A stretch of DNA of 64,000 nt from positions 4,713,673 through 4,777,672 of the forward strand of contig OX359197.1 in the NCBI GenBank assembly GCA_947172415.1, given 5' to 3'. The notes under the pieces were generated by a model that did not search any database, had not been told where the DNA came from, and saw only the letters and a program-made list of their open reading frames with translations. The position numbers were made by a program, and so were the translations under genes. Position 1 is the stretch's first letter, and every line of letters begins with the position of its first letter. This DNA comes from Chondrosia reniformis (taxonomy: Eukaryota > Porifera > Demospongiae > Chondrillida > Chondrillidae). This document shows positions 1-64,000 of the stretch, piece after piece.

Positions 1-85
1 CCTCTACATAGCGGAATTAAATATTAGCGACTTACAAGATCATGGAAGTTTTGTAATAGAGCTAAATTTAATAGCATGCTAATAA
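1..85. repeat. Fragment of an AT-rich dispersed repeat at the window edge
   Basis: Contains words such as TTAGCG, GCTAATAATAAGGG and a terminal ACAGTA that resemble the MITE at 4278-4490. Only one end is inside the window, so neither the terminal repeats nor the target duplication can be tested. It lies in an EPG5 intron. Confidence 0.35.
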
Positions 86-279
86 TAAGGGATTGACAGT
101 AATATACGTACGTATGTCTAATCACCTAATTGTAATTGGCAAATCACTATTCAGCAAATTTCCTATAATTCAGGATTAATAGATTAATGACTGCTGGATA
201 AATTACATATGTACATCACACCATAAATATACATACGTACGTATGTCACTACTAATAGAATATCTATTGAATGCAAATC

Positions 280-432
280 TTTGAGCATCTAAAGACGCAG
301 TGTAGTAAGTCTTTTGTCTTTAGTCAATCTTTAGTTGCTGAAGAAGACCCTTGGGGTCAAAACATCTGAGAAAAGATTTACTAAACTGTGTCTTTAAACA
401 TTCAAATAGTTCAAAGATGAGCCACCGAAAAG
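280..432. repeat. Foldback repeat related to the Penelope-like tail sequence
   Basis: The left arm (TTTGAGCATCTAAAGACGCAG) is loosely inverted at the right (TGTGTCTTTAAACATTCAAA then AAAGATGAGCC). Between them is CTGAAGAAGACCCTTGGGGT, the same word type found at 17958-18189 and near the 3' end of the Penelope-like element at 44.2 kb. It sits in an EPG5 intron. It may be a small non-autonomous relative of that retroelement. Confidence 0.45.
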
Positions 433-465
433 ACAAAATAGAACTGAGAAAACACTTGTGGTTAC

Positions 466-3400
466 TTGTGTGCCATGAGAAGCCATCTTGCTGATCTGAT
501 CACGAACTGATCATATTCGACTTGCAGTCTTGGTAGTGAGTACGTGAGTGCTACACCTCCAACAGTCTCCTCCAAGTGCTTCTTGTAGTTCAGCCAGTGG
601 TCAGATACAAAGTGCACCGTATGTCTACAAAAAGGGAAAAGGGCACATATTATGAGTCATGGATGATCAAAGTGATTATCATGAACAACAGAATAAATAG
701 CTGCAAATAGTAAAATCAAAACAGGTGTTTTGACAACTAGTGCTATGCCAAAGAACAAATATTTTTACAGCAATGCACACCACGCATGTATCCATCGTAT
801 AGTGGTTCAAACAAACTATGAAACTTGTCATTCACTATATGAGTGGGAGGTCTATACGGCCAATTCAACCTGACTAACAAATAGCATTACAGCAAATGGA
901 AAATACTAATGCCTATGGAATGTGCATAACATGTCAATTTTGATTTTTTTTCTTATCTGTGTCTATGTTTAGTCATATTATGTAATCACTGTCTTGTTTC
1001 ACTACTTATTCCAGATGAACTAGTCACTGTTGCAAACACTGCCATCCCTACTTCTAATTTCTATAATTTGCAAGTCCATACCACATATGCAACCATGAAT
1101 AATCAGCTTGCAGTATGGCTAACCTACGTATGTAGAAGTCCCGTTTCACTCGCTTGCTCAACACTGCATATACGTACTGTAGATATATACATACCTGATG
1201 GTTCTTCCAACTCTCTTCACAAACTCTCTGTACCTGGTCTTCCTAAAGGTCTCAAATCCGGTGCCTAGCAACCTGACCAGACATGTAGCAAATGCCAACA
1301 ATCTCAGCATACTCTCATTGGTCACTCTTTCAATTGAATAATGATCTAGGAATCAGTAAAACACATATTAATCTTGAATACATAATAGCTACAAAATGAG
1401 GGTTCATTTTGAAAGCATCGCAAGGGGGGACAAACACAATATAGTAAGGCAACCTACAGTAGGTCACTGTTTGTTTGCTATTAAACGTAGGCAGCTTAGG
1501 AGGGCGGAGACAAGATATTTTAAACTGGGAGCAAATTTCCCCTCCCCCCATCCCCCCTAAAAGGTTCCTTACACACTATGGCGGCACAGAGTTAGAAACT
1601 GGGATGACTTTAGATACTCCATACATGGGCCAACTCATAAATCTACCATTCACTATTATTTTTATGGTAGAACTTCACATACCACATATATGTACAAATC
1701 TCAGGTTTGTCTTATTCAAAATGGGAAAGCTACATATAATTCAAATAGTAAATTTGACATCCCTTGAAAACCTTATCTCCACTAACCTTCATCTGTTATC
1801 ATTAAGATATGTTTAAACATGTCATTGAACGGGAATTGATCATAGAAAGCAATCAAATCTGTCTCCTTAAGCAACATCTGATCCTCCTCTCCCTCACAGT
1901 CTAAATTATCAGATACAAACTGCCAAGTAGTGCTGCCACTTTGTTCTGAAGAGCTGTTGATCCTCTCGGGTACCTTCAGACAAATCAGAAAGTCTTCCCG
2001 CTGCCTACATCAGGGAAAATGTTACAGTTACCATAATATATTATTATCATCAGCACACAATTAAAATACACACAGTTGGTATAGGGGGTGTTGCCAATCA
2101 AACACACAATTTTTCTTTTACAGAATATAAACATGTACACTTACTTTACAGGGAAAACAATTGTGGCAAGCTGAGTCACAAAATGATCCAATAAAGGCCC
2201 ACCCCAATCGTCATGGAGACCAAGACCAACCCTTTGTCCATATGGATCCCAATCTAATGGTTTTGTCAAAAGAGAGAAAAATCACACAGTTAGCTGATTG
2301 GCCGATAAAACAATGATAAAGCTACATACGTACCTACAGTAAGTACTCTTCCTATATGATGTGTATGAAGTGAAGCATATACAGTACCAGCAAGTAAAAT
2401 GGCTGCTTTATTGTATCATATTCTTCTAAGCGTTTTTATTAGTTAAAGCGTTTACTAATCATTTTCCAATAGAGATAGAATAGAGGTTAGACGAAACACA
2501 ATTTAAAGAGGAAACTACAATGTTGGCATATAATGGAGTCAAAAGACAATAATACCACATGCCACTGAAATTGTACAGCTACTACAGTAAATAGCCCATG
2601 AAATGGTGATATACAACTAATATATACGTTACAATCATGCCAATACTGCTGGAATTTAGCTATTCATATTGTAAATGTAAATATTGTATGTACTGTAATA
2701 CATTGGTAATGCCTGGGTCAACTCACTAGTGTGGTGCCGGGGTCAACTCGCTAGTGTGGTGCCGGGGTCAACTCACTATAGTGTGGTGCCGGGGTCAACT
2801 CACTATAGTGTGGTGCCGGGGTCAACTCACTATAGTGTGGTGCCGGGGTCAACTCGCTATAGTGTGGTGCCGGGGTCAACTCGCTATAGTGTGGTGCCGG
2901 GGTCAACTCGCTAGTGTGGTGCCGGGGTCAACTCACTATAGTGTGGTGCCTGGGTCAACTCGCTAGTGTGGTGCCTGGGTCAACTGACTAGTGTGGTGCC
3001 GGGGTCAACTCACTATAGTGTGGTGCCTGGGTCAACTCACTATAGTGTGGTGCCTGGGTCAACTCACTATAGTGTGGTGCCGGGGTCAACCCACTATAGT
3101 GTGGTGCCGGGGTCAACTCACTATAGTGTGGTGCCTGGGTCAACTGACTAGTGTGGTGCCTGGGTCAACTCACTAGTGTGGTGCCGGGGTCAACTCACTA
3201 TAGTGTGGTGCCTGGGTCAACTCACTATAGTGTGGTGCTGGGTCAACTGACTAGTGTGGTGCCTGGGTCAACTCACTAGTGTGGTGCCTGGGTCAACTCA
3301 CTATAGTGTGGTGCCTGGGTCAACTCACTATAGGGTGGTGCCTGGGTCAACTGACTAGTGTGGTGCCTGGGTCAACTCACTATAGGGTGGTGCCTGGGTC

Positions 3401-6400
3401 AACTCACTATAGGGTGGTGCCTGGGTCAACTGACTAGTGTGGTGCCTGGGTCAACTCACTATAGGGTGGTGCCTGGGTCAACTGACTAGTGTGGTGCCTG
3501 GGTCAACTCACTATAGGGTGGTGCCTGGGTCAACTGACTAGTGTGGTGCCTGGGTCAACTCACTATAGGGTGGTGCCTGGGTCAACTCGCTATAGTGTGG
3601 TGCCTGGGTCAACTCGCTATAGTGTGGTGCCTGGGTCAACTGACTAGTGTGGTACCTGGGTCAACTCACTAGTGTGGTGCCTGGGTCAACTCACTATAGG
3701 GTGGTGCCTGGGTCAACTGACTAGTGTGGTGCCTGGGTCAACTCACTATAGGGTGGTGCCTGGGTCAACTCGCTATAGTGTGGTGCCTGGGTCAACTCGC
3801 TATAGTGTGGTGCCTGGGTCAACTGACTAGTGTGGTACCTGGGTCAACTCACTAGTGTGGTGCCGGGGTCTTGTTGCATAATCTCTTTGACTCATTAGAG
3901 TAGGGATCTGAAGATACTGGCTTCCCCACTCCCCAACCCCTGGGGGACACCTCAGCAGGTGGTTGAGAAGGAATTGATGATCCGAAAGAGTAGCCACTCT
4001 CAGTAGGGAACTAAGCTAGAAGTAAAATGACAAGATTCAAATCATACACACAGTGGAACTCTTACAATTTAGTACTATTTAGTACATATACAGTGTCTTG
4101 TATCATGGGTATCCTCATTACAGGAGTTTCAGATATTAGTTATAGTGAGAATATACATTAGATAACGGGTGCTAAAAGATGTGGGGGTTTGTTTACCATT
4201 GCATTTGTATTTACAAACTAGCAGCCAATTTTTGGACTACAAAGCCTAGCCATCCATAAAAGTACACTTTAGATATACTGTAAAACCCTTAATATTAGCA
4301 CACCATTAATGTTAGCGAATTTAGCAATGCAATATCATTCACTAACATTTATGGTCACTAAAATGTTTATTATTACACATGTGCAGTAGTATAGAGCAAG
4401 TATTTACAACAAAACGCTAAATTTAATAGATGCTAATAAGTCATATACAGTAAAACACTAAAATTAATGTTAACATTAAGGGTTGTACAGTATGGCCTGC
4501 ATCTCCTTTATAGACATACATTTCAGTCGTAATCTGGAAGACTATAAAATAACAAAAGAAATGGGAGCACAAAATGAGGTATAGGAATGTTCCAGACCTA
4601 ATCTTGCAGACTGTGTGACATCATCAAATAAAAGAGATAGTGGTCTGGACTATGTGAGTACAGTACAGTACTCAAGTGAAGACTAACTAGAGTATCAAGC
4701 CATGCTTTGCACTGGTCTGCAAATTCTTGGTCCTGCACTGGACGCCTCTCAAATATAAACAACACTGAAATGCAACTCTTGAGTCTTTCGGTGACGGGAG
4801 ACAACTCACCAGGATGGTGGTCCGGTACACGACCTGGAGGACAAGGAGGATGCATGGAAGTCTGTATCCACATTGCCTAACTTAGTATGCATAACAGTGG
4901 TACGTGGATTCAAAAATTTGCAAGGAGGTGTTAGAGTGTGACAGAGAGGGTATGAGGTGGTTTTGCTAATATTGTGCCTAAAGTTTGTAGCTAAGACAAA
5001 CTCAAACTCAGAGGGGGATGTTTCAACTCTCAGGGTACCCCCTAAATCTTGAACAACCAGGTTTGAAACTTCTTGAACAACCAGGTTTGAAACTTCTTGA
5101 ACAGCCAAGTTTCAAAGGGTGCTCAAGTATGTGCTAATAGATTAATTTCAAGGGGTTTCAAGTTATTAACGCAGCCCCCTTTTCAAGTTTATAAGAACCA
5201 AAGAGGCATACTAAAAACCCTGTGACTAACATGTGACTAACACTTGATTGTCATGTGACTAACATGTGACTATCAACTCACCACTAACTGGGGCATTATT
5301 ACCTAAAGAAGTTAGCTCTGGTATGCCACTGAGCAGTGTAAAGATGTAATGTTGTATGTGGAGATAGGCAACTTGGGATGAGTATGAATGCATACACAAT
5401 TCCTGAAGGAGGGAGATAAGAATATTAGACAGTTGAAATTACTGAACTTGCTTAAGAAAATTTGTACTTTGAGTTGCAGTATACATCATACGAATAAGTA
5501 CTTAACGTGTCTAAAAAATCTTAAATTGTTCAAATTTAAAGGAGAGCTAGAAATTCAGTCCTTCAATATCTACAATAACTGGACATTCAGCCAATGGTAA
5601 TACTAATACAAGGGTTAAATATAAATATTGACAGAAATTTGACAAATGGCTATCAAAGTCTACTACAGAAATTCACACACCTACATACATATGTGTATAT
5701 GTATAGTAGATAGAGTAGACACATGTCCGTCAGTGGTGCCTGCATAGCTACTAGTGTCCAGCTGGATATAATCAGCTTCTAGTAGAGAGGTCTTTGTATG
5801 AGGTTACCCAGCTGAACATTTTCATTTATTACAAAATGGATACATAATAAGGTATATACATGTATTACATGTATTACATGAAAAGACTCCTGTATATCTT
5901 CATGCACCTAGAAACACTTTTTACATGAAACAATATGCATGCAATAATTAGGTTCTTCATGAAAATATACTATACTTATTCTTCTCTTTATCTAATATCC
6001 CTAAATTTCTTACTATCTTAAAGTTTGGGCAACCAGAGTCTTGCTAATCCCAGCAATTAATCCTAGACACTCATCAGATGGACCAATGTTGTATATACAT
6101 TGTGCAGTATATCTCATTCACACATAGTAACTGTTACAATAAGGTGTGTGTAGATAGTACAGTGGTGGGAGGGGTCTGTGGCTATACATGACTTAATAGT
6201 GTTGTCAGTGAGGCTATCTTATGTAAACTAACCATAACCCAGATCTACTCTGTTACCAAATATAGCTATTAGGATTCAATGTGGAACAATACTATACTGT
6301 ACTGCATTGTACAATACAATAGAATATACACAATAGAATACAATAAACAGTACAAGACTATATATGAATGAAATTAACTAAATGCAATAATCCCAGTTGT

Positions 6401-9400
6401 GTACTTTAGACCTTGAAATATTCATTTTAGTAAGTATAATTACTGTCACCTGTGAAACTCTAGAATTTGTAACATTAGACTACAGTATTACTTGGCATAT
6501 GAGGGTTCAATAAGTATAACGACTTCCTAACTGGTACTTTGTGAGTCATGTCATCAGACAGACAGAATGATGAGCCTAATAGATACCCATAACATGAGTA
6601 ATTGTACTTAATGGCTATGCAAGAACCACATTTGTATATGTAAAGTGATTGCTTAAATTGAATAAGAGTTTAGTGAGTTTAAGGTCAAACAACCCATACA
6701 TATGTTTTAGCAGTCGGAAACATAAACCATTAGAAACCTGCACATCAAAATATACATGTATAGCTCATACACTAGTAAGTCTACAACAGATAAAATATTA
6801 TCTTATTGTAAAATCATTTTTAAAGAATGTATATCAGCAGCTGTCACTAGTAGGTTTCCCAGTCAAAATATGAAGTAGTCATTCATTCATTCCCTGAAAT
6901 CCAACACTGCCATTAAACCCAGCCCGTGCATACATCAAGGGCTGCCTACAAGTGTTAGTCTAGGGCATCATTCGTAGGCATCACTGGATCTTACTCCAAT
7001 AGCAAAGGTACCACGGATATGCTTTATGCTAATCTTAAGAGTAGAAAAGGGCAGCTCCTCTCCAAAAATACATTGTAAAAACATGGAAGCATATTAAATT
7101 ATATACAATATATAGAACTGAGATATAATATTAAGATTACAGAATATATTAGTTACTGTACACACATAAAACATTATACAATATATAGAAACTGTACAAG
7201 TTTGTAATGACAAACCACAAGAATGCATGTACTGTAAGTTTATGCAATCACATTAACCAGTATGTAGCGTCATCAGATCTATGGGATGGAAAAGTGGCTC
7301 TTACCAACCTCATTCAATAGTTGACGAATCTCTTTCAGTCTCAGGTTAATATTATTCATAGCTTCTTGGTTGAATGTGGCATACTTGTACACATGAGAAG
7401 CAGTTGTAGTATTGCGATCTCCACACTTTCCCTGCAACCATAATTAGAGACATCTCTTCAAATTATTTGTGTGTGTGTGTATGTGTGTGTGGGGGGGGGA
7501 GGGGGGGGGATGGTAGCCGTGTCCCATACAAGTGCCTAAAGGTGTGGAAGGAGAGGGATGGTCTAGCAGCACTATAGATTAAATAACACCTTTTTTTCAA
7601 CCAATCAGATGCATTTACCCAGAATCCTGAGTAAGGTAGGTATAATATTAATGCTATGACACATTATTGCAAAGGTATCATTTAATTTATAGTGCTGCTA
7701 GACTGTCCATCTCATTTACACTGTAAGGTGCTTATTTAGGATGGTCTAGCAAGGGCAGATAACATGCCAATTTGTACTTGAGCAAGACTTTAATGTGTTA
7801 TGAATAAACATTTGCTAAGAGTATGCAACAATTGATGGCTAAAGCAGCTAGTTAGATTCAACCCTAGGGGGGAGGGGAGGGTAGAGGATCTCCTGTATAC
7901 TGGCGAGATGTCCCTCCTCACTGTTGAAGAGAGCGCACATACTCACCGTGGTGGTAGCTGTTCTATCTTCCAGTATCCAAATATTGTGCTTTAGCTTGTG
8001 GTACTCGTTTCGATAAATCTAAGGAATGTAAGTTTCAATAACTTGACAGTCACGACTCAATAAGCTACAATTTAAACACAGTAAAAGTAGTTTACACAGT
8101 GAAAGAATAACATACAGTGGACTTATACACAGTGGAATTACATACAGTGGAATAATACATATACGTACAGTGGAATAATATACAGTGGAATAATATATAT
8201 ACAGTGAAATAATATACAATGGAATAATATACAACATACATAGAGTGGAATAATATACAACATACATAGAGTGGAATTATATACAACATACATAGAGTGG
8301 AATTATATACTGTGGAATAATATACAATACGTACATACAGTGAAATGGAATATTATACGTACAATATACGTACAGTGGAATTACAGTGGATTTACATACA
8401 GATAGCATCATACAGTACACAGTAAAGAGGAATATTATGTGGGTATACTGCACATCAGTCTACATGCTACTATAAAGACTACATAGGCTCTGGACGATCT
8501 CTGACTTGCTGCTAACCAGTGCACACACTACTCTATACTTGGAAATGTACATGCGTATACACTCACATTAAGCTGCTTCTGTGAAACATTGAGTGAAAGC
8601 TTTGCCTTTTGGTAGACTGAGATGAGTTCATAAAATTCATCCGTCTCCTTGCTAGCTTCCTACATGAGCACAGTCAAGTACCAGTTACAGGAACTATTAT
8701 CCTTAACATTATAATACTGTTAATTTTGCAATATAATGGAGGAAACAGAGTTTATATAATCTCCATGTAAACATTTCCAACATGAGATGGTCAGTTAAAT
8801 TTAGCTATTTGTTATTAAAAGTGTTAGTAAATACCTTTAAATTCTAATTTCAAATTACATATAGTGTGTGTTACTATGCACCTACATATCATGAATTGGG
8901 TAGAAAATCTTTAGCCTTGACTAATCATTGAATGTACAATTTCAAAATAGCAAATGTCAATACTATGCTTCAGAATAGTCAAGTATATGTTCCTATTTAC
9001 GTATATATTATATACTAATAGTCATTAAAGTCCAGTCCAGTGCACATACTGTACAGGTAATTAAAAGTTTCATGAGATGATTTGTTAACAACACCACTTT
9101 CCCTGTTCCCCAGGTTTACTACTAAAGTGACACTCACTGCACCTACTTCATTACTACTAACTACACTGTGATGAAAATGAGTTCTCAATTAGTTTACATG
9201 TAATGGCCCGTTTTAATGAAACTATTTACTTTATGAATGTTATGTGATGGTTGTAGGGTTTCTGCAACCACTTTACATAGTTTTTAATGTATATTGAAAG
9301 TGCAAATCAAGGATGTCCTTCAAAGTCCTACATTCTACCATTATATCATATACATTGTGATATTGCTTTCCAAACCTTTTCAACCCATGAAAGTGTAAAG

Positions 9401-12400
9401 AAACCAATAGTTGAAGGGTTCATATCAATGGATGAGCATACCCTACAATCTAGTGGAGAGTCTATGGGGGTGCTGGTGTCCTGGAAGTTAAGAGCAGGAT
9501 TACAAAGAGAGGCACAATGGGATGGCCAGGACTCACCTCCAGGCCAGAGAAGAAGAAAAGAAAAGAAAAGTGACACGCCCCTACCATCAACACCTGCCCA
9601 AACTAATTAACTGACTAATTACTGACTGATTATGATATTGTGTATGTGTAGATGTTTACTGTAATTTCTGTATTAACTGGGCCCCATGCATGAAAAGTAG
9701 CCTTGGCAAATGGGTCACCCAGTATAAAGCTTAAAAGCACTAACTACTATATCTTTTGATGAAGAATTCAGTAACTACCCAAGCAGATATTAATGAATAA
9801 AGAGTGCCTACGTATATTACCAGCTGGAGCAGAGAATAATTTATATAACAAACACTAATTATTATAACATCTCCAAGCAACAAATCTTTCAATGATGCAT
9901 ACCTTTATAAAGTTATTTATGAACATATCCAAAACAATAAGTTGAGGATTCTGGTATAATTGTAACAATATCTCCTCATCCCATGGTTCCAGTGTCAATT
10001 CCTCAGCTGCAACTGGAAATGGAAATATTAGGGATAACAGAAAACAGTGGGACCAAATGCACAGCAAGCCTCCCTTAATGATCACCTCCCAGTAACCATC
10101 CTCAAGAGGTAGTGACCATCCTCAAGAGGTAGTGACCATCCTCAAGAGGTAGTGACCATCCTCAAGAGGTAGTGACCATCCTCAAGAGGTAGTGACCATC
10201 CTCAAGAGGTAGTGACCATCCTCAAGAGGTAGTGACCATCCTCAAGAGGTAGTGACCATCCTCAAGAGGTAGTGACCATCCTCAAGAGGTAGTGACCATC
10301 CTCAAGAGGTAGTGACCATCCTCAAGAGGTAGTGACCATCCTCAAGAGGTAGTGACCATCCTCAAGAGGTGACACTATTGGGTGGGACAAGTATAGGACC
10401 TGTATATATAGCCTACCTTGGGTGAGACAAGTATAGGACCTGTATATAGCCTACCTTGAGTAAGATCTGGGTACACGTTGATAGTGGTAGCCTGCTGCTG
10501 AGTAGCTAACAAAGGAGCTGTAGGAACTACCACTTTCTCACTGCTCAGTGCTACTTCAGCGGGATGTTGCTCACTACAGCTCTCATCCACTGCACTCTCC
10601 AGAAGATGTGCTGATGGCTGTTCCATGGCCCTAGACTGTGCCTCAGGCATTGGCTGGTCTAACTGATGTTGCACTAATGGCTCATCTTGTAAAACGGAGA
10701 TAGTCTGAAGATTCTCTGCAGTCTCAGACTCAATATTCTCGGAAAGGATACTGGTAGCATTGTTATCACATGCTATATTGGTACCAACTGGCTGTGCGTC
10801 AAGTGGTTCTGTTATTGGTCCAGTTGTGGCAGCTTCCTTGCCACTAGTGACTGTCTCCTCTGGCAAAAGTGGTGATAAAATTGGTTCCTCAGTGGGTGGC
10901 AATACTGTAACAGGAGACTGAGGGCCTTCTGTAGCCGGGTGATTAGATTCTTCTTCCGTAACCTCTTCTTCTAACTGACTGTCCTTTTGTGCCCCCTTGA
11001 GAAAATAAGACAGTACGTAACAGCAAATAATCTATCTAAGAAATAGTTGGCAATTTATTCAAATCGATCAGTGTTCTTTGATAAGGTTGCCATATGTACA
11101 TACAGTAGAATATTAACTATAAAAATTCAGCTGAATGTATTTAGAAGCACAATAAACAAGGTTTAATATGGAAATGTACAAACTATGTATGTACACATGG
11201 TCACTATTTGCATAATACTGTACTTTCGGTATGTTTTATGTGTCAGTAAGTAAATTAAATGCAATTAGGGATTTAGGGATCAAAAGAAAAGTTTTGCTAT
11301 TTAACTTTTGTGTTTTGTAGTGACCATGGTATTTGTGTTTTACAAACATATTAAGGGCATACATATTAAGGGCATACACATGTACAAATATGATTCAAAG
11401 TTAGCAAAAGGGTCTTCACATCCTTCCAGCTCTCCCCCTACAGCAATAGCACCTGGGTCTTCAATGGCAGCCACAATACTAGCTTCTTTAAAGCCATGGA
11501 GACACATGATTCACAGTTCTTGTCTTGCTAGGTGTGAACGCAGTTGCAGCGTAAGCACTTACTAAGCCCGCATGTTCATATGCAATTATTGTGTGATGTA
11601 ATACATTGCGATTATAGTTTTGTGATCCATAATCTACTCGCAAATTTAAAAGACTTAAATATACACAAAACATACTGAAAGTATGGTAGTAGTAGTTAAA
11701 GTCAAGTTTAAATTACACAACTATGTTAGGTAGCTAGGAACAATTTGAAGATGCAACTGAAAGATGCTAGCCAGTCAGGATAGAACAACATACCACTCGT
11801 ACACTGAAACAACATACCACTCGTACACACTTACATACATTAAAGCTTGATTAGAGAAGTTAGTGAAGAACAACCGGAATTATTGAAATAGAATCTTGGG
11901 TCTTCTTCAACAATATTAGCAATTTGTCTAATCATCGTAATACTCCCTATCACTTCAGTGAATCAACTTGTATGAAGAAGGAACTAATATAACAGTAAAT
12001 GCATCTAATAATAAATACTACCCTCGCATCAATAGAAATTGGAAGAATACATAGAAAAATCAACAGAAAATGGATGGGACTATATCTCACAAGCACTTGT
12101 CTTATGCTAAAAGCCAGTATGTGACTCGAGGCTACTTTGGAAATAGGATCTTGAGTTACTCTACCATTGTTATTTTAACTACAAACGTTACGCATGTCAC
12201 CTAATAATACTTAACCCACACGTGGGACAGCATAGCGAAACGTGGAATATTATTGTATCCCATACACCAGGATACATAGTAAGGTATAGAGCTACAAGAC
12301 AACAGTATAAATGGACCCACTCCTTTTAAGCATAAAGAAATTTGGAAATATTTCAGTGGCAAAATTACACTTCATTTACAATATTCGTAATAAAGAGTCA

Positions 12401-13328
12401 CTCTACTACTAAGCACGCAGGGAACCTTTGTAGCAAAGATATTCTTGATTTCTAAGAATGTAGGTAGAAAAAATAATATAAATGGCAATCTCCTCACGAG
12501 GTAGCACAAAGTATCAGCTTATCACATCTGGAAATCTAACCCTTCAGAATGTTGATGTGAACATTCCACTTTCCCTTTCCATCTATCAAGTGTAGAATAG
12601 GCACAGGAATAGGGCTCTATGTACGTAGCTATATTCCACTTGCATTTTCAGCCCATCTCAGTATAGGCTGATAACCTACATCGGTAAATCTAGCTCTAAA
12701 AACATTTAGTTTTGATCTTGGAAGCCAGTAGCTGAATTAATTAAGGAGCCAGCACCTTATCTGAGGCCATACCTGAATAGAAAGGAAGGCCAGTTACCTC
12801 TTAACATAGCAACCACCTCATAGGTTAGGCCTGTCCAGGGAAGTTGTTATAGGAAAAACCGGTCAGCCTTAACAACTGTGATGTCATTCTACCAAAGGTG
12901 ATACATATCCAGTTGGCACCAGGTCCTAACCATCCAATCGACGTACCATCACCACAGCCACTACTGTTGCGATTAAGTGCAGATTACCTGTTACGAAGCC
13001 CCACACACTTATCACCAAATTAGATACCTTACTTGTAATTAAATTTATAGTTTTAGCTCAAGCAAACGGAAGATACGCTTGGGAAATGCGTTTAATATAA
13101 AACTCTACATAGGATTGCTAAGGAGGACTAGCTGACTACACTGCATACATTGCAACTCTAAATAAGCAAGACTTACTTCCTTAGGCTCCGAAGCTTCTTT
13201 GTGTTCTAAAGCAGACACAAAGGAGAAAGTGCTTTTAAAAGAGATTTAATACTTTCAGCAAGCTTATCAGAAACTAAACCTTTTCTAATTTTCTTCTTCT
13301 TTTTGGTTTTAGGTCTTTCTACTTCCAT
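466..13328 (-). CDS. EPG5: EPG5 homologue (ectopic P granules protein 5), N-terminal exons; continues past the left edge
   Basis: EPG5 is known as a Rab7 effector that tethers autophagosomes to late endosomes/lysosomes. Twelve exons can be chained with matching phases: 13253-13328, 13177-13205, 10455-10995, 9903-10012, 8567-8659, 7947-8018, 7305-7431, 4612-4833, 2145-2253, 1787-2004, 1195-1324, 466-624, giving about 628 codons. Landmarks resembling vertebrate EPG5 in the same order are DEFYELI, LKSCISVLFIFERR, FPFNDMFKHIL, ETFRKTRYREFVKRV and FVSDHWLNY. Exon 3 (about residues 36-215) is acidic and low-complexity, as is typical of the EPG5 N-terminus. The ATG at 13328 starts a Lys-rich N-terminus. 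Intron 1 is only 47 nt. The 3' end of exon 8 is uncertain: a TAG follows closely and only weak donors (GTCTGC, or GC at GCAAGA) are available. The full protein is normally about 2,500 residues, so about three quarters lies outside the window. Confidence 0.9.
2705..3868. repeat. Minisatellite, 25-27 bp unit (GTGTGGTGCCTGGGTCAACT...)
   Basis: About 1.16 kb of head-to-tail copies of a unit built on GGTGCCTGGGTCAACTCACT, with a 25-bp form (CTAGTG) and a 27-bp form (CTATAGTG). CCGGGG and CCTGGG variants are regionally clustered. It lies in the EPG5 intron between exons 8 and 9. Read on the gene strand, most CTCACT units give TAGTGAGTTG, which contains a consensus 5' splice-site hexamer GTGAGT. The plus-strand open frames through it are products of the repeat. 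Confidence 0.95.
4278..4490. mobile_element. MITE with TA target duplication
   Basis: The ends are inverted: CTGTAAAACCCTTAAT at the left, and ATTAAGGGTTGTACAG at the right. TA flanks both sides (4276-4277 and 4491-4492). At 213 bp with no coding capacity it fits a Tc1/mariner-superfamily non-autonomous element. It lies in an EPG5 intron. Confidence 0.7.
5060..5200. repeat. Dispersed repeat (CTTGAACAGCCAGGTTTCAAAGGG family)
   Basis: Related copies occur in the 3' flanks of RLR sequences at about 47040-47230 and 53370-53600, sharing TTCTTGAACAGCC, AAAGGGTGCTCAAGTAT and CTAATAGA words. In this copy the word CTTCTTGAACAACCAGGTTT is itself tandemly repeated. No coding content was seen. Confidence 0.55.
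8080..8400. repeat. Degenerate tandem repeat (TACAGTGGAATAATA)
   Basis: Loose, variable-length repetition of ACAGTGGAATAATATACA, partly with inserted CATACATAGA, in an EPG5 intron. The minus-strand Tyr/Ile/Ser-rich frames here are repeat artefacts. Confidence 0.8.
10096..10371. repeat. Perfect 20-bp minisatellite (AGTGACCATCCTCAAGAGGT)
   Basis: About 14 essentially identical 20-bp units lie in the EPG5 intron between exons 3 and 4. The homogeneity suggests recent expansion and a likely length polymorphism. Confidence 0.95.
10380..10460 (-). repeat. Short tandem duplication of the EPG5 exon 3 donor region
   Basis: The gene-strand sequence around the exon 3 donor (CAAGGTAGGCTATATACAGG) is followed directly by a second copy, CCAAGGTAGGCTATATATAC. 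The intron therefore opens with two near-identical 5' splice sites. The first donor leaves phase 1, which matches exon 4. The second leaves phase 0 and would shift the frame. Confidence 0.75.
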
Positions 13329-13554
13329 TGTCTTTTTGAGTACAAATATACAGGATAACTTACGATTTTGGGTAAGCCATTTTTCCAATCACATGATAAT
13401 GATATCAAAATGTCTGACTAGCAAGGTCACATCATGAATGTGATTAAAGCTATATGAATGTCGTTAACCTCTTCGTATATCTAACGGTAGATCAACACGC
13501 CTTCTGAATTTTTCTGTTCGTGTTTCTGGAGTTTGTGTTAATGCTTTTAAAGTA
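13329..13554. promoter_or_regulatory. Shared divergent promoter region, EPG5 / GPCR
   Basis: The start codons of EPG5 (minus) and the receptor gene (plus) are only 226 bp apart, head to head, so both 5' UTRs and core promoters must lie here unless unseen non-coding exons exist. No clear TATA box was identified. Confidence 0.6.
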
Positions 13555-15057
13555 ATGGATCTTTCCATCTTAAATCGTAGCAACGAAACTGGTACAGCAG
13601 ATCTAGCAACAAATGACACAGAACTGGAATTATTCGAAATTTGCCGTTTAGCGAAGAATGGTTCGGCCAATTACAGTGGATTGGATTCAGAATTTCTTAA
13701 CAGAACGCTTTGGAAACTAAACGACAACCTTGTCAGCTATGAAGCACTCGCCTCTGTCTACGTGCTTATCTTTGTGGTAGCCTTTCTTTGGAACTTCTTC
13801 CTTCTAGCAGTCATGATAGCTCGCCGCAAAATCTTTAAAGAGGCGGCCCACGTGTTCCTGTTCAACTTGATTCTGCTGGATTTCCTTGCTACCCTTCTAA
13901 TTACTCTGTTTGCGATAGTAGCTACAATACCACGAGAATGGTTGTTTGGCTTAACAGACGTTGTTCGCTGCTACACTTGCGACGTTCAAGGATTCTTTGT
14001 AGTATTCCTTATCGATACGTCGGTCCACATTTTGGCGTGTTTGTCACTAGACAGAGTGCTACATCTGTCTTACCCATTGAAGTATAAAGATTTAATGACC
14101 CGTAATCGCGCCATCATCATTGTCGTCATCATCTGGGTTGTTTTGTTTATTCTTAATATTTTACCTTTCTTTGGGGTTGGCATTATCGAGTTCAATCGTC
14201 AGTTAGGTGTCTGTTTAGTTCGTTGGAGTAGAACTACACTGACCAGTTATATCTATGTCGGTGTTCTTCTTGTTGAACTGCTAGTACCAATATTTATCCT
14301 AATATTTGGAAATACCTTTACTTACAAGTTGATTACAAAAGTACTGAAAAGAGCGCATACGAGGAAGAAGAATCTTCTCCAATCGTCAACTAGACGAAAG
14401 CTTAATGTCAAGGAGCAGGAACAGCACCAAACAGATAAGTCGGAGGAACAAAGAAACTACCGGCAGCAACAACTGGAATTGGCGCGATATTTTGGGGCAC
14501 TGTTCATTAGTAATATCGTGTGCTGGTTTATGCTATTCATTATGTTTATTCTTGTAGCGGTTCTTCCACCTGAACGCTTTCCTCCAGATATCTTCTCATT
14601 CGGGTTTGTCATGTACCTTTTGACAACTGTCATTCATCCCATCTTGGAAACCTATTTCATTCAGGATTTGAGACTCCTCTTTCGGAATATCAAAACTGGA
14701 ATGAAAAGAGAATTATCTAAGCATGCTTCAATGCTCGATAAATCTCGAAAACTTGCATCTAGAGATTCAGAATCTCATACTATTCATAGCAAAGGCAGAA
14801 CAGAGCTATCATATATAGACCCACAAATGTCACATCCTGGTGGTCAAGCTAATCCAGCGTACGGGCATTCCATTGGTGAGGACAGAAGTGGAGCTGTAGA
14901 AGAGACTCCAGTAACAAACTGTCATGATGACGTAAATGCAGTGAAATCAGCACCATTAGATGCTGTGGATAATGATGAAAATAAATTAGTAGCAAGCAGT
15001 CAGAGAAATTCTAATGAGAGTGGTGTCTTTTCTGTAGATGCCGGTCAGGACCAATGA
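13555..15057 (+). CDS. Rhodopsin-class seven-transmembrane receptor, intronless
   Basis: A 500-residue G-protein-coupled receptor at the plasma membrane; the ligand cannot be told from sequence. The N-terminus has several N-glycosylation sequons (NRS, NET, NDT, NGS, NYS, NRT) and no obvious signal peptide. Predicted helices: TM1 65-88, TM2 99-124 (NLILLD), TM3 140-168 ending in DRV (166-168, for DRY), TM4 185-207, TM5 232-258, TM6 311-337 with the CW switch at 323-324, TM7 346-369. The NPxxY position reads HPILETY, an atypical form. Cys139 or Cys142 and Cys220 could form the TM3-ECL2 disulphide. A long basic third loop (about 260-310) and a ~130-residue Ser-rich tail follow. The first ATG is upstream of all helices. 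The gene is probably an invertebrate-specific family A receptor; no closer family is assigned. Confidence 0.88.
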   Translation: MDLSILNRSNETGTADLATNDTELELFEICRLAKNGSANYSGLDSEFLNRTLWKLNDNLVSYEALASVYVLIFVVAFLWNFFLLAVMIARRKIFKEAAHVFLFNLILLDFLATLLITLFAIVATIPREWLFGLTDVVRCYTCDVQGFFVVFLIDTSVHILACLSLDRVLHLSYPLKYKDLMTRNRAIIIVVIIWVVLFILNILPFFGVGIIEFNRQLGVCLVRWSRTTLTSYIYVGVLLVELLVPIFILIFGNTFTYKLITKVLKRAHTRKKNLLQSSTRRKLNVKEQEQHQTDKSEEQRNYRQQQLELARYFGALFISNIVCWFMLFIMFILVAVLPPERFPPDIFSFGFVMYLLTTVIHPILETYFIQDLRLLFRNIKTGMKRELSKHASMLDKSRKLASRDSESHTIHSKGRTELSYIDPQMSHPGGQANPAYGHSIGEDRSGAVEETPVTNCHDDVNAVKSAPLDAVDNDENKLVASSQRNSNESGVFSVDAGQDQ

Positions 15058-18000
15058 CATGTTACTTGTACATAAAGTGTTTTTTTCCATCACTTGTTTG
15101 TACTTGTATTTAAGCTTTTGTTTCTTTTCTATGTAATTACATTTTTAACTAATGTTTAATTTCAAAATTAAAAATCTTCATTGGCTCTTATAAGACAAAT
15201 TTGCATAATGTGTACATGTATGCATATCACTTCTTGAATAGATCTGTAATGAATATTATATACGTAGTCTACAATTAGCTGCTTTAATTACGCACTCCTT
15301 ATTGTCCTTATAAGGCTTTAATAATTATTTTAGTATATATATCCTTATGCTATGTATAGGGCTATATACGTATATACAGGATTGTAATTCCAGATCCCTC
15401 AAACTTACAGTACATATAGTTAGCAAGAAATGTATGCATATGAGTACCTCTCTTGTCAGTAACCACTACAATAAGCCTAAGTGTTTTTAAAAGTACATAA
15501 CTCCTTGCAATTGACATGTGCTTTTTGATAAAATGAAGGGATACACCACGTTGACAAGATCAGCTTAAATTTCCTTTGATATTTCTACAAATTACAATCC
15601 TACATGAAAGCCTGTTCATTGATATACAACACTACAACTGTTATATTATGCACATACGTATCTATATATACACTTAAAATTAATGTATATGTGATGAATA
15701 TAAAATTCTAATTCCATTAGATGGTCTAACATAGCATGCAGATAGGTTTCCCACTCAGAGCTATGTAAATAGCGCCTATAATGAATAAGTTGGTTATCAT
15801 AGGAAGGTAGTTGAATGTTTAAACACAGTCAGAATTAAGTCAGAAAGGTTTTAATTTAAGATATAATAGGATTATTTTTTCATTGATTAGACAATATTCC
15901 TTAGTTCTTTGATGTGGCCAAAGACTACATATGAAGAAAGGGGTGATGACACCATCCAGTCTGATATCAATTCACTTAGCATGGGTACCCATGGCCAATC
16001 AGTTAGGTGTCTATAATAAGTTCATATCATATCATCTGTCTGATCCATATAAGGAAGATGATCTATATGCCCAGAGTTACAGCCAAATTAATTGATGGTT
16101 TTAGCAGGGAGCAGATTTGCCTTAAGTACAGGCCTGATTGCACCACATATACGTATGCACGTGTACAGCGTAGCCTCTAATTGGCCTTAAGAAGTAACAT
16201 TATATGAATGGAAACATGTACTGAAAATGAAGTTGCTTGACTCTTAACTTGATTACCTTGTAAGGCTTCTAAATATTAGAATACACTCAATAGCTATAGT
16301 GGATCTTGTTATGTGGTATAAGATAATAATAATAATACATAATAATTTTATGTGGTATACATCAATAAAATTTAGCATGACACAGGAGAAATTACCACTC
16401 CATGTAGTAGGTAGAGCAAAATACCAAACGTATGTACATATGCGTATATACACAACCAACTCGCTTCACTAGTTGAACACAATGTTTCTTTCTAAAAATA
16501 GCTTGCATCTTCAAATCCATTAAATCTAAAATTTAAGCCCAGTTATGCATGTATCATAGTACATACATGTTCCTCTGTGATGTAATCCACATAGACATGA
16601 TATCCTTCTGTGTGTACACAAGTACACTTCCTTTTGAAGATACTCAGACACATCAGTAGCTATATAGCTAGTCCTAGTACTAACAATGAGAAATGAGTTA
16701 AGAAATAAAGATATACATGTATTACTTTCAAGAGAATTTAATGAAGTTACTAATTTGACAACTCATAGCATACACAGGAAAAAAGACCATCTATCCCTCC
16801 AGAGACTCTGGATTATAGGGAATACATCCATATATTTGGAGTATAAAACTGTGTCTATATGTTTGCACAACTCAGTGCACTTACACTTATATATATAACT
16901 CCCTTAGTGTATATACAATATATTACATATATTACTGTAGCTGTAATTCATTACACTATGTACCTTATATAGTATACATATATAGCTGTATCTGTTACAA
17001 CCCAAATCATATAATATAATATAATCAAAGCAAATACAGAAATACATACGTATTATATAACTTTAGTCATTTAGGAAGATTTAAATTTGGAAGCCCAGCC
17101 AAGAGTGCAGTCACTTGACTAGACATAATATAATAAGTTTCCAGTGATTATTTACTTATCATTATACATGTATATAATAGTAGTGTATACGTATATATAG
17201 CTAGTGTTACAGAATCTAAGGAGTGTGTCCATCTACGTATATATATACATATATATAACTCATCTGATGCTTTGTCTGCATATAAACTTAATTGCATGGT
17301 TTTTTATAATTATCACATTTTAAAATATAGTTATTGCACCTAATTACTATACTACGTACATATGACCTAGAGTATATAAAACACAATGAGGTATTGAAGT
17401 CTGAACTGAAAAGCAAACAGGTGTCACATTTAGCTTCAAAACTTTACTTTAAATTATTATATTCAAGTGGTACCTGTCCTTCTTTCAAAAGCTTCTGATT
17501 CAATTCAAAATAATATAGAAAGGTTACCTTTGAAATACATACAAAAGGACTTTTCCATTAACATTGTCTTATTTATTGGCAATCTGGATATTTTAGTTTT
17601 CAGTTGAATTTTAAGAATCATTCAAAGTCAAATAGGAAAGGAATATCGTCCATTGGCCCTTGGACTTATGAAACCTATTTTGGTTATATCATCAATTCAT
17701 AGACAGTTGTAAGTACATTTATTGTATAGCAAAAGAGGTTTATATACGTATATCACTATCAGTGTTAGGCTTTGTGTATATATGTACATAGATATACTTG
17801 CATACATAAATGGCAATTACTGTGATTTTACAATCGATCTATACGTATGTACATAAACAGTCAGAGTAATGATGGTCTACAAAACTATTATACATCATGA
17901 TCACGAAAAGAAGGAAAACACAAAAGAAGCTATAATATCTCTAACAGACAAAATTACCTTTTGAAGGTACACCTTCCAATATTGTGAGTGTCCAGAGACA

Positions 18001-19242
18001 TATGCGCAGTTGGTGGTATTCATCCGGTTGTCAAATGTTTCGACCCCAAGGGCCTTAAGCTTCTTCACCTATGTATGGACCAATTTCAGGCACCCTAGAC
18101 CTTGGGGTCAAAATGTTTGACAACCGGAAAAGTATCACCAATTGTGTTTCTAGATACTCAAAATATCGAAGATGAGCCTTTCAAAAGACACGTTTGACAG
18201 AAATCCTTATTTTCTTACACCAATTGTACTTACAGTATATTATATCAGGTACAGTTGGTTTTAGTTTACCAGGGCTCTGCAACTACAATAGTGAACAAAC
18301 ATACTCCTCACAGTCATACCACCTGCATGCATATATGCAGCATACCTACCTATATACAACTTATACAATTATGAAGATGTACAAGGAGCTAGTCAACTTG
18401 CATGAGTCACAGAAGTCTGAGATCACAAAAGGTGAATACATCCTCTTAATTGGACGTTTGACCACGTTAAAATGAACTTGTCTTCAACGGGTTGTATGCA
18501 TTTTCTGCCCATCTATAGTATATGCATGTAACCATTGAAATGTAGTTCAGTTTGATTAGCAATGTCTATTGGGTATGTATATTATCATGGCCTGGACTAG
18601 ATGCTTTTTAATTTTATCACACTGCCCAATGTTTATGTTCCTAAGCCTATCAGGTACGGAGTTCACAACCAGTTTATAGAATAAGTGTACATTGTGAAGT
18701 ATGCATACACAATTAAGATGCTAAAAATTAATTATTAATTACACACGTACGTAATATTCAATTGTAAGGTGAAACTAATAATATGATAGGATAGGTTTAT
18801 CTATGTACATATATACTACGTACGTATATACAAAGTAAAGAGGTTAATTGTACTAATTCTGTGCAAAAGGCTATGATGTAATCAATGGAAGATATTACAA
18901 CAACTATAGCCAAGTGACCAGAGTCTTATCTTGGCTGGGGGACCAAAGCCATATTAACCAGTGATCATCCTATAGTCGTCCAAGATGGAAAAATAAAAAA
19001 AAAGCCACAGACACCTGTTTTGACCTAGGGACTGAGGGAGTCATAGAGTACATACGTACAGTACATTAGTATATTTTTATGTTTGCACATATCAATCAAA
19101 ATCAGAACAGATATCAAAAGATACCATCAAAATATTTCTCTACAAGTATATACATTAATTGTATTCATAAGGTTAGTATGTACGTATGTAGTCATAACCG
19201 TAAGAGTATAAAATGATGATGATGTAGAAAAATCTGTAAGTC
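15058..19242. other. Intergenic region without recognised genes
   Basis: Begins with the receptor 3' UTR (AATTAAAAATC-type poly(A) context near 15165) and ends at the IQCE stop codon. It is AT-rich, with many ATATACGTA and TACGTAC words. Open frames at 16.3, 16.7 and 18.2 kb lack family resemblance and splice support. Apart from the foldback at 17958-18189, nothing functional was seen. Confidence 0.6.
17958..18189. repeat. Foldback repeat with two CCTTGGGGTC(A/G)AAA arms
   Basis: Left arm CTTTTGAAGG...GGTTGTCAAATGTTTCGACC is inverted at the right as GGGGTCAAAATGTTTGACAACCGG...CCTTTCAAAAG. The arms carry the same word as the Penelope-like 3' region at 44.2 kb. The minus-strand reading contains GAAGAAG...CCTTGGGGTCGAAACATTTG, resembling parts of a hammerhead ribozyme core (unproven). 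Confidence 0.6.
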
Positions 19243-22200
19243 TTATGTTTTCAATGGAGACTGCCTAGCTAGGTGACCTCTGAAGGCTGCTTGAACTGCT
19301 AGAATGGGTTCTTCTTCATTTTCTTCAGAAAGCAAGTCTACATTGTCTACCTTTTCAGCTAAATCTGATTCATCTTTTTCTGTTAGTTCACTTTCAGAAT
19401 CTCCAAGTAATGCGCTGCGAAGTATATCCTTACGAGTGACATGAGCCTTCAAGCAAGACTGAAGGAGACACACAGCATTGTCGAGGTCATCTTGAAAATC
19501 CTTCTGACGTTTCTGCAGAAACAAAGAAATTTTATTGGAAGACATAATACTAATATATATACACAGTGAGTGTATTCTACAAATGGCCTCAGTTCAATTG
19601 AAAGTAGGTTTTTGCCATTGCTATGGTAAAATTAAATTACCCATAATGATCTACGTATATAATCCTACTCCAGATCTGGACACACTATACTTTTTATTCA
19701 TTGAATGAAGGATCTGGTCTATCCAACACTTTCTACTGGGACAATGCAATAAAGGTCATACAAATTATGGCTGACTATACATACATAGGTATGTGGACTT
19801 CAACTACACAATTTTATGAGCCAAATAATATACAAGCAAAACAACATGCATTTATACCAATTAGGTAATTCAAACCTTTTGCCCTTCTCAACAGTTCAGA
19901 CTATTTCAGAGGATAATTATGTAACAGTGACATCACTAAGTTAGTACATTATAGGGATTCCAGAGGTAGATACATACACGTATGTAGAAATTCAAATTGG
20001 AATACTTTTTGAGGCATCACACTTGTCATTGTCATTATCTGTAAGTTTAAGGTGTGCAAAGAAACTCACAAAAGATTTATTTCTTTTCCAATTCCTTTGA
20101 ATAATTGTAGCTGCTTCGTTCTGCTTGGCTTTACTTGGGCTCAACAGATGTACCACACTCCTGTGATATGAACACAAAAAGACAACCAGTATCATCATAC
20201 GTACATGCATATGTACTTACTAAGTATTCAATGGAAACAAAATGATGGACAGATGGATGGGTTGGATGGACAGATGGATGGGGTTGGATGGACAGATGGA
20301 AGGAGATGGATGGACAGATGGATGGGGTTGGATGGACAGATGGATGGGGTTGGATGGACAGATGGATGGACAGCTGGACAGATGGATGAGAGTGGATGGA
20401 CTGATGGATGAGAGTGGATGGACAGATGGATGGGGGTGGATGGACAGATGAATGGGGTTGGATGGACAGATGAATGGAGTTGGAGGGACAGATGAATGGG
20501 GTTGGATGGACTGATGGATGAGAGTGGATGGACAGATGGATGGGGGTAGATGGACAGATGAATGGGGTTGGAGGGACAGATGGATGAGAGTGGATGGACA
20601 GATGGATGGGGGTGGATGGACAGATGAATGGGGTTGGATGGACAGATGAATGGGGTTGGATGGACAGATGGATGGGGTTGGATGGACAGATGGATGGGGG
20701 TGGATGGACAGATGGATGGGGTTGGATGGACATATACGTAGCTTTAGCAGAACCTTGGTCCCCCAGCCAAGATAAACTCCTTTGGTCACTTGGATGGATT
20801 TCATACATATTTCCAGTCATATTCTACTTACATCACAGCCTTTGTACATGCATTGTATGCATGCTATCATACGTACATACGTATACCGAAGTACGTACAT
20901 ATAAATGTGTGGTACGTATATACGTACGTACGTAAATTCACATGATAAAATGTGTACAGCTAACTAACTGTACATAATATGGGTATGTACGTATGTGCAG
21001 TCAAAGAGGTACTCACGGTTCAATCTTTCTAGCATGGTCTCTAGCCTTTTCTTCACTGTCTAGACTATTCTGTGCCAGTTGCAGATTCGCATTTAGACTG
21101 GCAGATACCTCTTGTTCAGCTTCTAAGTCTTTCCTACAGATGGAAATATAAACAAACAACACATGAACAATCCAAGGGTTACTGAAGAGAAGAAATGAAA
21201 AACTTCACTGGCACAGTTCATGTAAACATACGTACACATGTATTGATCAACTACAGCTAGTAAGGCCTAAATCTTTACTGATCTCTGTAGGTTGAACCAA
21301 ATTTCAAAGTACGTACATAACTAGAAATACACCTCATCAATAGAAATATTATACCTACATATATAGATGTCCTCATTAACTTGCAAATTTGTATTATAAA
21401 TTCTCACTTTAATTTCTCTGATGTATTCCTGTAGTGAGTTCGGTCTTCATTCAATTTCCTGATAACTTTCTTCAATTTCTCTCTCTGCTGTTCTCCCTCA
21501 CTGATAACAGTCTGAAGTGATTCAAAGTTCTGTGACAATTCATTGTTTTTCATTGATAGATCTGTTAGTAGTTTAAGTTGGAAAAAATATACGTACATAA
21601 AAGAAATTGTTAATGTAGTACTGGTTAGAACATATGAGTACATACGTACGTATATCCACACTCCATAATAATCAATTCAGAATGGTATGCTTGTTATATT
21701 TACTGTAAATAGAAACAGTTGAATCTTTTTTCCCGGGTATACTTGTGGGTTTATAAAAGAATTCTACATACACCTAAGTATGTTATATTTGATTGTATGT
21801 ACGTGCGTACGTACGTAACTCATACATACAGTAAATACAGTATGTACAGAACTTAGCATCATCAGTGATAGAGGATGCTAAATTGCACCTTTAACCTGCT
21901 CCCTAAACCAACTGTCAAGCCTAGTAGTACATACATTGTATGTAAGTACAAATGTACATATGTATGTATGTACGTATATACTGGAAATAGGTACGTATAT
22001 ACAGTACGTACGTATATTCACAACAACAAACAAACCTTTTATTCTTTTGTCCAATTTATTGTGCTGTGAGGCAAATTGTTCTTGCTGTTTTTTCAGTTGC
22101 TATAACAGTGAAATAGAATCCAAAGTGATAAAGTCAATGTGTGCATTGATGAAGATGTGGAAAGTGAATCTTCTCTAAGTTAACAATTAATAATTACTGT

Positions 22201-25200
22201 ATATTAAGAAATGTATTTACATACATAAGTGCGTATGTACGTACGTATGTATGTCAATACCAAGGTGTGTCTGTGTGAGACGTTTATACAGGAATAAAGG
22301 TGTATCTCATTTGTAGCACTTACCAGTTCCAAATCTACAGCTGCTGATATCATTTGGCCTCTCTTAAAGTTCACATATTTGTCAGCTATTTCTCCTCTGG
22401 AACCCCTTTCCCTGTGAGTGGCTGATGGCAGAGGCATAGCTCTCTTACGCAACTCATCCAGCTCCTTTTCAAGATCTCCATTGACTTGTGTTGCCTCAAC
22501 TAATTCATCTAAAGACATCACAAAGTTACAATTCCATATTGACTTCCTTATCTCAGCCTATTTTTAACTGTGTACATATAGACTAGCAACTAATGTAAAA
22601 TTGAAACTGTAGCCATTCAAATTGAAAAGATATTATTGCAAAAACAAATAATGCTTGTACGTATTGTTAACATGGCATAAAGAATTTCATTATACAGCAT
22701 TGACCAAACCATGAATGCAACTACGTATAACTGCTTTATACATGCACTTATATGTTTATGTATGTACATATGAAATGATAAGGAGTACATACTGTACGTA
22801 CGTACGTACGTACATACGTATACATATACGTATATACGTACGTATGTATGCATGTATACAAGTACAATATGTAATAGACATCTGCACCTGACAGCCTTTG
22901 TACAGCATTGTTGAGAGCTGTGAGCTTCACATCCCTCTCCTGGTCATCTCTATGATACAGACAAAGATATACGTACAGGTCTACATATGGACAAAGACTC
23001 CCTGGGTCACTGATGAAGGGTGGAATTTAGGCTAATTATTTAGACTTTCCCCTCTGACCACCTAAATAATCACGACCACATAAATCAGGTAACTGCTGGT
23101 ACAGATTTCACTGTACTTACTTGAGAAATGTTTGAAGTGGTGCTGATGAATGAGTTAGTTTTCGAAGTCTTAAAATCTGTAAAATGAATACTGTCCAGTA
23201 TCTATTTGACAGTGGACTACTATGTCCATACATAAATATGTACATTACACAACATTCAACAAACCTCTGCATAGTATGTCTCGGCTTGAATTTCTAGTTC
23301 TTCAAGTCTACTGCTCCTTAGATCTTGTTGAAGAGACCTTCATTAGGACAAATCACATAAGCACTTGTTACAATCAGTTAGTCGTGGAAATAAGCAGAGC
23401 TGATATTTAACTGTTTTCATCACCAGCATTTCAGAGTTCAAAATTCTACAAGCTTTTAAAATCCAACAATGTCAGTCCCTTTTTAATTACAGTCAAAGTA
23501 TCAAGAACACATGTACTGAAACGGAGAATGTACCCGTGAGAATTAGCACTCTCAATATACATTTACGTATGTGACTACCTTATAAGTCTTTCTTTTTCTT
23601 TAAGTTGAAGTTCGTAATTGTGCAACTGCTGTTTCAGAGCAGAAATAGTAGTACTTAGTAAGGATTTCTTTTCAGCCAATGAACGAGTAACATCTCTTTT
23701 CTAAATGCATATAACATACATATGTACATACAAACAGTCATATCATACCGCATATTGGGTTTTAATTGCGTAGTAAATTTATTGTGTTTTCAAAAATTTG
23801 GATGTGATTGCATTTAAATAATGATGTTTGACCAGCCTTCAGGTGCTAGGCAGACCACCTTGTATAAACGTTGGTCTGTTAGCACTTCCTTTACAGCCTT
23901 GTTGGTTTCTTCAATTGTGCAAACAGACTCTTCTGGTGTTGGATGAGACATTATTGGTTTGAAAAATCGATAGAGACTCCACTAGTATTAAACGTTTCAA
24001 CCCAGACATCTTTATCAAACTATTTCTGTTAATATACGTAGTACTTGTGTTGCCATTGCATAACTATTTCAATTACCATTATAAATGCAAAAAAGCGTAC
24101 GTATCATTAGATCTACATACTTTATGAAAATCCAGCCAATGCATAAGATGTGGTTATCATACGTATGTACGTAGGTGCAAAAAGTAGCCGTCAAAGGAAT
24201 TGAAAATAAGCAGCATCTCAGTGTCAAAACATTCTCCAGATCACCTGCAATAACCTTCACTGCTATCTTAGTTACATTTGTACATACATAAGCTGACATG
24301 ATGATATACGTACGTACAGTACATCTGGATAACTACATATGTACTGATTAACATCTGGATAACTACATATGTACTGATTAACATCTGGATAACTACATAT
24401 GTACTGATTAACATCTGGATAACTATGTATGTACTGATTAACATTAGGCCAAACAGATAAATAATCACATGTCAATACTTACCGACACATGTCCACTTGA
24501 CAAGAGATCTTCAATGTGCTTGTCCTAAACATAAGCATGTTCAGTAGTTAGTAAAGTTCAGCTCTTAGAGTTATGTACCATCTATTAGTGGTACCCAAGA
24601 ACAATAATATCTACATGTACCTTCTTCACAATATCCCTTTCCATTCGCAATACTTTTCCTTTGAGTACATCTCTCTCGGATGTCATCAAGTGAAGTGCTT
24701 TCTTCAGGTCTATTATCTCATCATACATTTCCTCGGGGGATTTCCCATAAGAGGCTGCAGGACCAGCTACATAAGGACTCTTTACCTTGAGTCCATTATC
24801 TGCATGTGAATGTGCATTATAAAAGATATACTTACGTACGTACGTATATACTTTATATACGTACGTAGGAGTAATGTTCCTAACTTTTCATAGCTATTCC
24901 AAGTAAACAAACCAATTAGTGCCTACTACTCCAGAATTAACCATATGTATGTATTTAACTCTCTGAACTAGTGATATGGACATGTACAAATGTACATATT
25001 TATGTGCATAAATATAAACCCTAGCTTATTGACGTGTGTGTTAGTTACTTACGTATTAGAACCTTGAACTAATGTGACAGACGTGTACGTATGCATGCTA
25101 TAAAATGTTTGGCACTGTAAGATTTAGCAGCTCTTGAGCAAATTAGCATGTGTCTCTCCCTTCCTGTGCTCTATGTATATTAATCGTTGTGTTAAGATCA

Positions 25201-27891
25201 GTCTTACATATATACAAGTGTATGGGCACGTACATAGGCATAAATATTTATGACTTGAAAAAACATACTCTTTGAAACTGTTCTCTTTCTTCTCTTCCTA
25301 ATTTGTTCATTTCCAAGGACTGCAGATGGGTCAGTGTTTTTAAGGAGCTGTTTGAGGAAAACAGGAGTGGAAGGATGATAGGAGTCATTCCCTTGCTGGC
25401 CTGTTGTAGCATCCCAGTCAGCAACACCATCTACGTACACAATCACACATTACAAATATGTTTAGGGTGAAAGTAAGGGGTGTAATGCATACAAGTACAT
25501 ACATCGTACATACAAGCAAAGGTTAGTTTCATCATATCAGGTGTAACGTAATGTACATACATCAAATATGGAACAAAATGTAAACATAACCATTGCATAT
25601 ACACTTAAGACTATCTTTACATATAAGCACTGTCCTTCAGCAATACAGTGGACCCTGCCAATCCGAATAGCATTGTCCCAAAGGTAACAGGAATGTGTTC
25701 AGATTAGTGAATTTGTTGGGATTAGTAAAAGTTTCACAAAATGTGTATAAGTACAAATATAGTCTTATTTATCAAGACTCAATTTTCGTCGCAGAGCACA
25801 GTATAGGATTTCTTTATGATCTGGTTGAGCAGCTTCAGTTTGTGATCGACAGTTAGGGTCTTGTGCACTCTCTTGGCCTTCGTTATAGGCACTATTACAC
25901 GTACTTAACCTGGAATCGTCCGCATAAGGCAAAAATGTTTGGCGTTGGTGGTGACGTATGATTAGTTATTCGTCATTCGGATTTGCGAGGGTTCGGATTA
26001 ACGCGATTCGGATTGGCGAGGGTCCACTGTATCAAACAAGTTAGTCCTTGTACATACGTACATATGAATTAAAGAACATATGTACACTGTACGTAGGTAC
26101 ATACGTATATGTATACAAACATACTTATGTGAGAGATCAGTAAAGTGGTTTTCAGTCCAAACACAAGTTTTATATTTTAATATGCAAAATGTATAAACAA
26201 AGTGTAATTACGTACATTACCAAACCTGTTGAGTAATACACCAAAGCATAGCATAAAGAAATTTGAACTACGTATGTACGTATATGGTGCATCCATGTAA
26301 TACTTTCGTACATACATACATACGTATGTATGTACATATACGTATATGTCTGTTAATATCAAGTGTAAATCAATAGTCATGCTAAAGATCATACATGTAT
26401 GTACACATTACCACATACGTATAACTATCTACTGCACTTACTTGATCCATTCTTTGGAGCTTGCTTGGGTGAAGATGCAGGTTTAGATGTAACATCAAAA
26501 ATCTTTGTAGAATAAGGAGCAGACGCAGCCACTACAAAACAGACACACTGCCACTACAAAACAGACACACTGCCACTACAAAACAGACACACTGCCACTA
26601 CAAAACAGACACACTGCCACTACAAAACAGACACACTGCCACTACAAAACAGACACACTGCCACTACAAAACAGACACGTAGCCACTACAAAACAGACAC
26701 ACTGCCACTACAAAACAGACACACTGCCACTACAAAACAGACACACAGCCACTACAAAACAGACACACTGCCACTACAAAACAGACACACTGCCACTACA
26801 AAACAGACACACTGCCACTACAAAACAGACACACTGCCACTACAAAACAGACACACTGCCACTACACAACAGACACACTGCCACTACAAAACTACAAAAC
26901 AGACACACTGCCACTACAAAACAGACACACTGCCACTACAAAACTACAAAACAGACACACTGCCACTACAAAACAGACACACTGCCACTACACACAAGTA
27001 GAAACTACAGACTACCTTTGAGAGTCATAACTAAAGACATTATTCTAAATGTCTATTGAATTGAGGTGCACTACGGTGATTGCATCAATTGAATGATCAT
27101 TCTTAGTTTACATTATAATTTGTAATATTTCCACTCACCAACTTTAGATCTTCGCTTTACATCTTTTTGTAAGTTAGCGGGCTTAACTTCGTCTACACAT
27201 GTAAAGTAAGTATACAAATACGTTTGTGCATATTATATGAGAGGTGTTAATTACAAATTGCATGTGAAAATCTGCAGGAGAAAGGTGATGCATTATCCAG
27301 TGATTTTTCCATCTGCATCTCCATCAGATGGTACGTGAAAAAATTTAGTGCGAGAAATTTTTGTGGTTTGAGCCAACCACAAAAATACCACGAAATTACT
27401 GTATTGTAGGTATGTACGTAAGCAGTTCTATTGGAGTAAATGATTTTTGACATTCCAAGGTGTTTGTCATTAAATTTGCATCAAAGAGATTACATTGTGT
27501 ACATTGTGTTACCATAGATTATATAGACTACGTATTCTATGGTGTTACCTACGCACCAGGTGGTCTTGGTAATAGTGGAACATCACCAGAATCAGACAAT
27601 ACCTAAAACATGAACACAGACAAGTAAGCTGAAAGAAATACTATGTAAATATAGCAACCTGCAAGTACAGATAAATACACTCTCACTTCAACTTTTACAT
27701 TTACAACACAATGTGCCTGGATTAGGGTGTTTCGTCAACATACACTTATTAGGCGCTAAAGACATACAGAAATGGTGTGATACTCTATCCGAATAGGATT
27801 ACGTGATTATTTCAATCCAAGCTCCTCCCAGCATCAGTTCTTATATACATTCAGTAATAACACATAACGTTACCTGTAATGTTTCAGCCAT
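19243..27891 (-). CDS. IQCE: IQCE homologue (IQ motif-containing protein E), complete 17-exon gene
   Basis: In vertebrates IQCE is a cilium-base protein that works with EFCAB7 and EVC/EVC2 in Hedgehog signalling. Exons (minus): 27874-27891, 27557-27602, 27139-27192, 26442-26531, 25269-25430, 24621-24799, 24483-24524, 23579-23700, 23265-23337, 23121-23176, 22888-22949, 22324-22508, 22036-22099, 21408-21561, 21017-21133, 20070-20160, 19243-19512. They sum to 1,785 nt (594 residues plus stop) with every phase consistent and GT-AG borders. Diagnostic blocks are [12 protein letters not shown] (about 148-159), KDKHIEDLL and [12 protein letters not shown], which align with human IQCE. A long coiled coil follows, then two IQ motifs: [11 protein letters not shown] (exon 16) and [15 protein letters not shown] (exon 17). 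Exon 1 is only 18 nt. It is divergent from GIMAP-like copy A; its first three exons are repeated upstream. Confidence 0.93.
20236..20730. repeat. GATGGACAGATGGATGG minisatellite
   Basis: About 0.5 kb of 22-bp-scale units (TGGATGGACAGATGGATGGG with GTT, AGAG or GGT joints) in the IQCE intron between exons 15 and 16. On the gene strand it is a continuous pyrimidine-rich track. The His/Pro/Ser-rich frames are repeat artefacts. Confidence 0.93.
24318..24447. repeat. 30-bp minisatellite, about four units
   Basis: Four copies of ATCTGGATAACTACATATGT followed by ACTGATTAAC, the last with ATGTATGT, lie in the IQCE intron between exons 7 and 8. The repeat length is a multiple of three, which explains the long open frames through it. 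Confidence 0.9.
25646..26029. mobile_element. pogo/Tigger-like MITE, TA target duplication
   Basis: Terminal inverted repeats CAGTGGACCCTGCCAATCCG and CGGATTGGCGAGGGTCCACT(G), flanked by TA at 25644-25645 and 26030-26031. It is 384 bp without transposase. A second, internal copy of the end word (GGATTTGCGAGGGTTCGGAT) lies near the right terminus. It is inserted in the IQCE intron between exons 4 and 5. The CAGTGG...CCAATCCGAA terminus is characteristic of pogo-group elements (family knowledge). Confidence 0.85.
26532..26996. repeat. 22-bp minisatellite abutting the IQCE exon 4 acceptor (copy A)
   Basis: About 20 head-to-tail copies of CCACTACAAAACAGACACAC(TG). On the IQCE strand the unit ends in GTGTCTGTTTTGTAG followed by TGGC, and the last unit is the real 3' splice site of exon 4 (exon begins TGGCTGCG). 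The array therefore consists of repeated polypyrimidine-tract/acceptor modules. It also marks the left border of the segmental duplication. Confidence 0.93.
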
Positions 27892-28026
27892 ATCCAAAAG
27901 ATTTTACTTAAAAAACACACCTGACGCCATTTTGTTTAATCCGATATCTACCCTGGTTACATGAAGACACGCCCTTCCTTTCCGGTTCCAAAAGCCAATC
28001 ACCCAGTTGTCTTTAGAATTGCGAAG
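27892..28026. promoter_or_regulatory. Divergent promoter, IQCE / GIMAP-like copy A
   Basis: Only 135 bp separate the IQCE ATG (minus) from the GTPase ATG (plus). It contains GCCAATCACC (CCAAT-type word) and CTTCCTTTCCGG (ETS-like). The copies in units B and C are near-identical, except that C is split by a transposon. Confidence 0.6.
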
Positions 28027-29262
28027 ATGGCCAATAACTCCATTCCCACATCTCTCAGAACAAATAAAAATGATAAAATATTTTTAGTAGTTGGAACCGT
28101 CGGATCCGGAAAGAGTTCGTTTTGTAATTTCATTACAAACAAGAAGGTGAATACTATATAGCAAGATAGTAGTTCATACTCGGCCTTAAAGTGCAGCCGA
28201 TCACACTCGGCCTATACCAACGTAAAGAATACATAGTCTACACTTTGTTTGGTAACTTGGAGAATTAAAAGTAGGTTAATAAAAGAACTCTATATCTATA
28301 CTGTATCTATAAAAGTAATGACTAGAGAAGGAGTGGGAAGAGGCCCGTTACTGGGGATTTTTGCTGATGTCCAATTGAGTATTGATTGATTGATTAATAA
28401 AAGAACTCGTAGTTAAAAAGTGTGATCCTAACATTAATTGTCTATATGTACGTAGGAATGTAGTGTTCCAGATGGCATGGACAATCTGAAACCTTGGACC
28501 CGGGACGTTAACTCTGTTGAGTCTAGGCTTCCCGATGGCCACAAGTTGTTTGTGATAGACACTCCTGGAACTGGCAACCCAAACAGAGGAGACAGCGATG
28601 AAATGGAACTCGTTAAGCAGCTGAAGGGAGCCTTTGATATTGCAGGTAAAACCGTAGATACTGTTTTAATCTGTATGCAGTCCGAGCATCGATTTAGTAA
28701 GGATGTAGCCAAGCCAATTCAGATTCTAAAAGATCACTTGGAAGTACACCCTAACCATATTGCTGTGGTGTTTACTGCTTGTGGAGAGAGAGAAGAGGCA
28801 AAGGAAATTGAAAAACGAAAGGACTTTCTACATAAATTACAAGTAGGTACATCATTTCCTGAAGATTTGCGGAATTTGATGAGAGAAGTTGATTACAGAT
28901 GCAGTCTTTTAGAAATCAAACCAAAGCCAACTGAGTCACCAGACGATAAGACCAAATATTATGATCGTAAAGTTAAAGAAATGCTTAACCTGTCAAAGCA
29001 GACAAAACCTTATACCAATAAGGAGTTCCAAGAACGTTTAAAAAAACTAGAAGAGGAGTCAAGGGGGTGGTGGTGGAAAATTGTTGACGGTGTAGTGAAT
29101 ACTGGTTCAGTTGCTAGTGTGGGTGGGTTGGGGATTGCAGGTACAGCTCTTGGAGGTGCAACTTTTGTGGGAGCTCCCATTGTAGTGGTTGGAGCAGCAG
29201 GTGTAGCCATTTACAATGTAGTAAGAAGCAAAGGATGGATTGGACCATCCAGCAAGCTATGA
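28027..29262 (+). CDS. AIG1/GIMAP-like GTPase, copy A
   Basis: Two exons, 28027-28146 and 28456-29262, phase 0, 308 residues. GIMAP/IAN GTPases bind intracellular membranes and act in immune-cell survival and pathogen defence in animals and plants. The G1 P-loop is GTVGSGKSS (23-31) and G3 is DTPG (75-78). The stretch at 147-151 where TxxD (G4) is expected reads TACGE, so nucleotide specificity may be altered. The last ~50 residues form a Gly/Ala/Val-rich hydrophobic stretch (about 255-295) ending in a basic RSKGWIG tail, which suggests a membrane anchor or hairpin. The ATG choice is set by the P-loop exon. It is divergent from IQCE by 135 bp and followed by an RLR-type promoter module. Could also be described as a P-loop GTPase related to septin/TOC-like AIG1 proteins. 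Confidence 0.82.
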
Positions 29263-29495
29263 ACCTGGGCAGCCAAAGGACATACCTCACTGTACTACAT
29301 AGCTACAGTCTTAGTAGATATAGATTTTATGTATACATTATTATAATGTTAGCAAATATTCTAAAATATTTGGTGGATTATTAGATTATACATGCATTGG
29401 GTTAATTGGGTTAATTAGGGCAATCATACAGCAGGCAATAAAGTTCATCATAGATATGACTTCTACAGAGCTATAGACTGGGTGAACCATGATTC

Positions 29496-29657
29496 AGAAG
29501 TAGGGATGGTATGCCCAAACACAGAACTGATGTGTATGGATAAGTAACTTAAATTTTGGTATACCACTTCTGTATGGTTACAGCTAACGCTATATGTTGT
29601 CTTATTTCAATACTTTTTCTGCTATTCATTGTTGCAACACTGGCCATCCCTGCTTCT
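29496..29657. repeat. Small foldback element (AGAAGTAGGGATGG ends), GTPase A 3' flank
   Basis: Starts AGAAGTAGGGATGG and ends CCATCCCTGCTTCT, inverted. It belongs to a dispersed family also seen at 33308-33459, 37732-37885 and 60925-61160, with single ends near 1020, 47300 and 54010. Confidence 0.65.
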
Positions 29658-29864
29658 AAAATTAAATAGCACAACTAGAAAAAACAAGACTGGACTAAAA
29701 TTTAAGTGATTTTAACCATAAAAACCACTCCTATTTTTGGACACATCATGCATGATAGAAGTAGAAATGATGCCCTAAAAACATATACTAGGAGTGATGA
29801 AAAATGAACTTCCTATATAGTATTGCTGGTTACAGGTAAACCACTTTGCTGTAATAATTGCATT

Positions 29865-30095
29865 ACCCGCGGGACCCGAGATCAGTTATTTTTTCGGCGT
29901 ACTCACTGTGACGTCACATACTGAGAAAAGAGATATCTCAACGATTCTTGGAACGTAACGAATTTCTCCTTCATTTTTAAATAGTATTCATATCTCTGTC
30001 AACGGTCATAATAGTTCTTGAACAAGCTAGCCACAGTGCAATAGTCTCGTCAGGTTTTACGATCTACGTACGTACCACGATGAACCCCCCAAAAA
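29865..30095 (+). promoter_or_regulatory. Orphan RLR promoter and 16-nt first exon (unit A)
   Basis: Near-identical to the sequence upstream of RLR1 (38150-38382): TTTTTCGGCGTACTCACTG, a perfect CRE/ATF palindrome TGACGTCA (29909-29916), then a 16-nt exon at 30080-30095 (Met-Asn-Pro-Pro-Lys) ending at AAAAA|GTAAGT. No RLR follows locally; the next exon 2 in matching phase is in RLR1 at 39029. Confidence 0.75.
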
Positions 30096-30230
30096 GTAAG
30101 TAAATAGATATTTGGCAAAATTAAACCATCCCATGTGTTTATTTTACCTCTGAGAGTTACTATATTTTGCATATCAGGATACGTACGGGAGTATAGGAAT
30201 GACAGAAATATATTTATATAATATATTTGC

Positions 30231-30882
30231 CACTACAAAACAAACACACTGCCACTACAAAACAGACACACAGCCACTACAAAACAGACATGCAGCCACT
30301 ACAAAACAGACATGCAGCCACTACAAAACAGACATGCAGCCACTACAAAACAGACATGTAGCCACTACAAAACAGACACGCAACCACTACAAAACAGACA
30401 CGCAGCCACTACAAAACAGACACGCAGCCACTACAAAACAGACACGCAGCCACTACAAAACAGACACACTGCCACTACAAAACAGACACACTGCCACTAC
30501 AAAACAGACACACTGCCACTACAAAACAGACACACTGCCACTACAAAACAGACACACAGCCACTACAAAACAGACATGCAGCCACTACAAAACAGACACA
30601 CTGCCACTACAAAACAGACACACTGCCACTACAAAACAGACACACTGCCACTACAAAACAGACACACTGCCACTACAAAACAGACACACTGCCACTACAA
30701 AACAGACACACTGCCACTACAAAACTACAAAACAGACACACTGCCACTACAAAACTACAAAACAGACACACTGCCACTACAAAACTACAAAACAGACACA
30801 CAGCCACTACAAAACAGACACGCAGCCACTACAAAACAGACACACAGCCACTACAAAACAGACACACAGCCACTACACACAA
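30231..30882. repeat. 22-bp minisatellite, unit B
   Basis: Longest of the three arrays of CCACTACAAAACAGACACAC(TG/GC) units, with ACTACAAAACTACAAAAC variants at its right end. It begins immediately after the A-unit right border (ATATTTATATAATATATTTG), so the duplication junction lies inside or at the edge of the array. Plus-strand Thr/Lys/Gln/His-rich frames are artefacts. Confidence 0.93.
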
Positions 30883-30978
30883 GTAGAAACTACAGACTAC
30901 CTTTGAGAGTCATAACTAAAGACATTATTCTAAATGTCTATTGAATTGAGGTGTACTACGGTGATTGTATCAGCACAC

Positions 30979-31721
30979 CAACTTTAGATCTTCGTTTTAC
31001 ATCTTTTTGTAAGTTAGCGGGCTTAACTTCGTCTACACATGTAAAGTAAGTATACAAATGCGTTTGTGTATATTATATGAGAGGTGTTAATTACATATTT
31101 CATGTAAAATCTGCAGGAGAAAAGTGGTTGCATTATCTAGTAATTTTCCATCTACATCTCCATCAGATGGTACATAGGCCTATGTGAAAAAATTTCATGG
31201 TTTGAGCCAACCAAAATACCACGAAATTACTGTATTGTAGGTACGTATATACGTAGTTCTATTGGAGTAAACAATTTTTGACATTCCAAGGTGTTTGTCA
31301 TTAAATTTGCATCAAAGAGATTTACATTGTGTACATTGTGTTACCATAGATTATATAGACTGCGTATTCTATGGTGTTACCTACGCACCAGGTGGTCTTG
31401 GTAATAGTGGAACATCGCCAGAATCAGACAATACCTAAAACATGAACACAGAGAAGCAAGCTGCAAGAAATACAATGTAAATATAGCAACCTGCAAGTAC
31501 AGATAAATACACTCTCACTTCAACTTTTACATTTACAACACAATGTGCCTGGATTAGGGTGTTTCGTCAACATACACTTGTTAGGCGCTAGACATACAGA
31601 AATGGTGTGATACTCAATCCGAATCAGATTACGTGATTATTTCAATCCAAGCTCCTCCCGGCATCAGTTCTTATATACATTCAGTAATAACACATAACGT
31701 TACCTGTAATGTTTCAGCCAT
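30979..31721 (-). pseudogene. Orphan IQCE exons 1-3, unit B
   Basis: Exon 1 (31704-31721), exon 2 (31389-31434) and exon 3 (30979-31032) keep their reading frame, start codon and most splice sites. The exon 3 donor has changed from GTGAGT to GTGTGC through an adjacent deletion. No downstream IQCE exons follow before copy A of the GTPase. It could serve as an alternative 5' end of IQCE if splicing skips unit A; otherwise it is a remnant whose transcript would run antisense to GTPase copy A. Confidence 0.75.
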
Positions 31722-31853
31722 TTCCAAAAGATTTACTTAAAAAACACACCTGACGCCATTTTGTTTAATCCGATATACCCTGGTTACACGAAAACACGCC
31801 CTTCCTTTCCGGTTCTCAAAGCCAAGCACCCAGTTGTCTTTAGAATTGCCAAG

Positions 31854-33073
31854 ATGGCCAATAACTCCATTCCCACATCTCTCAGAACAAATAAAAATGA
31901 TAAAATATTTTTAGTAGTTGGAACCATCGGATCCGGAAAGAGTTCGTTTTGTAATTTCATTACAAACAAAAAGGTGAATACTATATAGCAAGATAGTAGT
32001 TCATACTCGGCCTTAAAGTGCAGCCGATTATACTCGGCCTATACCCACGTAAAGGATACATAGTCTACACTTTGTTTGGTAACTTGGAGAATTAAAAGTA
32101 ATTAATAAAAGAACTCTATATCTATACTGTATCTATAAAAGTAATGACTAGAGAAGGAGTGGGAAGAGGCCCGTTACTGGGGATTTTTGTTTATGTCCAA
32201 TTTTGATTGATTGATTAATAAAAGAACTTGTAGTAAAGTGTGATCCTAACATTAATTGTCTATGCGTAGGAATGTAGTGTTCCAGGTGGCATGGACAATC
32301 TGAGACCTTGGACCCGGGACGTTTACTCTGTTGAGTCTAGGCTTCCCGATGGCCACAAGTTGTTTCTGATAGACACTCCTGGAACTGGCAACCCAGACAA
32401 AGGAGACAGCGATGAACTGGAACTCGTTAAACAACTGAAGGGAGCCTTTGATATTGCAGGTGAAACCGTAGATACTGTTTTAATCTGCATGCAGTCCGAG
32501 AATCGATTTAGTAAGGATGTAGCCAAGCCAATTCAGATTCTAAAAGATTACTTGGAAGTACACCCTAACCATATTGCTGTGGTGTTTACTGCTTGTGGAG
32601 AGAGAGATGAGGCAAAGGAAATTGAAAAACGAGAGGACTTTCTACATAAATTACAAGTAGGTACATCATTTCCTGAAGATTTGCGGAATTTGATGAGAGA
32701 AGTTGGTTACAGATGCAGTCTTTTGGAAACCAAACCAAAGCCAACTGAGTCACCAGACGATATGACCAAATATTATGATCGTAAAGTTAAAGAAATGCTT
32801 AACCTGTCAAAGCAGACAAAACCTTATACCAATAAGGAGTTCCAAGAACGTGTAAGAAAACTAGAAGAGGAGTCAAGGAGGTGGTGGAAAGTTGTTGATG
32901 GTGTAGTGAATACTGGTTCAGTTGCTAGTGTGGGTGTGTTAGGGATTGCAGGTGCAGCTCTTGGAGGTGCAACTTTTGTGGGAGCTCCCATTGTAGTGGC
33001 TGGAGCAACAGGTGCAGCTATTTACAATTTAGTGAGAGGCAAAGGATGGATTGGACCATCCAGCAAGCCATGA
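31854..33073 (+). CDS. AIG1/GIMAP-like GTPase, copy B
   Basis: Exons 31854-31973 and 32270-33073, 307 residues, near-identical to copy A. P-loop GTIGSGKSS, DTPG and the same TACGE at the G4 position. Compared with A it has scattered substitutions such as P-D-G to P-G-G at the exon 2 start, lacks one Trp in the WWW run, and has SRRWWKVVDG before the hydrophobic C-terminus. Intact splice sites and no stops suggest it is functional. Confidence 0.82.
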
Positions 33074-33307
33074 AACCTGGGCAGCCAAAGGACATACCTC
33101 ACTGTACTACATAGCTACAGTCTTAGTAGATATAGATTTTATGTACACGTTATTATAATGTTAGCAAATATTCTAAAATATTTGGTGGATTATTAGATTA
33201 TACATGCATTTGGTTAATTGGGTTAATTAGGGCAATCATACAACAGGCAATAAAGTTCATCATAGATATGACTTCTACAGAGCTATAGACTGGGCGAACC
33301 ATGATTC

Positions 33308-33459
33308 AGAAGTAGGGATGGTATGCCCAAACACAGAACTGATGTGTATGGATAAGTAACTTAAATTTTGGTATACCACTTCTGTATGGTTACAGCTAAC
33401 GCTATATGTTGTCTTATTTCAATACTTTTTCTGCTATTCATTGTTGCAACACTGCTTCT
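33308..33459. repeat. Foldback element copy, GTPase B 3' flank
   Basis: Left end AGAAGTAGGGATGG as in copy A, but the right end is shortened (ACTGCTTCT). The same shortened form occurs in unit C. Confidence 0.6.
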
Positions 33460-33714
33460 AAAATTAAATAAAACATTCAAAAAATGAAATTAGTGGTAGG
33501 GATGGTAGTGCTGTACAACGACTAGCACAACTAGAAAAAACAAGACTGGTCCTAAAATTTAAGTGATTTTAACCATAAAAACCACTCCTATTTTTGGACA
33601 CATCATGCATGATAGAAGTAGGAATGATGCCCTAAAAACATATACTAGGAGTGACGAAAAATGAACTTCCTATATAGTATTGCTGGTTACAGGTAAACCA
33701 CTTTGCTGTAATAA

Positions 33715-33954
33715 TTGCATTACCCGCGGGACCCGAGATCAGTTGTTTTTTCGGCGTACTCACTGTGACATCACATACTGAGAAAAGAGATATCTCAACG
33801 ATTCTTGGAACGTAACGAATTTCTCCTTCATTTTTAAATAGTATTCATATCTCTGTCAACGGTCATAATAGTTCTTGAACAAGCTAGCCACAGTGCAATA
33901 GTCTCGTCAGGTTTTACGATCTATACGTACGTACCACGATGAACCCCCCAAAAA
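33715..33954 (+). promoter_or_regulatory. Orphan RLR promoter and first exon (unit B), CRE mutated
   Basis: Same module as 29865-30095, with the 16-nt exon at 33939-33954 and an intact GTAAGT donor. The palindrome reads TGACATCA instead of TGACGTCA, removing the CpG at its centre. Confidence 0.72.
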
Positions 33955-34088
33955 GTAAGTAAATAGATATTTGGCAAAATTAAACCATCCCATGTGTTTA
34001 TTTTACCTCTGAGAGTTACTATATTTTGCATATCAGGATACGTACGGAAGTATAGGAATGACAGAAATATATTTATATAATATATTTG

Positions 34089-34325
34089 CCACTACAAAAC
34101 AAACACACTGCCACTACAAAACAGACACACAGCCACTACAAAACAGACATGCAGCCACTACAAAACAGACACACTGCCACTACAAAACAGACATGCAGCC
34201 ACTACAAAACAGACATGCAGCCACTACAAAACAGACACACTGCCACTACAAAACAGACACACTGCCACTACAAAACAGACACACTGCCACTACAAAACTA
34301 CAAAACAGACACGCAGCCACTACAC
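34089..34325. repeat. 22-bp minisatellite, unit C (short)
   Basis: About ten units of the CCACTACAAAACAGACACAC type. It is much shorter than in units A and B, so array length differs strongly between otherwise near-identical copies. Confidence 0.92.
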
Positions 34326-34423
34326 AAGTAGAAACTACAGACTACCTTTGAGAGTCATAACTAAAGACATTATTCTAAATGTCTATTGAATTGAGGTGTA
34401 CTACGGTGATTGTATCAGCACAC

Positions 34424-35164
34424 CAACTTTAGATCTTCGTTTTACATCTTTTTGTAAGTTAGCGGGCTTAACTTCGTCTACACATGTAAAGTAAGTATAC
34501 AAATGCGTTTGTGTATATTATATGAGAGGTGTTAATTACATATTTCATGTAAAATCTGCAGGAGAAAAGTGGTTGCATTATCTAGTAATTTTCCATCTAC
34601 ATCTCCATCAGATGGTACATAGGCCTATGTGAAAAAATTTCATGGTTTGAGCCAACCAAAATACCACGAAATTACTGTATTGTAGGTACGTACGTAGTTC
34701 TATTGGAGTAAACAATTTTTGACATTCCAAGGTGTTTGTCATTAAATTTGCATCAAAGAGATTTACATTGTGTACATTGTGTTACCATAGATTATATAGA
34801 CTGCGTATTCTATGGTGTTACCTACGCACCAGGTGGTCTTGGTAATAGTGGAACATCACCAGAATCAGACAATACCTAAAACATGAACACAGAGAAGCAA
34901 GCTGCAAGAAATACAATGTAAATATAGCAACCTGCAAGTACAGATAAATACACTCTCACTTCAACTTTTACATTTACAACACAATGTGCCTGGATTAGGG
35001 TGTTTCGTCAACATACACTTGTTAGGCGCTAAAGACATACAGAAATGGTGTGATACTCTATCCGAATCAGATTACGTGATTATTTCAATCCAAGCTCTTC
35101 CCAGCATCAGTTCTTATATACATTCAGTAATAACACATAACGTTACCTGTAATGTTTCAGCCAT
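34424..35164 (-). pseudogene. Orphan IQCE exons 1-3, unit C
   Basis: Exon 1 (35147-35164), exon 2 (34830-34875) and exon 3 (34424-34477), all in frame, with the same damaged exon 3 donor (GTGTGC) as unit B. Its promoter has been pushed more than 1.1 kb from the GTPase by the transposon insertion. Confidence 0.75.
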
Positions 35165-35220
35165 TTCCAAAAGATTTACTTAAAAAACACACCTGACGCC
35201 ATTTTGTTTAATCCGATATA

Positions 35221-36341
35221 GGGCGTGGCTTCTATATTCGGACACCATGTAATTTCGGACGCCTGTTCTCAGTGGTAAAGCATTCAATCTTCTTCCTTTT
35301 TTGCTCACATAATAAGTAGACTGACCCTAGATGGTGTACCAAGTTTGGCCCAGAAATAGCGTCCCGAATAGAAGTTATCGACCAAAGTTCAAAGTGACCG
35401 AAAATATATATTTTCGGACGAAAGTCATGTATTTCCGGACAGTAGCTCGTAAACTTTGAAGCAAGCACAGTCGCCGACTTTTAGTTGCTCTAATGATAGA
35501 TATACTCAAGGGTTACTACCAGGAGAAGATTCAGATTCAACCGTTTTGAGATGACAGAGGAAGGTTTGTTTTGATTAGGCGCTCTGGGGTCATCTAAAAT
35601 CGGACACCATCTGCTACTAATTTCGACATTCTTGGGCTGTAAATAGCTTAGGTATCCACTTTGTAGCTTCTAATGTCTCTAACAAGGCTAGTTCAAACTA
35701 AATATCAGTAATAACAACCACAGAGTCATTTTATCTTAGTGTACCACCGACCTTCCTGAATTTTCACACTTTTAATCTGTGCACAAGTGGGATTAGGTAT
35801 TTTACTAGGTCAATACCCATTTTTAATTTAACAGTGTCGAATAAGCTTTAGTTAACATCCAAATAATGCCTAGAATACAACTGAATGCTACATTAGTCCT
35901 AGAAGTTCATTTTAACACCACTAACTTCAGTTATTTTCATTTTTTGAAGAAAAGGTGTCCGATTTTAGATGACCCCAGAGCGCCTAATCAAAACAAACCT
36001 TCCTCTGTCATCTCAAAACGGTTGAATCTGAATCTTCTCCTGGTAGTAACCCTTGAGTATATCTATCATTAGAGCAACTAAAAGTCGGCGACTGTGCTTG
36101 CTTCAAAGTTTACGAGCTACTGTCCGGAAATTCATGACTTTCGTCCGAAAATATATTTTTTCGGTCACTTTGAACTTTGGTCGATAACTTCTATTCGGGA
36201 CGCTATTTCTGGGCCAAACTTGGTACACCATCTAGGGTCAGTCTACTTATTATGTGAGCAGAAAAGGAAGAAGATTGAATGCTTTACCACTGAGAACAGG
36301 CGTCCGAAATTACATGGTGTCCGAATATAGAAGCCACGCCC
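35221..36341. mobile_element. TIR transposon, non-autonomous, ~390-bp inverted repeats, TA target duplication
   Basis: Ends GGGCGTGGCTTCTATATTCG and the exact inverse; the inverted arms run to about 35610 and from about 35952, leaving a ~340-bp centre. TA flanks both ends (35219-35220, 36342-36343), and the empty site is visible in unit B (GATATACCCTGG). The identical open frames in the two arms (35232-35468 minus, 36094-36330 plus) are mirror images, not genes. No transposase is present. Probably Tc1/mariner superfamily by the TA duplication. Confidence 0.92.
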
Positions 36342-36419
36342 TACCCTGGTTACACGAAGACACGCCCTTCCTTTCCGGTTCCCAAAGCCAATCACCCAGT
36401 TGTCTTTAGAATTGCCAAG

Positions 36420-37501
36420 ATGGCCAACAACTCCCTTAGAACAAATAAAAATGATAAAATATTTTTAGTAGTTGGAACCATCGGATCCGGAAAGAGTTCG
36501 TTTTGTAATTTCGTTACAAACAAAAAGGTGAATACAAGATAGCTAGTAGTTCATACTCGGCCTTAAAGTGCAGCCAATTACACTCGGCCTATACCAACGT
36601 AAAGAATACATAGTCTACACTTTGTTTGGTAACTTGGAGAATTAAGTAATTAATAAAAGAAGTCGTGGTAAAAAAGTGTGATCCTATCTATACATAGGAA
36701 TGTAGTGTTCCAGGTGGCATGGACAATCTGAGACCTTGGACCCGGGACGTTAACTCTGTTGAGTCTAGGCTTCCCGATGGCCACAAGTTGTTTGTGATAG
36801 ACACTCCTGGAACTGGCAACCCAAACAGAGGAGACAGCGATGAACTGGAACTCGTCAGGCAGCTGAAGGGAGCCTTTGATATTGCAGGTGAAACCGTAGA
36901 TACTATTTTAATCTGTATGCAGTCCGAGCATCGATTTAGTAAGGATGTAGCCAAGCCAATTCAGATTCTAAAAGATCACTTGGAAGTACACCCTAACCAT
37001 ATTGCTGTGGTGTTTACTGCTTGTGGAGAGAGAGATGAGGCAAAGGAAATTGAAAAACGAGAGGATTTTCTACATAAATTGCAAGTAGGTACATCATTTC
37101 CTGAAGATTTGCGGAATTTGATGAGAGAAGTTGGTTACAGATGCAGTCTTTTGGAAACCAAACCAAAGCCAACTGAGTCACCAGACGATATAACCAAATA
37201 TTATGATCGTAAAGTTAAAGAAATGCTTAACCTGTCAAAGCAGACAAAACCTTATACCAATAAGGAGTTCCAAGAACGTGTAAGAAAACTAGAAGAGGAG
37301 TCAAGGAGGTGGTGGAAAGTTGTTGATGGTGTAGTGAATACTGGTTCAGTTGCTAGTGTGGGTGTGTTGGGGATTGCAGGTACAGCTCTTGGAGGTGCAA
37401 CTTTTGTGGGAGCTCCCATTGTAGTGGTTGGAGCAGTAGGTGTAGCTATTTACAATATAATAAGAGGCAAAGGATGGGTTGGACCATCCAGCAAGCCATG
37501 A
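36420..37501 (+). CDS. AIG1/GIMAP-like GTPase, copy C
   Basis: Exons 36420-36527 and 36698-37501, 303 residues. A 12-nt in-frame deletion removes four residues after Met-Ala-Asn-Asn-Ser. P-loop GTIGSGKSS, DTPG, TACGE at G4 and the hydrophobic C-terminus are all kept. The ATG is only 77 bp from the right end of the inserted transposon, so its former divergent promoter has been split and the element may now supply upstream sequence. Confidence 0.82.
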
Positions 37502-37731
37502 AACCTGGGCAGCCAAAGAACATACCTCACTGTACTACATACAGTCTTAGTAGATATAGATTTTATGTACACATTATTATAATGTTAGCAAATATTCTAA
37601 AATATTTGGTGGATTATTAGATTATGCATGCATTGGGTTAATTGGGTTAATTAGGGCAATCATACAGCAGGCAATAAAGTTCATCATAGATATGACTTCT
37701 ACAGAGCTATAGACTGGGCGAACCATGATTC

Positions 37732-37885
37732 AGAAGTAGGGATGGTATGCCCAAACACAGAACTGATGTGTATGGATAAGTAACTTAAATTTTGGTATAC
37801 CACTTCTGTATGGTTACAGCTAACGCTATATGTTGTCTTATTTCAATACTTTTTCTGCTATTCATTGTTGCAACACTGCTTCTAA
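37732..37885. repeat. Foldback element copy, GTPase C 3' flank
   Basis: Third copy of the AGAAGTAGGGATGG element, with the shortened right end shared with unit B. Confidence 0.6.
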
Positions 37886-38144
37886 AATTAAATAAAACAT
37901 TCAAAAAATGAAATTAGTGGTAGGGATGGCAGTGCTGTACAACGACTAGCACAACTAGAAAAAACAAGACTGGTCCTAAAATTTAAGTGATTTTAACCAT
38001 AAAAACCACTCCTATTTTTGGACACATCATGCATGATAGAAGTAGGAATGATGCCCTAAAAACATATACTAGGAGTGACGAAAAATGAACTTCCTATATA
38101 GTATTGCTGGTTACAGGTAAACCACTTTGCTGTAATAATCGCAT

Positions 38145-38366
38145 TACCCGCGGGACCCGAGCAATCAGTTATTTTTTCGGCGTACTCACTGTGACGTCAC
38201 ATACTGAGAAAAGAGATATCTCAACGATTCTTGGAACGTAACGAATTTCTCCTTCATTTTTAAATAGTATTCATATCTCTGTCAACGGTCATAATAGTTC
38301 TTGAACAAGCTAGCCACAGTGCAATAGTCTCGTCAGGTTTTACGATCTATACGTATACGTACCACG
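38145..38366 (+). promoter_or_regulatory. RLR1 promoter module with CRE palindrome
   Basis: Contains TTTTTTCGGCGTACTCACTG, TGACGTCA (38192-38199), CAACGATTCTTGGAACG and CTCTGTCAACGGTCATAATA ahead of ACCACG-ATG. A recognisably related module precedes RLR2 (47450-47677), which argues for conserved regulatory content. CRE/ATF binding is inferred from the motif only. Confidence 0.65.
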
Positions 38367-41300
38367 ATGAACCCCCCAAAAAGTAAGTAAATAGATATTT
38401 GGCAAAATTAAACCATCCCATGTGTTTATTTTACCTCTGAGAGTTACTATATTTTGCATATCAGGATACGTACGGGAGTATAGGAATGACAGAAGTATAT
38501 AATATTTATTCTGATGGCAATGCTAAACTTGTTAAGTATAGAATAAGGATTTTTTCTAACTACGTCAAACTTATATTCTTTTGGATGGTTCATCTTTCGA
38601 TAGTTTTGAGCGTCTAAAAACACAGTTTTCTGTTCTCTGTTACGTCGGACGTTTTGATCCTGCATCGGGGTCTCAGAACAGAAAACTATATACATACGTC
38701 TTTAGACGCTCAAAATTATCAAAAGATGAACCATCCAAAAGATAAGCTTGTTTAGTCACCTTAAGACAGTTTAACTCAATTAAGCCCCTATATAATATAG
38801 CTAGCTATATAGTAGAGCTTTTCAACCAACTGCATGTATCTCTTTATGCCTGACCACCGGTACCGTTACCAAAAGCTAAGCATATAATATTATATAGGTC
38901 TTTTACTCAATAAGGATCCATTCTACAAGGCCTCATCTTAGCAGCACAATTTTTGGAATTCTGTCAGCCATGTTGTTTGAACAAAGATTTGGGATTTCTA
39001 ATTAATATGCATTACTCATATATTATAGGTTTCAGAAAAAAGAAGATTAGAGAGTTCCAAGATGACATACTACATGAAATGTTGGAATATTGCAATATAC
39101 AAACAGTATCCACAAAACTGAAAACAAAAAAAGCCATCAGTTCTGATCAACTAGAACAGATAAATAAGGCAAACAGCAGAAGTGAGGCCAACAGAAAGTT
39201 TTTTGAAATTTTGGATGGTGATCCAAGTCAAAGGAAACTAGAAATTCTAGCTGAAGTTCTGTTTACAGACGAAACTCATGATGGGCATCAAGAATTATCA
39301 AGAGAAATTAAACAATTTTTCACAGGTACTAAATGTCTATAAGTATACTTAAAAGTCTAATGGATGATTATGTCTTTCAATCCTTTTTCAGAACTTGATC
39401 CTCCTATTGAATCAAGTGTCGAAAGTAGCATCTCAATTCAGATGCATCCTCCACCAAACACACAAAAATTAGCTTCACTAGTAAGATCAGATGTATACAT
39501 ACGTACATATAGTTAACCGTGCATGTATACCACAGATGTGGCATTATAATTAAACTCCAAATCAAATTATAAGAAACCGCTATTTTCATTTTCTATAGTT
39601 ACCATAGGCCTTCACTATATATACAGCATACAGTACAGAGGTTCATAATAATATTATTTTTATATACCAAGCAAACTTAAAAATAACTTGATAATTATAA
39701 ATAGTAGGATGTTTTAACCCACAGTCTTTATCAACTGCTAGTAAAGAATGAAGAGAGATTGGCTGTTTAATTACATGTCCAATGATGACTTAAGAAGATT
39801 ATGAAAATAATAATAAATAATGATTCAGAAATAATTGTAAAAATAACTTTCAAAAGTTTCAGTGACTGAAATTGGTCCATAGATGTTCTCTTTTTATAGA
39901 CATTATTTCCCTTGGTTAATTTGTCTCTAGATCAAAATTAAAGATATAAGCTTGATGTATATAGTTAGAGGAAATCCTTATTTTGCTATTATAAAATTAT
40001 GTACATATACATAAAGCAATGAATGAGTGAAAGAGGAGGGAGGGGAATTGAGGATCCGGATATAGTCAAGTTTGATAAAGTATAGGATTCTATTTATAAA
40101 TGGTGGGGTGTTTTATATCCAGAGAATTTAACTCCCGATTGCTTCAGAAGCAAATTTGATCAATAAATTAAATGTATTCAGTATACGTATCTAATGTATA
40201 ATGATTGCACATGTAATAATGCAATTGCAAATTGTAATAATTCTTTGACTAATACTTTACATATACGTAGGTTGAACCAATGGTCACTGATAATACTCAA
40301 ATTGGCACATCCAGTATGGATCATGAGCCATCAGCTGCTATCAAAGAACCAAAAGGTTTGGATATACTTACATGTACGTAGACTATACAGTTAATATATA
40401 GCTTAATGAGTAATGAAGAAGTGTGTTATATTGTACTCCCAAAGTTATAAATGAATGACATGTTGTATGTTAATATCTTATATAATTGCATGTACAGTAT
40501 ATAATATAAACCGTATATTTTATATACTAGAAGAATTAGTATATGAAGCTCAACTTCAAGAAAAGGAGGTACATTGTGACAGTTTTGTGGAAAATCCGAG
40601 ACTAGTGGACTCCACTTGCACAGGTGCTGAATCCGTTCAGCAAGATATAAAGGGTAAGACACAATGGCTCATTCTTTAAGGTAATCAGCTACTTTATGAA
40701 TTACCATTTCAAATGCCTCCAGGGTCAGAAGCTGTTGAAACGATAAGCATAGAGGAGAGGTACAGTTTCAAGAAAGGTTTCAAGCTGAGGCCCTATCAGG
40801 AAGAGCTAGCTGAGCTTGGTATTAGTGGTCACAATTACGTAGTGTGTGCTCCAACTGGATCTGGTAAGACTGCGGTGGCTGCAGCCGTGATTGCTAGCCA
40901 CCTCAAGAAGAGGGAGAGGAAAGGGAAAGTGGTCTTTATAGTTAGTCGGGTTCCACTTGCCAGACAACAATCTGATCACTTGAAGAGTTACCTGCCTAAC
41001 CTCAATACAGCCATAGACTATACACATGGCACTAGAGAGGTAGCACTGAAAGCCATCTTGCAGACTAGTGAGATTGTAGTGTGTACTCATGGTACATTCT
41101 ACAATGACCTCAAACGAAATAACGTGAAGATGAGTGACATTTCGTTGCTAGTCCTTGATGAGTGTCACAATGCACGCCGTACAAGCATATACGCACAAAT
41201 AATGCATGAATATCTGAGTGCAAAGCTGTCCAGGAATGAGAATATTCCACAGGTAGTTGGCTTAACAGCGACACCGGGGGCAGGTAGGTCTAAGGAGATA

Positions 41301-42872
41301 GCACTGAGCGATGTACAGACCCACTTGATTGACCTCTGTGCTCTACTGGATGCCACCCGTGGGTACTGTATTGTTGAGAAGCACAAGCAAAATCTTGATG
41401 ACACAGTATTTTCTGCCAGTATAGACGTATGCACTACAAGTGGTAGAGACAGCACTGACTTATTCCTGTCTGAGGCTACCACTTTCATGGAGGAGATAGA
41501 GAGAGATCTGGAGGTCCAACCGCCAGGTGCAAGGGATGATATTAGCTACTTGCAGTGGATAGAGAAACTGAGAAACCAATTATTTGCCAACAGTGAAGGC
41601 AGAGATAGAGAAGAGTTCCAAAAAATATCATTGGCCCTGAATTTCCTGGAAGCATACTCTAGTACTATAGCCATTTACAAGGATTTGGCTGCTCCTCAAG
41701 CTTTAGATAACCTTGTAGAGTCCTTACATCAATACGATGACCCACAATCCCATCCAAATGCATTTTTACAATATTTGATAAGAAGACACTCAAAGATTCA
41801 AGATAAGCTTCAACAACTTGCATCAAAAAAGGCTGAAAGCGAACACTTAAGAAGACTGAAAGACCTCCTCTCAGTGCACTTTTTTTACAAACCAAACACA
41901 AAAGCCATAATCTTTGCCCAAACCAAGTACCATGCCATTAGAATTAGCAAATGGATTAGTGATACCTTCAAATTCAATGAAAGAAAAATTCGAGCAGACT
42001 TTTGCATTGGCCACAAAGGAGAAGGAAGAGATGATCGATTTGGAATGACAGGTAAACAGCAATATAATGTTCTGCAAAAGTTTCGTGAAGACAAAGTAAA
42101 TGTTCTGGTTGCCACATCTGTACTGGAAGAAGGGCTGGATGTACCCGACTGTAATTTGATAATTCGTTTCCTGTATGTCAAGGATGAAATATCTCGCAAA
42201 CAGACTGGAGGAAGGGGTAGAAGCAAGGACACAAGGCACTATGCTTTGTTGGAGAGTGGGTCAAAGGAAGAACAGAGAGAAAAGTTGAACCAGTTCAAGG
42301 ATCAGCTAGTAGAATGTGCTTTGGAATTGATGAAAAGTAAATCCCTAGAAGCACTTAGTTCTGAGATTATATCAAGACAAATCCAGATATTGAAGGTTGT
42401 AGAGGAAGAAAGGCTTCGCAAACAGAAACGAAAGGCTTACATTCCAGAACAAGTTACGCTTTTCTGCAAAGGTTGTCGTGCATTTGTTTGCAATGGGCAA
42501 GATCTGAGAGTGATTGAAAACAGTCACCATGTTGTGATGGATCGGAGCATCTGGGATCGAGTAATAGTGAAGACCCATGAAGCTAAGGGAAAGGATTTGC
42601 CCAAAGGGGAGCTGAAGAGAGAAAAGAAAATATCTTGCAAAAAATGTCAGTATCAGCGATGGGGGATCTCATGCATATTCCCCAACTCCTGTGGCCTTGA
42701 ACTTCCTATTCTGAAATGCAAAGACTTGATATTTGAGTACTATAACCCTCTAATTGGAATAGGTACAACCTCCATGCCACATTCCAAGTGGACCCAAGCC
42801 CTCTTTGAGGTGGAAGACTATGACTCTACTAAGTACAACTTGGGGAAATACATACTCTCTTCTGAACAATAA
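38367..42872 (+). CDS. RLR1: RIG-I-like RNA helicase with N-terminal CARD-like domain
   Basis: RIG-I-like receptors sense viral or double-stranded RNA in the cytosol and signal through death-fold domains. Exons: 38367-38382, 39029-39325, 39392-39480, 40271-40355, 40531-40653, 40723-42872; phases agree, 919 residues. Residues about 13-100 form a helical CARD-like domain (REFQDDILHEMLEY...), resembling the CARD of the 58-kb gene. About 105-203 is an acidic linker. The helicase has motif I APTGSGKT (246-253), motif II DECH (349-352), motif III TAT (385-387), motif V ATSVLEEGLDVP and motif VI QTGGRGR. The C-terminal regulatory domain has two Cys pairs (785/788 and 842/845), the zinc site of RLRs. 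Vertebrate RIG-I and MDA5 have two CARDs; here there is one. The whole helicase plus C-terminal domain is a single exon. The promoter and exon 1 come from duplication unit C. Confidence 0.9.
38578..38741. repeat. Foldback repeat in RLR1 intron 1
   Basis: Arms CTTTTGGATGGTTCATCTTT and AAAGATGAACCATCCAAAAG are exact inverses, followed inward by TTTTGAGCGTCTAAAAAC and its inverse. Related sequence occurs near the 3' end of the Penelope-like element (44140-44220) and around 50610 and 63860. Confidence 0.75.
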
Positions 42873-43424
42873 CTCGTAAAACATTTAGAGTTACTGGATT
42901 TTCCAAGCCATATCAATTAGCATACAAAGTATACAACATACATATGCAATAATAACTTTTTTCAGAATATTATATCTATACAGTTTATTTTCTTCTTTAA
43001 AGATATTTTTCTATGGTGTTTCTGTATGTATAATACATATGAAATGGAAAGCATTTTTTGTATCAATAGTTAATTTAAAAATTATTTACCATCCACTATA
43101 ATAATAATAATAATAATAATGATTGTTTATTATTGTGACATGCTATACAAAACTGAAATCAGTAAAGACAGCCCAATCACAAGGGTTTATAAGTCACACT
43201 AAAAGACATTGACTGCAACTGGATAAATTGGAGAGGGGGGGGTGAATTGTATGCATTTATAAAAGTATATGTTGAGTAAAGCTAGGTGACTGATTTGTGC
43301 TGCAAGTACATGAGATAAATACAGTTGCATGGTGATTTGTTTATTAGGGTATGAAAGGATATAGAGGCATTTCTGCATATTGTTTAGAGTATTTATAAAA
43401 ATAGCACTGCAATATATTGAAGTC
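42873..43424. other. RLR1 3' flank without genes
   Basis: AT-rich 3' flank. Includes an (ATA)n microsatellite near 43098-43120, preceded by AAAATTATTTACCATCCA, which recurs at 46526-46543. No coding content was seen. Confidence 0.5.
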
Positions 43425-43877
43425 AAAAGGTGTACACTCCAGAACAGGTCACACTATATTGTAGAGGTTGTGAAGCATTTGTATATATAGGGGACAAGAT
43501 CTGAGAGTGATCGAAAACAGTCACCATGCTGTCCAGGATAGAAGCATTTGGAAACGTGAAGAGTGAAGTTACATGAAGCTAAAGGAAAGGAATTGCCAAA
43601 GGGGGCACTGAAGATGGAGAAAAGAATTTCTTGTAAAAGGTGTCGTTGTCAAATTTGGGGGATCTCATACATATTCCCCAACTCCTGTGTCCTTGAACTT
43701 CCTGTTCTGAACTGCCAGTACTTCATATTTGAGTACTATAATCTTCTAATTGGAATAAGTACAACCTCCATGCCCATCGATTCCAAGTGGACCCAAGCCG
43801 TCTTTGAGGTGGAAGACTATGACTCTATTAAGTACAACTTGGGGAAATATGTACATATACTCTTTTCTGAATGATAA
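43425..43877 (+). pseudogene. RLR C-terminal domain fragment (broken)
   Basis: Closely matches the RLR2 region from TACACTCCAGAACAGGTCAC to the stop codon (52683-53115). The first Cys-pair segment is damaged: ATTTGTATATATAGGGGACA replaces an open reading, and a small deletion before GAAGAGTGAAGTTACATGAA shifts the frame. The second Cys pair becomes CKRC. No helicase part precedes it, so it is an isolated remnant. Confidence 0.85.
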
Positions 43878-44149
43878 CTCGTAAAAACAAACATACAATT
43901 CCACACATATATATAGCACATACAATCCATTGAAAAAAAGATTGAAAATTGGCGGAAACGCGCTTGCCTTCAGCTCTCACGCTCGATAGTTCCTAAAGCG
44001 AATTGCTTCGGCTTGGACTCCCTATTCCTCTAGTGGTTAGCCTGCAATCGCAACAACTCACGTTTGAGAGTGCTTTGTGGAATGCACGTTACTCTGCCAC
44101 TGGTTTTTCAATAACCTTGTTCTGTATCTTTGGGATGGTACATCCTTCG

Positions 44150-45757
44150 ACTTTTGAGCGTTTAAAAACGCAGTTGGTTTTCGATTCTTCGTCAAACGTT
44201 CGACCCTGGGGGTCTTCCTCAGTGACTGATGGTTGAGTGGAAGAATTGTCTCTATTTATATAGAGGATTTTTCCCGCCATTTCCACTTCCTGTCATGTAA
44301 CCCTCAGCAGGATGAGAAAAACAGGAAGTATGAATATTAAATCGTCTCCAGGCTTGATGTAGCACAATGCCTAAATTCATTCTCACCTGACACTTCTGGA
44401 TCCTGATGGCTTCTTTGACTCTTCTCCTTTGCCAGTGGATTTCCCTGTCTGTAATCTTGGCCTTGTCCCAAGCAATTGAGTGGCCAGTCTTGAGGGAGTG
44501 AACAGCTATACCGCTGTTCACATCCCCCATCCTGACTGCTCGCTTGTGTTCCGCCAATCTCACTTTCAGGGTCCTTCCAGTTTCACCAATGTAGACTGCA
44601 GAACACTCAGAGCAAGGAATTAGGTAAACTATACCCTTGATATCCATAGGTGGTTGTGGCTGTTTTGGGTTGGATAAAACGGTTCTCAGTGATCTCTGTT
44701 TGGAGAAAATTGTCTGGATACCCATTTTCCTACTGCCTTTATCGATCATCTCACTGAGTCCCTTTATATATGGAATAAAGAGTTTGTGTTTACACTCATC
44801 CTCACTCCCCTTATAGTCTGCCTTCTCCTGTTGAGCAGTATATGAGCCTCCCATTTAGGGTATCCATTAGCTTGAAGTACTCCTTCCAGGTGCTCCTTTT
44901 CTTCTTCCAAGCTACTGGAGTTTAGTCCACAAATCTTTTCGGCTCTGTCTTTGAGACACAGTGCAATACCAATTTTTACCCTAGGGTGGTGATGAGAGGT
45001 AAAGTGAAGGTACCTGTCTGTGTGTGTTGGTTTCCTATACACAAATGTGTCCAAACTTCCCATGCACTTCTTTACTTGTACATCCAGGAAGGGTAAGGAA
45101 CCATTGGTCTCCTTCTCCATGGTAAATTCGATGTTGCTATTTCTTCCATTGAGGAAACTCAAGAAGTCCTCCAGCTGCTCTTCACCATGATTCCAGATGA
45201 CAAATGTGTCATCCACATATCTCAACCACAGCTTAGGCCTTATCACAGCAGCACGAAGGGCTTCTATTTCGAATTCCTCCATGAAGATGTTCGCTACCAC
45301 CGGGGAGAGAGGAGATCCCATGGCTGCCCCTTCCTTCTGCTCAAAGAACTCATCAATGTACAGGAAGTACGTTGTCCTGAGACAGAGTTCTGTAAGATCC
45401 GCAATGGTGGATACATCCAAGGGTGTCCGTTGTTCCAAGTTAGGGTCCTGGGTGAGTCGTCTCCTGATGATCTGTAGAGATAGATCAATGGGTACTTTGG
45501 TAAATAGGCTCTTTACATCAAAACTGATCAACTTATCTTTGGTGTTCACATCCATTCCCCTGATCTTCTTAACAAAATCATGAGAATTCCGCACAAAGTG
45601 AGAAGTTTTTCCCCATAGTGGTGACAATACCCCTGCCAGATACCTGGAAAGGTTGTAGGTAGGGGAATTAATGGAGGAAACAATTGGTCTCAAGGGTACA
45701 CTTGCCTTGTGGATTTTTGGTAATCCATAGAGCTGAGGTGTTGAGGCTGAGGCTGAG
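44150..45757 (-). mobile_element. Penelope-like retroelement, 5'-truncated and frameshifted
   Basis: The minus-strand reverse transcriptase begins at about 45757 with PQLYGLPKIHKA, a hallmark of Penelope-like elements. It contains FDVKSLFTKVP and the catalytic YVDD. A second frame (44252 to about 44830) carries a GIY-YIG nuclease: GIVYLIPCSECSAVYIGETG, then RTLKVRLAEHKR. Reverse transcriptase and nuclease should be one protein, so a frameshift near 44830-44800 marks this copy as dead. The N-terminus is missing. Downstream (44140-44230) lies CTGAGGAAGACCCCCAGGGT, similar to several foldback repeats in the window. Such elements transpose via target-primed reverse transcription (family knowledge). 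Confidence 0.88.
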
Positions 45758-46502
45758 GCTTGTTCTGGCCTGCCTCTGGAGGTGTGAAAACTGCGACTAA
45801 GAAGCGACGATCTAGGCGTCACAAGAAAAGCAGTCAAGCTGCAGACATTCGTGCTAATATCAAAGAGCAGATGAATCAACCCAAATCTGAAAAGACTGTT
45901 GATCTCCCAATTCCCACTGAAGGAGCCACTCCTCACTCGGCAGCTAATGGTAATAAAGTCCAGGCACCCTTTCTACCTCCTGATACACCACTAGTCAGTA
46001 AGCTGAGACATGTGAATGAAGAGGATGCATGTTGTGATGATGACCCTGCAGTCCTGGATAGGATCGTGCAAAGTGGGCAAAAGGTTTATGAAAATGCTAA
46101 ATTTGTTTTGGAAGAGAATGTTGGCCCTGCATTGAAGTTTACTGATAGACTGGGAGGTAGGATAGCACTGACCCCTATCAAGCTTCACAACCTTGGTGAT
46201 GATGGAGATGAAATGGATGATGATAGCTTAAAAAAGTATCTGCAAAGTTGCAAGACCATTGAATATGTGCAGGTTGATGGTCAGCCAGGCCTCACGTTAC
46301 ATTGGGGTCGCTGCCGCTTTTGGACTGCTATTGAAGTAACTCCAGAGGTAGTTATAGAACTAAACCGGATAAATTATGTGTCCCTAACTGATATTCTTGT
46401 ATTGTAATGTTCATCTGTTTTTGTATTTTGTAAGGTTCCCCCATTCATACCAGCCTTGGGCCGACGGGGCTATACCTTTAACAACAATAATAATAATAAC
46501 AT
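45758..46502 (+). mobile_element. Retro-fragment with open frame of unknown function and (AAT)n tail
   Basis: An intronless open frame to 46407 starts abruptly at the Penelope-like truncation point. It is Lys/Arg-rich at first (KTATKKRRSRRHKK), then acidic with no recognised domain. It ends in a stop followed by CTTGGGCCGACGGGGCTATA and ACAACAATAATAATAATAAC. A truncated 5' end, no introns and a microsatellite tail suggest the 3' end of a retrotransposon or a retrocopy. The protein was not recognised. Confidence 0.55.
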
Positions 46503-46654
46503 GTTTACAGTTACTTTGTGAAAAGCTAAAATTATTTACCATCCAATTCCTTTATGTAAAATTGTTCTGCATGGTGTAAATTTAGTAATATATAAAACCC
46601 GAAATTCCTCATTTATTTCCTTGTCAATGTACAGAGGTAGTGCTGCCATTATGT

Positions 46655-46768
46655 ACCTCCATCCTCCATGCCACATTCCAAGTGGACCCAAGCCCTCTTT
46701 GAGGTGGAAGACTATGACTCTACTAAGTACAACTTGGGGAAATACATACTCTCTTCTGAATGATAACT
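46655..46768 (+). pseudogene. RLR terminal fragment (last ~37 codons)
   Basis: Encodes the terminal HSKWTQALFEVEDYD... stretch and stop codon, almost identical to RLR2 at 53013-53115, followed by the same 3' flank (GATAACTCGTAGAAACAAAC). The upstream part is absent. It is a remnant of another RLR copy lost by deletion. Confidence 0.88.
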
Positions 46769-47450
46769 CGTAGAAACAAACAGATACATATATAACATTG
46801 TGGTTGCATATACATGCATATAAACACTGTTTTGACAATCCCTTTCTATACGTATATTCTTCTATAGAACTATTTATTATAGTGTTTTGTACAAACAAAT
46901 TCTAGTGTGTGCAGGAAGATTGAAGCATATTTATATAAATACAACTATATTTATATAAGTGCAACTAATAGATTATGGAATCACAAAACTGTAAATCTGT
47001 AATTGTATTATACCTGTAAGCCCACAGGATCAAATTTCAGGTTTCATATGGCATGAAACGATTGAAACTTCTTGAACAGCCAGGTTCAAAGGGTGCTCAA
47101 GTATGTACTAATAGATTAGTTTTTCACAGCCCTCTTTCTAAGTTTATACATACTTATATATATTTTTTAATTGGCCTGGGTTATAGTTCCAGAGCTGGTA
47201 GTTAAGGGTATTCTTCTGAAACTAATGACCTTGGCAAATTTTGGTTTTACAACTTCTGTATGTTGTATTGTTTCAATAGATCTAGAAGTGCTTCATTGTT
47301 GCAACACTGGCCATCCCTATACTCCTAAAAATTAATTAAAACATTCAATATAACAAGACTGGACTAAAATTTAAGTAATTTTAAATACTACTCCTATTTT
47401 TGGACGGATCATGATAGAAGTATGAATGATGCCCTAAAAAATTATACTAG
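46769..47450. repeat. RLR-type 3' flank with dispersed repeats
   Basis: Parallels the RLR2 3' flank (53116-53600), including CTTGAACAGCCAGG and TTTAATTGGCCTGGGTTATA. A foldback-family end (TTGCAACACTGGCCATCCCT) appears near 47300. No gene was seen. Confidence 0.65.
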
Positions 47451-47677
47451 AAGCAATTTACCCGGAATCCGGGCAATCCGTTATTTTTTCGGCGTACCAC
47501 TGTGACGTCACACATAAATACGTATGAGAAATTCTTGGAACGCAAGAAATTTCTTCTTCATTTTTGTATAGTATTCAGATCTCTATCAACGGTCAAACTA
47601 CCATTTCTTTTGTCGTAATAGGTCTTGAACAAACTAGCCACAGTACATTAGTTTAGGTTTTACGATCATCTACCACG
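47450..47677 (+). promoter_or_regulatory. RLR2 promoter module with CRE palindrome
   Basis: Diverged copy of the RLR1 module: TTATTTTTTCGGCGTACCAC, TGACGTCA (47503-47510), GAAATTCTTGGAACGCAAG, TCTATCAACGGTCAAACTAC, then ACCACG-ATG. Keeping the CRE and the first-exon context despite many substitutions suggests function. Confidence 0.62.
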
Positions 47678-50600
47678 ATGAACCCTCAAAAAAGTAAGTT
47701 ATTATCGGTATATATTTGACAAGTTAAACCATCCCATGTGTTTATTGTACCTCTGAGAGTTATTATATTTTGCATATCAGGATACGTACGGGAGTACAGG
47801 AGTGACACGAAATATATAACCCGTGATCAATTTATGTTTATATATACACATTCAAACAGCGAACTGGCTATAACCCATATACAGTGAAAACTGGCTAACA
47901 CGAAGTCGCTATACACGAATTGAAATATTGCTTAACACAAAAAAATTCGCCCAGACCAGGTTATTTACTGTACTATACTGCTTTACGCGAAAATTGCTCC
48001 AGCGGTAGTCTTAGAGGTGTGGCATGGGGGATTGCATTAGGTAACTATATATAAATATGTTTAGCGCATGACGTTGGGATAAAATGGACCAAAGCGATCA
48101 GCTTCGAAGTCAAGGTAGGGAGCTCGATCGCGATGGACAAGGAGATCTAGAAAGAAAAGGTACTGGAATAAAAATTATACAATGTCATGTAGTATTGGTG
48201 CACTATATGTCGTCATAGATTGTGCGTGATGGTATTATATATATAATTAATTGAATTCCCGGCCCCACTTTTTGGTATATATGTACTCAAAGAATCTGAC
48301 TATATGCAAATCATTTTTTTATAAGATTGCTCTCGTTTCCATTTTCCATTCAGAAAATCCAGTCTCCACTTCACCAGTACAAAAGAAAGCTATTTCAATT
48401 GGAGACTTGTTACCTTACTCCACAAAGTTATCTCAAAAGTTACTTCCACTGGGAGTAGCACTTGGAATTAAGGATTATGCTAAAAGCAATCTAGCAGGCA
48501 ATGAAACACCTCAGGATAAGTGTATCCTGATACTTGACAAATGGTTAGAGGTGTCCACACATCCAACCTGGAAGGAGTTTTGTGAGAATCTTAGAAAACC
48601 TGGTCTTGATATGGTGAGCCTTGCTAATGAAATAGCAGAGAAACACTATCCGCATACTTCAAGTGAGTTTTCACTTTAATCTAACACACTTGTATAACTG
48701 AAGTGTGTATCATTAAAGAATTAAGGAATGCTTAACTTAATGTGAAACAAGAAATTTGCATCTTGTGTATGTATTTTTGAATCTGTACAGTAGTTGTTTT
48801 GTATAACTCAAACAAAAGGCAAGCATAAAATATTTACAATCGTATCATTTGTTTAGGTGGTGCGCATAAGAACGATCCTATAGTTCCCACAACATCATCT
48901 CAATCATTTTTAAATCCTCACAAGAGGACCACACCTTCTGATCACACATCATCCTCCCCCAAAAGATACAAGAGGAACTCTGACAGTGGTCCAAGTGGAG
49001 CTACATCAGGTCCTTACATGTCATTGCAGCACACAGCAGATAATAGTGAGTGGAAATGAAGTTGTCAGTATGTATGTACCTCTGATTACTGAATGTTAAT
49101 AGCTTATAAAACCTTTCAGTGGTTTTCATGAGTACAGTGATAATCTTTACTCACTAGAGAACAGATTTCAAATTACAAAATATTAATTTTCAAGCTGATA
49201 TTTTATCTTCCTTTTAACTGATGATTAAAGCTTTAAGATCCACTTTCAAATTGATAGTATTCATAATATTATTACCAGGTCAGACTCTTATAGATAACAT
49301 CCAAAATGTTAAAATTAGCCCAATGGGTATACCTGCTTTAGGGTCCCTTCTATTTCCTAGTAAAAAGTTGCCTAAGGTTATGGTCAGATAAGCTTTATTA
49401 GTAATATATAGTATTATCAGGATATACACACTGATTTAAAACTCCAAGATACAGATGGTCCATGCACTTAATATGGTGTATGTGTGTGCTGTAATATAAG
49501 TTATGAGACATTAAAGATTGCAATGACAACTATGCCAACCAATTACTGACTTAGTGCTAACTATGCCTCATGAATGTTGTAGCTTTAATTACCTACGTAT
49601 TTTGTAATGACATGGTAGACACAGAGTAAATGGCATCACCCACACTAAATCCAGGAATGCATGATTGCATTTTAACAATGGATCCTACGACACTATGTAG
49701 GACCACCGTATATAATTTTACAATGCATGAGAGAGATAAAACTCTTCAATGTATACGTATATTCATGCATCTATTAAGTGGTTTCCTACCAATATGCTGT
49801 ACTTATTACATTGTTGTAGACAATATATCAACTTCGGAAGTACCATCTCACATGGAGGTATGACCTAAGTTCTTTATCAATGGAATTAACAGTGTATGTA
49901 TACATATATGTATATGACTGAGAACTTTTACCCCAATATTATTTTTAGCAGTATATATATATAGTACTACAAAGTACAAGTTACAAATTTAAGAGGTACA
50001 AGTGACTATACAATATTAAAATTACAATCAAGTACTAGCTACACATGCAGTGCACATGCAAGTTACAAATTTAAAGAGATCCAAGTAATCCATAGGATAA
50101 TCAGTATTTTAAACAGTACAAGACTTTAGTCACACTATTGCAGGCTTTGAAATCCTCAACTACATAAAGAATAGTAGTTGATACAGATAATCCAAGGTAG
50201 AACACGTGGCCTACCAATTACCTTTTCACACCTAATATAGACTGAAGATGATGCATCTGCATGCCATATATCAACAAAGGCTCCAGTCTTATATATATCA
50301 CAGGTATACCTCTTAGTATATATTTATATCTGTTTCCTTTTAGTCAACTATTCAAACAAATGATAGAAAGACCTCTGAGCGGGTGTTAGAAGAAGTGAAT
50401 ACTCAATATATGGATACTCCACCTATGGAGCAAGTTAAACAGAGTACGGCACTTTCAAACTATGTACCCGTATAGCTAGAAGCTTACAGGGATTTTAATT
50501 TAACAGTTGTGGTATTGCGGATATAACTGCCTGATTTAAATACCATCAAATTTTCTAGCTATACTGTATTTATAACAAATTTAGAGAATACGAATCTTCT

Positions 50601-53115
50601 TTTTAGAAATGGTTCATTTAAGTCAACATAATATTAAACTGTGTCTTCAGACACCCAGAAGGCTAAAGATGAACCATCTCAAAGCTGCCTGCATGAAACA
50701 CAACTGTCTGATAATACATATGTTATAGTCTATCTTGATTCACTTCACTTCTCTTATGGTGATGAATTAGCTATGCAGAAACTAAACATTGCTCAAAAAT
50801 TTAGTCACTACAAAGAAATGTAGCTATTTGATACCATGCATCATCTTGATCCACCATATTTAACTTTAAATCGATAAAGCAATTAAATAAATAAGGTTGC
50901 AATTACAATTTCCAGTATTATGTTTCTGTCCTTCTGTGCAGTGCACATGACTACTATATCAACACCTACCAAAGAGGTAAGCTTAGAGGAGAGGTACAGT
51001 TTCAAGAAAGGTTTCAAGCTGAGGCCATATCAGGAAGAGCTAGCTGAGCTTGGTATTAGTGGTCACAATTACGTAGTGTGTGCTCCAACTGGATCTGGTA
51101 AGACTGCGGTGGCTGCAGCCGTGATTGCTAGCCACCTCAAGAAGAGGGAGGGGAAAGGGAAAGTGGTCTTTATAGTTAGTCGGGTTCCACTTGCCAGACA
51201 ACAATCTGATCACTTGAAGAGTTACCTGCCTAACCTCAGTACAGCCATAGACTATACACATGGCACTAGAGAGGTAGCACTGAAAGCCATCTTGCAGACT
51301 AGTGAGATTGTAGTGTGTACTCATGGTACATTCTACAATGACCTCAAACGAAATAACGTGAAGATGAGTGACATTTCGCTGCTAGTCCTTGATGAGTGTC
51401 ACAATGCACGTCGTGCAAGCATATACGCACAAATAATGCATGAATATCTGAGTGCGAAGCTGTCCAGGAATGAGAATGTTCCACAGGTAGTTGGCTTGAC
51501 AGCGACACCGGGGGCAGGTAGGTCTAAGGAGACAGCACTGAGTGATGTACAGACCCACTTGATTGACCTCTGTGCTTTACTGGATGCCACCCGTGGGTAC
51601 TGTATTGTTGAGAAGCACAAGCAAAATCTAGACGACACAGTATTTTCTGCCAGTATAGACGTATGCACTACAAGTGGTAGAGACAGCACCAACTTCTTCC
51701 TGACTGAGGCTACCACTTTCATGGAGGAGATAGAGAGAGATCTGGAGGTCCAACCGCCAGGTGCAAAGGATGATATTAGCTACTTGCAGTGGATAGAGAA
51801 ACTGAGAAACCAATTATTTGCCAACAGTGAAGGTAGAGACACAGAGGACTTTCAGAAGACATCTCTGTCATTGGACTTCCTGGAAGCATACTCCAGTGCT
51901 TTAGCCATTTACAAGGATTTGGCTGCTCCTCAAGCTTTAGATAACCTTGTAGAGTCCTTACATCAATACGATGACCCTGAATCTCTGGTCACCAAGCATT
52001 CTCAAAGACTGATGAAGAAGCACTCAAGGATACAAGCTTCACTCAGACAGCTTGCCATAGAAAATTCTGAGAGTGAACATTTACAAAAACTAGAAGAGCT
52101 TCTCCTATTGCACTTTACATACAAGCCCAATTCAAAAGCCATAATATTTGCTCAAACCAAGTATCACGCTGTATGCCTTAGCAAATGGATTGGCAACACT
52201 TTCAAATTCCACAACTTTGCAGGGCAACCTATGATTCGGGCTGACTACTGCATTGGTCATAGAGGAGAGGATAATGATGATCGATTTGGCATGACTGGAA
52301 GGCAGCAAACCAATGCCCTTGAAAAATTTCGCAATTACAAACTGAATGTACTGGTAGCCACATCTGTACTAGAAGAGGGTCTAGATGTACCAGAATGCAA
52401 TCTAATTATTCGCTTTCTCTATGTCAAGGATGAAATATCTCGCAAGCAGACTGGAGGAAGGGGCAGAAGCAAGGGCTCAAAGCATTATGCTGTTTTGGAA
52501 GGAGGCTCCAAGGCAGAACAGAGAGAAAAATTAAACCAGTTCAAGGACCAGTTGGTAGAGAGTGCCTTGGAATTGATGAGAAATAAATCGGTTGAAGAAC
52601 TTGATTTTGAAATCAAAACAAGGCAAAGGCAGATCTTGAGGGCTGTAGAGGAGGAAAGGCTTCGTAAGCTAAATCAAAAGAAGTACACTCCAGAACAGGT
52701 CACACTATATTGTAGAGGTTGTGGAGCATTTGTATGCAAGGGACAAGATCTGAGAGTGATTGAAAACAGTCACCATGCTGTTCTGGATAGAAGCATTTGG
52801 AAACGTGTAGTAGTGAAAATACATGAAGCCAAGGGAAAGGAATTGCCCAAGGGGGCACTGAAGATGGAGAAAAGAATTTCTTGTAAAAAGTGTCGTTATC
52901 AAAGTTGGGGGATCTCATGCATATTCCCCAACTCCTGTGACCTTGAACTTCCCGTTCTGAAATGCAAGTACTTGATATTTGAGTACTATAACCCTCTAAT
53001 TGGAATAGGTACAACCTCCATGCCACATTCCAAGTGGACCCAAGCCCTCTTTGAGGTGGAAGACTATGACTCTACTAAGTACAACTTGGGGAAATACATA
53101 CTCTCTTCTGAATGA
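47678..53115 (+). CDS. RLR2: RIG-I-like RNA helicase with N-terminal Death domain
   Basis: Exons: first exon 47678-47693 (Met-Asn-Pro-Gln-Lys) or alternatively 48084-48159 (MDQSDQLRSQGREL...), then 48354-48662, 48857-49045, 49820-49857, 50344-50443, 50651-50758, 50942-53115. All phases agree: 977 or 997 residues. Exon 48354-48662 encodes a Death domain (LGVALGIKDYAKSNLAG ... TWKEFCENLR), not a CARD. A Ser/Thr-rich linker follows. The helicase exon keeps APTGSGKT, DECH, TAT, ATSVLEEGLDVP, QTGGRGR and the C-terminal Cys pairs (CRGC, CKKC). The first ~330 codons are almost identical to RLR1, then diverge. A possible extra exon at 49279-49376 is open, but its end phase does not fit. Probably a cytosolic RNA sensor using a different adaptor from RLR1. 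Confidence 0.87.
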
Positions 53116-54433
53116 TAACTCGTAGAAACAAACAGATACATATAACATTGTGGTTGCATATACATGCATATAGACACTGTTTTGACAATCCTTTTCTATA
53201 CGTATATTTTCCTATAGAACTAATTATTATAGTGTTTTGTACAAAAAATTCTACTGAATATAAGTGTGCAGGAAGATTGAAGTGCATATAAGTGCAACTA
53301 ATAGATAAAGGAATCACAAACCTGTAAATCTGTAATTGTATTATTATACCTGTAAGCCCACAGGATCAAATCTCAGGTTTAATAATGGCATGGAACCTTT
53401 TTGAAACTTCTTGAACAGCCAGGTTTCAAAGGGTGCTCAAGTATACGTTTGTGCTAATAGAATAATTTTCACAGCCCCCTTTCCAAGTTTATAGATACTT
53501 ATATATATTTTTTAATTGGCCTGGGTTATAGTTGCGGAGCTGGTAGTTAAGGGTATTCTTCTGAAACTAATGACTTAGGCACCCTTTCTATAACTTCTGA
53601 AACCTGGAAATTCAAAGCGTTTCAAGTAGGTTTCATGCCCTCTGAAACCTGAGATTTGATTACTTAATTCTTAAACTTAAGGAAAAAAGAAATGACAATT
53701 TTGACAGATGAATTTATAAGATATAGAAAGGTCTAGAATTGCAATTTTGAATCTCTGTTTCCTAAGATTTTTACTCTTTGAAATGCACCATGCACTACAA
53801 GAGATGCAGCACTTTGCTATACACCTGACCGATCAAAGAGCAGAACCTTCTTCACAAGTAGTGTTCCAATTTCCCTCCATTTGTCTATATAGATCTGCTA
53901 ATTTTGGAATATACATATGTACATAATGTATTATAATTAATCTAATTTACGTAGTATGGTAGATTTGTGTTGCTGAAGATTTACATAGACAAAGCCACTT
54001 AAAATTTAGAAGTAGGGATGGCAAGGCTTGCAACAATGAGTAGCTATAGCACATGTATATACATCTAGAAAAGTAACAAAGCAAAGACAGTGTTCATGTA
54101 TGTGCATGTGATAATGCCAACTATACAGAAGTGACATACTGAGACATAACCACACATATATACAGTATACTTCTATGTTTGGGTGCCTCATGACATACTT
54201 ATATACGTATACTTAAATAGCTGTGATGATAAACTCAAGCAGGGAGAAGTTTTCATAAATCATGATCAAGGCACCAATATTATTGCGGATTGCACTTTTG
54301 GGTTTCAGGGGGAAGGGGCCAGGTTTAGTATATTCATTAGTCTGTGGCTAAGCTATAGCACAAGGAATTTTAATTTAGTGGTCAGTATAAAATACGTTCT
54401 AATGTACTGTGCATTAATAGAAACCTGAAACAG
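53116..54433. repeat. RLR2 3' flank: dispersed repeats, no gene seen
   Basis: Shares 3' flank and repeats with 46769-47450 (about 53370-53600). An AGAAGTAGGGATGG foldback-family end lies near 54008, and GTTTGGGTGC near 54178. An open frame at 54183 shows no domain or signal peptide. Confidence 0.55.
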
Positions 54434-55686
54434 CTGAAGGGTTGTTTTGAAGAGGACAACAGGAATGAAGAGAATTCTGTCTTACCACTACTGACAGTGG
54501 AGGGTACCTCCTTGGAGATACATCAAATACAGAAGGTTTTAGAGATGTTTATAATTATCAACATATAATAACATTATAACTGCAACTACATAAGATCATC
54601 TTGCTGTCTTACAACTGTATATATAAGGTGTGTTAGGTATATATGTACTTCTCTGTGCAGAGAACTAGCCATATGCATGTGACCCAACCAGGTGAGTCTT
54701 GTACTGAAACAAATGCAGGAGACATAGAGTCCGGAGGACACACTCATGTGTGGATCTGTAAAGGAGGAATGTGGACACCTTACCTGTAGGTTCACGCACT
54801 TCAACATTATTGTCCAGGGACTTCCTGTAACTCTGTCCCCCTCCCTTTCAGACTGGTTCCCTCCATTGGAAGCATTCAGGCTGTAGCTGGCTCCTCTTGT
54901 AAGGAGATACGAGATACACTGGCTAATGACTGCACTAACACGCTTGACAGTGGAACATACTGGATCAACATCACTGATCCATGCACTGAACAGGGACAAT
55001 CTATGCAGGCATGCATATATACGCATCATACTAACTGTAAATTGTAAATATAGTGGTGCTATATAATTATTATATATCATTATTACACAATAAATCTATA
55101 AGGTAACTAATGATCACAACTATAATCTTGCTCTATATGACTCAATGTATAGGTCTATTGTGACATGGGTCTGGATGGTGGAGGATGGACACTGACCTGG
55201 AAGCACTCCTACATGGAGGTGGGTGCTCTCAGTGAAGACATGAAGAACTACAGCTCATACTATCAGGCCTGCACAGACCTCAACACTGGATGGTGCAATG
55301 TGCCTCGCAAGATTAGATTGAATCCAACAGAGATGGCAATAGTGGCTTACCACAACAAGAGACTGGTCTACGCTTACAAGGGAATCTACAATGCCAACTT
55401 GGACAGACACTGGAGTGGAGGAATACTATTGGATCCAACTCAGCTGGTTGATCACTGTAATTTAGAGAGGAGTAATGGAGTAGAACCAGCTCCATTCATT
55501 ACTTCTCAATTAGGAGGAATAGCATTTGACAAACATTCACCACTAGACTATAATGGTAACTGTGATACTCTTCGTGGATCCTTGAATAGTCCTGGAGACT
55601 GTAGATGGGAAAACTGCAAACTACCTTCATCAATATCATCTAATCAACAACACACTCAAATGACAGTTGCAATTTATGTTCGGTAA
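54434..55686 (+). CDS. Fibrinogen-like domain protein, 5' end not found
   Basis: Four exons can be chained: 54434-54535, 54661-54785, 54852-55008, 55153-55686, about 305 residues. The C-terminal domain begins SCKEIRDTL ... SGTYWINI, then VYCDMGLDGGGWTLTWKH, the signature start of fibrinogen-related domains. The distal half diverges from classical fibrinogen, with several Cys. Such proteins are usually secreted lectins. The preceding exon has a small Cys/Trp module (SCTETNAGD ... WICKGGMW). No signal peptide exon was found upstream, so the gene may be truncated or have a remote first exon. The third intron must use a GC donor (ATGCAG|GCATGC), since no GT restores the frame. Confidence 0.75.
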
Positions 55687-56410
55687 TTACTAATGATAAG
55701 TACTAACTTTGATTCTGGTAAACAGTATGCATACAGTACATAATCTAGTATTAAAATCTTAAAAAAATCAGCAATATAATACGTATGTTACTCTTCTGAA
55801 ATGAATAATTAATGGGTTATTATATAGCGGCCACCATCAGGCATGGAAAGGAGTATATAGCCTAGAGACAAGTGCTCAGCCAGGATATGTGTATATGTAT
55901 ATATTTAGAACATTCACATGCTGATGTGCAGGATGCTGGAGGAGGATATATAGAAACTTTGCATTAACAACAGGAATAAGAAACCTATATAGGGGAAGAT
56001 TCAGAAGGAAATGAAGAAGTGTAAGGAGATCTACAGGCTGGTATTATTATACTTGAAAGAAGCAATATACTGTATACGAGATCTATAGCTATAGACAGAA
56101 AAAAGTAGATTGAAGAAAATAAGCACCTACATAGTAGCCAACTTTAATATTTAATATAAATGTTGAATAATTTTGACATCACCCTATAAGTCATGCATGT
56201 TTATTTATGTGATCTTGTTAATATCTTGCATGATCCTTGTATTTATATACCATGAATATACATGCATGCACAATATACAGTACTTTAATAATAATAATAT
56301 TATTATGTTATTGACACACCAGTTTATAGTGTGCCTATAGGAAGGTTAGCGAACTAGTATATAAGTCCAATTTTAAGATTTTGGTATATAGATCAAGTCC
56401 AAAGAGGCAC
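55687..56410. other. 3' flank of the fibrinogen-like gene
   Basis: AT-rich, with several short inverted words and no coding content or RNA gene recognised. Confidence 0.45.
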
Positions 56411-56419
56411 TTCAACTAC

Positions 56420-56752
56420 AGTTTGCTACGTATATGCCTGCAATCACGAACACTCTTGCACTGTATGGTCCTTGTACACCTGATGAAACAGCTGTGACCC
56501 AAATGTAATAGCTTTTACCTGGTATAAGTCCTATCAGTGTGATTGATGTACCAGTGATTCCTGATACTTTTGAGGCCTCAAATGGAGGTTCTGTAGTACA
56601 CCCACTAGTTGAATATATCACTGTGTAGGCTATTCAAGATCCATGGTTAGACAATGCAGTCCATGAAACTGTCAAAGATGGAGCTCCTTCTGATACACCT
56701 TTACTAACAGTGACATTTAGGACTTGAGATGGCAGAGCTACCGGAGTTTCTG
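56420..56752 (-). pseudogene. Fibronectin type III domain fragment with in-frame stop
   Basis: Minus-strand translation gives an FN3-like sandwich: TPVALPSQVLNVTVS, then SLTVSWTAL, then a TGA stop, continuing in frame with IAYTVIYSTSGC, TSITLIGLIPGKSYYIWVTA and GPYSARVFVIAG. The stop in the middle and the lack of neighbouring exons in frame indicate a relic of a multi-domain extracellular protein. It may be an exon of a larger gene decayed only here. Confidence 0.75.
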
Positions 56753-57301
56753 TGGAACATTATAATTTATATAATAAAATAAATTAAAGAAGTGAAAATA
56801 ACTAAATTACCTCATAATGGTATATAACATCAATTTGCATACTGTATATCGGGATATGAATGCGAGAGTAAAAGAGTTTCTGTGGAACATTTTCAAGAAG
56901 TGAAAATAACTAAATTACCTCATAAAGGTATATAACATCAATTTGCATCTTAACACAAGATAAAGAACATGCACAACACACTACTAACTATCAGTTAACA
57001 ATAGAATAGTTGCAGACAAAGATATACATGGCCCAGTGGTCAGTGTGTTTTTGTGTTAATTGAACCATTAATTAAGAGGGCATATGCATTTGTACGTAAG
57101 TATTGTATACATATCCAAGGCTCATGTAATCTTTTACATTATATTTATTTTATATATATAACATTGGAAATATTTCTGTCAGTATTGGGGAAATTTGTGA
57201 AGACTTGTATTGTGATACCATTCTATAACTATGTAAGTATATTAACATACTATAGCTATGTATATAAGTATATAATATCCTATATATATGTAATATACTC
57301 T

Positions 57302-57394
57302 GTTGCCGGGGCCGAAAGACGAGCAGCATGGTTTAGTATTGTAAATGTGACGAATGGTACCACATACTATGTGTGGATGTATATTAGAAAACAG
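57302..57394 (+). pseudogene. Partial FN3-like fragment
   Basis: A plus-strand stretch (AAWFSIVNVTNGTTYYVWMY) resembles the F-G strands of an FN3 domain and runs into a stop. It is isolated in AT-rich DNA and opposite in strand to the fragment at 56.4 kb. Confidence 0.35.
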
Positions 57395-58098
57395 TGAAGA
57401 GCCATGGTACTGTAACTGGTGTTAATTTGAACTAACATGCACATATTTGATTTTATAGTGTTGTTTCTTTTCATGATCATCGTGTTCATATATATCAGTT
57501 TCATTTTCATTTTAGTGTTTCCATTGTATGTTTATAACTGGCATCACACTGAATATTTATTGTACAATATCTTTTCTTGGACAATGTTTAAATATTATAT
57601 ATTGGAATCAATGTTTAGATAAGGCAGTATTCTTAATATATAGATTAAACAGTGTATAAGTATCACTATTTAATAATGAGCATTTGCTAGCTAAATTGCT
57701 ATTGAATATTGATTGCTCAGTATACGTAGACCTTTACAAGGTAGTATACTTTGTTCCTGGCAGGCACAGTGCATCTTTGAGCCCAAGCGCTCCATAACTC
57801 ATTAAGGAAAAACCTCTGTTTGATCCAGTGCCAGTGCTTTCTATAGAATCAAATGTACGCCAATCTAGGAAATGTTTCATACATGTCTGTGAATGCTAAC
57901 ATCAAGTTTTAGCTTCATAATAGCACTAAATGTATATTAAAATACTGGTATATATACCATATTAATTTAATATATGGTGAGAGATAGGGCAAATGTAAAG
58001 ATTTATATAGATTGGCACGCATTGTAGGAAGGAAGGTAGGAATTCCTAGATTGCGCAAATCCATAGAAAGTGCGGAATATATAGTCTACGTGTATATC
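57395..58098. other. AT-rich spacer upstream of the CARD gene
   Basis: No recognised gene. The hydrophobic open frame at 57437-57622 is a low-complexity AT artefact. The promoter of the 58-kb gene should lie at its right end. Confidence 0.4.
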
Positions 58099-61000
58099 AT
58101 GGAAGAAGAAGAAAGCGAAAAGATACTTGAATTCTTGACAAAGCCAAATTTTAGCCGACCGTTTCTTAAATTCAATGATTCAAGGAAATGGGTGTCAACG
58201 CTCCAGAGAAAAAATGCCATTAGAGCTGCCGATTCACAAGCGATCCAGTCAAAGCCTATAGCTACTAGCGAGGAAGCGAATGATTGTTTACTCACTCTTC
58301 TCGTCCAGGATCCTTCACTTAGAAAACTGACAGCACTTTCTGAGGCTTTCAAGGAAGACAAGACTCACGATAACCAGCTGGCATTAGCGAAGAAGATTGA
58401 CCATTTCTTAAAATCGAAAGGTAAGCTTACAGTCAAATTATATACATGTAAGCTGAGAATGAAACTTTGTCTCGTACTTCACTAGAGCCTCAAACAGTTT
58501 CCATTGAAAGGAAGAGATCGAGACATGATGCTGGACTACAAAAATACGACATCACCGCCGATTCGTGTCTTCAAACTTTAGAGTGTACCTTAATGAGCCG
58601 TCCTGTACCAAGTGCAAAGGACGTAATGATGTCCCTTTACTTTTTAACCTATTCCATCATCGTAGCATTGTTCACAGAGGGACACTTAGACAAGATCAAG
58701 GAGCAGGCTCTGCTGATTATTGATCATGGACAGAGGCCTAGGGTAGAAGGAAAGGAGAAATCAGTTGTCATGGGAGCTGAGTCTGTTGGGAAAGTTTTAG
58801 ATTATCTTGGCATTCCTAAAATGTGGGATGACCTCCTGCTGTTTGTAACCATTCTTCTTCCACTCAAGAATTGTGATCCGCACTGCTACAAAGAGGCTAT
58901 GGGGAACCTGGATCACTACAAACAACATCTCCTTCAATATCTGAAAGTCCAGGATATGCTAAAGAATACCAAGGCACTCCGAGGACCTGAGAGGACCCCA
59001 GGACAAGATCAGGTAGAGGTGCATGTTACAGTACAAAATAGCATTTTTCAGCTTCGATATAGTACCTGTAACGAGCTGTTGTTGGTAGTACTAGCAGAAG
59101 GTGCAGGTATTCCACGAGATAAGATTGAATGTGGTCCAGTTCTACCTGGCAGCTCCATTATCACCTTCTACATACCAAAGCAGTATATTAAATCAGTGAG
59201 CAAGACCTCCTACAAAGGAGCAGTCATTTGGGCTATGCTAGAGCTTAGAGTCACAAGGATTGAGATCCTTGGTCACTTTCGCTTTGATGTCAACTGGAAC
59301 ACAGCCGTGTTACCTATAAGAGACAGTCTTTTAATTTGTTTAATGGAAACCTCTTTTGGAATACCAAGGTATGTATAAAATGTGATTCATTTATGATGCT
59401 AACAATTTATTTATTGTCAATTTAAAATTATTTAGATATTACCAAAGGCCTTCCAAGCTATTGTAGACTTAATGGTGAGATTTGCTTCAACTTGATAGTA
59501 TGTAAGACAACTTTACATATATGTAGTTTGCATTCCTTAAAGCTTCCACACTAGTTTGGCTTGCAATTACCCAGATCTCCAGTTTCCTATGCAATACTTT
59601 TGTGAAGATTCCATGTACATAAGTATATGAATCTGATTGGTGACACCTGAAACATAATGACTGTTAAATGAGTGTGATTTAACCCTAATATGGTAATTGG
59701 GTGTGGAGACACAATGTTGGTGTGATGTTATGAATACTATTACTTTCCTGTGAATACTGTTAGCCAGTTATGAATTATCTTAATATATAGACACTATCTC
59801 CTATCTTTGAAAGTAGTCTTTCACTTTAATTTTGAAAGTTTTGCTTTCTCTGGCCTTGTATACATATCTACGTATGACACCATAACCTTTGCACTGGCTC
59901 CTTTTCATATAATATATATCCACTCCTTACAGCCTCCACTTCCTGGGAAGAAAGGTCTCCCTCTCCAGAAGTACCAGCCACAACTCTTGTCAGATTCCTT
60001 CTCTGACGTACTCCTGTTTAGTCAAGGTGAGGTGTGCAGTTGTGGGATTTTCTATTTACACTATTATACCAACTTGCATGGGACTGGGAACTTTGGGAAT
60101 ATGAATGACATTGCATGGCTTTGTAAAGAATTTTAACTTATTTGCACATACGTACATGTTATCTGGTATCATGTTTCAGTTAGTGAAAAGTGAGGTATTG
60201 GGGGAGGGGGAGGAGTTAGAGTGGGTGTGCTCAATGTATGTATATGCAATGAACTCTTTTGTCTCCCACCAGAAGACAAACCAAACTGGTGGGATGCTGA
60301 GACATTACCAGTGAACAACAGTGAACTGGAGGTAAGGAATGTGTCTTTGTATTCATTGGTATGTTTTATCACTCCAAAAAATATATATTAATGGTGCTAT
60401 GATATTTTTCATCCACCTAAAAGTTATAGTCCTTGCCTCTACTCCATAATCCATTATTATATCCTCCTTAGTCTCAGCAATTCATGCTGTATATAGTAGA
60501 TAATGGTACCGGTGGCATTTGTTTTTTTTTATTACCAGTAATTTTTAGTCACTGACGCAAATTTCACACATTTCTTCTCTTTATTAATCATATTGATGCC
60601 CATGCCATGGCAATGGAGTATAAAGCAGTTATAATTATAGCCAGGAGGCGAGGGCTTCCTCTAAAATATATCTAGTCAGTCTCAGCTTTACCATGGCATC
60701 GTTTGATGGACTATAACTATTATATAATTATGTATATTAATCAGAGTATGGTAGTATTCTCTAAAGTAGGAATCACCAAAAAAATGGTCGCCCTATTCAA
60801 ATTCTTACTTTTAATTTTCACCTCATGATCATCAATTTTGTGATTAATTTTTGATTATACATTCAACTAATTCCAATCATTTACATATGTACTAATTGTG
60901 CTGCAATATATTAAAGTAAATAAAAAACATTTACAAAAATGATGTTAGAAGTAGGAATGGCAGTGTTAACACTAGCACATCTGCAAAACGTATTGAAACA

Positions 61001-61877
61001 AGACAGTGATTATATGATAAGGCTAATCATACAGAAGTTGCATATATACTGAAATTTAAGTAACTTAACCATGTGTTTGGGTGCACCAAGCTGAAGTAAC
61101 ACAAGAGTGTATCGTTTTGCAGAAAACTGCCATCCTACTTCTAACACCATTTTTGTAAATGTTTGTTTATTTACTTGTATCCCTCCTTTCTTGTTGCTCT
61201 AATTACTTTTGAAAGTTTTCTCTTAAAATAACGTCTCAGACAACAGAAATATGCCAAAAACCATGATCTCCAATCTAAAAATGGCGGCCGAGAAGACCAC
61301 AATTTTTGCTTTTCACAATTAACATGCTTCATGTAGAGCGCATTTGGACTTCGGGCTGTCTATTCCCTAGTTCGGAAACATTTATGACGATTTATAACTT
61401 GCACGTGCCCGCAGAAGTTCGCATATTAGCGCTAGTCCATTTGAAAGAGAAGACACTGAAACAATGAATTTCGGAAGTGGTTAACCGCTTTTGAATGCTG
61501 TAGAGCCTCGAAACATGTTTTGGCATTTAGAAAAGCATGCATGAATGGCTGCAAATAACCGAATATAACCGAAAATCGCTTTCATTGGTGATTTATGAGG
61601 TGTTGCTTGATAATACATTAGATAGGGCGGCCATGTTTTTTCGGCCATTCCTATTTAGAGGGTACTCCCGTACTCTCTGATATAGATGGAAGTTGCAGAG
61701 CTGAAAGATAAGATACAGAAGATGGAGGATCTACATCACTATACTATGGTAGAGCTTCATTCGTTTAAAGTTAAGCTTTCAAATGAAAAAGAACAAGTAC
61801 AGAATCTTCAATCACAGCTGACTAAAACTGAGAAGACCCTTCTCAAAGAGAGAAATGAAATTGAGAGAATAAAAGAG
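58099..61877 (+). CDS. CARD protein with unrecognised central region and coiled coil
   Basis: Exon 1 (58099-58420, ATG at 58099) encodes a CARD-like domain (~107 residues) with THDNQLALAKKIDHFL near its end, matching the CARD of RLR1 (THDGHQELSREIKQFF). Exon 2 (58486-59368, ~290 residues) holds two helical blocks and then a compact alpha/beta-looking part (QLRYSTCNELLLVVLAEG ... GPVLPGSSIITFYIP); its family was not recognised. Exons 59933-60026, 60273-60331 and 61686-61877 are phase-compatible with each other and end in a coiled coil (KLSNEKEQVQNLQSQLTKTE). The junction from exon 2 (phase 2) to 59933 (phase 0) is unresolved, so one exon is probably missing. It may act as a signalling adaptor. 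It may continue into the RLR exons at 63562. Confidence 0.72.
60925..61160. repeat. Foldback MITE, AGAAGTAGGAATGG family
   Basis: Arms AACATTTACAAAAATGATGT...AGAAGTAGGAATGGCAGTG and CTGCCATCCTACTTCTAACA...TTTTTGTAAATGTT are inverted. It is the best-preserved member of the family seen in the GTPase 3' flanks. Located in an intron of the CARD gene. Confidence 0.75.
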
Positions 61878-62099
61878 GTAAATTAGCCATATAACTATAG
61901 CATATGTAAATGTCTTAGTTTATGGTAAATACATGTATCTATACAGTGCAAGTACAAGGTAATGTAATGTAATGTGATGTAATGTAATGTAATTAATTCA
62001 TATGGCACAAAGAAAGGACCTAGAAACAGAATGGGCACATTAGCATAAAGTTTAGGGTATAAAACTCATTTTAAATCTAAGGGATTTTTATTTGGCCCC

Positions 62100-63520
62100 A
62101 ATTTAATATATTAAAATTACAATCAAGTACTACACAGTGCAAGTTAAGAGTTCCAAGTGACTCTTAGGTTACCCACAAGTATACAATAAAAGAAGACTTT
62201 AGTCACACTGTTGCAGGCTTTGAAATCCTCAACTACTACATAGAGAGTAGTAGTTAAAATAGATCTATATACGGTAACACATGGCCTATATACCAATTAC
62301 CTTTTCAGCTGAGACCCCTTTAAGACCGGAACTTTTGTTGATATATGGCATTTAGATGCATCATGATCATCTTCAGTCTAAGGTGTGATAACCACAGCAG
62401 ATTAGATTTGCCTTGAGAGTGAGCTAGGAATACCGACGGTTTCAATAGAGGATATGCATTGGCACCGCCCACTCTGTGGTTAAGGGGTCAACGGTGAATA
62501 GTGAGTCTGGTTCTGTATGTTAACATAGGAAAAAGGGCTGTAAAAGGATCATCGTTATATAAGAAAGAAACTTTCGGTAACTAGAAAGTAAAGTGATTTG
62601 GATTTGAAGAGTGACCAAAAAACTTATTGACAACGAATTAGAATGATTGGACAATTATTTGGATATGAAAGATATGTACTTAACAAGATCGATTTTTTAT
62701 CCAACAAAGCTACTTTTTCTTCTTAATTTTTAGCATATTTAGTAGAAGATAGAGCCATTATAACTCTTGAAAAGGGAAAGGGCGATTGTTTTTGCACGCA
62801 AAAGGCAGGAGGAACACGTTTAGGAAGAATCCCATTTTAGCCAAAGTTTTGATCTTATAATGTTCTTAAAGATAGCTTTATTTAGTTTGTAAGGTTGGTA
62901 GGATTTAGAACGATTCCAGCAGCTTGTAAAACAGCTTTTTGTTGCTTTTCTGTATACCTGCTAATACGTACATTGATTCACCTTCGACCTTTTTATTGCA
63001 CAACCAATGTATATCCTCTATTGGTTGCAAGCATTCACTAATTAACTGGGTTAGAGGCCATTTGGTAACTTGCACACAAGGGACATTGTTCGTGAAATAA
63101 ATTACAGGCCTCAGCCTTATGTCCCTTGTGTGCAAGTTACCAAATGGTCTCTAACCCTGTTTTTATGTGAATGCATGCAACCAACCATTGGTATTTCTTG
63201 TTCACTCTCAAAGCAAATCAAATCTGCGGTGATTATTGGCTGAGACCCCCTGAGACTGGAAGTTTTGCTGATACTGGCATGCAGATGCATCATCTTCAGT
63301 CTATACTAAGGTGTGAAAAGGTAATTGGAAGGCCATGTGTTTAAGCTTATATGATCTGTAGATACTACTACTCTGTATGCAGAAGCTGTGGCTAAAGTCT
63401 TGTACGTAGCATTTAATATACCTGATTGTCATTATCTTTGCATTCGTGTATAAATTTGTAGCTTGCACTGTGTAGTACTTGATTATAAAATTACTTATAT
63501 ATCTTTATATATATATCACA
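62100..63520. mobile_element. Large foldback element with nested palindrome
   Basis: Outer arms: ATTACAATCAAGTACTACAC...CACATGGCC...CCAATTACCTTTTC at the left, inverted at the right as AAGGTAATTGGAAGGCCATG...GTGTAGTACTTGATTATAAA. Inner arms share TGAGACCCC and GATGCATCAT words. A near-perfect hairpin (GGTAACTTGCACACAAGGGA and its inverse) sits at 63068-63146. A shorter relative lies at the same place in RLR2 (50010-50300), just 5' of the homologous linker exon. No transposase was seen. Confidence 0.7.
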
Positions 63521-63561
63521 GGTATACCTCTTAGTATATATTTATACATGGTTCATTTTAG

Positions 63562-64000
63562 TCAACTATTCCAACAAATGATAGAAAGACCTCTGAGCAG
63601 GTGTTAGAAGAAGTGAATTATATGGATACTCAACCTATGGAGCAAGTTAATCAGAGTATGGCACTTTCAACCTATATATGTACCATTATAGCCAGAAACT
63701 TACAGGGATTTTAATTTAACAGTTGTGGTGTTGCGGATATAACTGCCAAATATATATGCCATCAAATTTTCTAGCTACATACGTATACTGGATATATAAC
63801 GAAGAAGTTAGATGATAGGAATTTCTTCTACCCGCACCTAACCCATCTTTGAGATGGTTCATTTAATCCAACTTCTCAAATATCAAACTGTGTCTCTTTA
63901 GACATCCAAAGGACTAAAGATAAACCATCTCAAAGCTGCCTGCATGAAACACAACCATCTGATAATACATTTACAACAGTCTACCTTGATTCACTTCACT
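63562..64000 (+). CDS. RLR3 linker exons (partial; runs off the right edge)
   Basis: Exon 63562-63655 (STIPTNDRKTSEQVLEEVN ...) and an exon from 63902 to the edge (RTKDKPSQSCLHETQPSD ...) match RLR2 exons 50344-50443 and 50651-50758 closely, with conserved splice sites and phases. The helicase exon would lie beyond 64 kb. No Death-domain or promoter module like that of RLR2 is present upstream; the CARD gene occupies that position instead. Whether this is a separate truncated gene or the 3' half of the CARD gene cannot be decided here. Confidence 0.75.

Follow-up and report, generated by a model that had tools for sequence, protein, structure and literature searches.

Vertebrate RIG-I and MDA5 combine an SF2 helicase and a C-terminal RNA-binding domain with tandem N-terminal CARDs. 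In lophotrochozoans, sibling RIG-I-like receptors (RLRs) are reported to differ in their N-terminal domain (Death, DED, CASc, or IG) because exons were gained or lost or arose by exonization, and one member of a pair that is 98% alike elsewhere gained a DED exon without a shift in frame (PMC8998645, accessible part). The same part of that report lists two RLRs for the sponge Amphimedon queenslandica, type A1, both of the Death type. Cnidarian and brachiopod RLR-like receptors are described as fused to TRADD-N and death-like domains (PMC8195603, in part), and sponge NLRs as carrying CARD or DEATH N termini (PMC12909245, in part).

Here, we describe two sibling RLR genes, RLR1 and RLR2, from the window, the 64,000-nucleotide stretch of Chondrosia reniformis DNA that was analyzed. 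Like RIG-I and MDA5, they have an SF2 helicase, a C-terminal RNA-binding domain, and, in RLR1, what looks like an N-terminal CARD; unlike them, the death-fold domain is single and the helicase lies within one exon. Like the lophotrochozoan receptors of PMC8998645, these sibling RLRs differ in their N-terminal domain; unlike in those receptors, CARD and Death take each other's place inside a single cluster, a relative of the Death block can be traced to another chromosome, and a further copy joins CARD to a type-B helicase. As listed in the same report, A. queenslandica likewise has sponge RLRs with an N-terminal Death domain, while in C. reniformis RIG-I_C-RD occurs at seven places in the genome; within the cluster, four copies have a CARD exon on their 5' side and one has Death. 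The TRADD-N fusions also exchange adaptor-type domains onto RNA-sensing helicases, but they do not involve a CARD/Death choice, and no tandem sibling pair is described in the accessible part of PMC8195603. Sponge NLRs likewise carry one or the other N-terminal module on a common sensor core, a core that is NACHT-LRR rather than an RNA helicase (PMC12909245, in part). Given similar swaps in shellfish sensors, the CARD/Death swap in sibling RLRs is a clear new case, not a new principle. It offers a traceable instance of similar RNA-sensor cores with two death-fold outputs in one locus of a probably early-branching animal.

Gene anatomy and first exons

RLR1 and RLR2 belong to a cluster of five tandem RLR copies with two helicase types, A and B. 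Both have open predicted models (920 and 942 codons, respectively, one terminal stop counted in each) with AG/GT at all internal exon borders (Table 1). By helicase core and C-terminal RNA-binding domain, as predicted from Pfam profile searches, both are RIG-I-like receptors: RLR1 and RLR2 matched the DEAD helicase (PF00270; 1e-27 and 2.5e-27), Helicase_C (PF00271; 3.4e-15 and 4.3e-14), and RIG-I_C-RD (PF11648; 3.8e-23 and 2.3e-21, or 82.3 and 76.6 bits against a cut-off of 25.6), and RIG-I_C (PF18119), between the helicase lobes, scored 18.5 and 18.7 bits against a cut-off of 23.2. The initial annotation had the two genes sharing helicase and C-terminal domain. Both have both, but the helicases are unevenly alike, with dS of 0-0.16 toward the ends and 0.7-1.8 in the middle (aligned codons 301-660), a pattern such as gene conversion would give.

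Table 1. Coordinates of RLR1 and RLR2 features in the window
Feature	Position	Strand	Length and phase	Basis
RLR1 upstream (promoter-like) block, exon 1, and intron 1 start	38144..38502	+		DNA alignment
RLR1 gene	38367..42872	+		Open predicted model
RLR1 candidate exon 1 (MNPPK)	38367..38382	+	16 nt, ends phase 1	Predicted splicing
RLR1 exon 2, CARD-like	39029..39325	+	297 nt, phase 1-1	Fold model and weak profile
RLR1 exon 3, linker	39392..39480	+	phase 1-0	Predicted model
RLR1 exon 4, linker	40271..40355	+	phase 0-1	Predicted model
RLR1 exon 5, linker	40531..40653	+	phase 1-1	Predicted model
RLR1 exon 6, type A helicase and RIG-I C-terminal domain, single exon	40723..42872	+		Pfam matches
RLR2 upstream block and 16-nt exon 1 region	47458..47819	+		DNA alignment
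RLR2 gene	47678..53115	+		Open predicted model
RLR2 candidate exon 1 (MNPQK)	47678..47693	+	16 nt, ends phase 1	Predicted splicing
RLR2 leader, Death, and linker block	48018..49362	+	1.35 kb	DNA also at C1
RLR2 alternative candidate first exon (MDQSD...)	48084..48159	+	25 codons, ends phase 1	In frame
RLR2 exon 2, putative Death domain	48354..48662	+	309 nt, phase 1-1	Family profile, via relatives
RLR2 exon 3, basic Ser/Pro linker	48857..49045	+	phase 1-1	Predicted model
RLR2 exon 4, linker	49820..49857	+	phase 1-0	Predicted model
RLR2 exon 5, linker	50344..50443	+	phase 0-1	Predicted model
RLR2 optional exon	50651..50758	+	phase 1-1	Frame intact with or without it
RLR2 last exon, type B helicase and RIG-I C-terminal domain	50942..53115	+		Pfam matches, predicted model

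The candidate first exons and their donors read ATGAACCCCCCAAAAA followed by GTAAGT in RLR1 and ATGAACCCTCAAAAAA followed by GTAAGT in RLR2, and the upstream blocks of the two genes are 77% identical across 386 columns. The promoter module and 16-nt phase-1 exon that the initial annotation saw in both genes are indeed in both, but they are not peculiar to them: two more copies, 98% identical to the RLR1 block, lie in an array of AIG1 GTPase genes, which rules out an RLR-only signature. A 16-nt exon feeding the third AIG1 gene was rejected, as the acceptor just 5' of the AIG1 ATG (exon from 36410), read by eye, mismatches the ATG frame; the two extra copies thus look like orphan starts spread by tandem duplication. 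Because its Death exon sits within a block that includes a leader exon, RLR2 has two candidate first exons and may start from the block's own leader, the DNA of which is present at two genomic places.

Two separate families of N-terminal exons

Exon-family members for profiles were gathered with exon 2 of RLR1 and of RLR2 as queries. The exons fall into separate families: cross comparison of the CARD and Death profiles gave probabilities of 0.6, 0.4, and 0.2% (hhalign), against 99.1 and 99.9% within families, and a single family for both was rejected. The proposal that the siblings pair a CARD-like with a Death exon 2 therefore held, for CARD by fold and for Death via relatives.

The single-sequence AF2 model of RLR1 exon 2 (pLDDT 70.5) aligns with solved CARDs (Foldseek, VIA-align), and as modeled the exon has the six-helix CARD fold. 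Its own Pfam CARD score was 13.1 bits, under the cut-off of 23.9. Across its family, 7 of 18 members matched CARD with E values of 0.1 or lower, none over the cut-off (best 8.2e-5, 23.0 bits); among rescanned members, matches came from three of four close and 4 of 12 distant ones, and family comparison also matched BCL10 (0.015). RLR1 exon 2 thus resembles a CARD in its predicted fold, with a weak resemblance at the profile level.

For RLR2 exon 2, the family profile found the death domains of THOC1 (1.3e-5) and RIPK1 (0.0078). Pfam Death was present in six of seven distant family members (best 6.6e-12) and in none of nine close ones, the two groups being joined at 99.1% hhalign probability. 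The exon's own sequence had no Pfam match, a profile of close members only found no Death domain in PDB, and the single-sequence model (pLDDT 57.4, five helices) gave no usable structural match. The exon is most likely a Death domain, a reading that comes through distant relatives only.

Both exon 2s are phase 1-1 and keep the frame, as had been proposed for the N-terminal exon borders. A phase-1 donor lies at the same place in 9 of 19 CARD-family rows; among the 15 Death-family rows, three (RLR2, L025, and L026) have one immediately following the domain. Hence, the shared phase is shown for near relatives only. Nonsynonymous change was lower than synonymous change (one-sided Fisher tests) in the CARD between RLR1 and RLR5 (p=0.001), in the Death exon between RLR2 and L025 (p=0.005) or L026 (p=0.04), and in the helicase between RLR2 and RLR5 (p=4e-9).

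Mosaic DNA in the RLR cluster

The cluster is mosaic at the DNA level. RLR1's type A helicase protein is 96.6% identical to that of RLR3 and 96.3% to that of RLR4, and RLR4 matches the window at 40744-43000 at 97.3%. A 61-bp stretch from RLR1 exon 3, donor included, recurs in conserved form close to the CARD exons of RLR3, RLR4, and RLR5. The nearest full-length sibling of RLR2 is RLR5, beyond the window, which matches 50859-53700 at 97.0% and has a 97.6% identical helicase protein, yet carries a CARD. The leader, Death, and linker exons of RLR2 lie in a block also found on another chromosome, at C1:1656806-1658211 (81.5% over 1441 columns), and DNA of linker exon 3 occurs both there and near RLR4, where the match covers 48826-49369 at 85.7%. 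RLR1 and RLR5 carry CARDs in in-frame models; for RLR4 and RLR3, the latter pseudogene-like, the CARD is assigned by position. In the CARD tree, RLR5 joins two RLR3 copies (support 89; dS 0.017 to one and 0.070 to the other) and RLR1 falls outside; since the RLR5 helicase is RLR2-like, RLR5 joins, by sequence comparison, a CARD of the RLR3 type to a helicase of type B. An exchange of cassettes, as suggested originally, is thus supported, but the unit is the 1.35-kb block common with C1 rather than a bare exon 2, and although RLR1 and RLR2 are siblings with different modules, RLR2 and RLR5 make the better demonstration. C1 as a proven donor was dropped, RLR2 not being nested among the C1 copies in the tree. 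In the 5.8 kb searched upstream of the C12 RLR, profiles A1 and A2 found no Death- or CARD-family exon, so this gene does not polarize the swap.

From these comparisons we infer a mosaic origin by recombination and conversion. RLR1 and RLR2 belong to one tandem cluster in which N-terminal signaling exons (CARD or Death) and the single exon for helicase and C-terminal domain were probably re-assorted, so that similar sensors would feed different branches. Both intron recombination and gene conversion would have contributed, phase 1-1 exons keeping the frame through exchanges; RLR2 holds a putative Death-domain block common with another chromosome. It is possible, though we hold this only tentatively, that the cluster is a recombining combinatorial locus, in which the diverged type A and B sensor exons repeatedly acquire new CARD or Death leader blocks via phase-1 introns, conversion keeps the first helicase lobe uniform while the middle diverges, and the Death block also supplies a start of its own. 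Sensing and signaling halves would then evolve as separately exchangeable modules.

An ancient split, with CARD-RLRs (type A) and Death-RLRs (type B) as old lineages, RLR5 as the only late recombinant, and the RLR2 module never replaced, is conceivable but doubtful. CARD exons do lie 5' of all three type-A copies and type B has Death in RLR2, the RLR5 CARD is so nearly that of RLR3 that it may be a late import, and PMC8998645 (in part) assigns the RLRs of A. queenslandica to the Death type. However, the match to C1 takes in introns and leader exon, and dS between the Death exons of RLR2 and three on C1 (0.24-0.30, a distance that does not indicate the source locus) is below the mid-helicase dS between types A and B. 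It is unlikely that RLR2 is a chimera, the Death block forming a short gene of its own with a first exon and the RLR beginning further 3'. The block does retain the leader exon with a conserved donor, but the Death and linker exons are symmetric phase 1 and continue in frame to the helicase exon in a stop-free predicted model, and the linker DNA recurs upstream of the RLR4 helicase. Very unlikely is one divergent death-fold family that drifted apart, exchange never having happened: both exons are helical, similar in length, and equal in phase and position, but the hhalign probabilities of 0.2-0.6% across families against 99% within them oppose it, and the flanking introns differ too, those of RLR2 matching C1.

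Candidate signaling partners

Death-fold domains interact homotypically, so different adaptors for RLR1 and RLR2 may reasonably be inferred. Under the re-assortment favored above, RNA binding would free the N-terminal domain for homotypic assembly, RLR1 with CARD partners such as CARD-caspases and RLR2 with Death partners such as a CARD-Death adaptor. The Death block still has a relative on C1, and a CARD-bearing sibling with nearly the same sensor serves as a natural control; whether the downstream pathway is set by the N-terminal module alone is thereby directly testable. On C12, a Pfam CARD exon lies 385 bp 5' of a Death exon of the RLR2 type, and on C2 and C3 CARD exons precede caspase domains by 193 and 364 bp; by position, these are candidate partners. 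RLR1-type CARD exons also occur 5' of NACHT exons on C7 of the same genome.

Second-exon families of RLR1 and RLR2

Exon 2 of RLR1 scored 13.1 bits against Pfam CARD (cut-off 23.9) and was outscored by Rad21_Rec8 (16.6 bits, also below its own cut-off), and exon 2 of RLR2 gave no match when searched against Pfam. Because these searches were sub-cut-off and empty, respectively, relatives were gathered across the genome (117 Mb in 15 contigs, with the window at G000:C9:4713673-4777672), using the window exon as query for either family. For RLR1 exon 2, at least 150 matches were obtained (150 of 348 candidates scored), and for RLR2 exon 2 there were 46 at E up to 1, including 25 at E ≤0.001. Among 18 aligned CARD-family members, seven, including three of the four close ones, matched Pfam CARD at E up to 0.1, the best at 8.2e-5 and 23.0 bits and none over the cut-off. 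Pfam Death was found in 6 of 16 aligned Death-family members, namely six of the seven distant (best 6.6e-12; one of five shown singly was below cut-off) and none of the nine close ones.

Against solved structures, the CARD-family profile matched BCL10 (0.015) and CARD8 (0.15) and the Death-family profile THOC1 (1.3e-5) and RIPK1 (0.0078), while a profile built from the nine close Death-family members alone found no death domain. In profile–profile comparisons, close and distant Death-family groups joined at 99.1% and CARD-family groups at 99.9%, versus cross-family probabilities of 0.6, 0.4, and 0.2%. Hence, the two second exons belong to different families, as the initial annotation had claimed, and profiles did not place them in one. 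Its labels held in part: CARD is weakly backed by the BCL10 and CARD8 matches, with Pfam below cut-off, and the predicted Death assignment of RLR2 exon 2 rests on distant relatives only, given the result of the close-only profile.

Genome-wide, at least 12 of the 46 Death-family places overlapped Pfam Death (counted among 46 of 142 Pfam Death matches), 3 within the 25 stronger places and 9 within the 21 weaker, and none overlapped the 25 Pfam CARD matches. The 45 typed of 150 CARD-family places overlapped neither those 46 of 142 Pfam Death matches nor the 25 Pfam CARD matches of the same genome; at genome-wide thresholds, this subset was unrecognised as CARD by Pfam.

Gene anatomy and mosaic DNA of the RLR cluster

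RLR1 and RLR2 lie in tandem, each with a candidate 16-nt phase-1 exon 1, a phase 1-1 exon 2, short linker exons, and a single long exon encoding the helicase and RIG-I C-terminal domain. The predicted models span 920 and 942 codons, one terminal stop counted in each, and every internal border is AG/GT. The unbroken helicase/C-terminal core, ~2.15 kb in both genes and likewise one long open frame in the diverged copy on contig C12, has the form that a retrocopied core would have. KR clusters in an RLR2 linker exon could, we presume, serve as a putative nuclear localisation signal; DNA related to this exon occurs near RLR4 and at contig C1.

Of seven RIG-I_C-RD places in the genome, six were on C9 and one on C12. 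Helicase protein identities define type A (RLR1, 96.6% identical to RLR3 and 96.3% to RLR4) and type B (RLR2, 97.6% identical to RLR5 and 97.9% to a 5'-truncated copy at C9:4958875), with 84.5% between RLR1 and RLR2; the C12 gene shows about 35% identity. CARD exons precede the helicase exon in RLR3 (where there are two), RLR4, and RLR5, a link that is positional only in RLR3 and RLR4; RLR3 carries a stop within its helicase frame and another in one CARD copy. The predicted RLR5 model runs from CARD to end over 888 codons, including the terminal stop, without an internal stop, and its first exon was not found. Only RLR2 carries a Death-family exon in the cluster, and its locus contained no match to the CARD family at an E of 0.1 or below.

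Nearest relatives differ from piece to piece along RLR2 (see table), and DNA-level matches were found genome-wide at two places for the leader-exon stretch and three for the linker stretch. The RLR4 region runs from a CARD exon through an RLR2-type linker to a type-A helicase, and RLR5 combines a type-B helicase with a CARD close to that of RLR3. Judged from these alignments, cassette exchange is apparent at the DNA level, but it is larger and messier than the swap of a bare exon 2 first described, a block of leader, Death, and linker exons being shared with C1. Synonymous divergence between RLR1 and RLR2 was 0 to 0.16 over aligned helicase codons 1-300, 0.71 to 1.79 over codons 301-660, and ≤0.05 beyond, an unevenness such as gene conversion would give. 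RLR5 grouped with the RLR3 copies in the CARD tree (support 89), to the exclusion of RLR1. The Death tree paired L025 with L026, both from C1 (90), and placed RLR2 outside the C1 group (70). Neither tree fixes the order of events or the direction between C1 and C9.

Coordinates of features (window positions unless a contig or locus is named)
Feature	Position	Strand	Relative or remark
Three tandem AIG1/GIMAP-like GTPase units	26523-38500		
Exon 1 ending AIG1 units	30080, 33939, 38367		
Inverted 390 bp copies	35219-35608, 35954-36343		99% identical; beside third AIG1 gene
Upstream block, RLR1	38144-38502		
RLR1 helicase/C-terminal exon	40723-42872		
Partial 3' copies of helicase/C-terminal exon	43420-43893, 46657-46782		First divided among reading frames
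Element between RLR1 and RLR2	44252-45972	-	ORFs for reverse transcriptase (7.5e-11), GIY-YIG (9.2e-5)
RLR2 piece (upstream block)	47458-47819		RLR1 and AIG1 units, 77%
RLR2 piece (leader, Death, linker exons)	48018-49362		C1:1656806-1658211, 81.5%
RLR2 piece	48826-49369		RLR4 region, 85.7%
RLR2 linker exon	48857-49045		Ser/Pro-rich, basic KR clusters
RLR2 piece	49400-53130		RLR4, 87.7%
RLR2 piece	50859-53700		RLR5, 97.0%
RLR2 helicase/C-terminal exon	50942-53115		
CARD-family exon downstream of RLR2	57988-58482	+	E 6.9e-26, own sequence included in profile
Diverged RLR copy, C12	L013:5827-8091		One long open frame
CARD and Death exon pair	C12:5933760-5934653	-	

Constraint, candidate partners, and precedent

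Nonsynonymous changes were fewer than synonymous ones in the CARD exon pairs (one-sided Fisher p = 0.001 for RLR1 vs RLR5 and 0.002 for RLR1 vs RLR4) and Death exon pairs tested (0.005 for RLR2 vs L025 and 0.04 for RLR2 vs L026). Contrary to constraint, dN/dS was 0.85 for RLR2-L027 and 0.58 to 1.63, from few changes, for the young CARD copies (RLR3-5).

Since death-fold domains bind homotypically, we infer that the CARD of RLR1 and the Death domain of RLR2 would recruit different partners. A Pfam CARD exon on C12 is followed 385 bp downstream, in the same orientation, by an RLR2-type Death exon, making a candidate CARD-Death adaptor; CARD followed by Death is the domain order of RAIDD. CARD exons also precede caspase domains by 193 bp on C2 and 364 bp on C3, and all three loci are candidate partners by position. 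RLR1-type CARD exons were also found ahead of NACHT exons on C7 and ahead of a C10 exon with weak, sub-cut-off Roc and COR matches; hence, RLR1 and such receptors may have partners in common.

This kind of event has precedent. The closest published case, in the accessible text of PMC8998645, comprises sibling RLRs of lophotrochozoans onto which Death, DED, IG, and other domains have been grafted, one pair being 98% alike apart from a gained exon; the same text describes two RLRs of A. queenslandica, both of Death type. Accessible portions of other papers describe NLRs with CARD and with DEATH in one sponge (PMC12909245) and, in cnidarians and brachiopods, RLR-like receptors with a fused TRADD-N domain (PMC8195603). 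The accessible open-access literature (including PMC8998645, PMC12909245, PMC8195603, PMC6723221, and PMC8476169), a scope mostly outside subscription journals, yielded no sponge RLR cluster that combines CARD with Death.

Upstream block and neighbouring features

The upstream block and 16-nt exon 1, initially described as common to the two RLRs, are present in both, but the RLR1 copy also ends the third AIG1 unit, and two further copies end the other two units; these two of the three AIG1-unit exon 1 starts have no RLR directly behind. The block contains TGACGTCA, which we take to be a CRE-like motif (altered in the ~33.7 kb copy), and a presumably STAT-like motif, TTCTTGGAA, identical in all four copies. 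The element between RLR1 and RLR2 has what we regard as a Penelope-like make-up.
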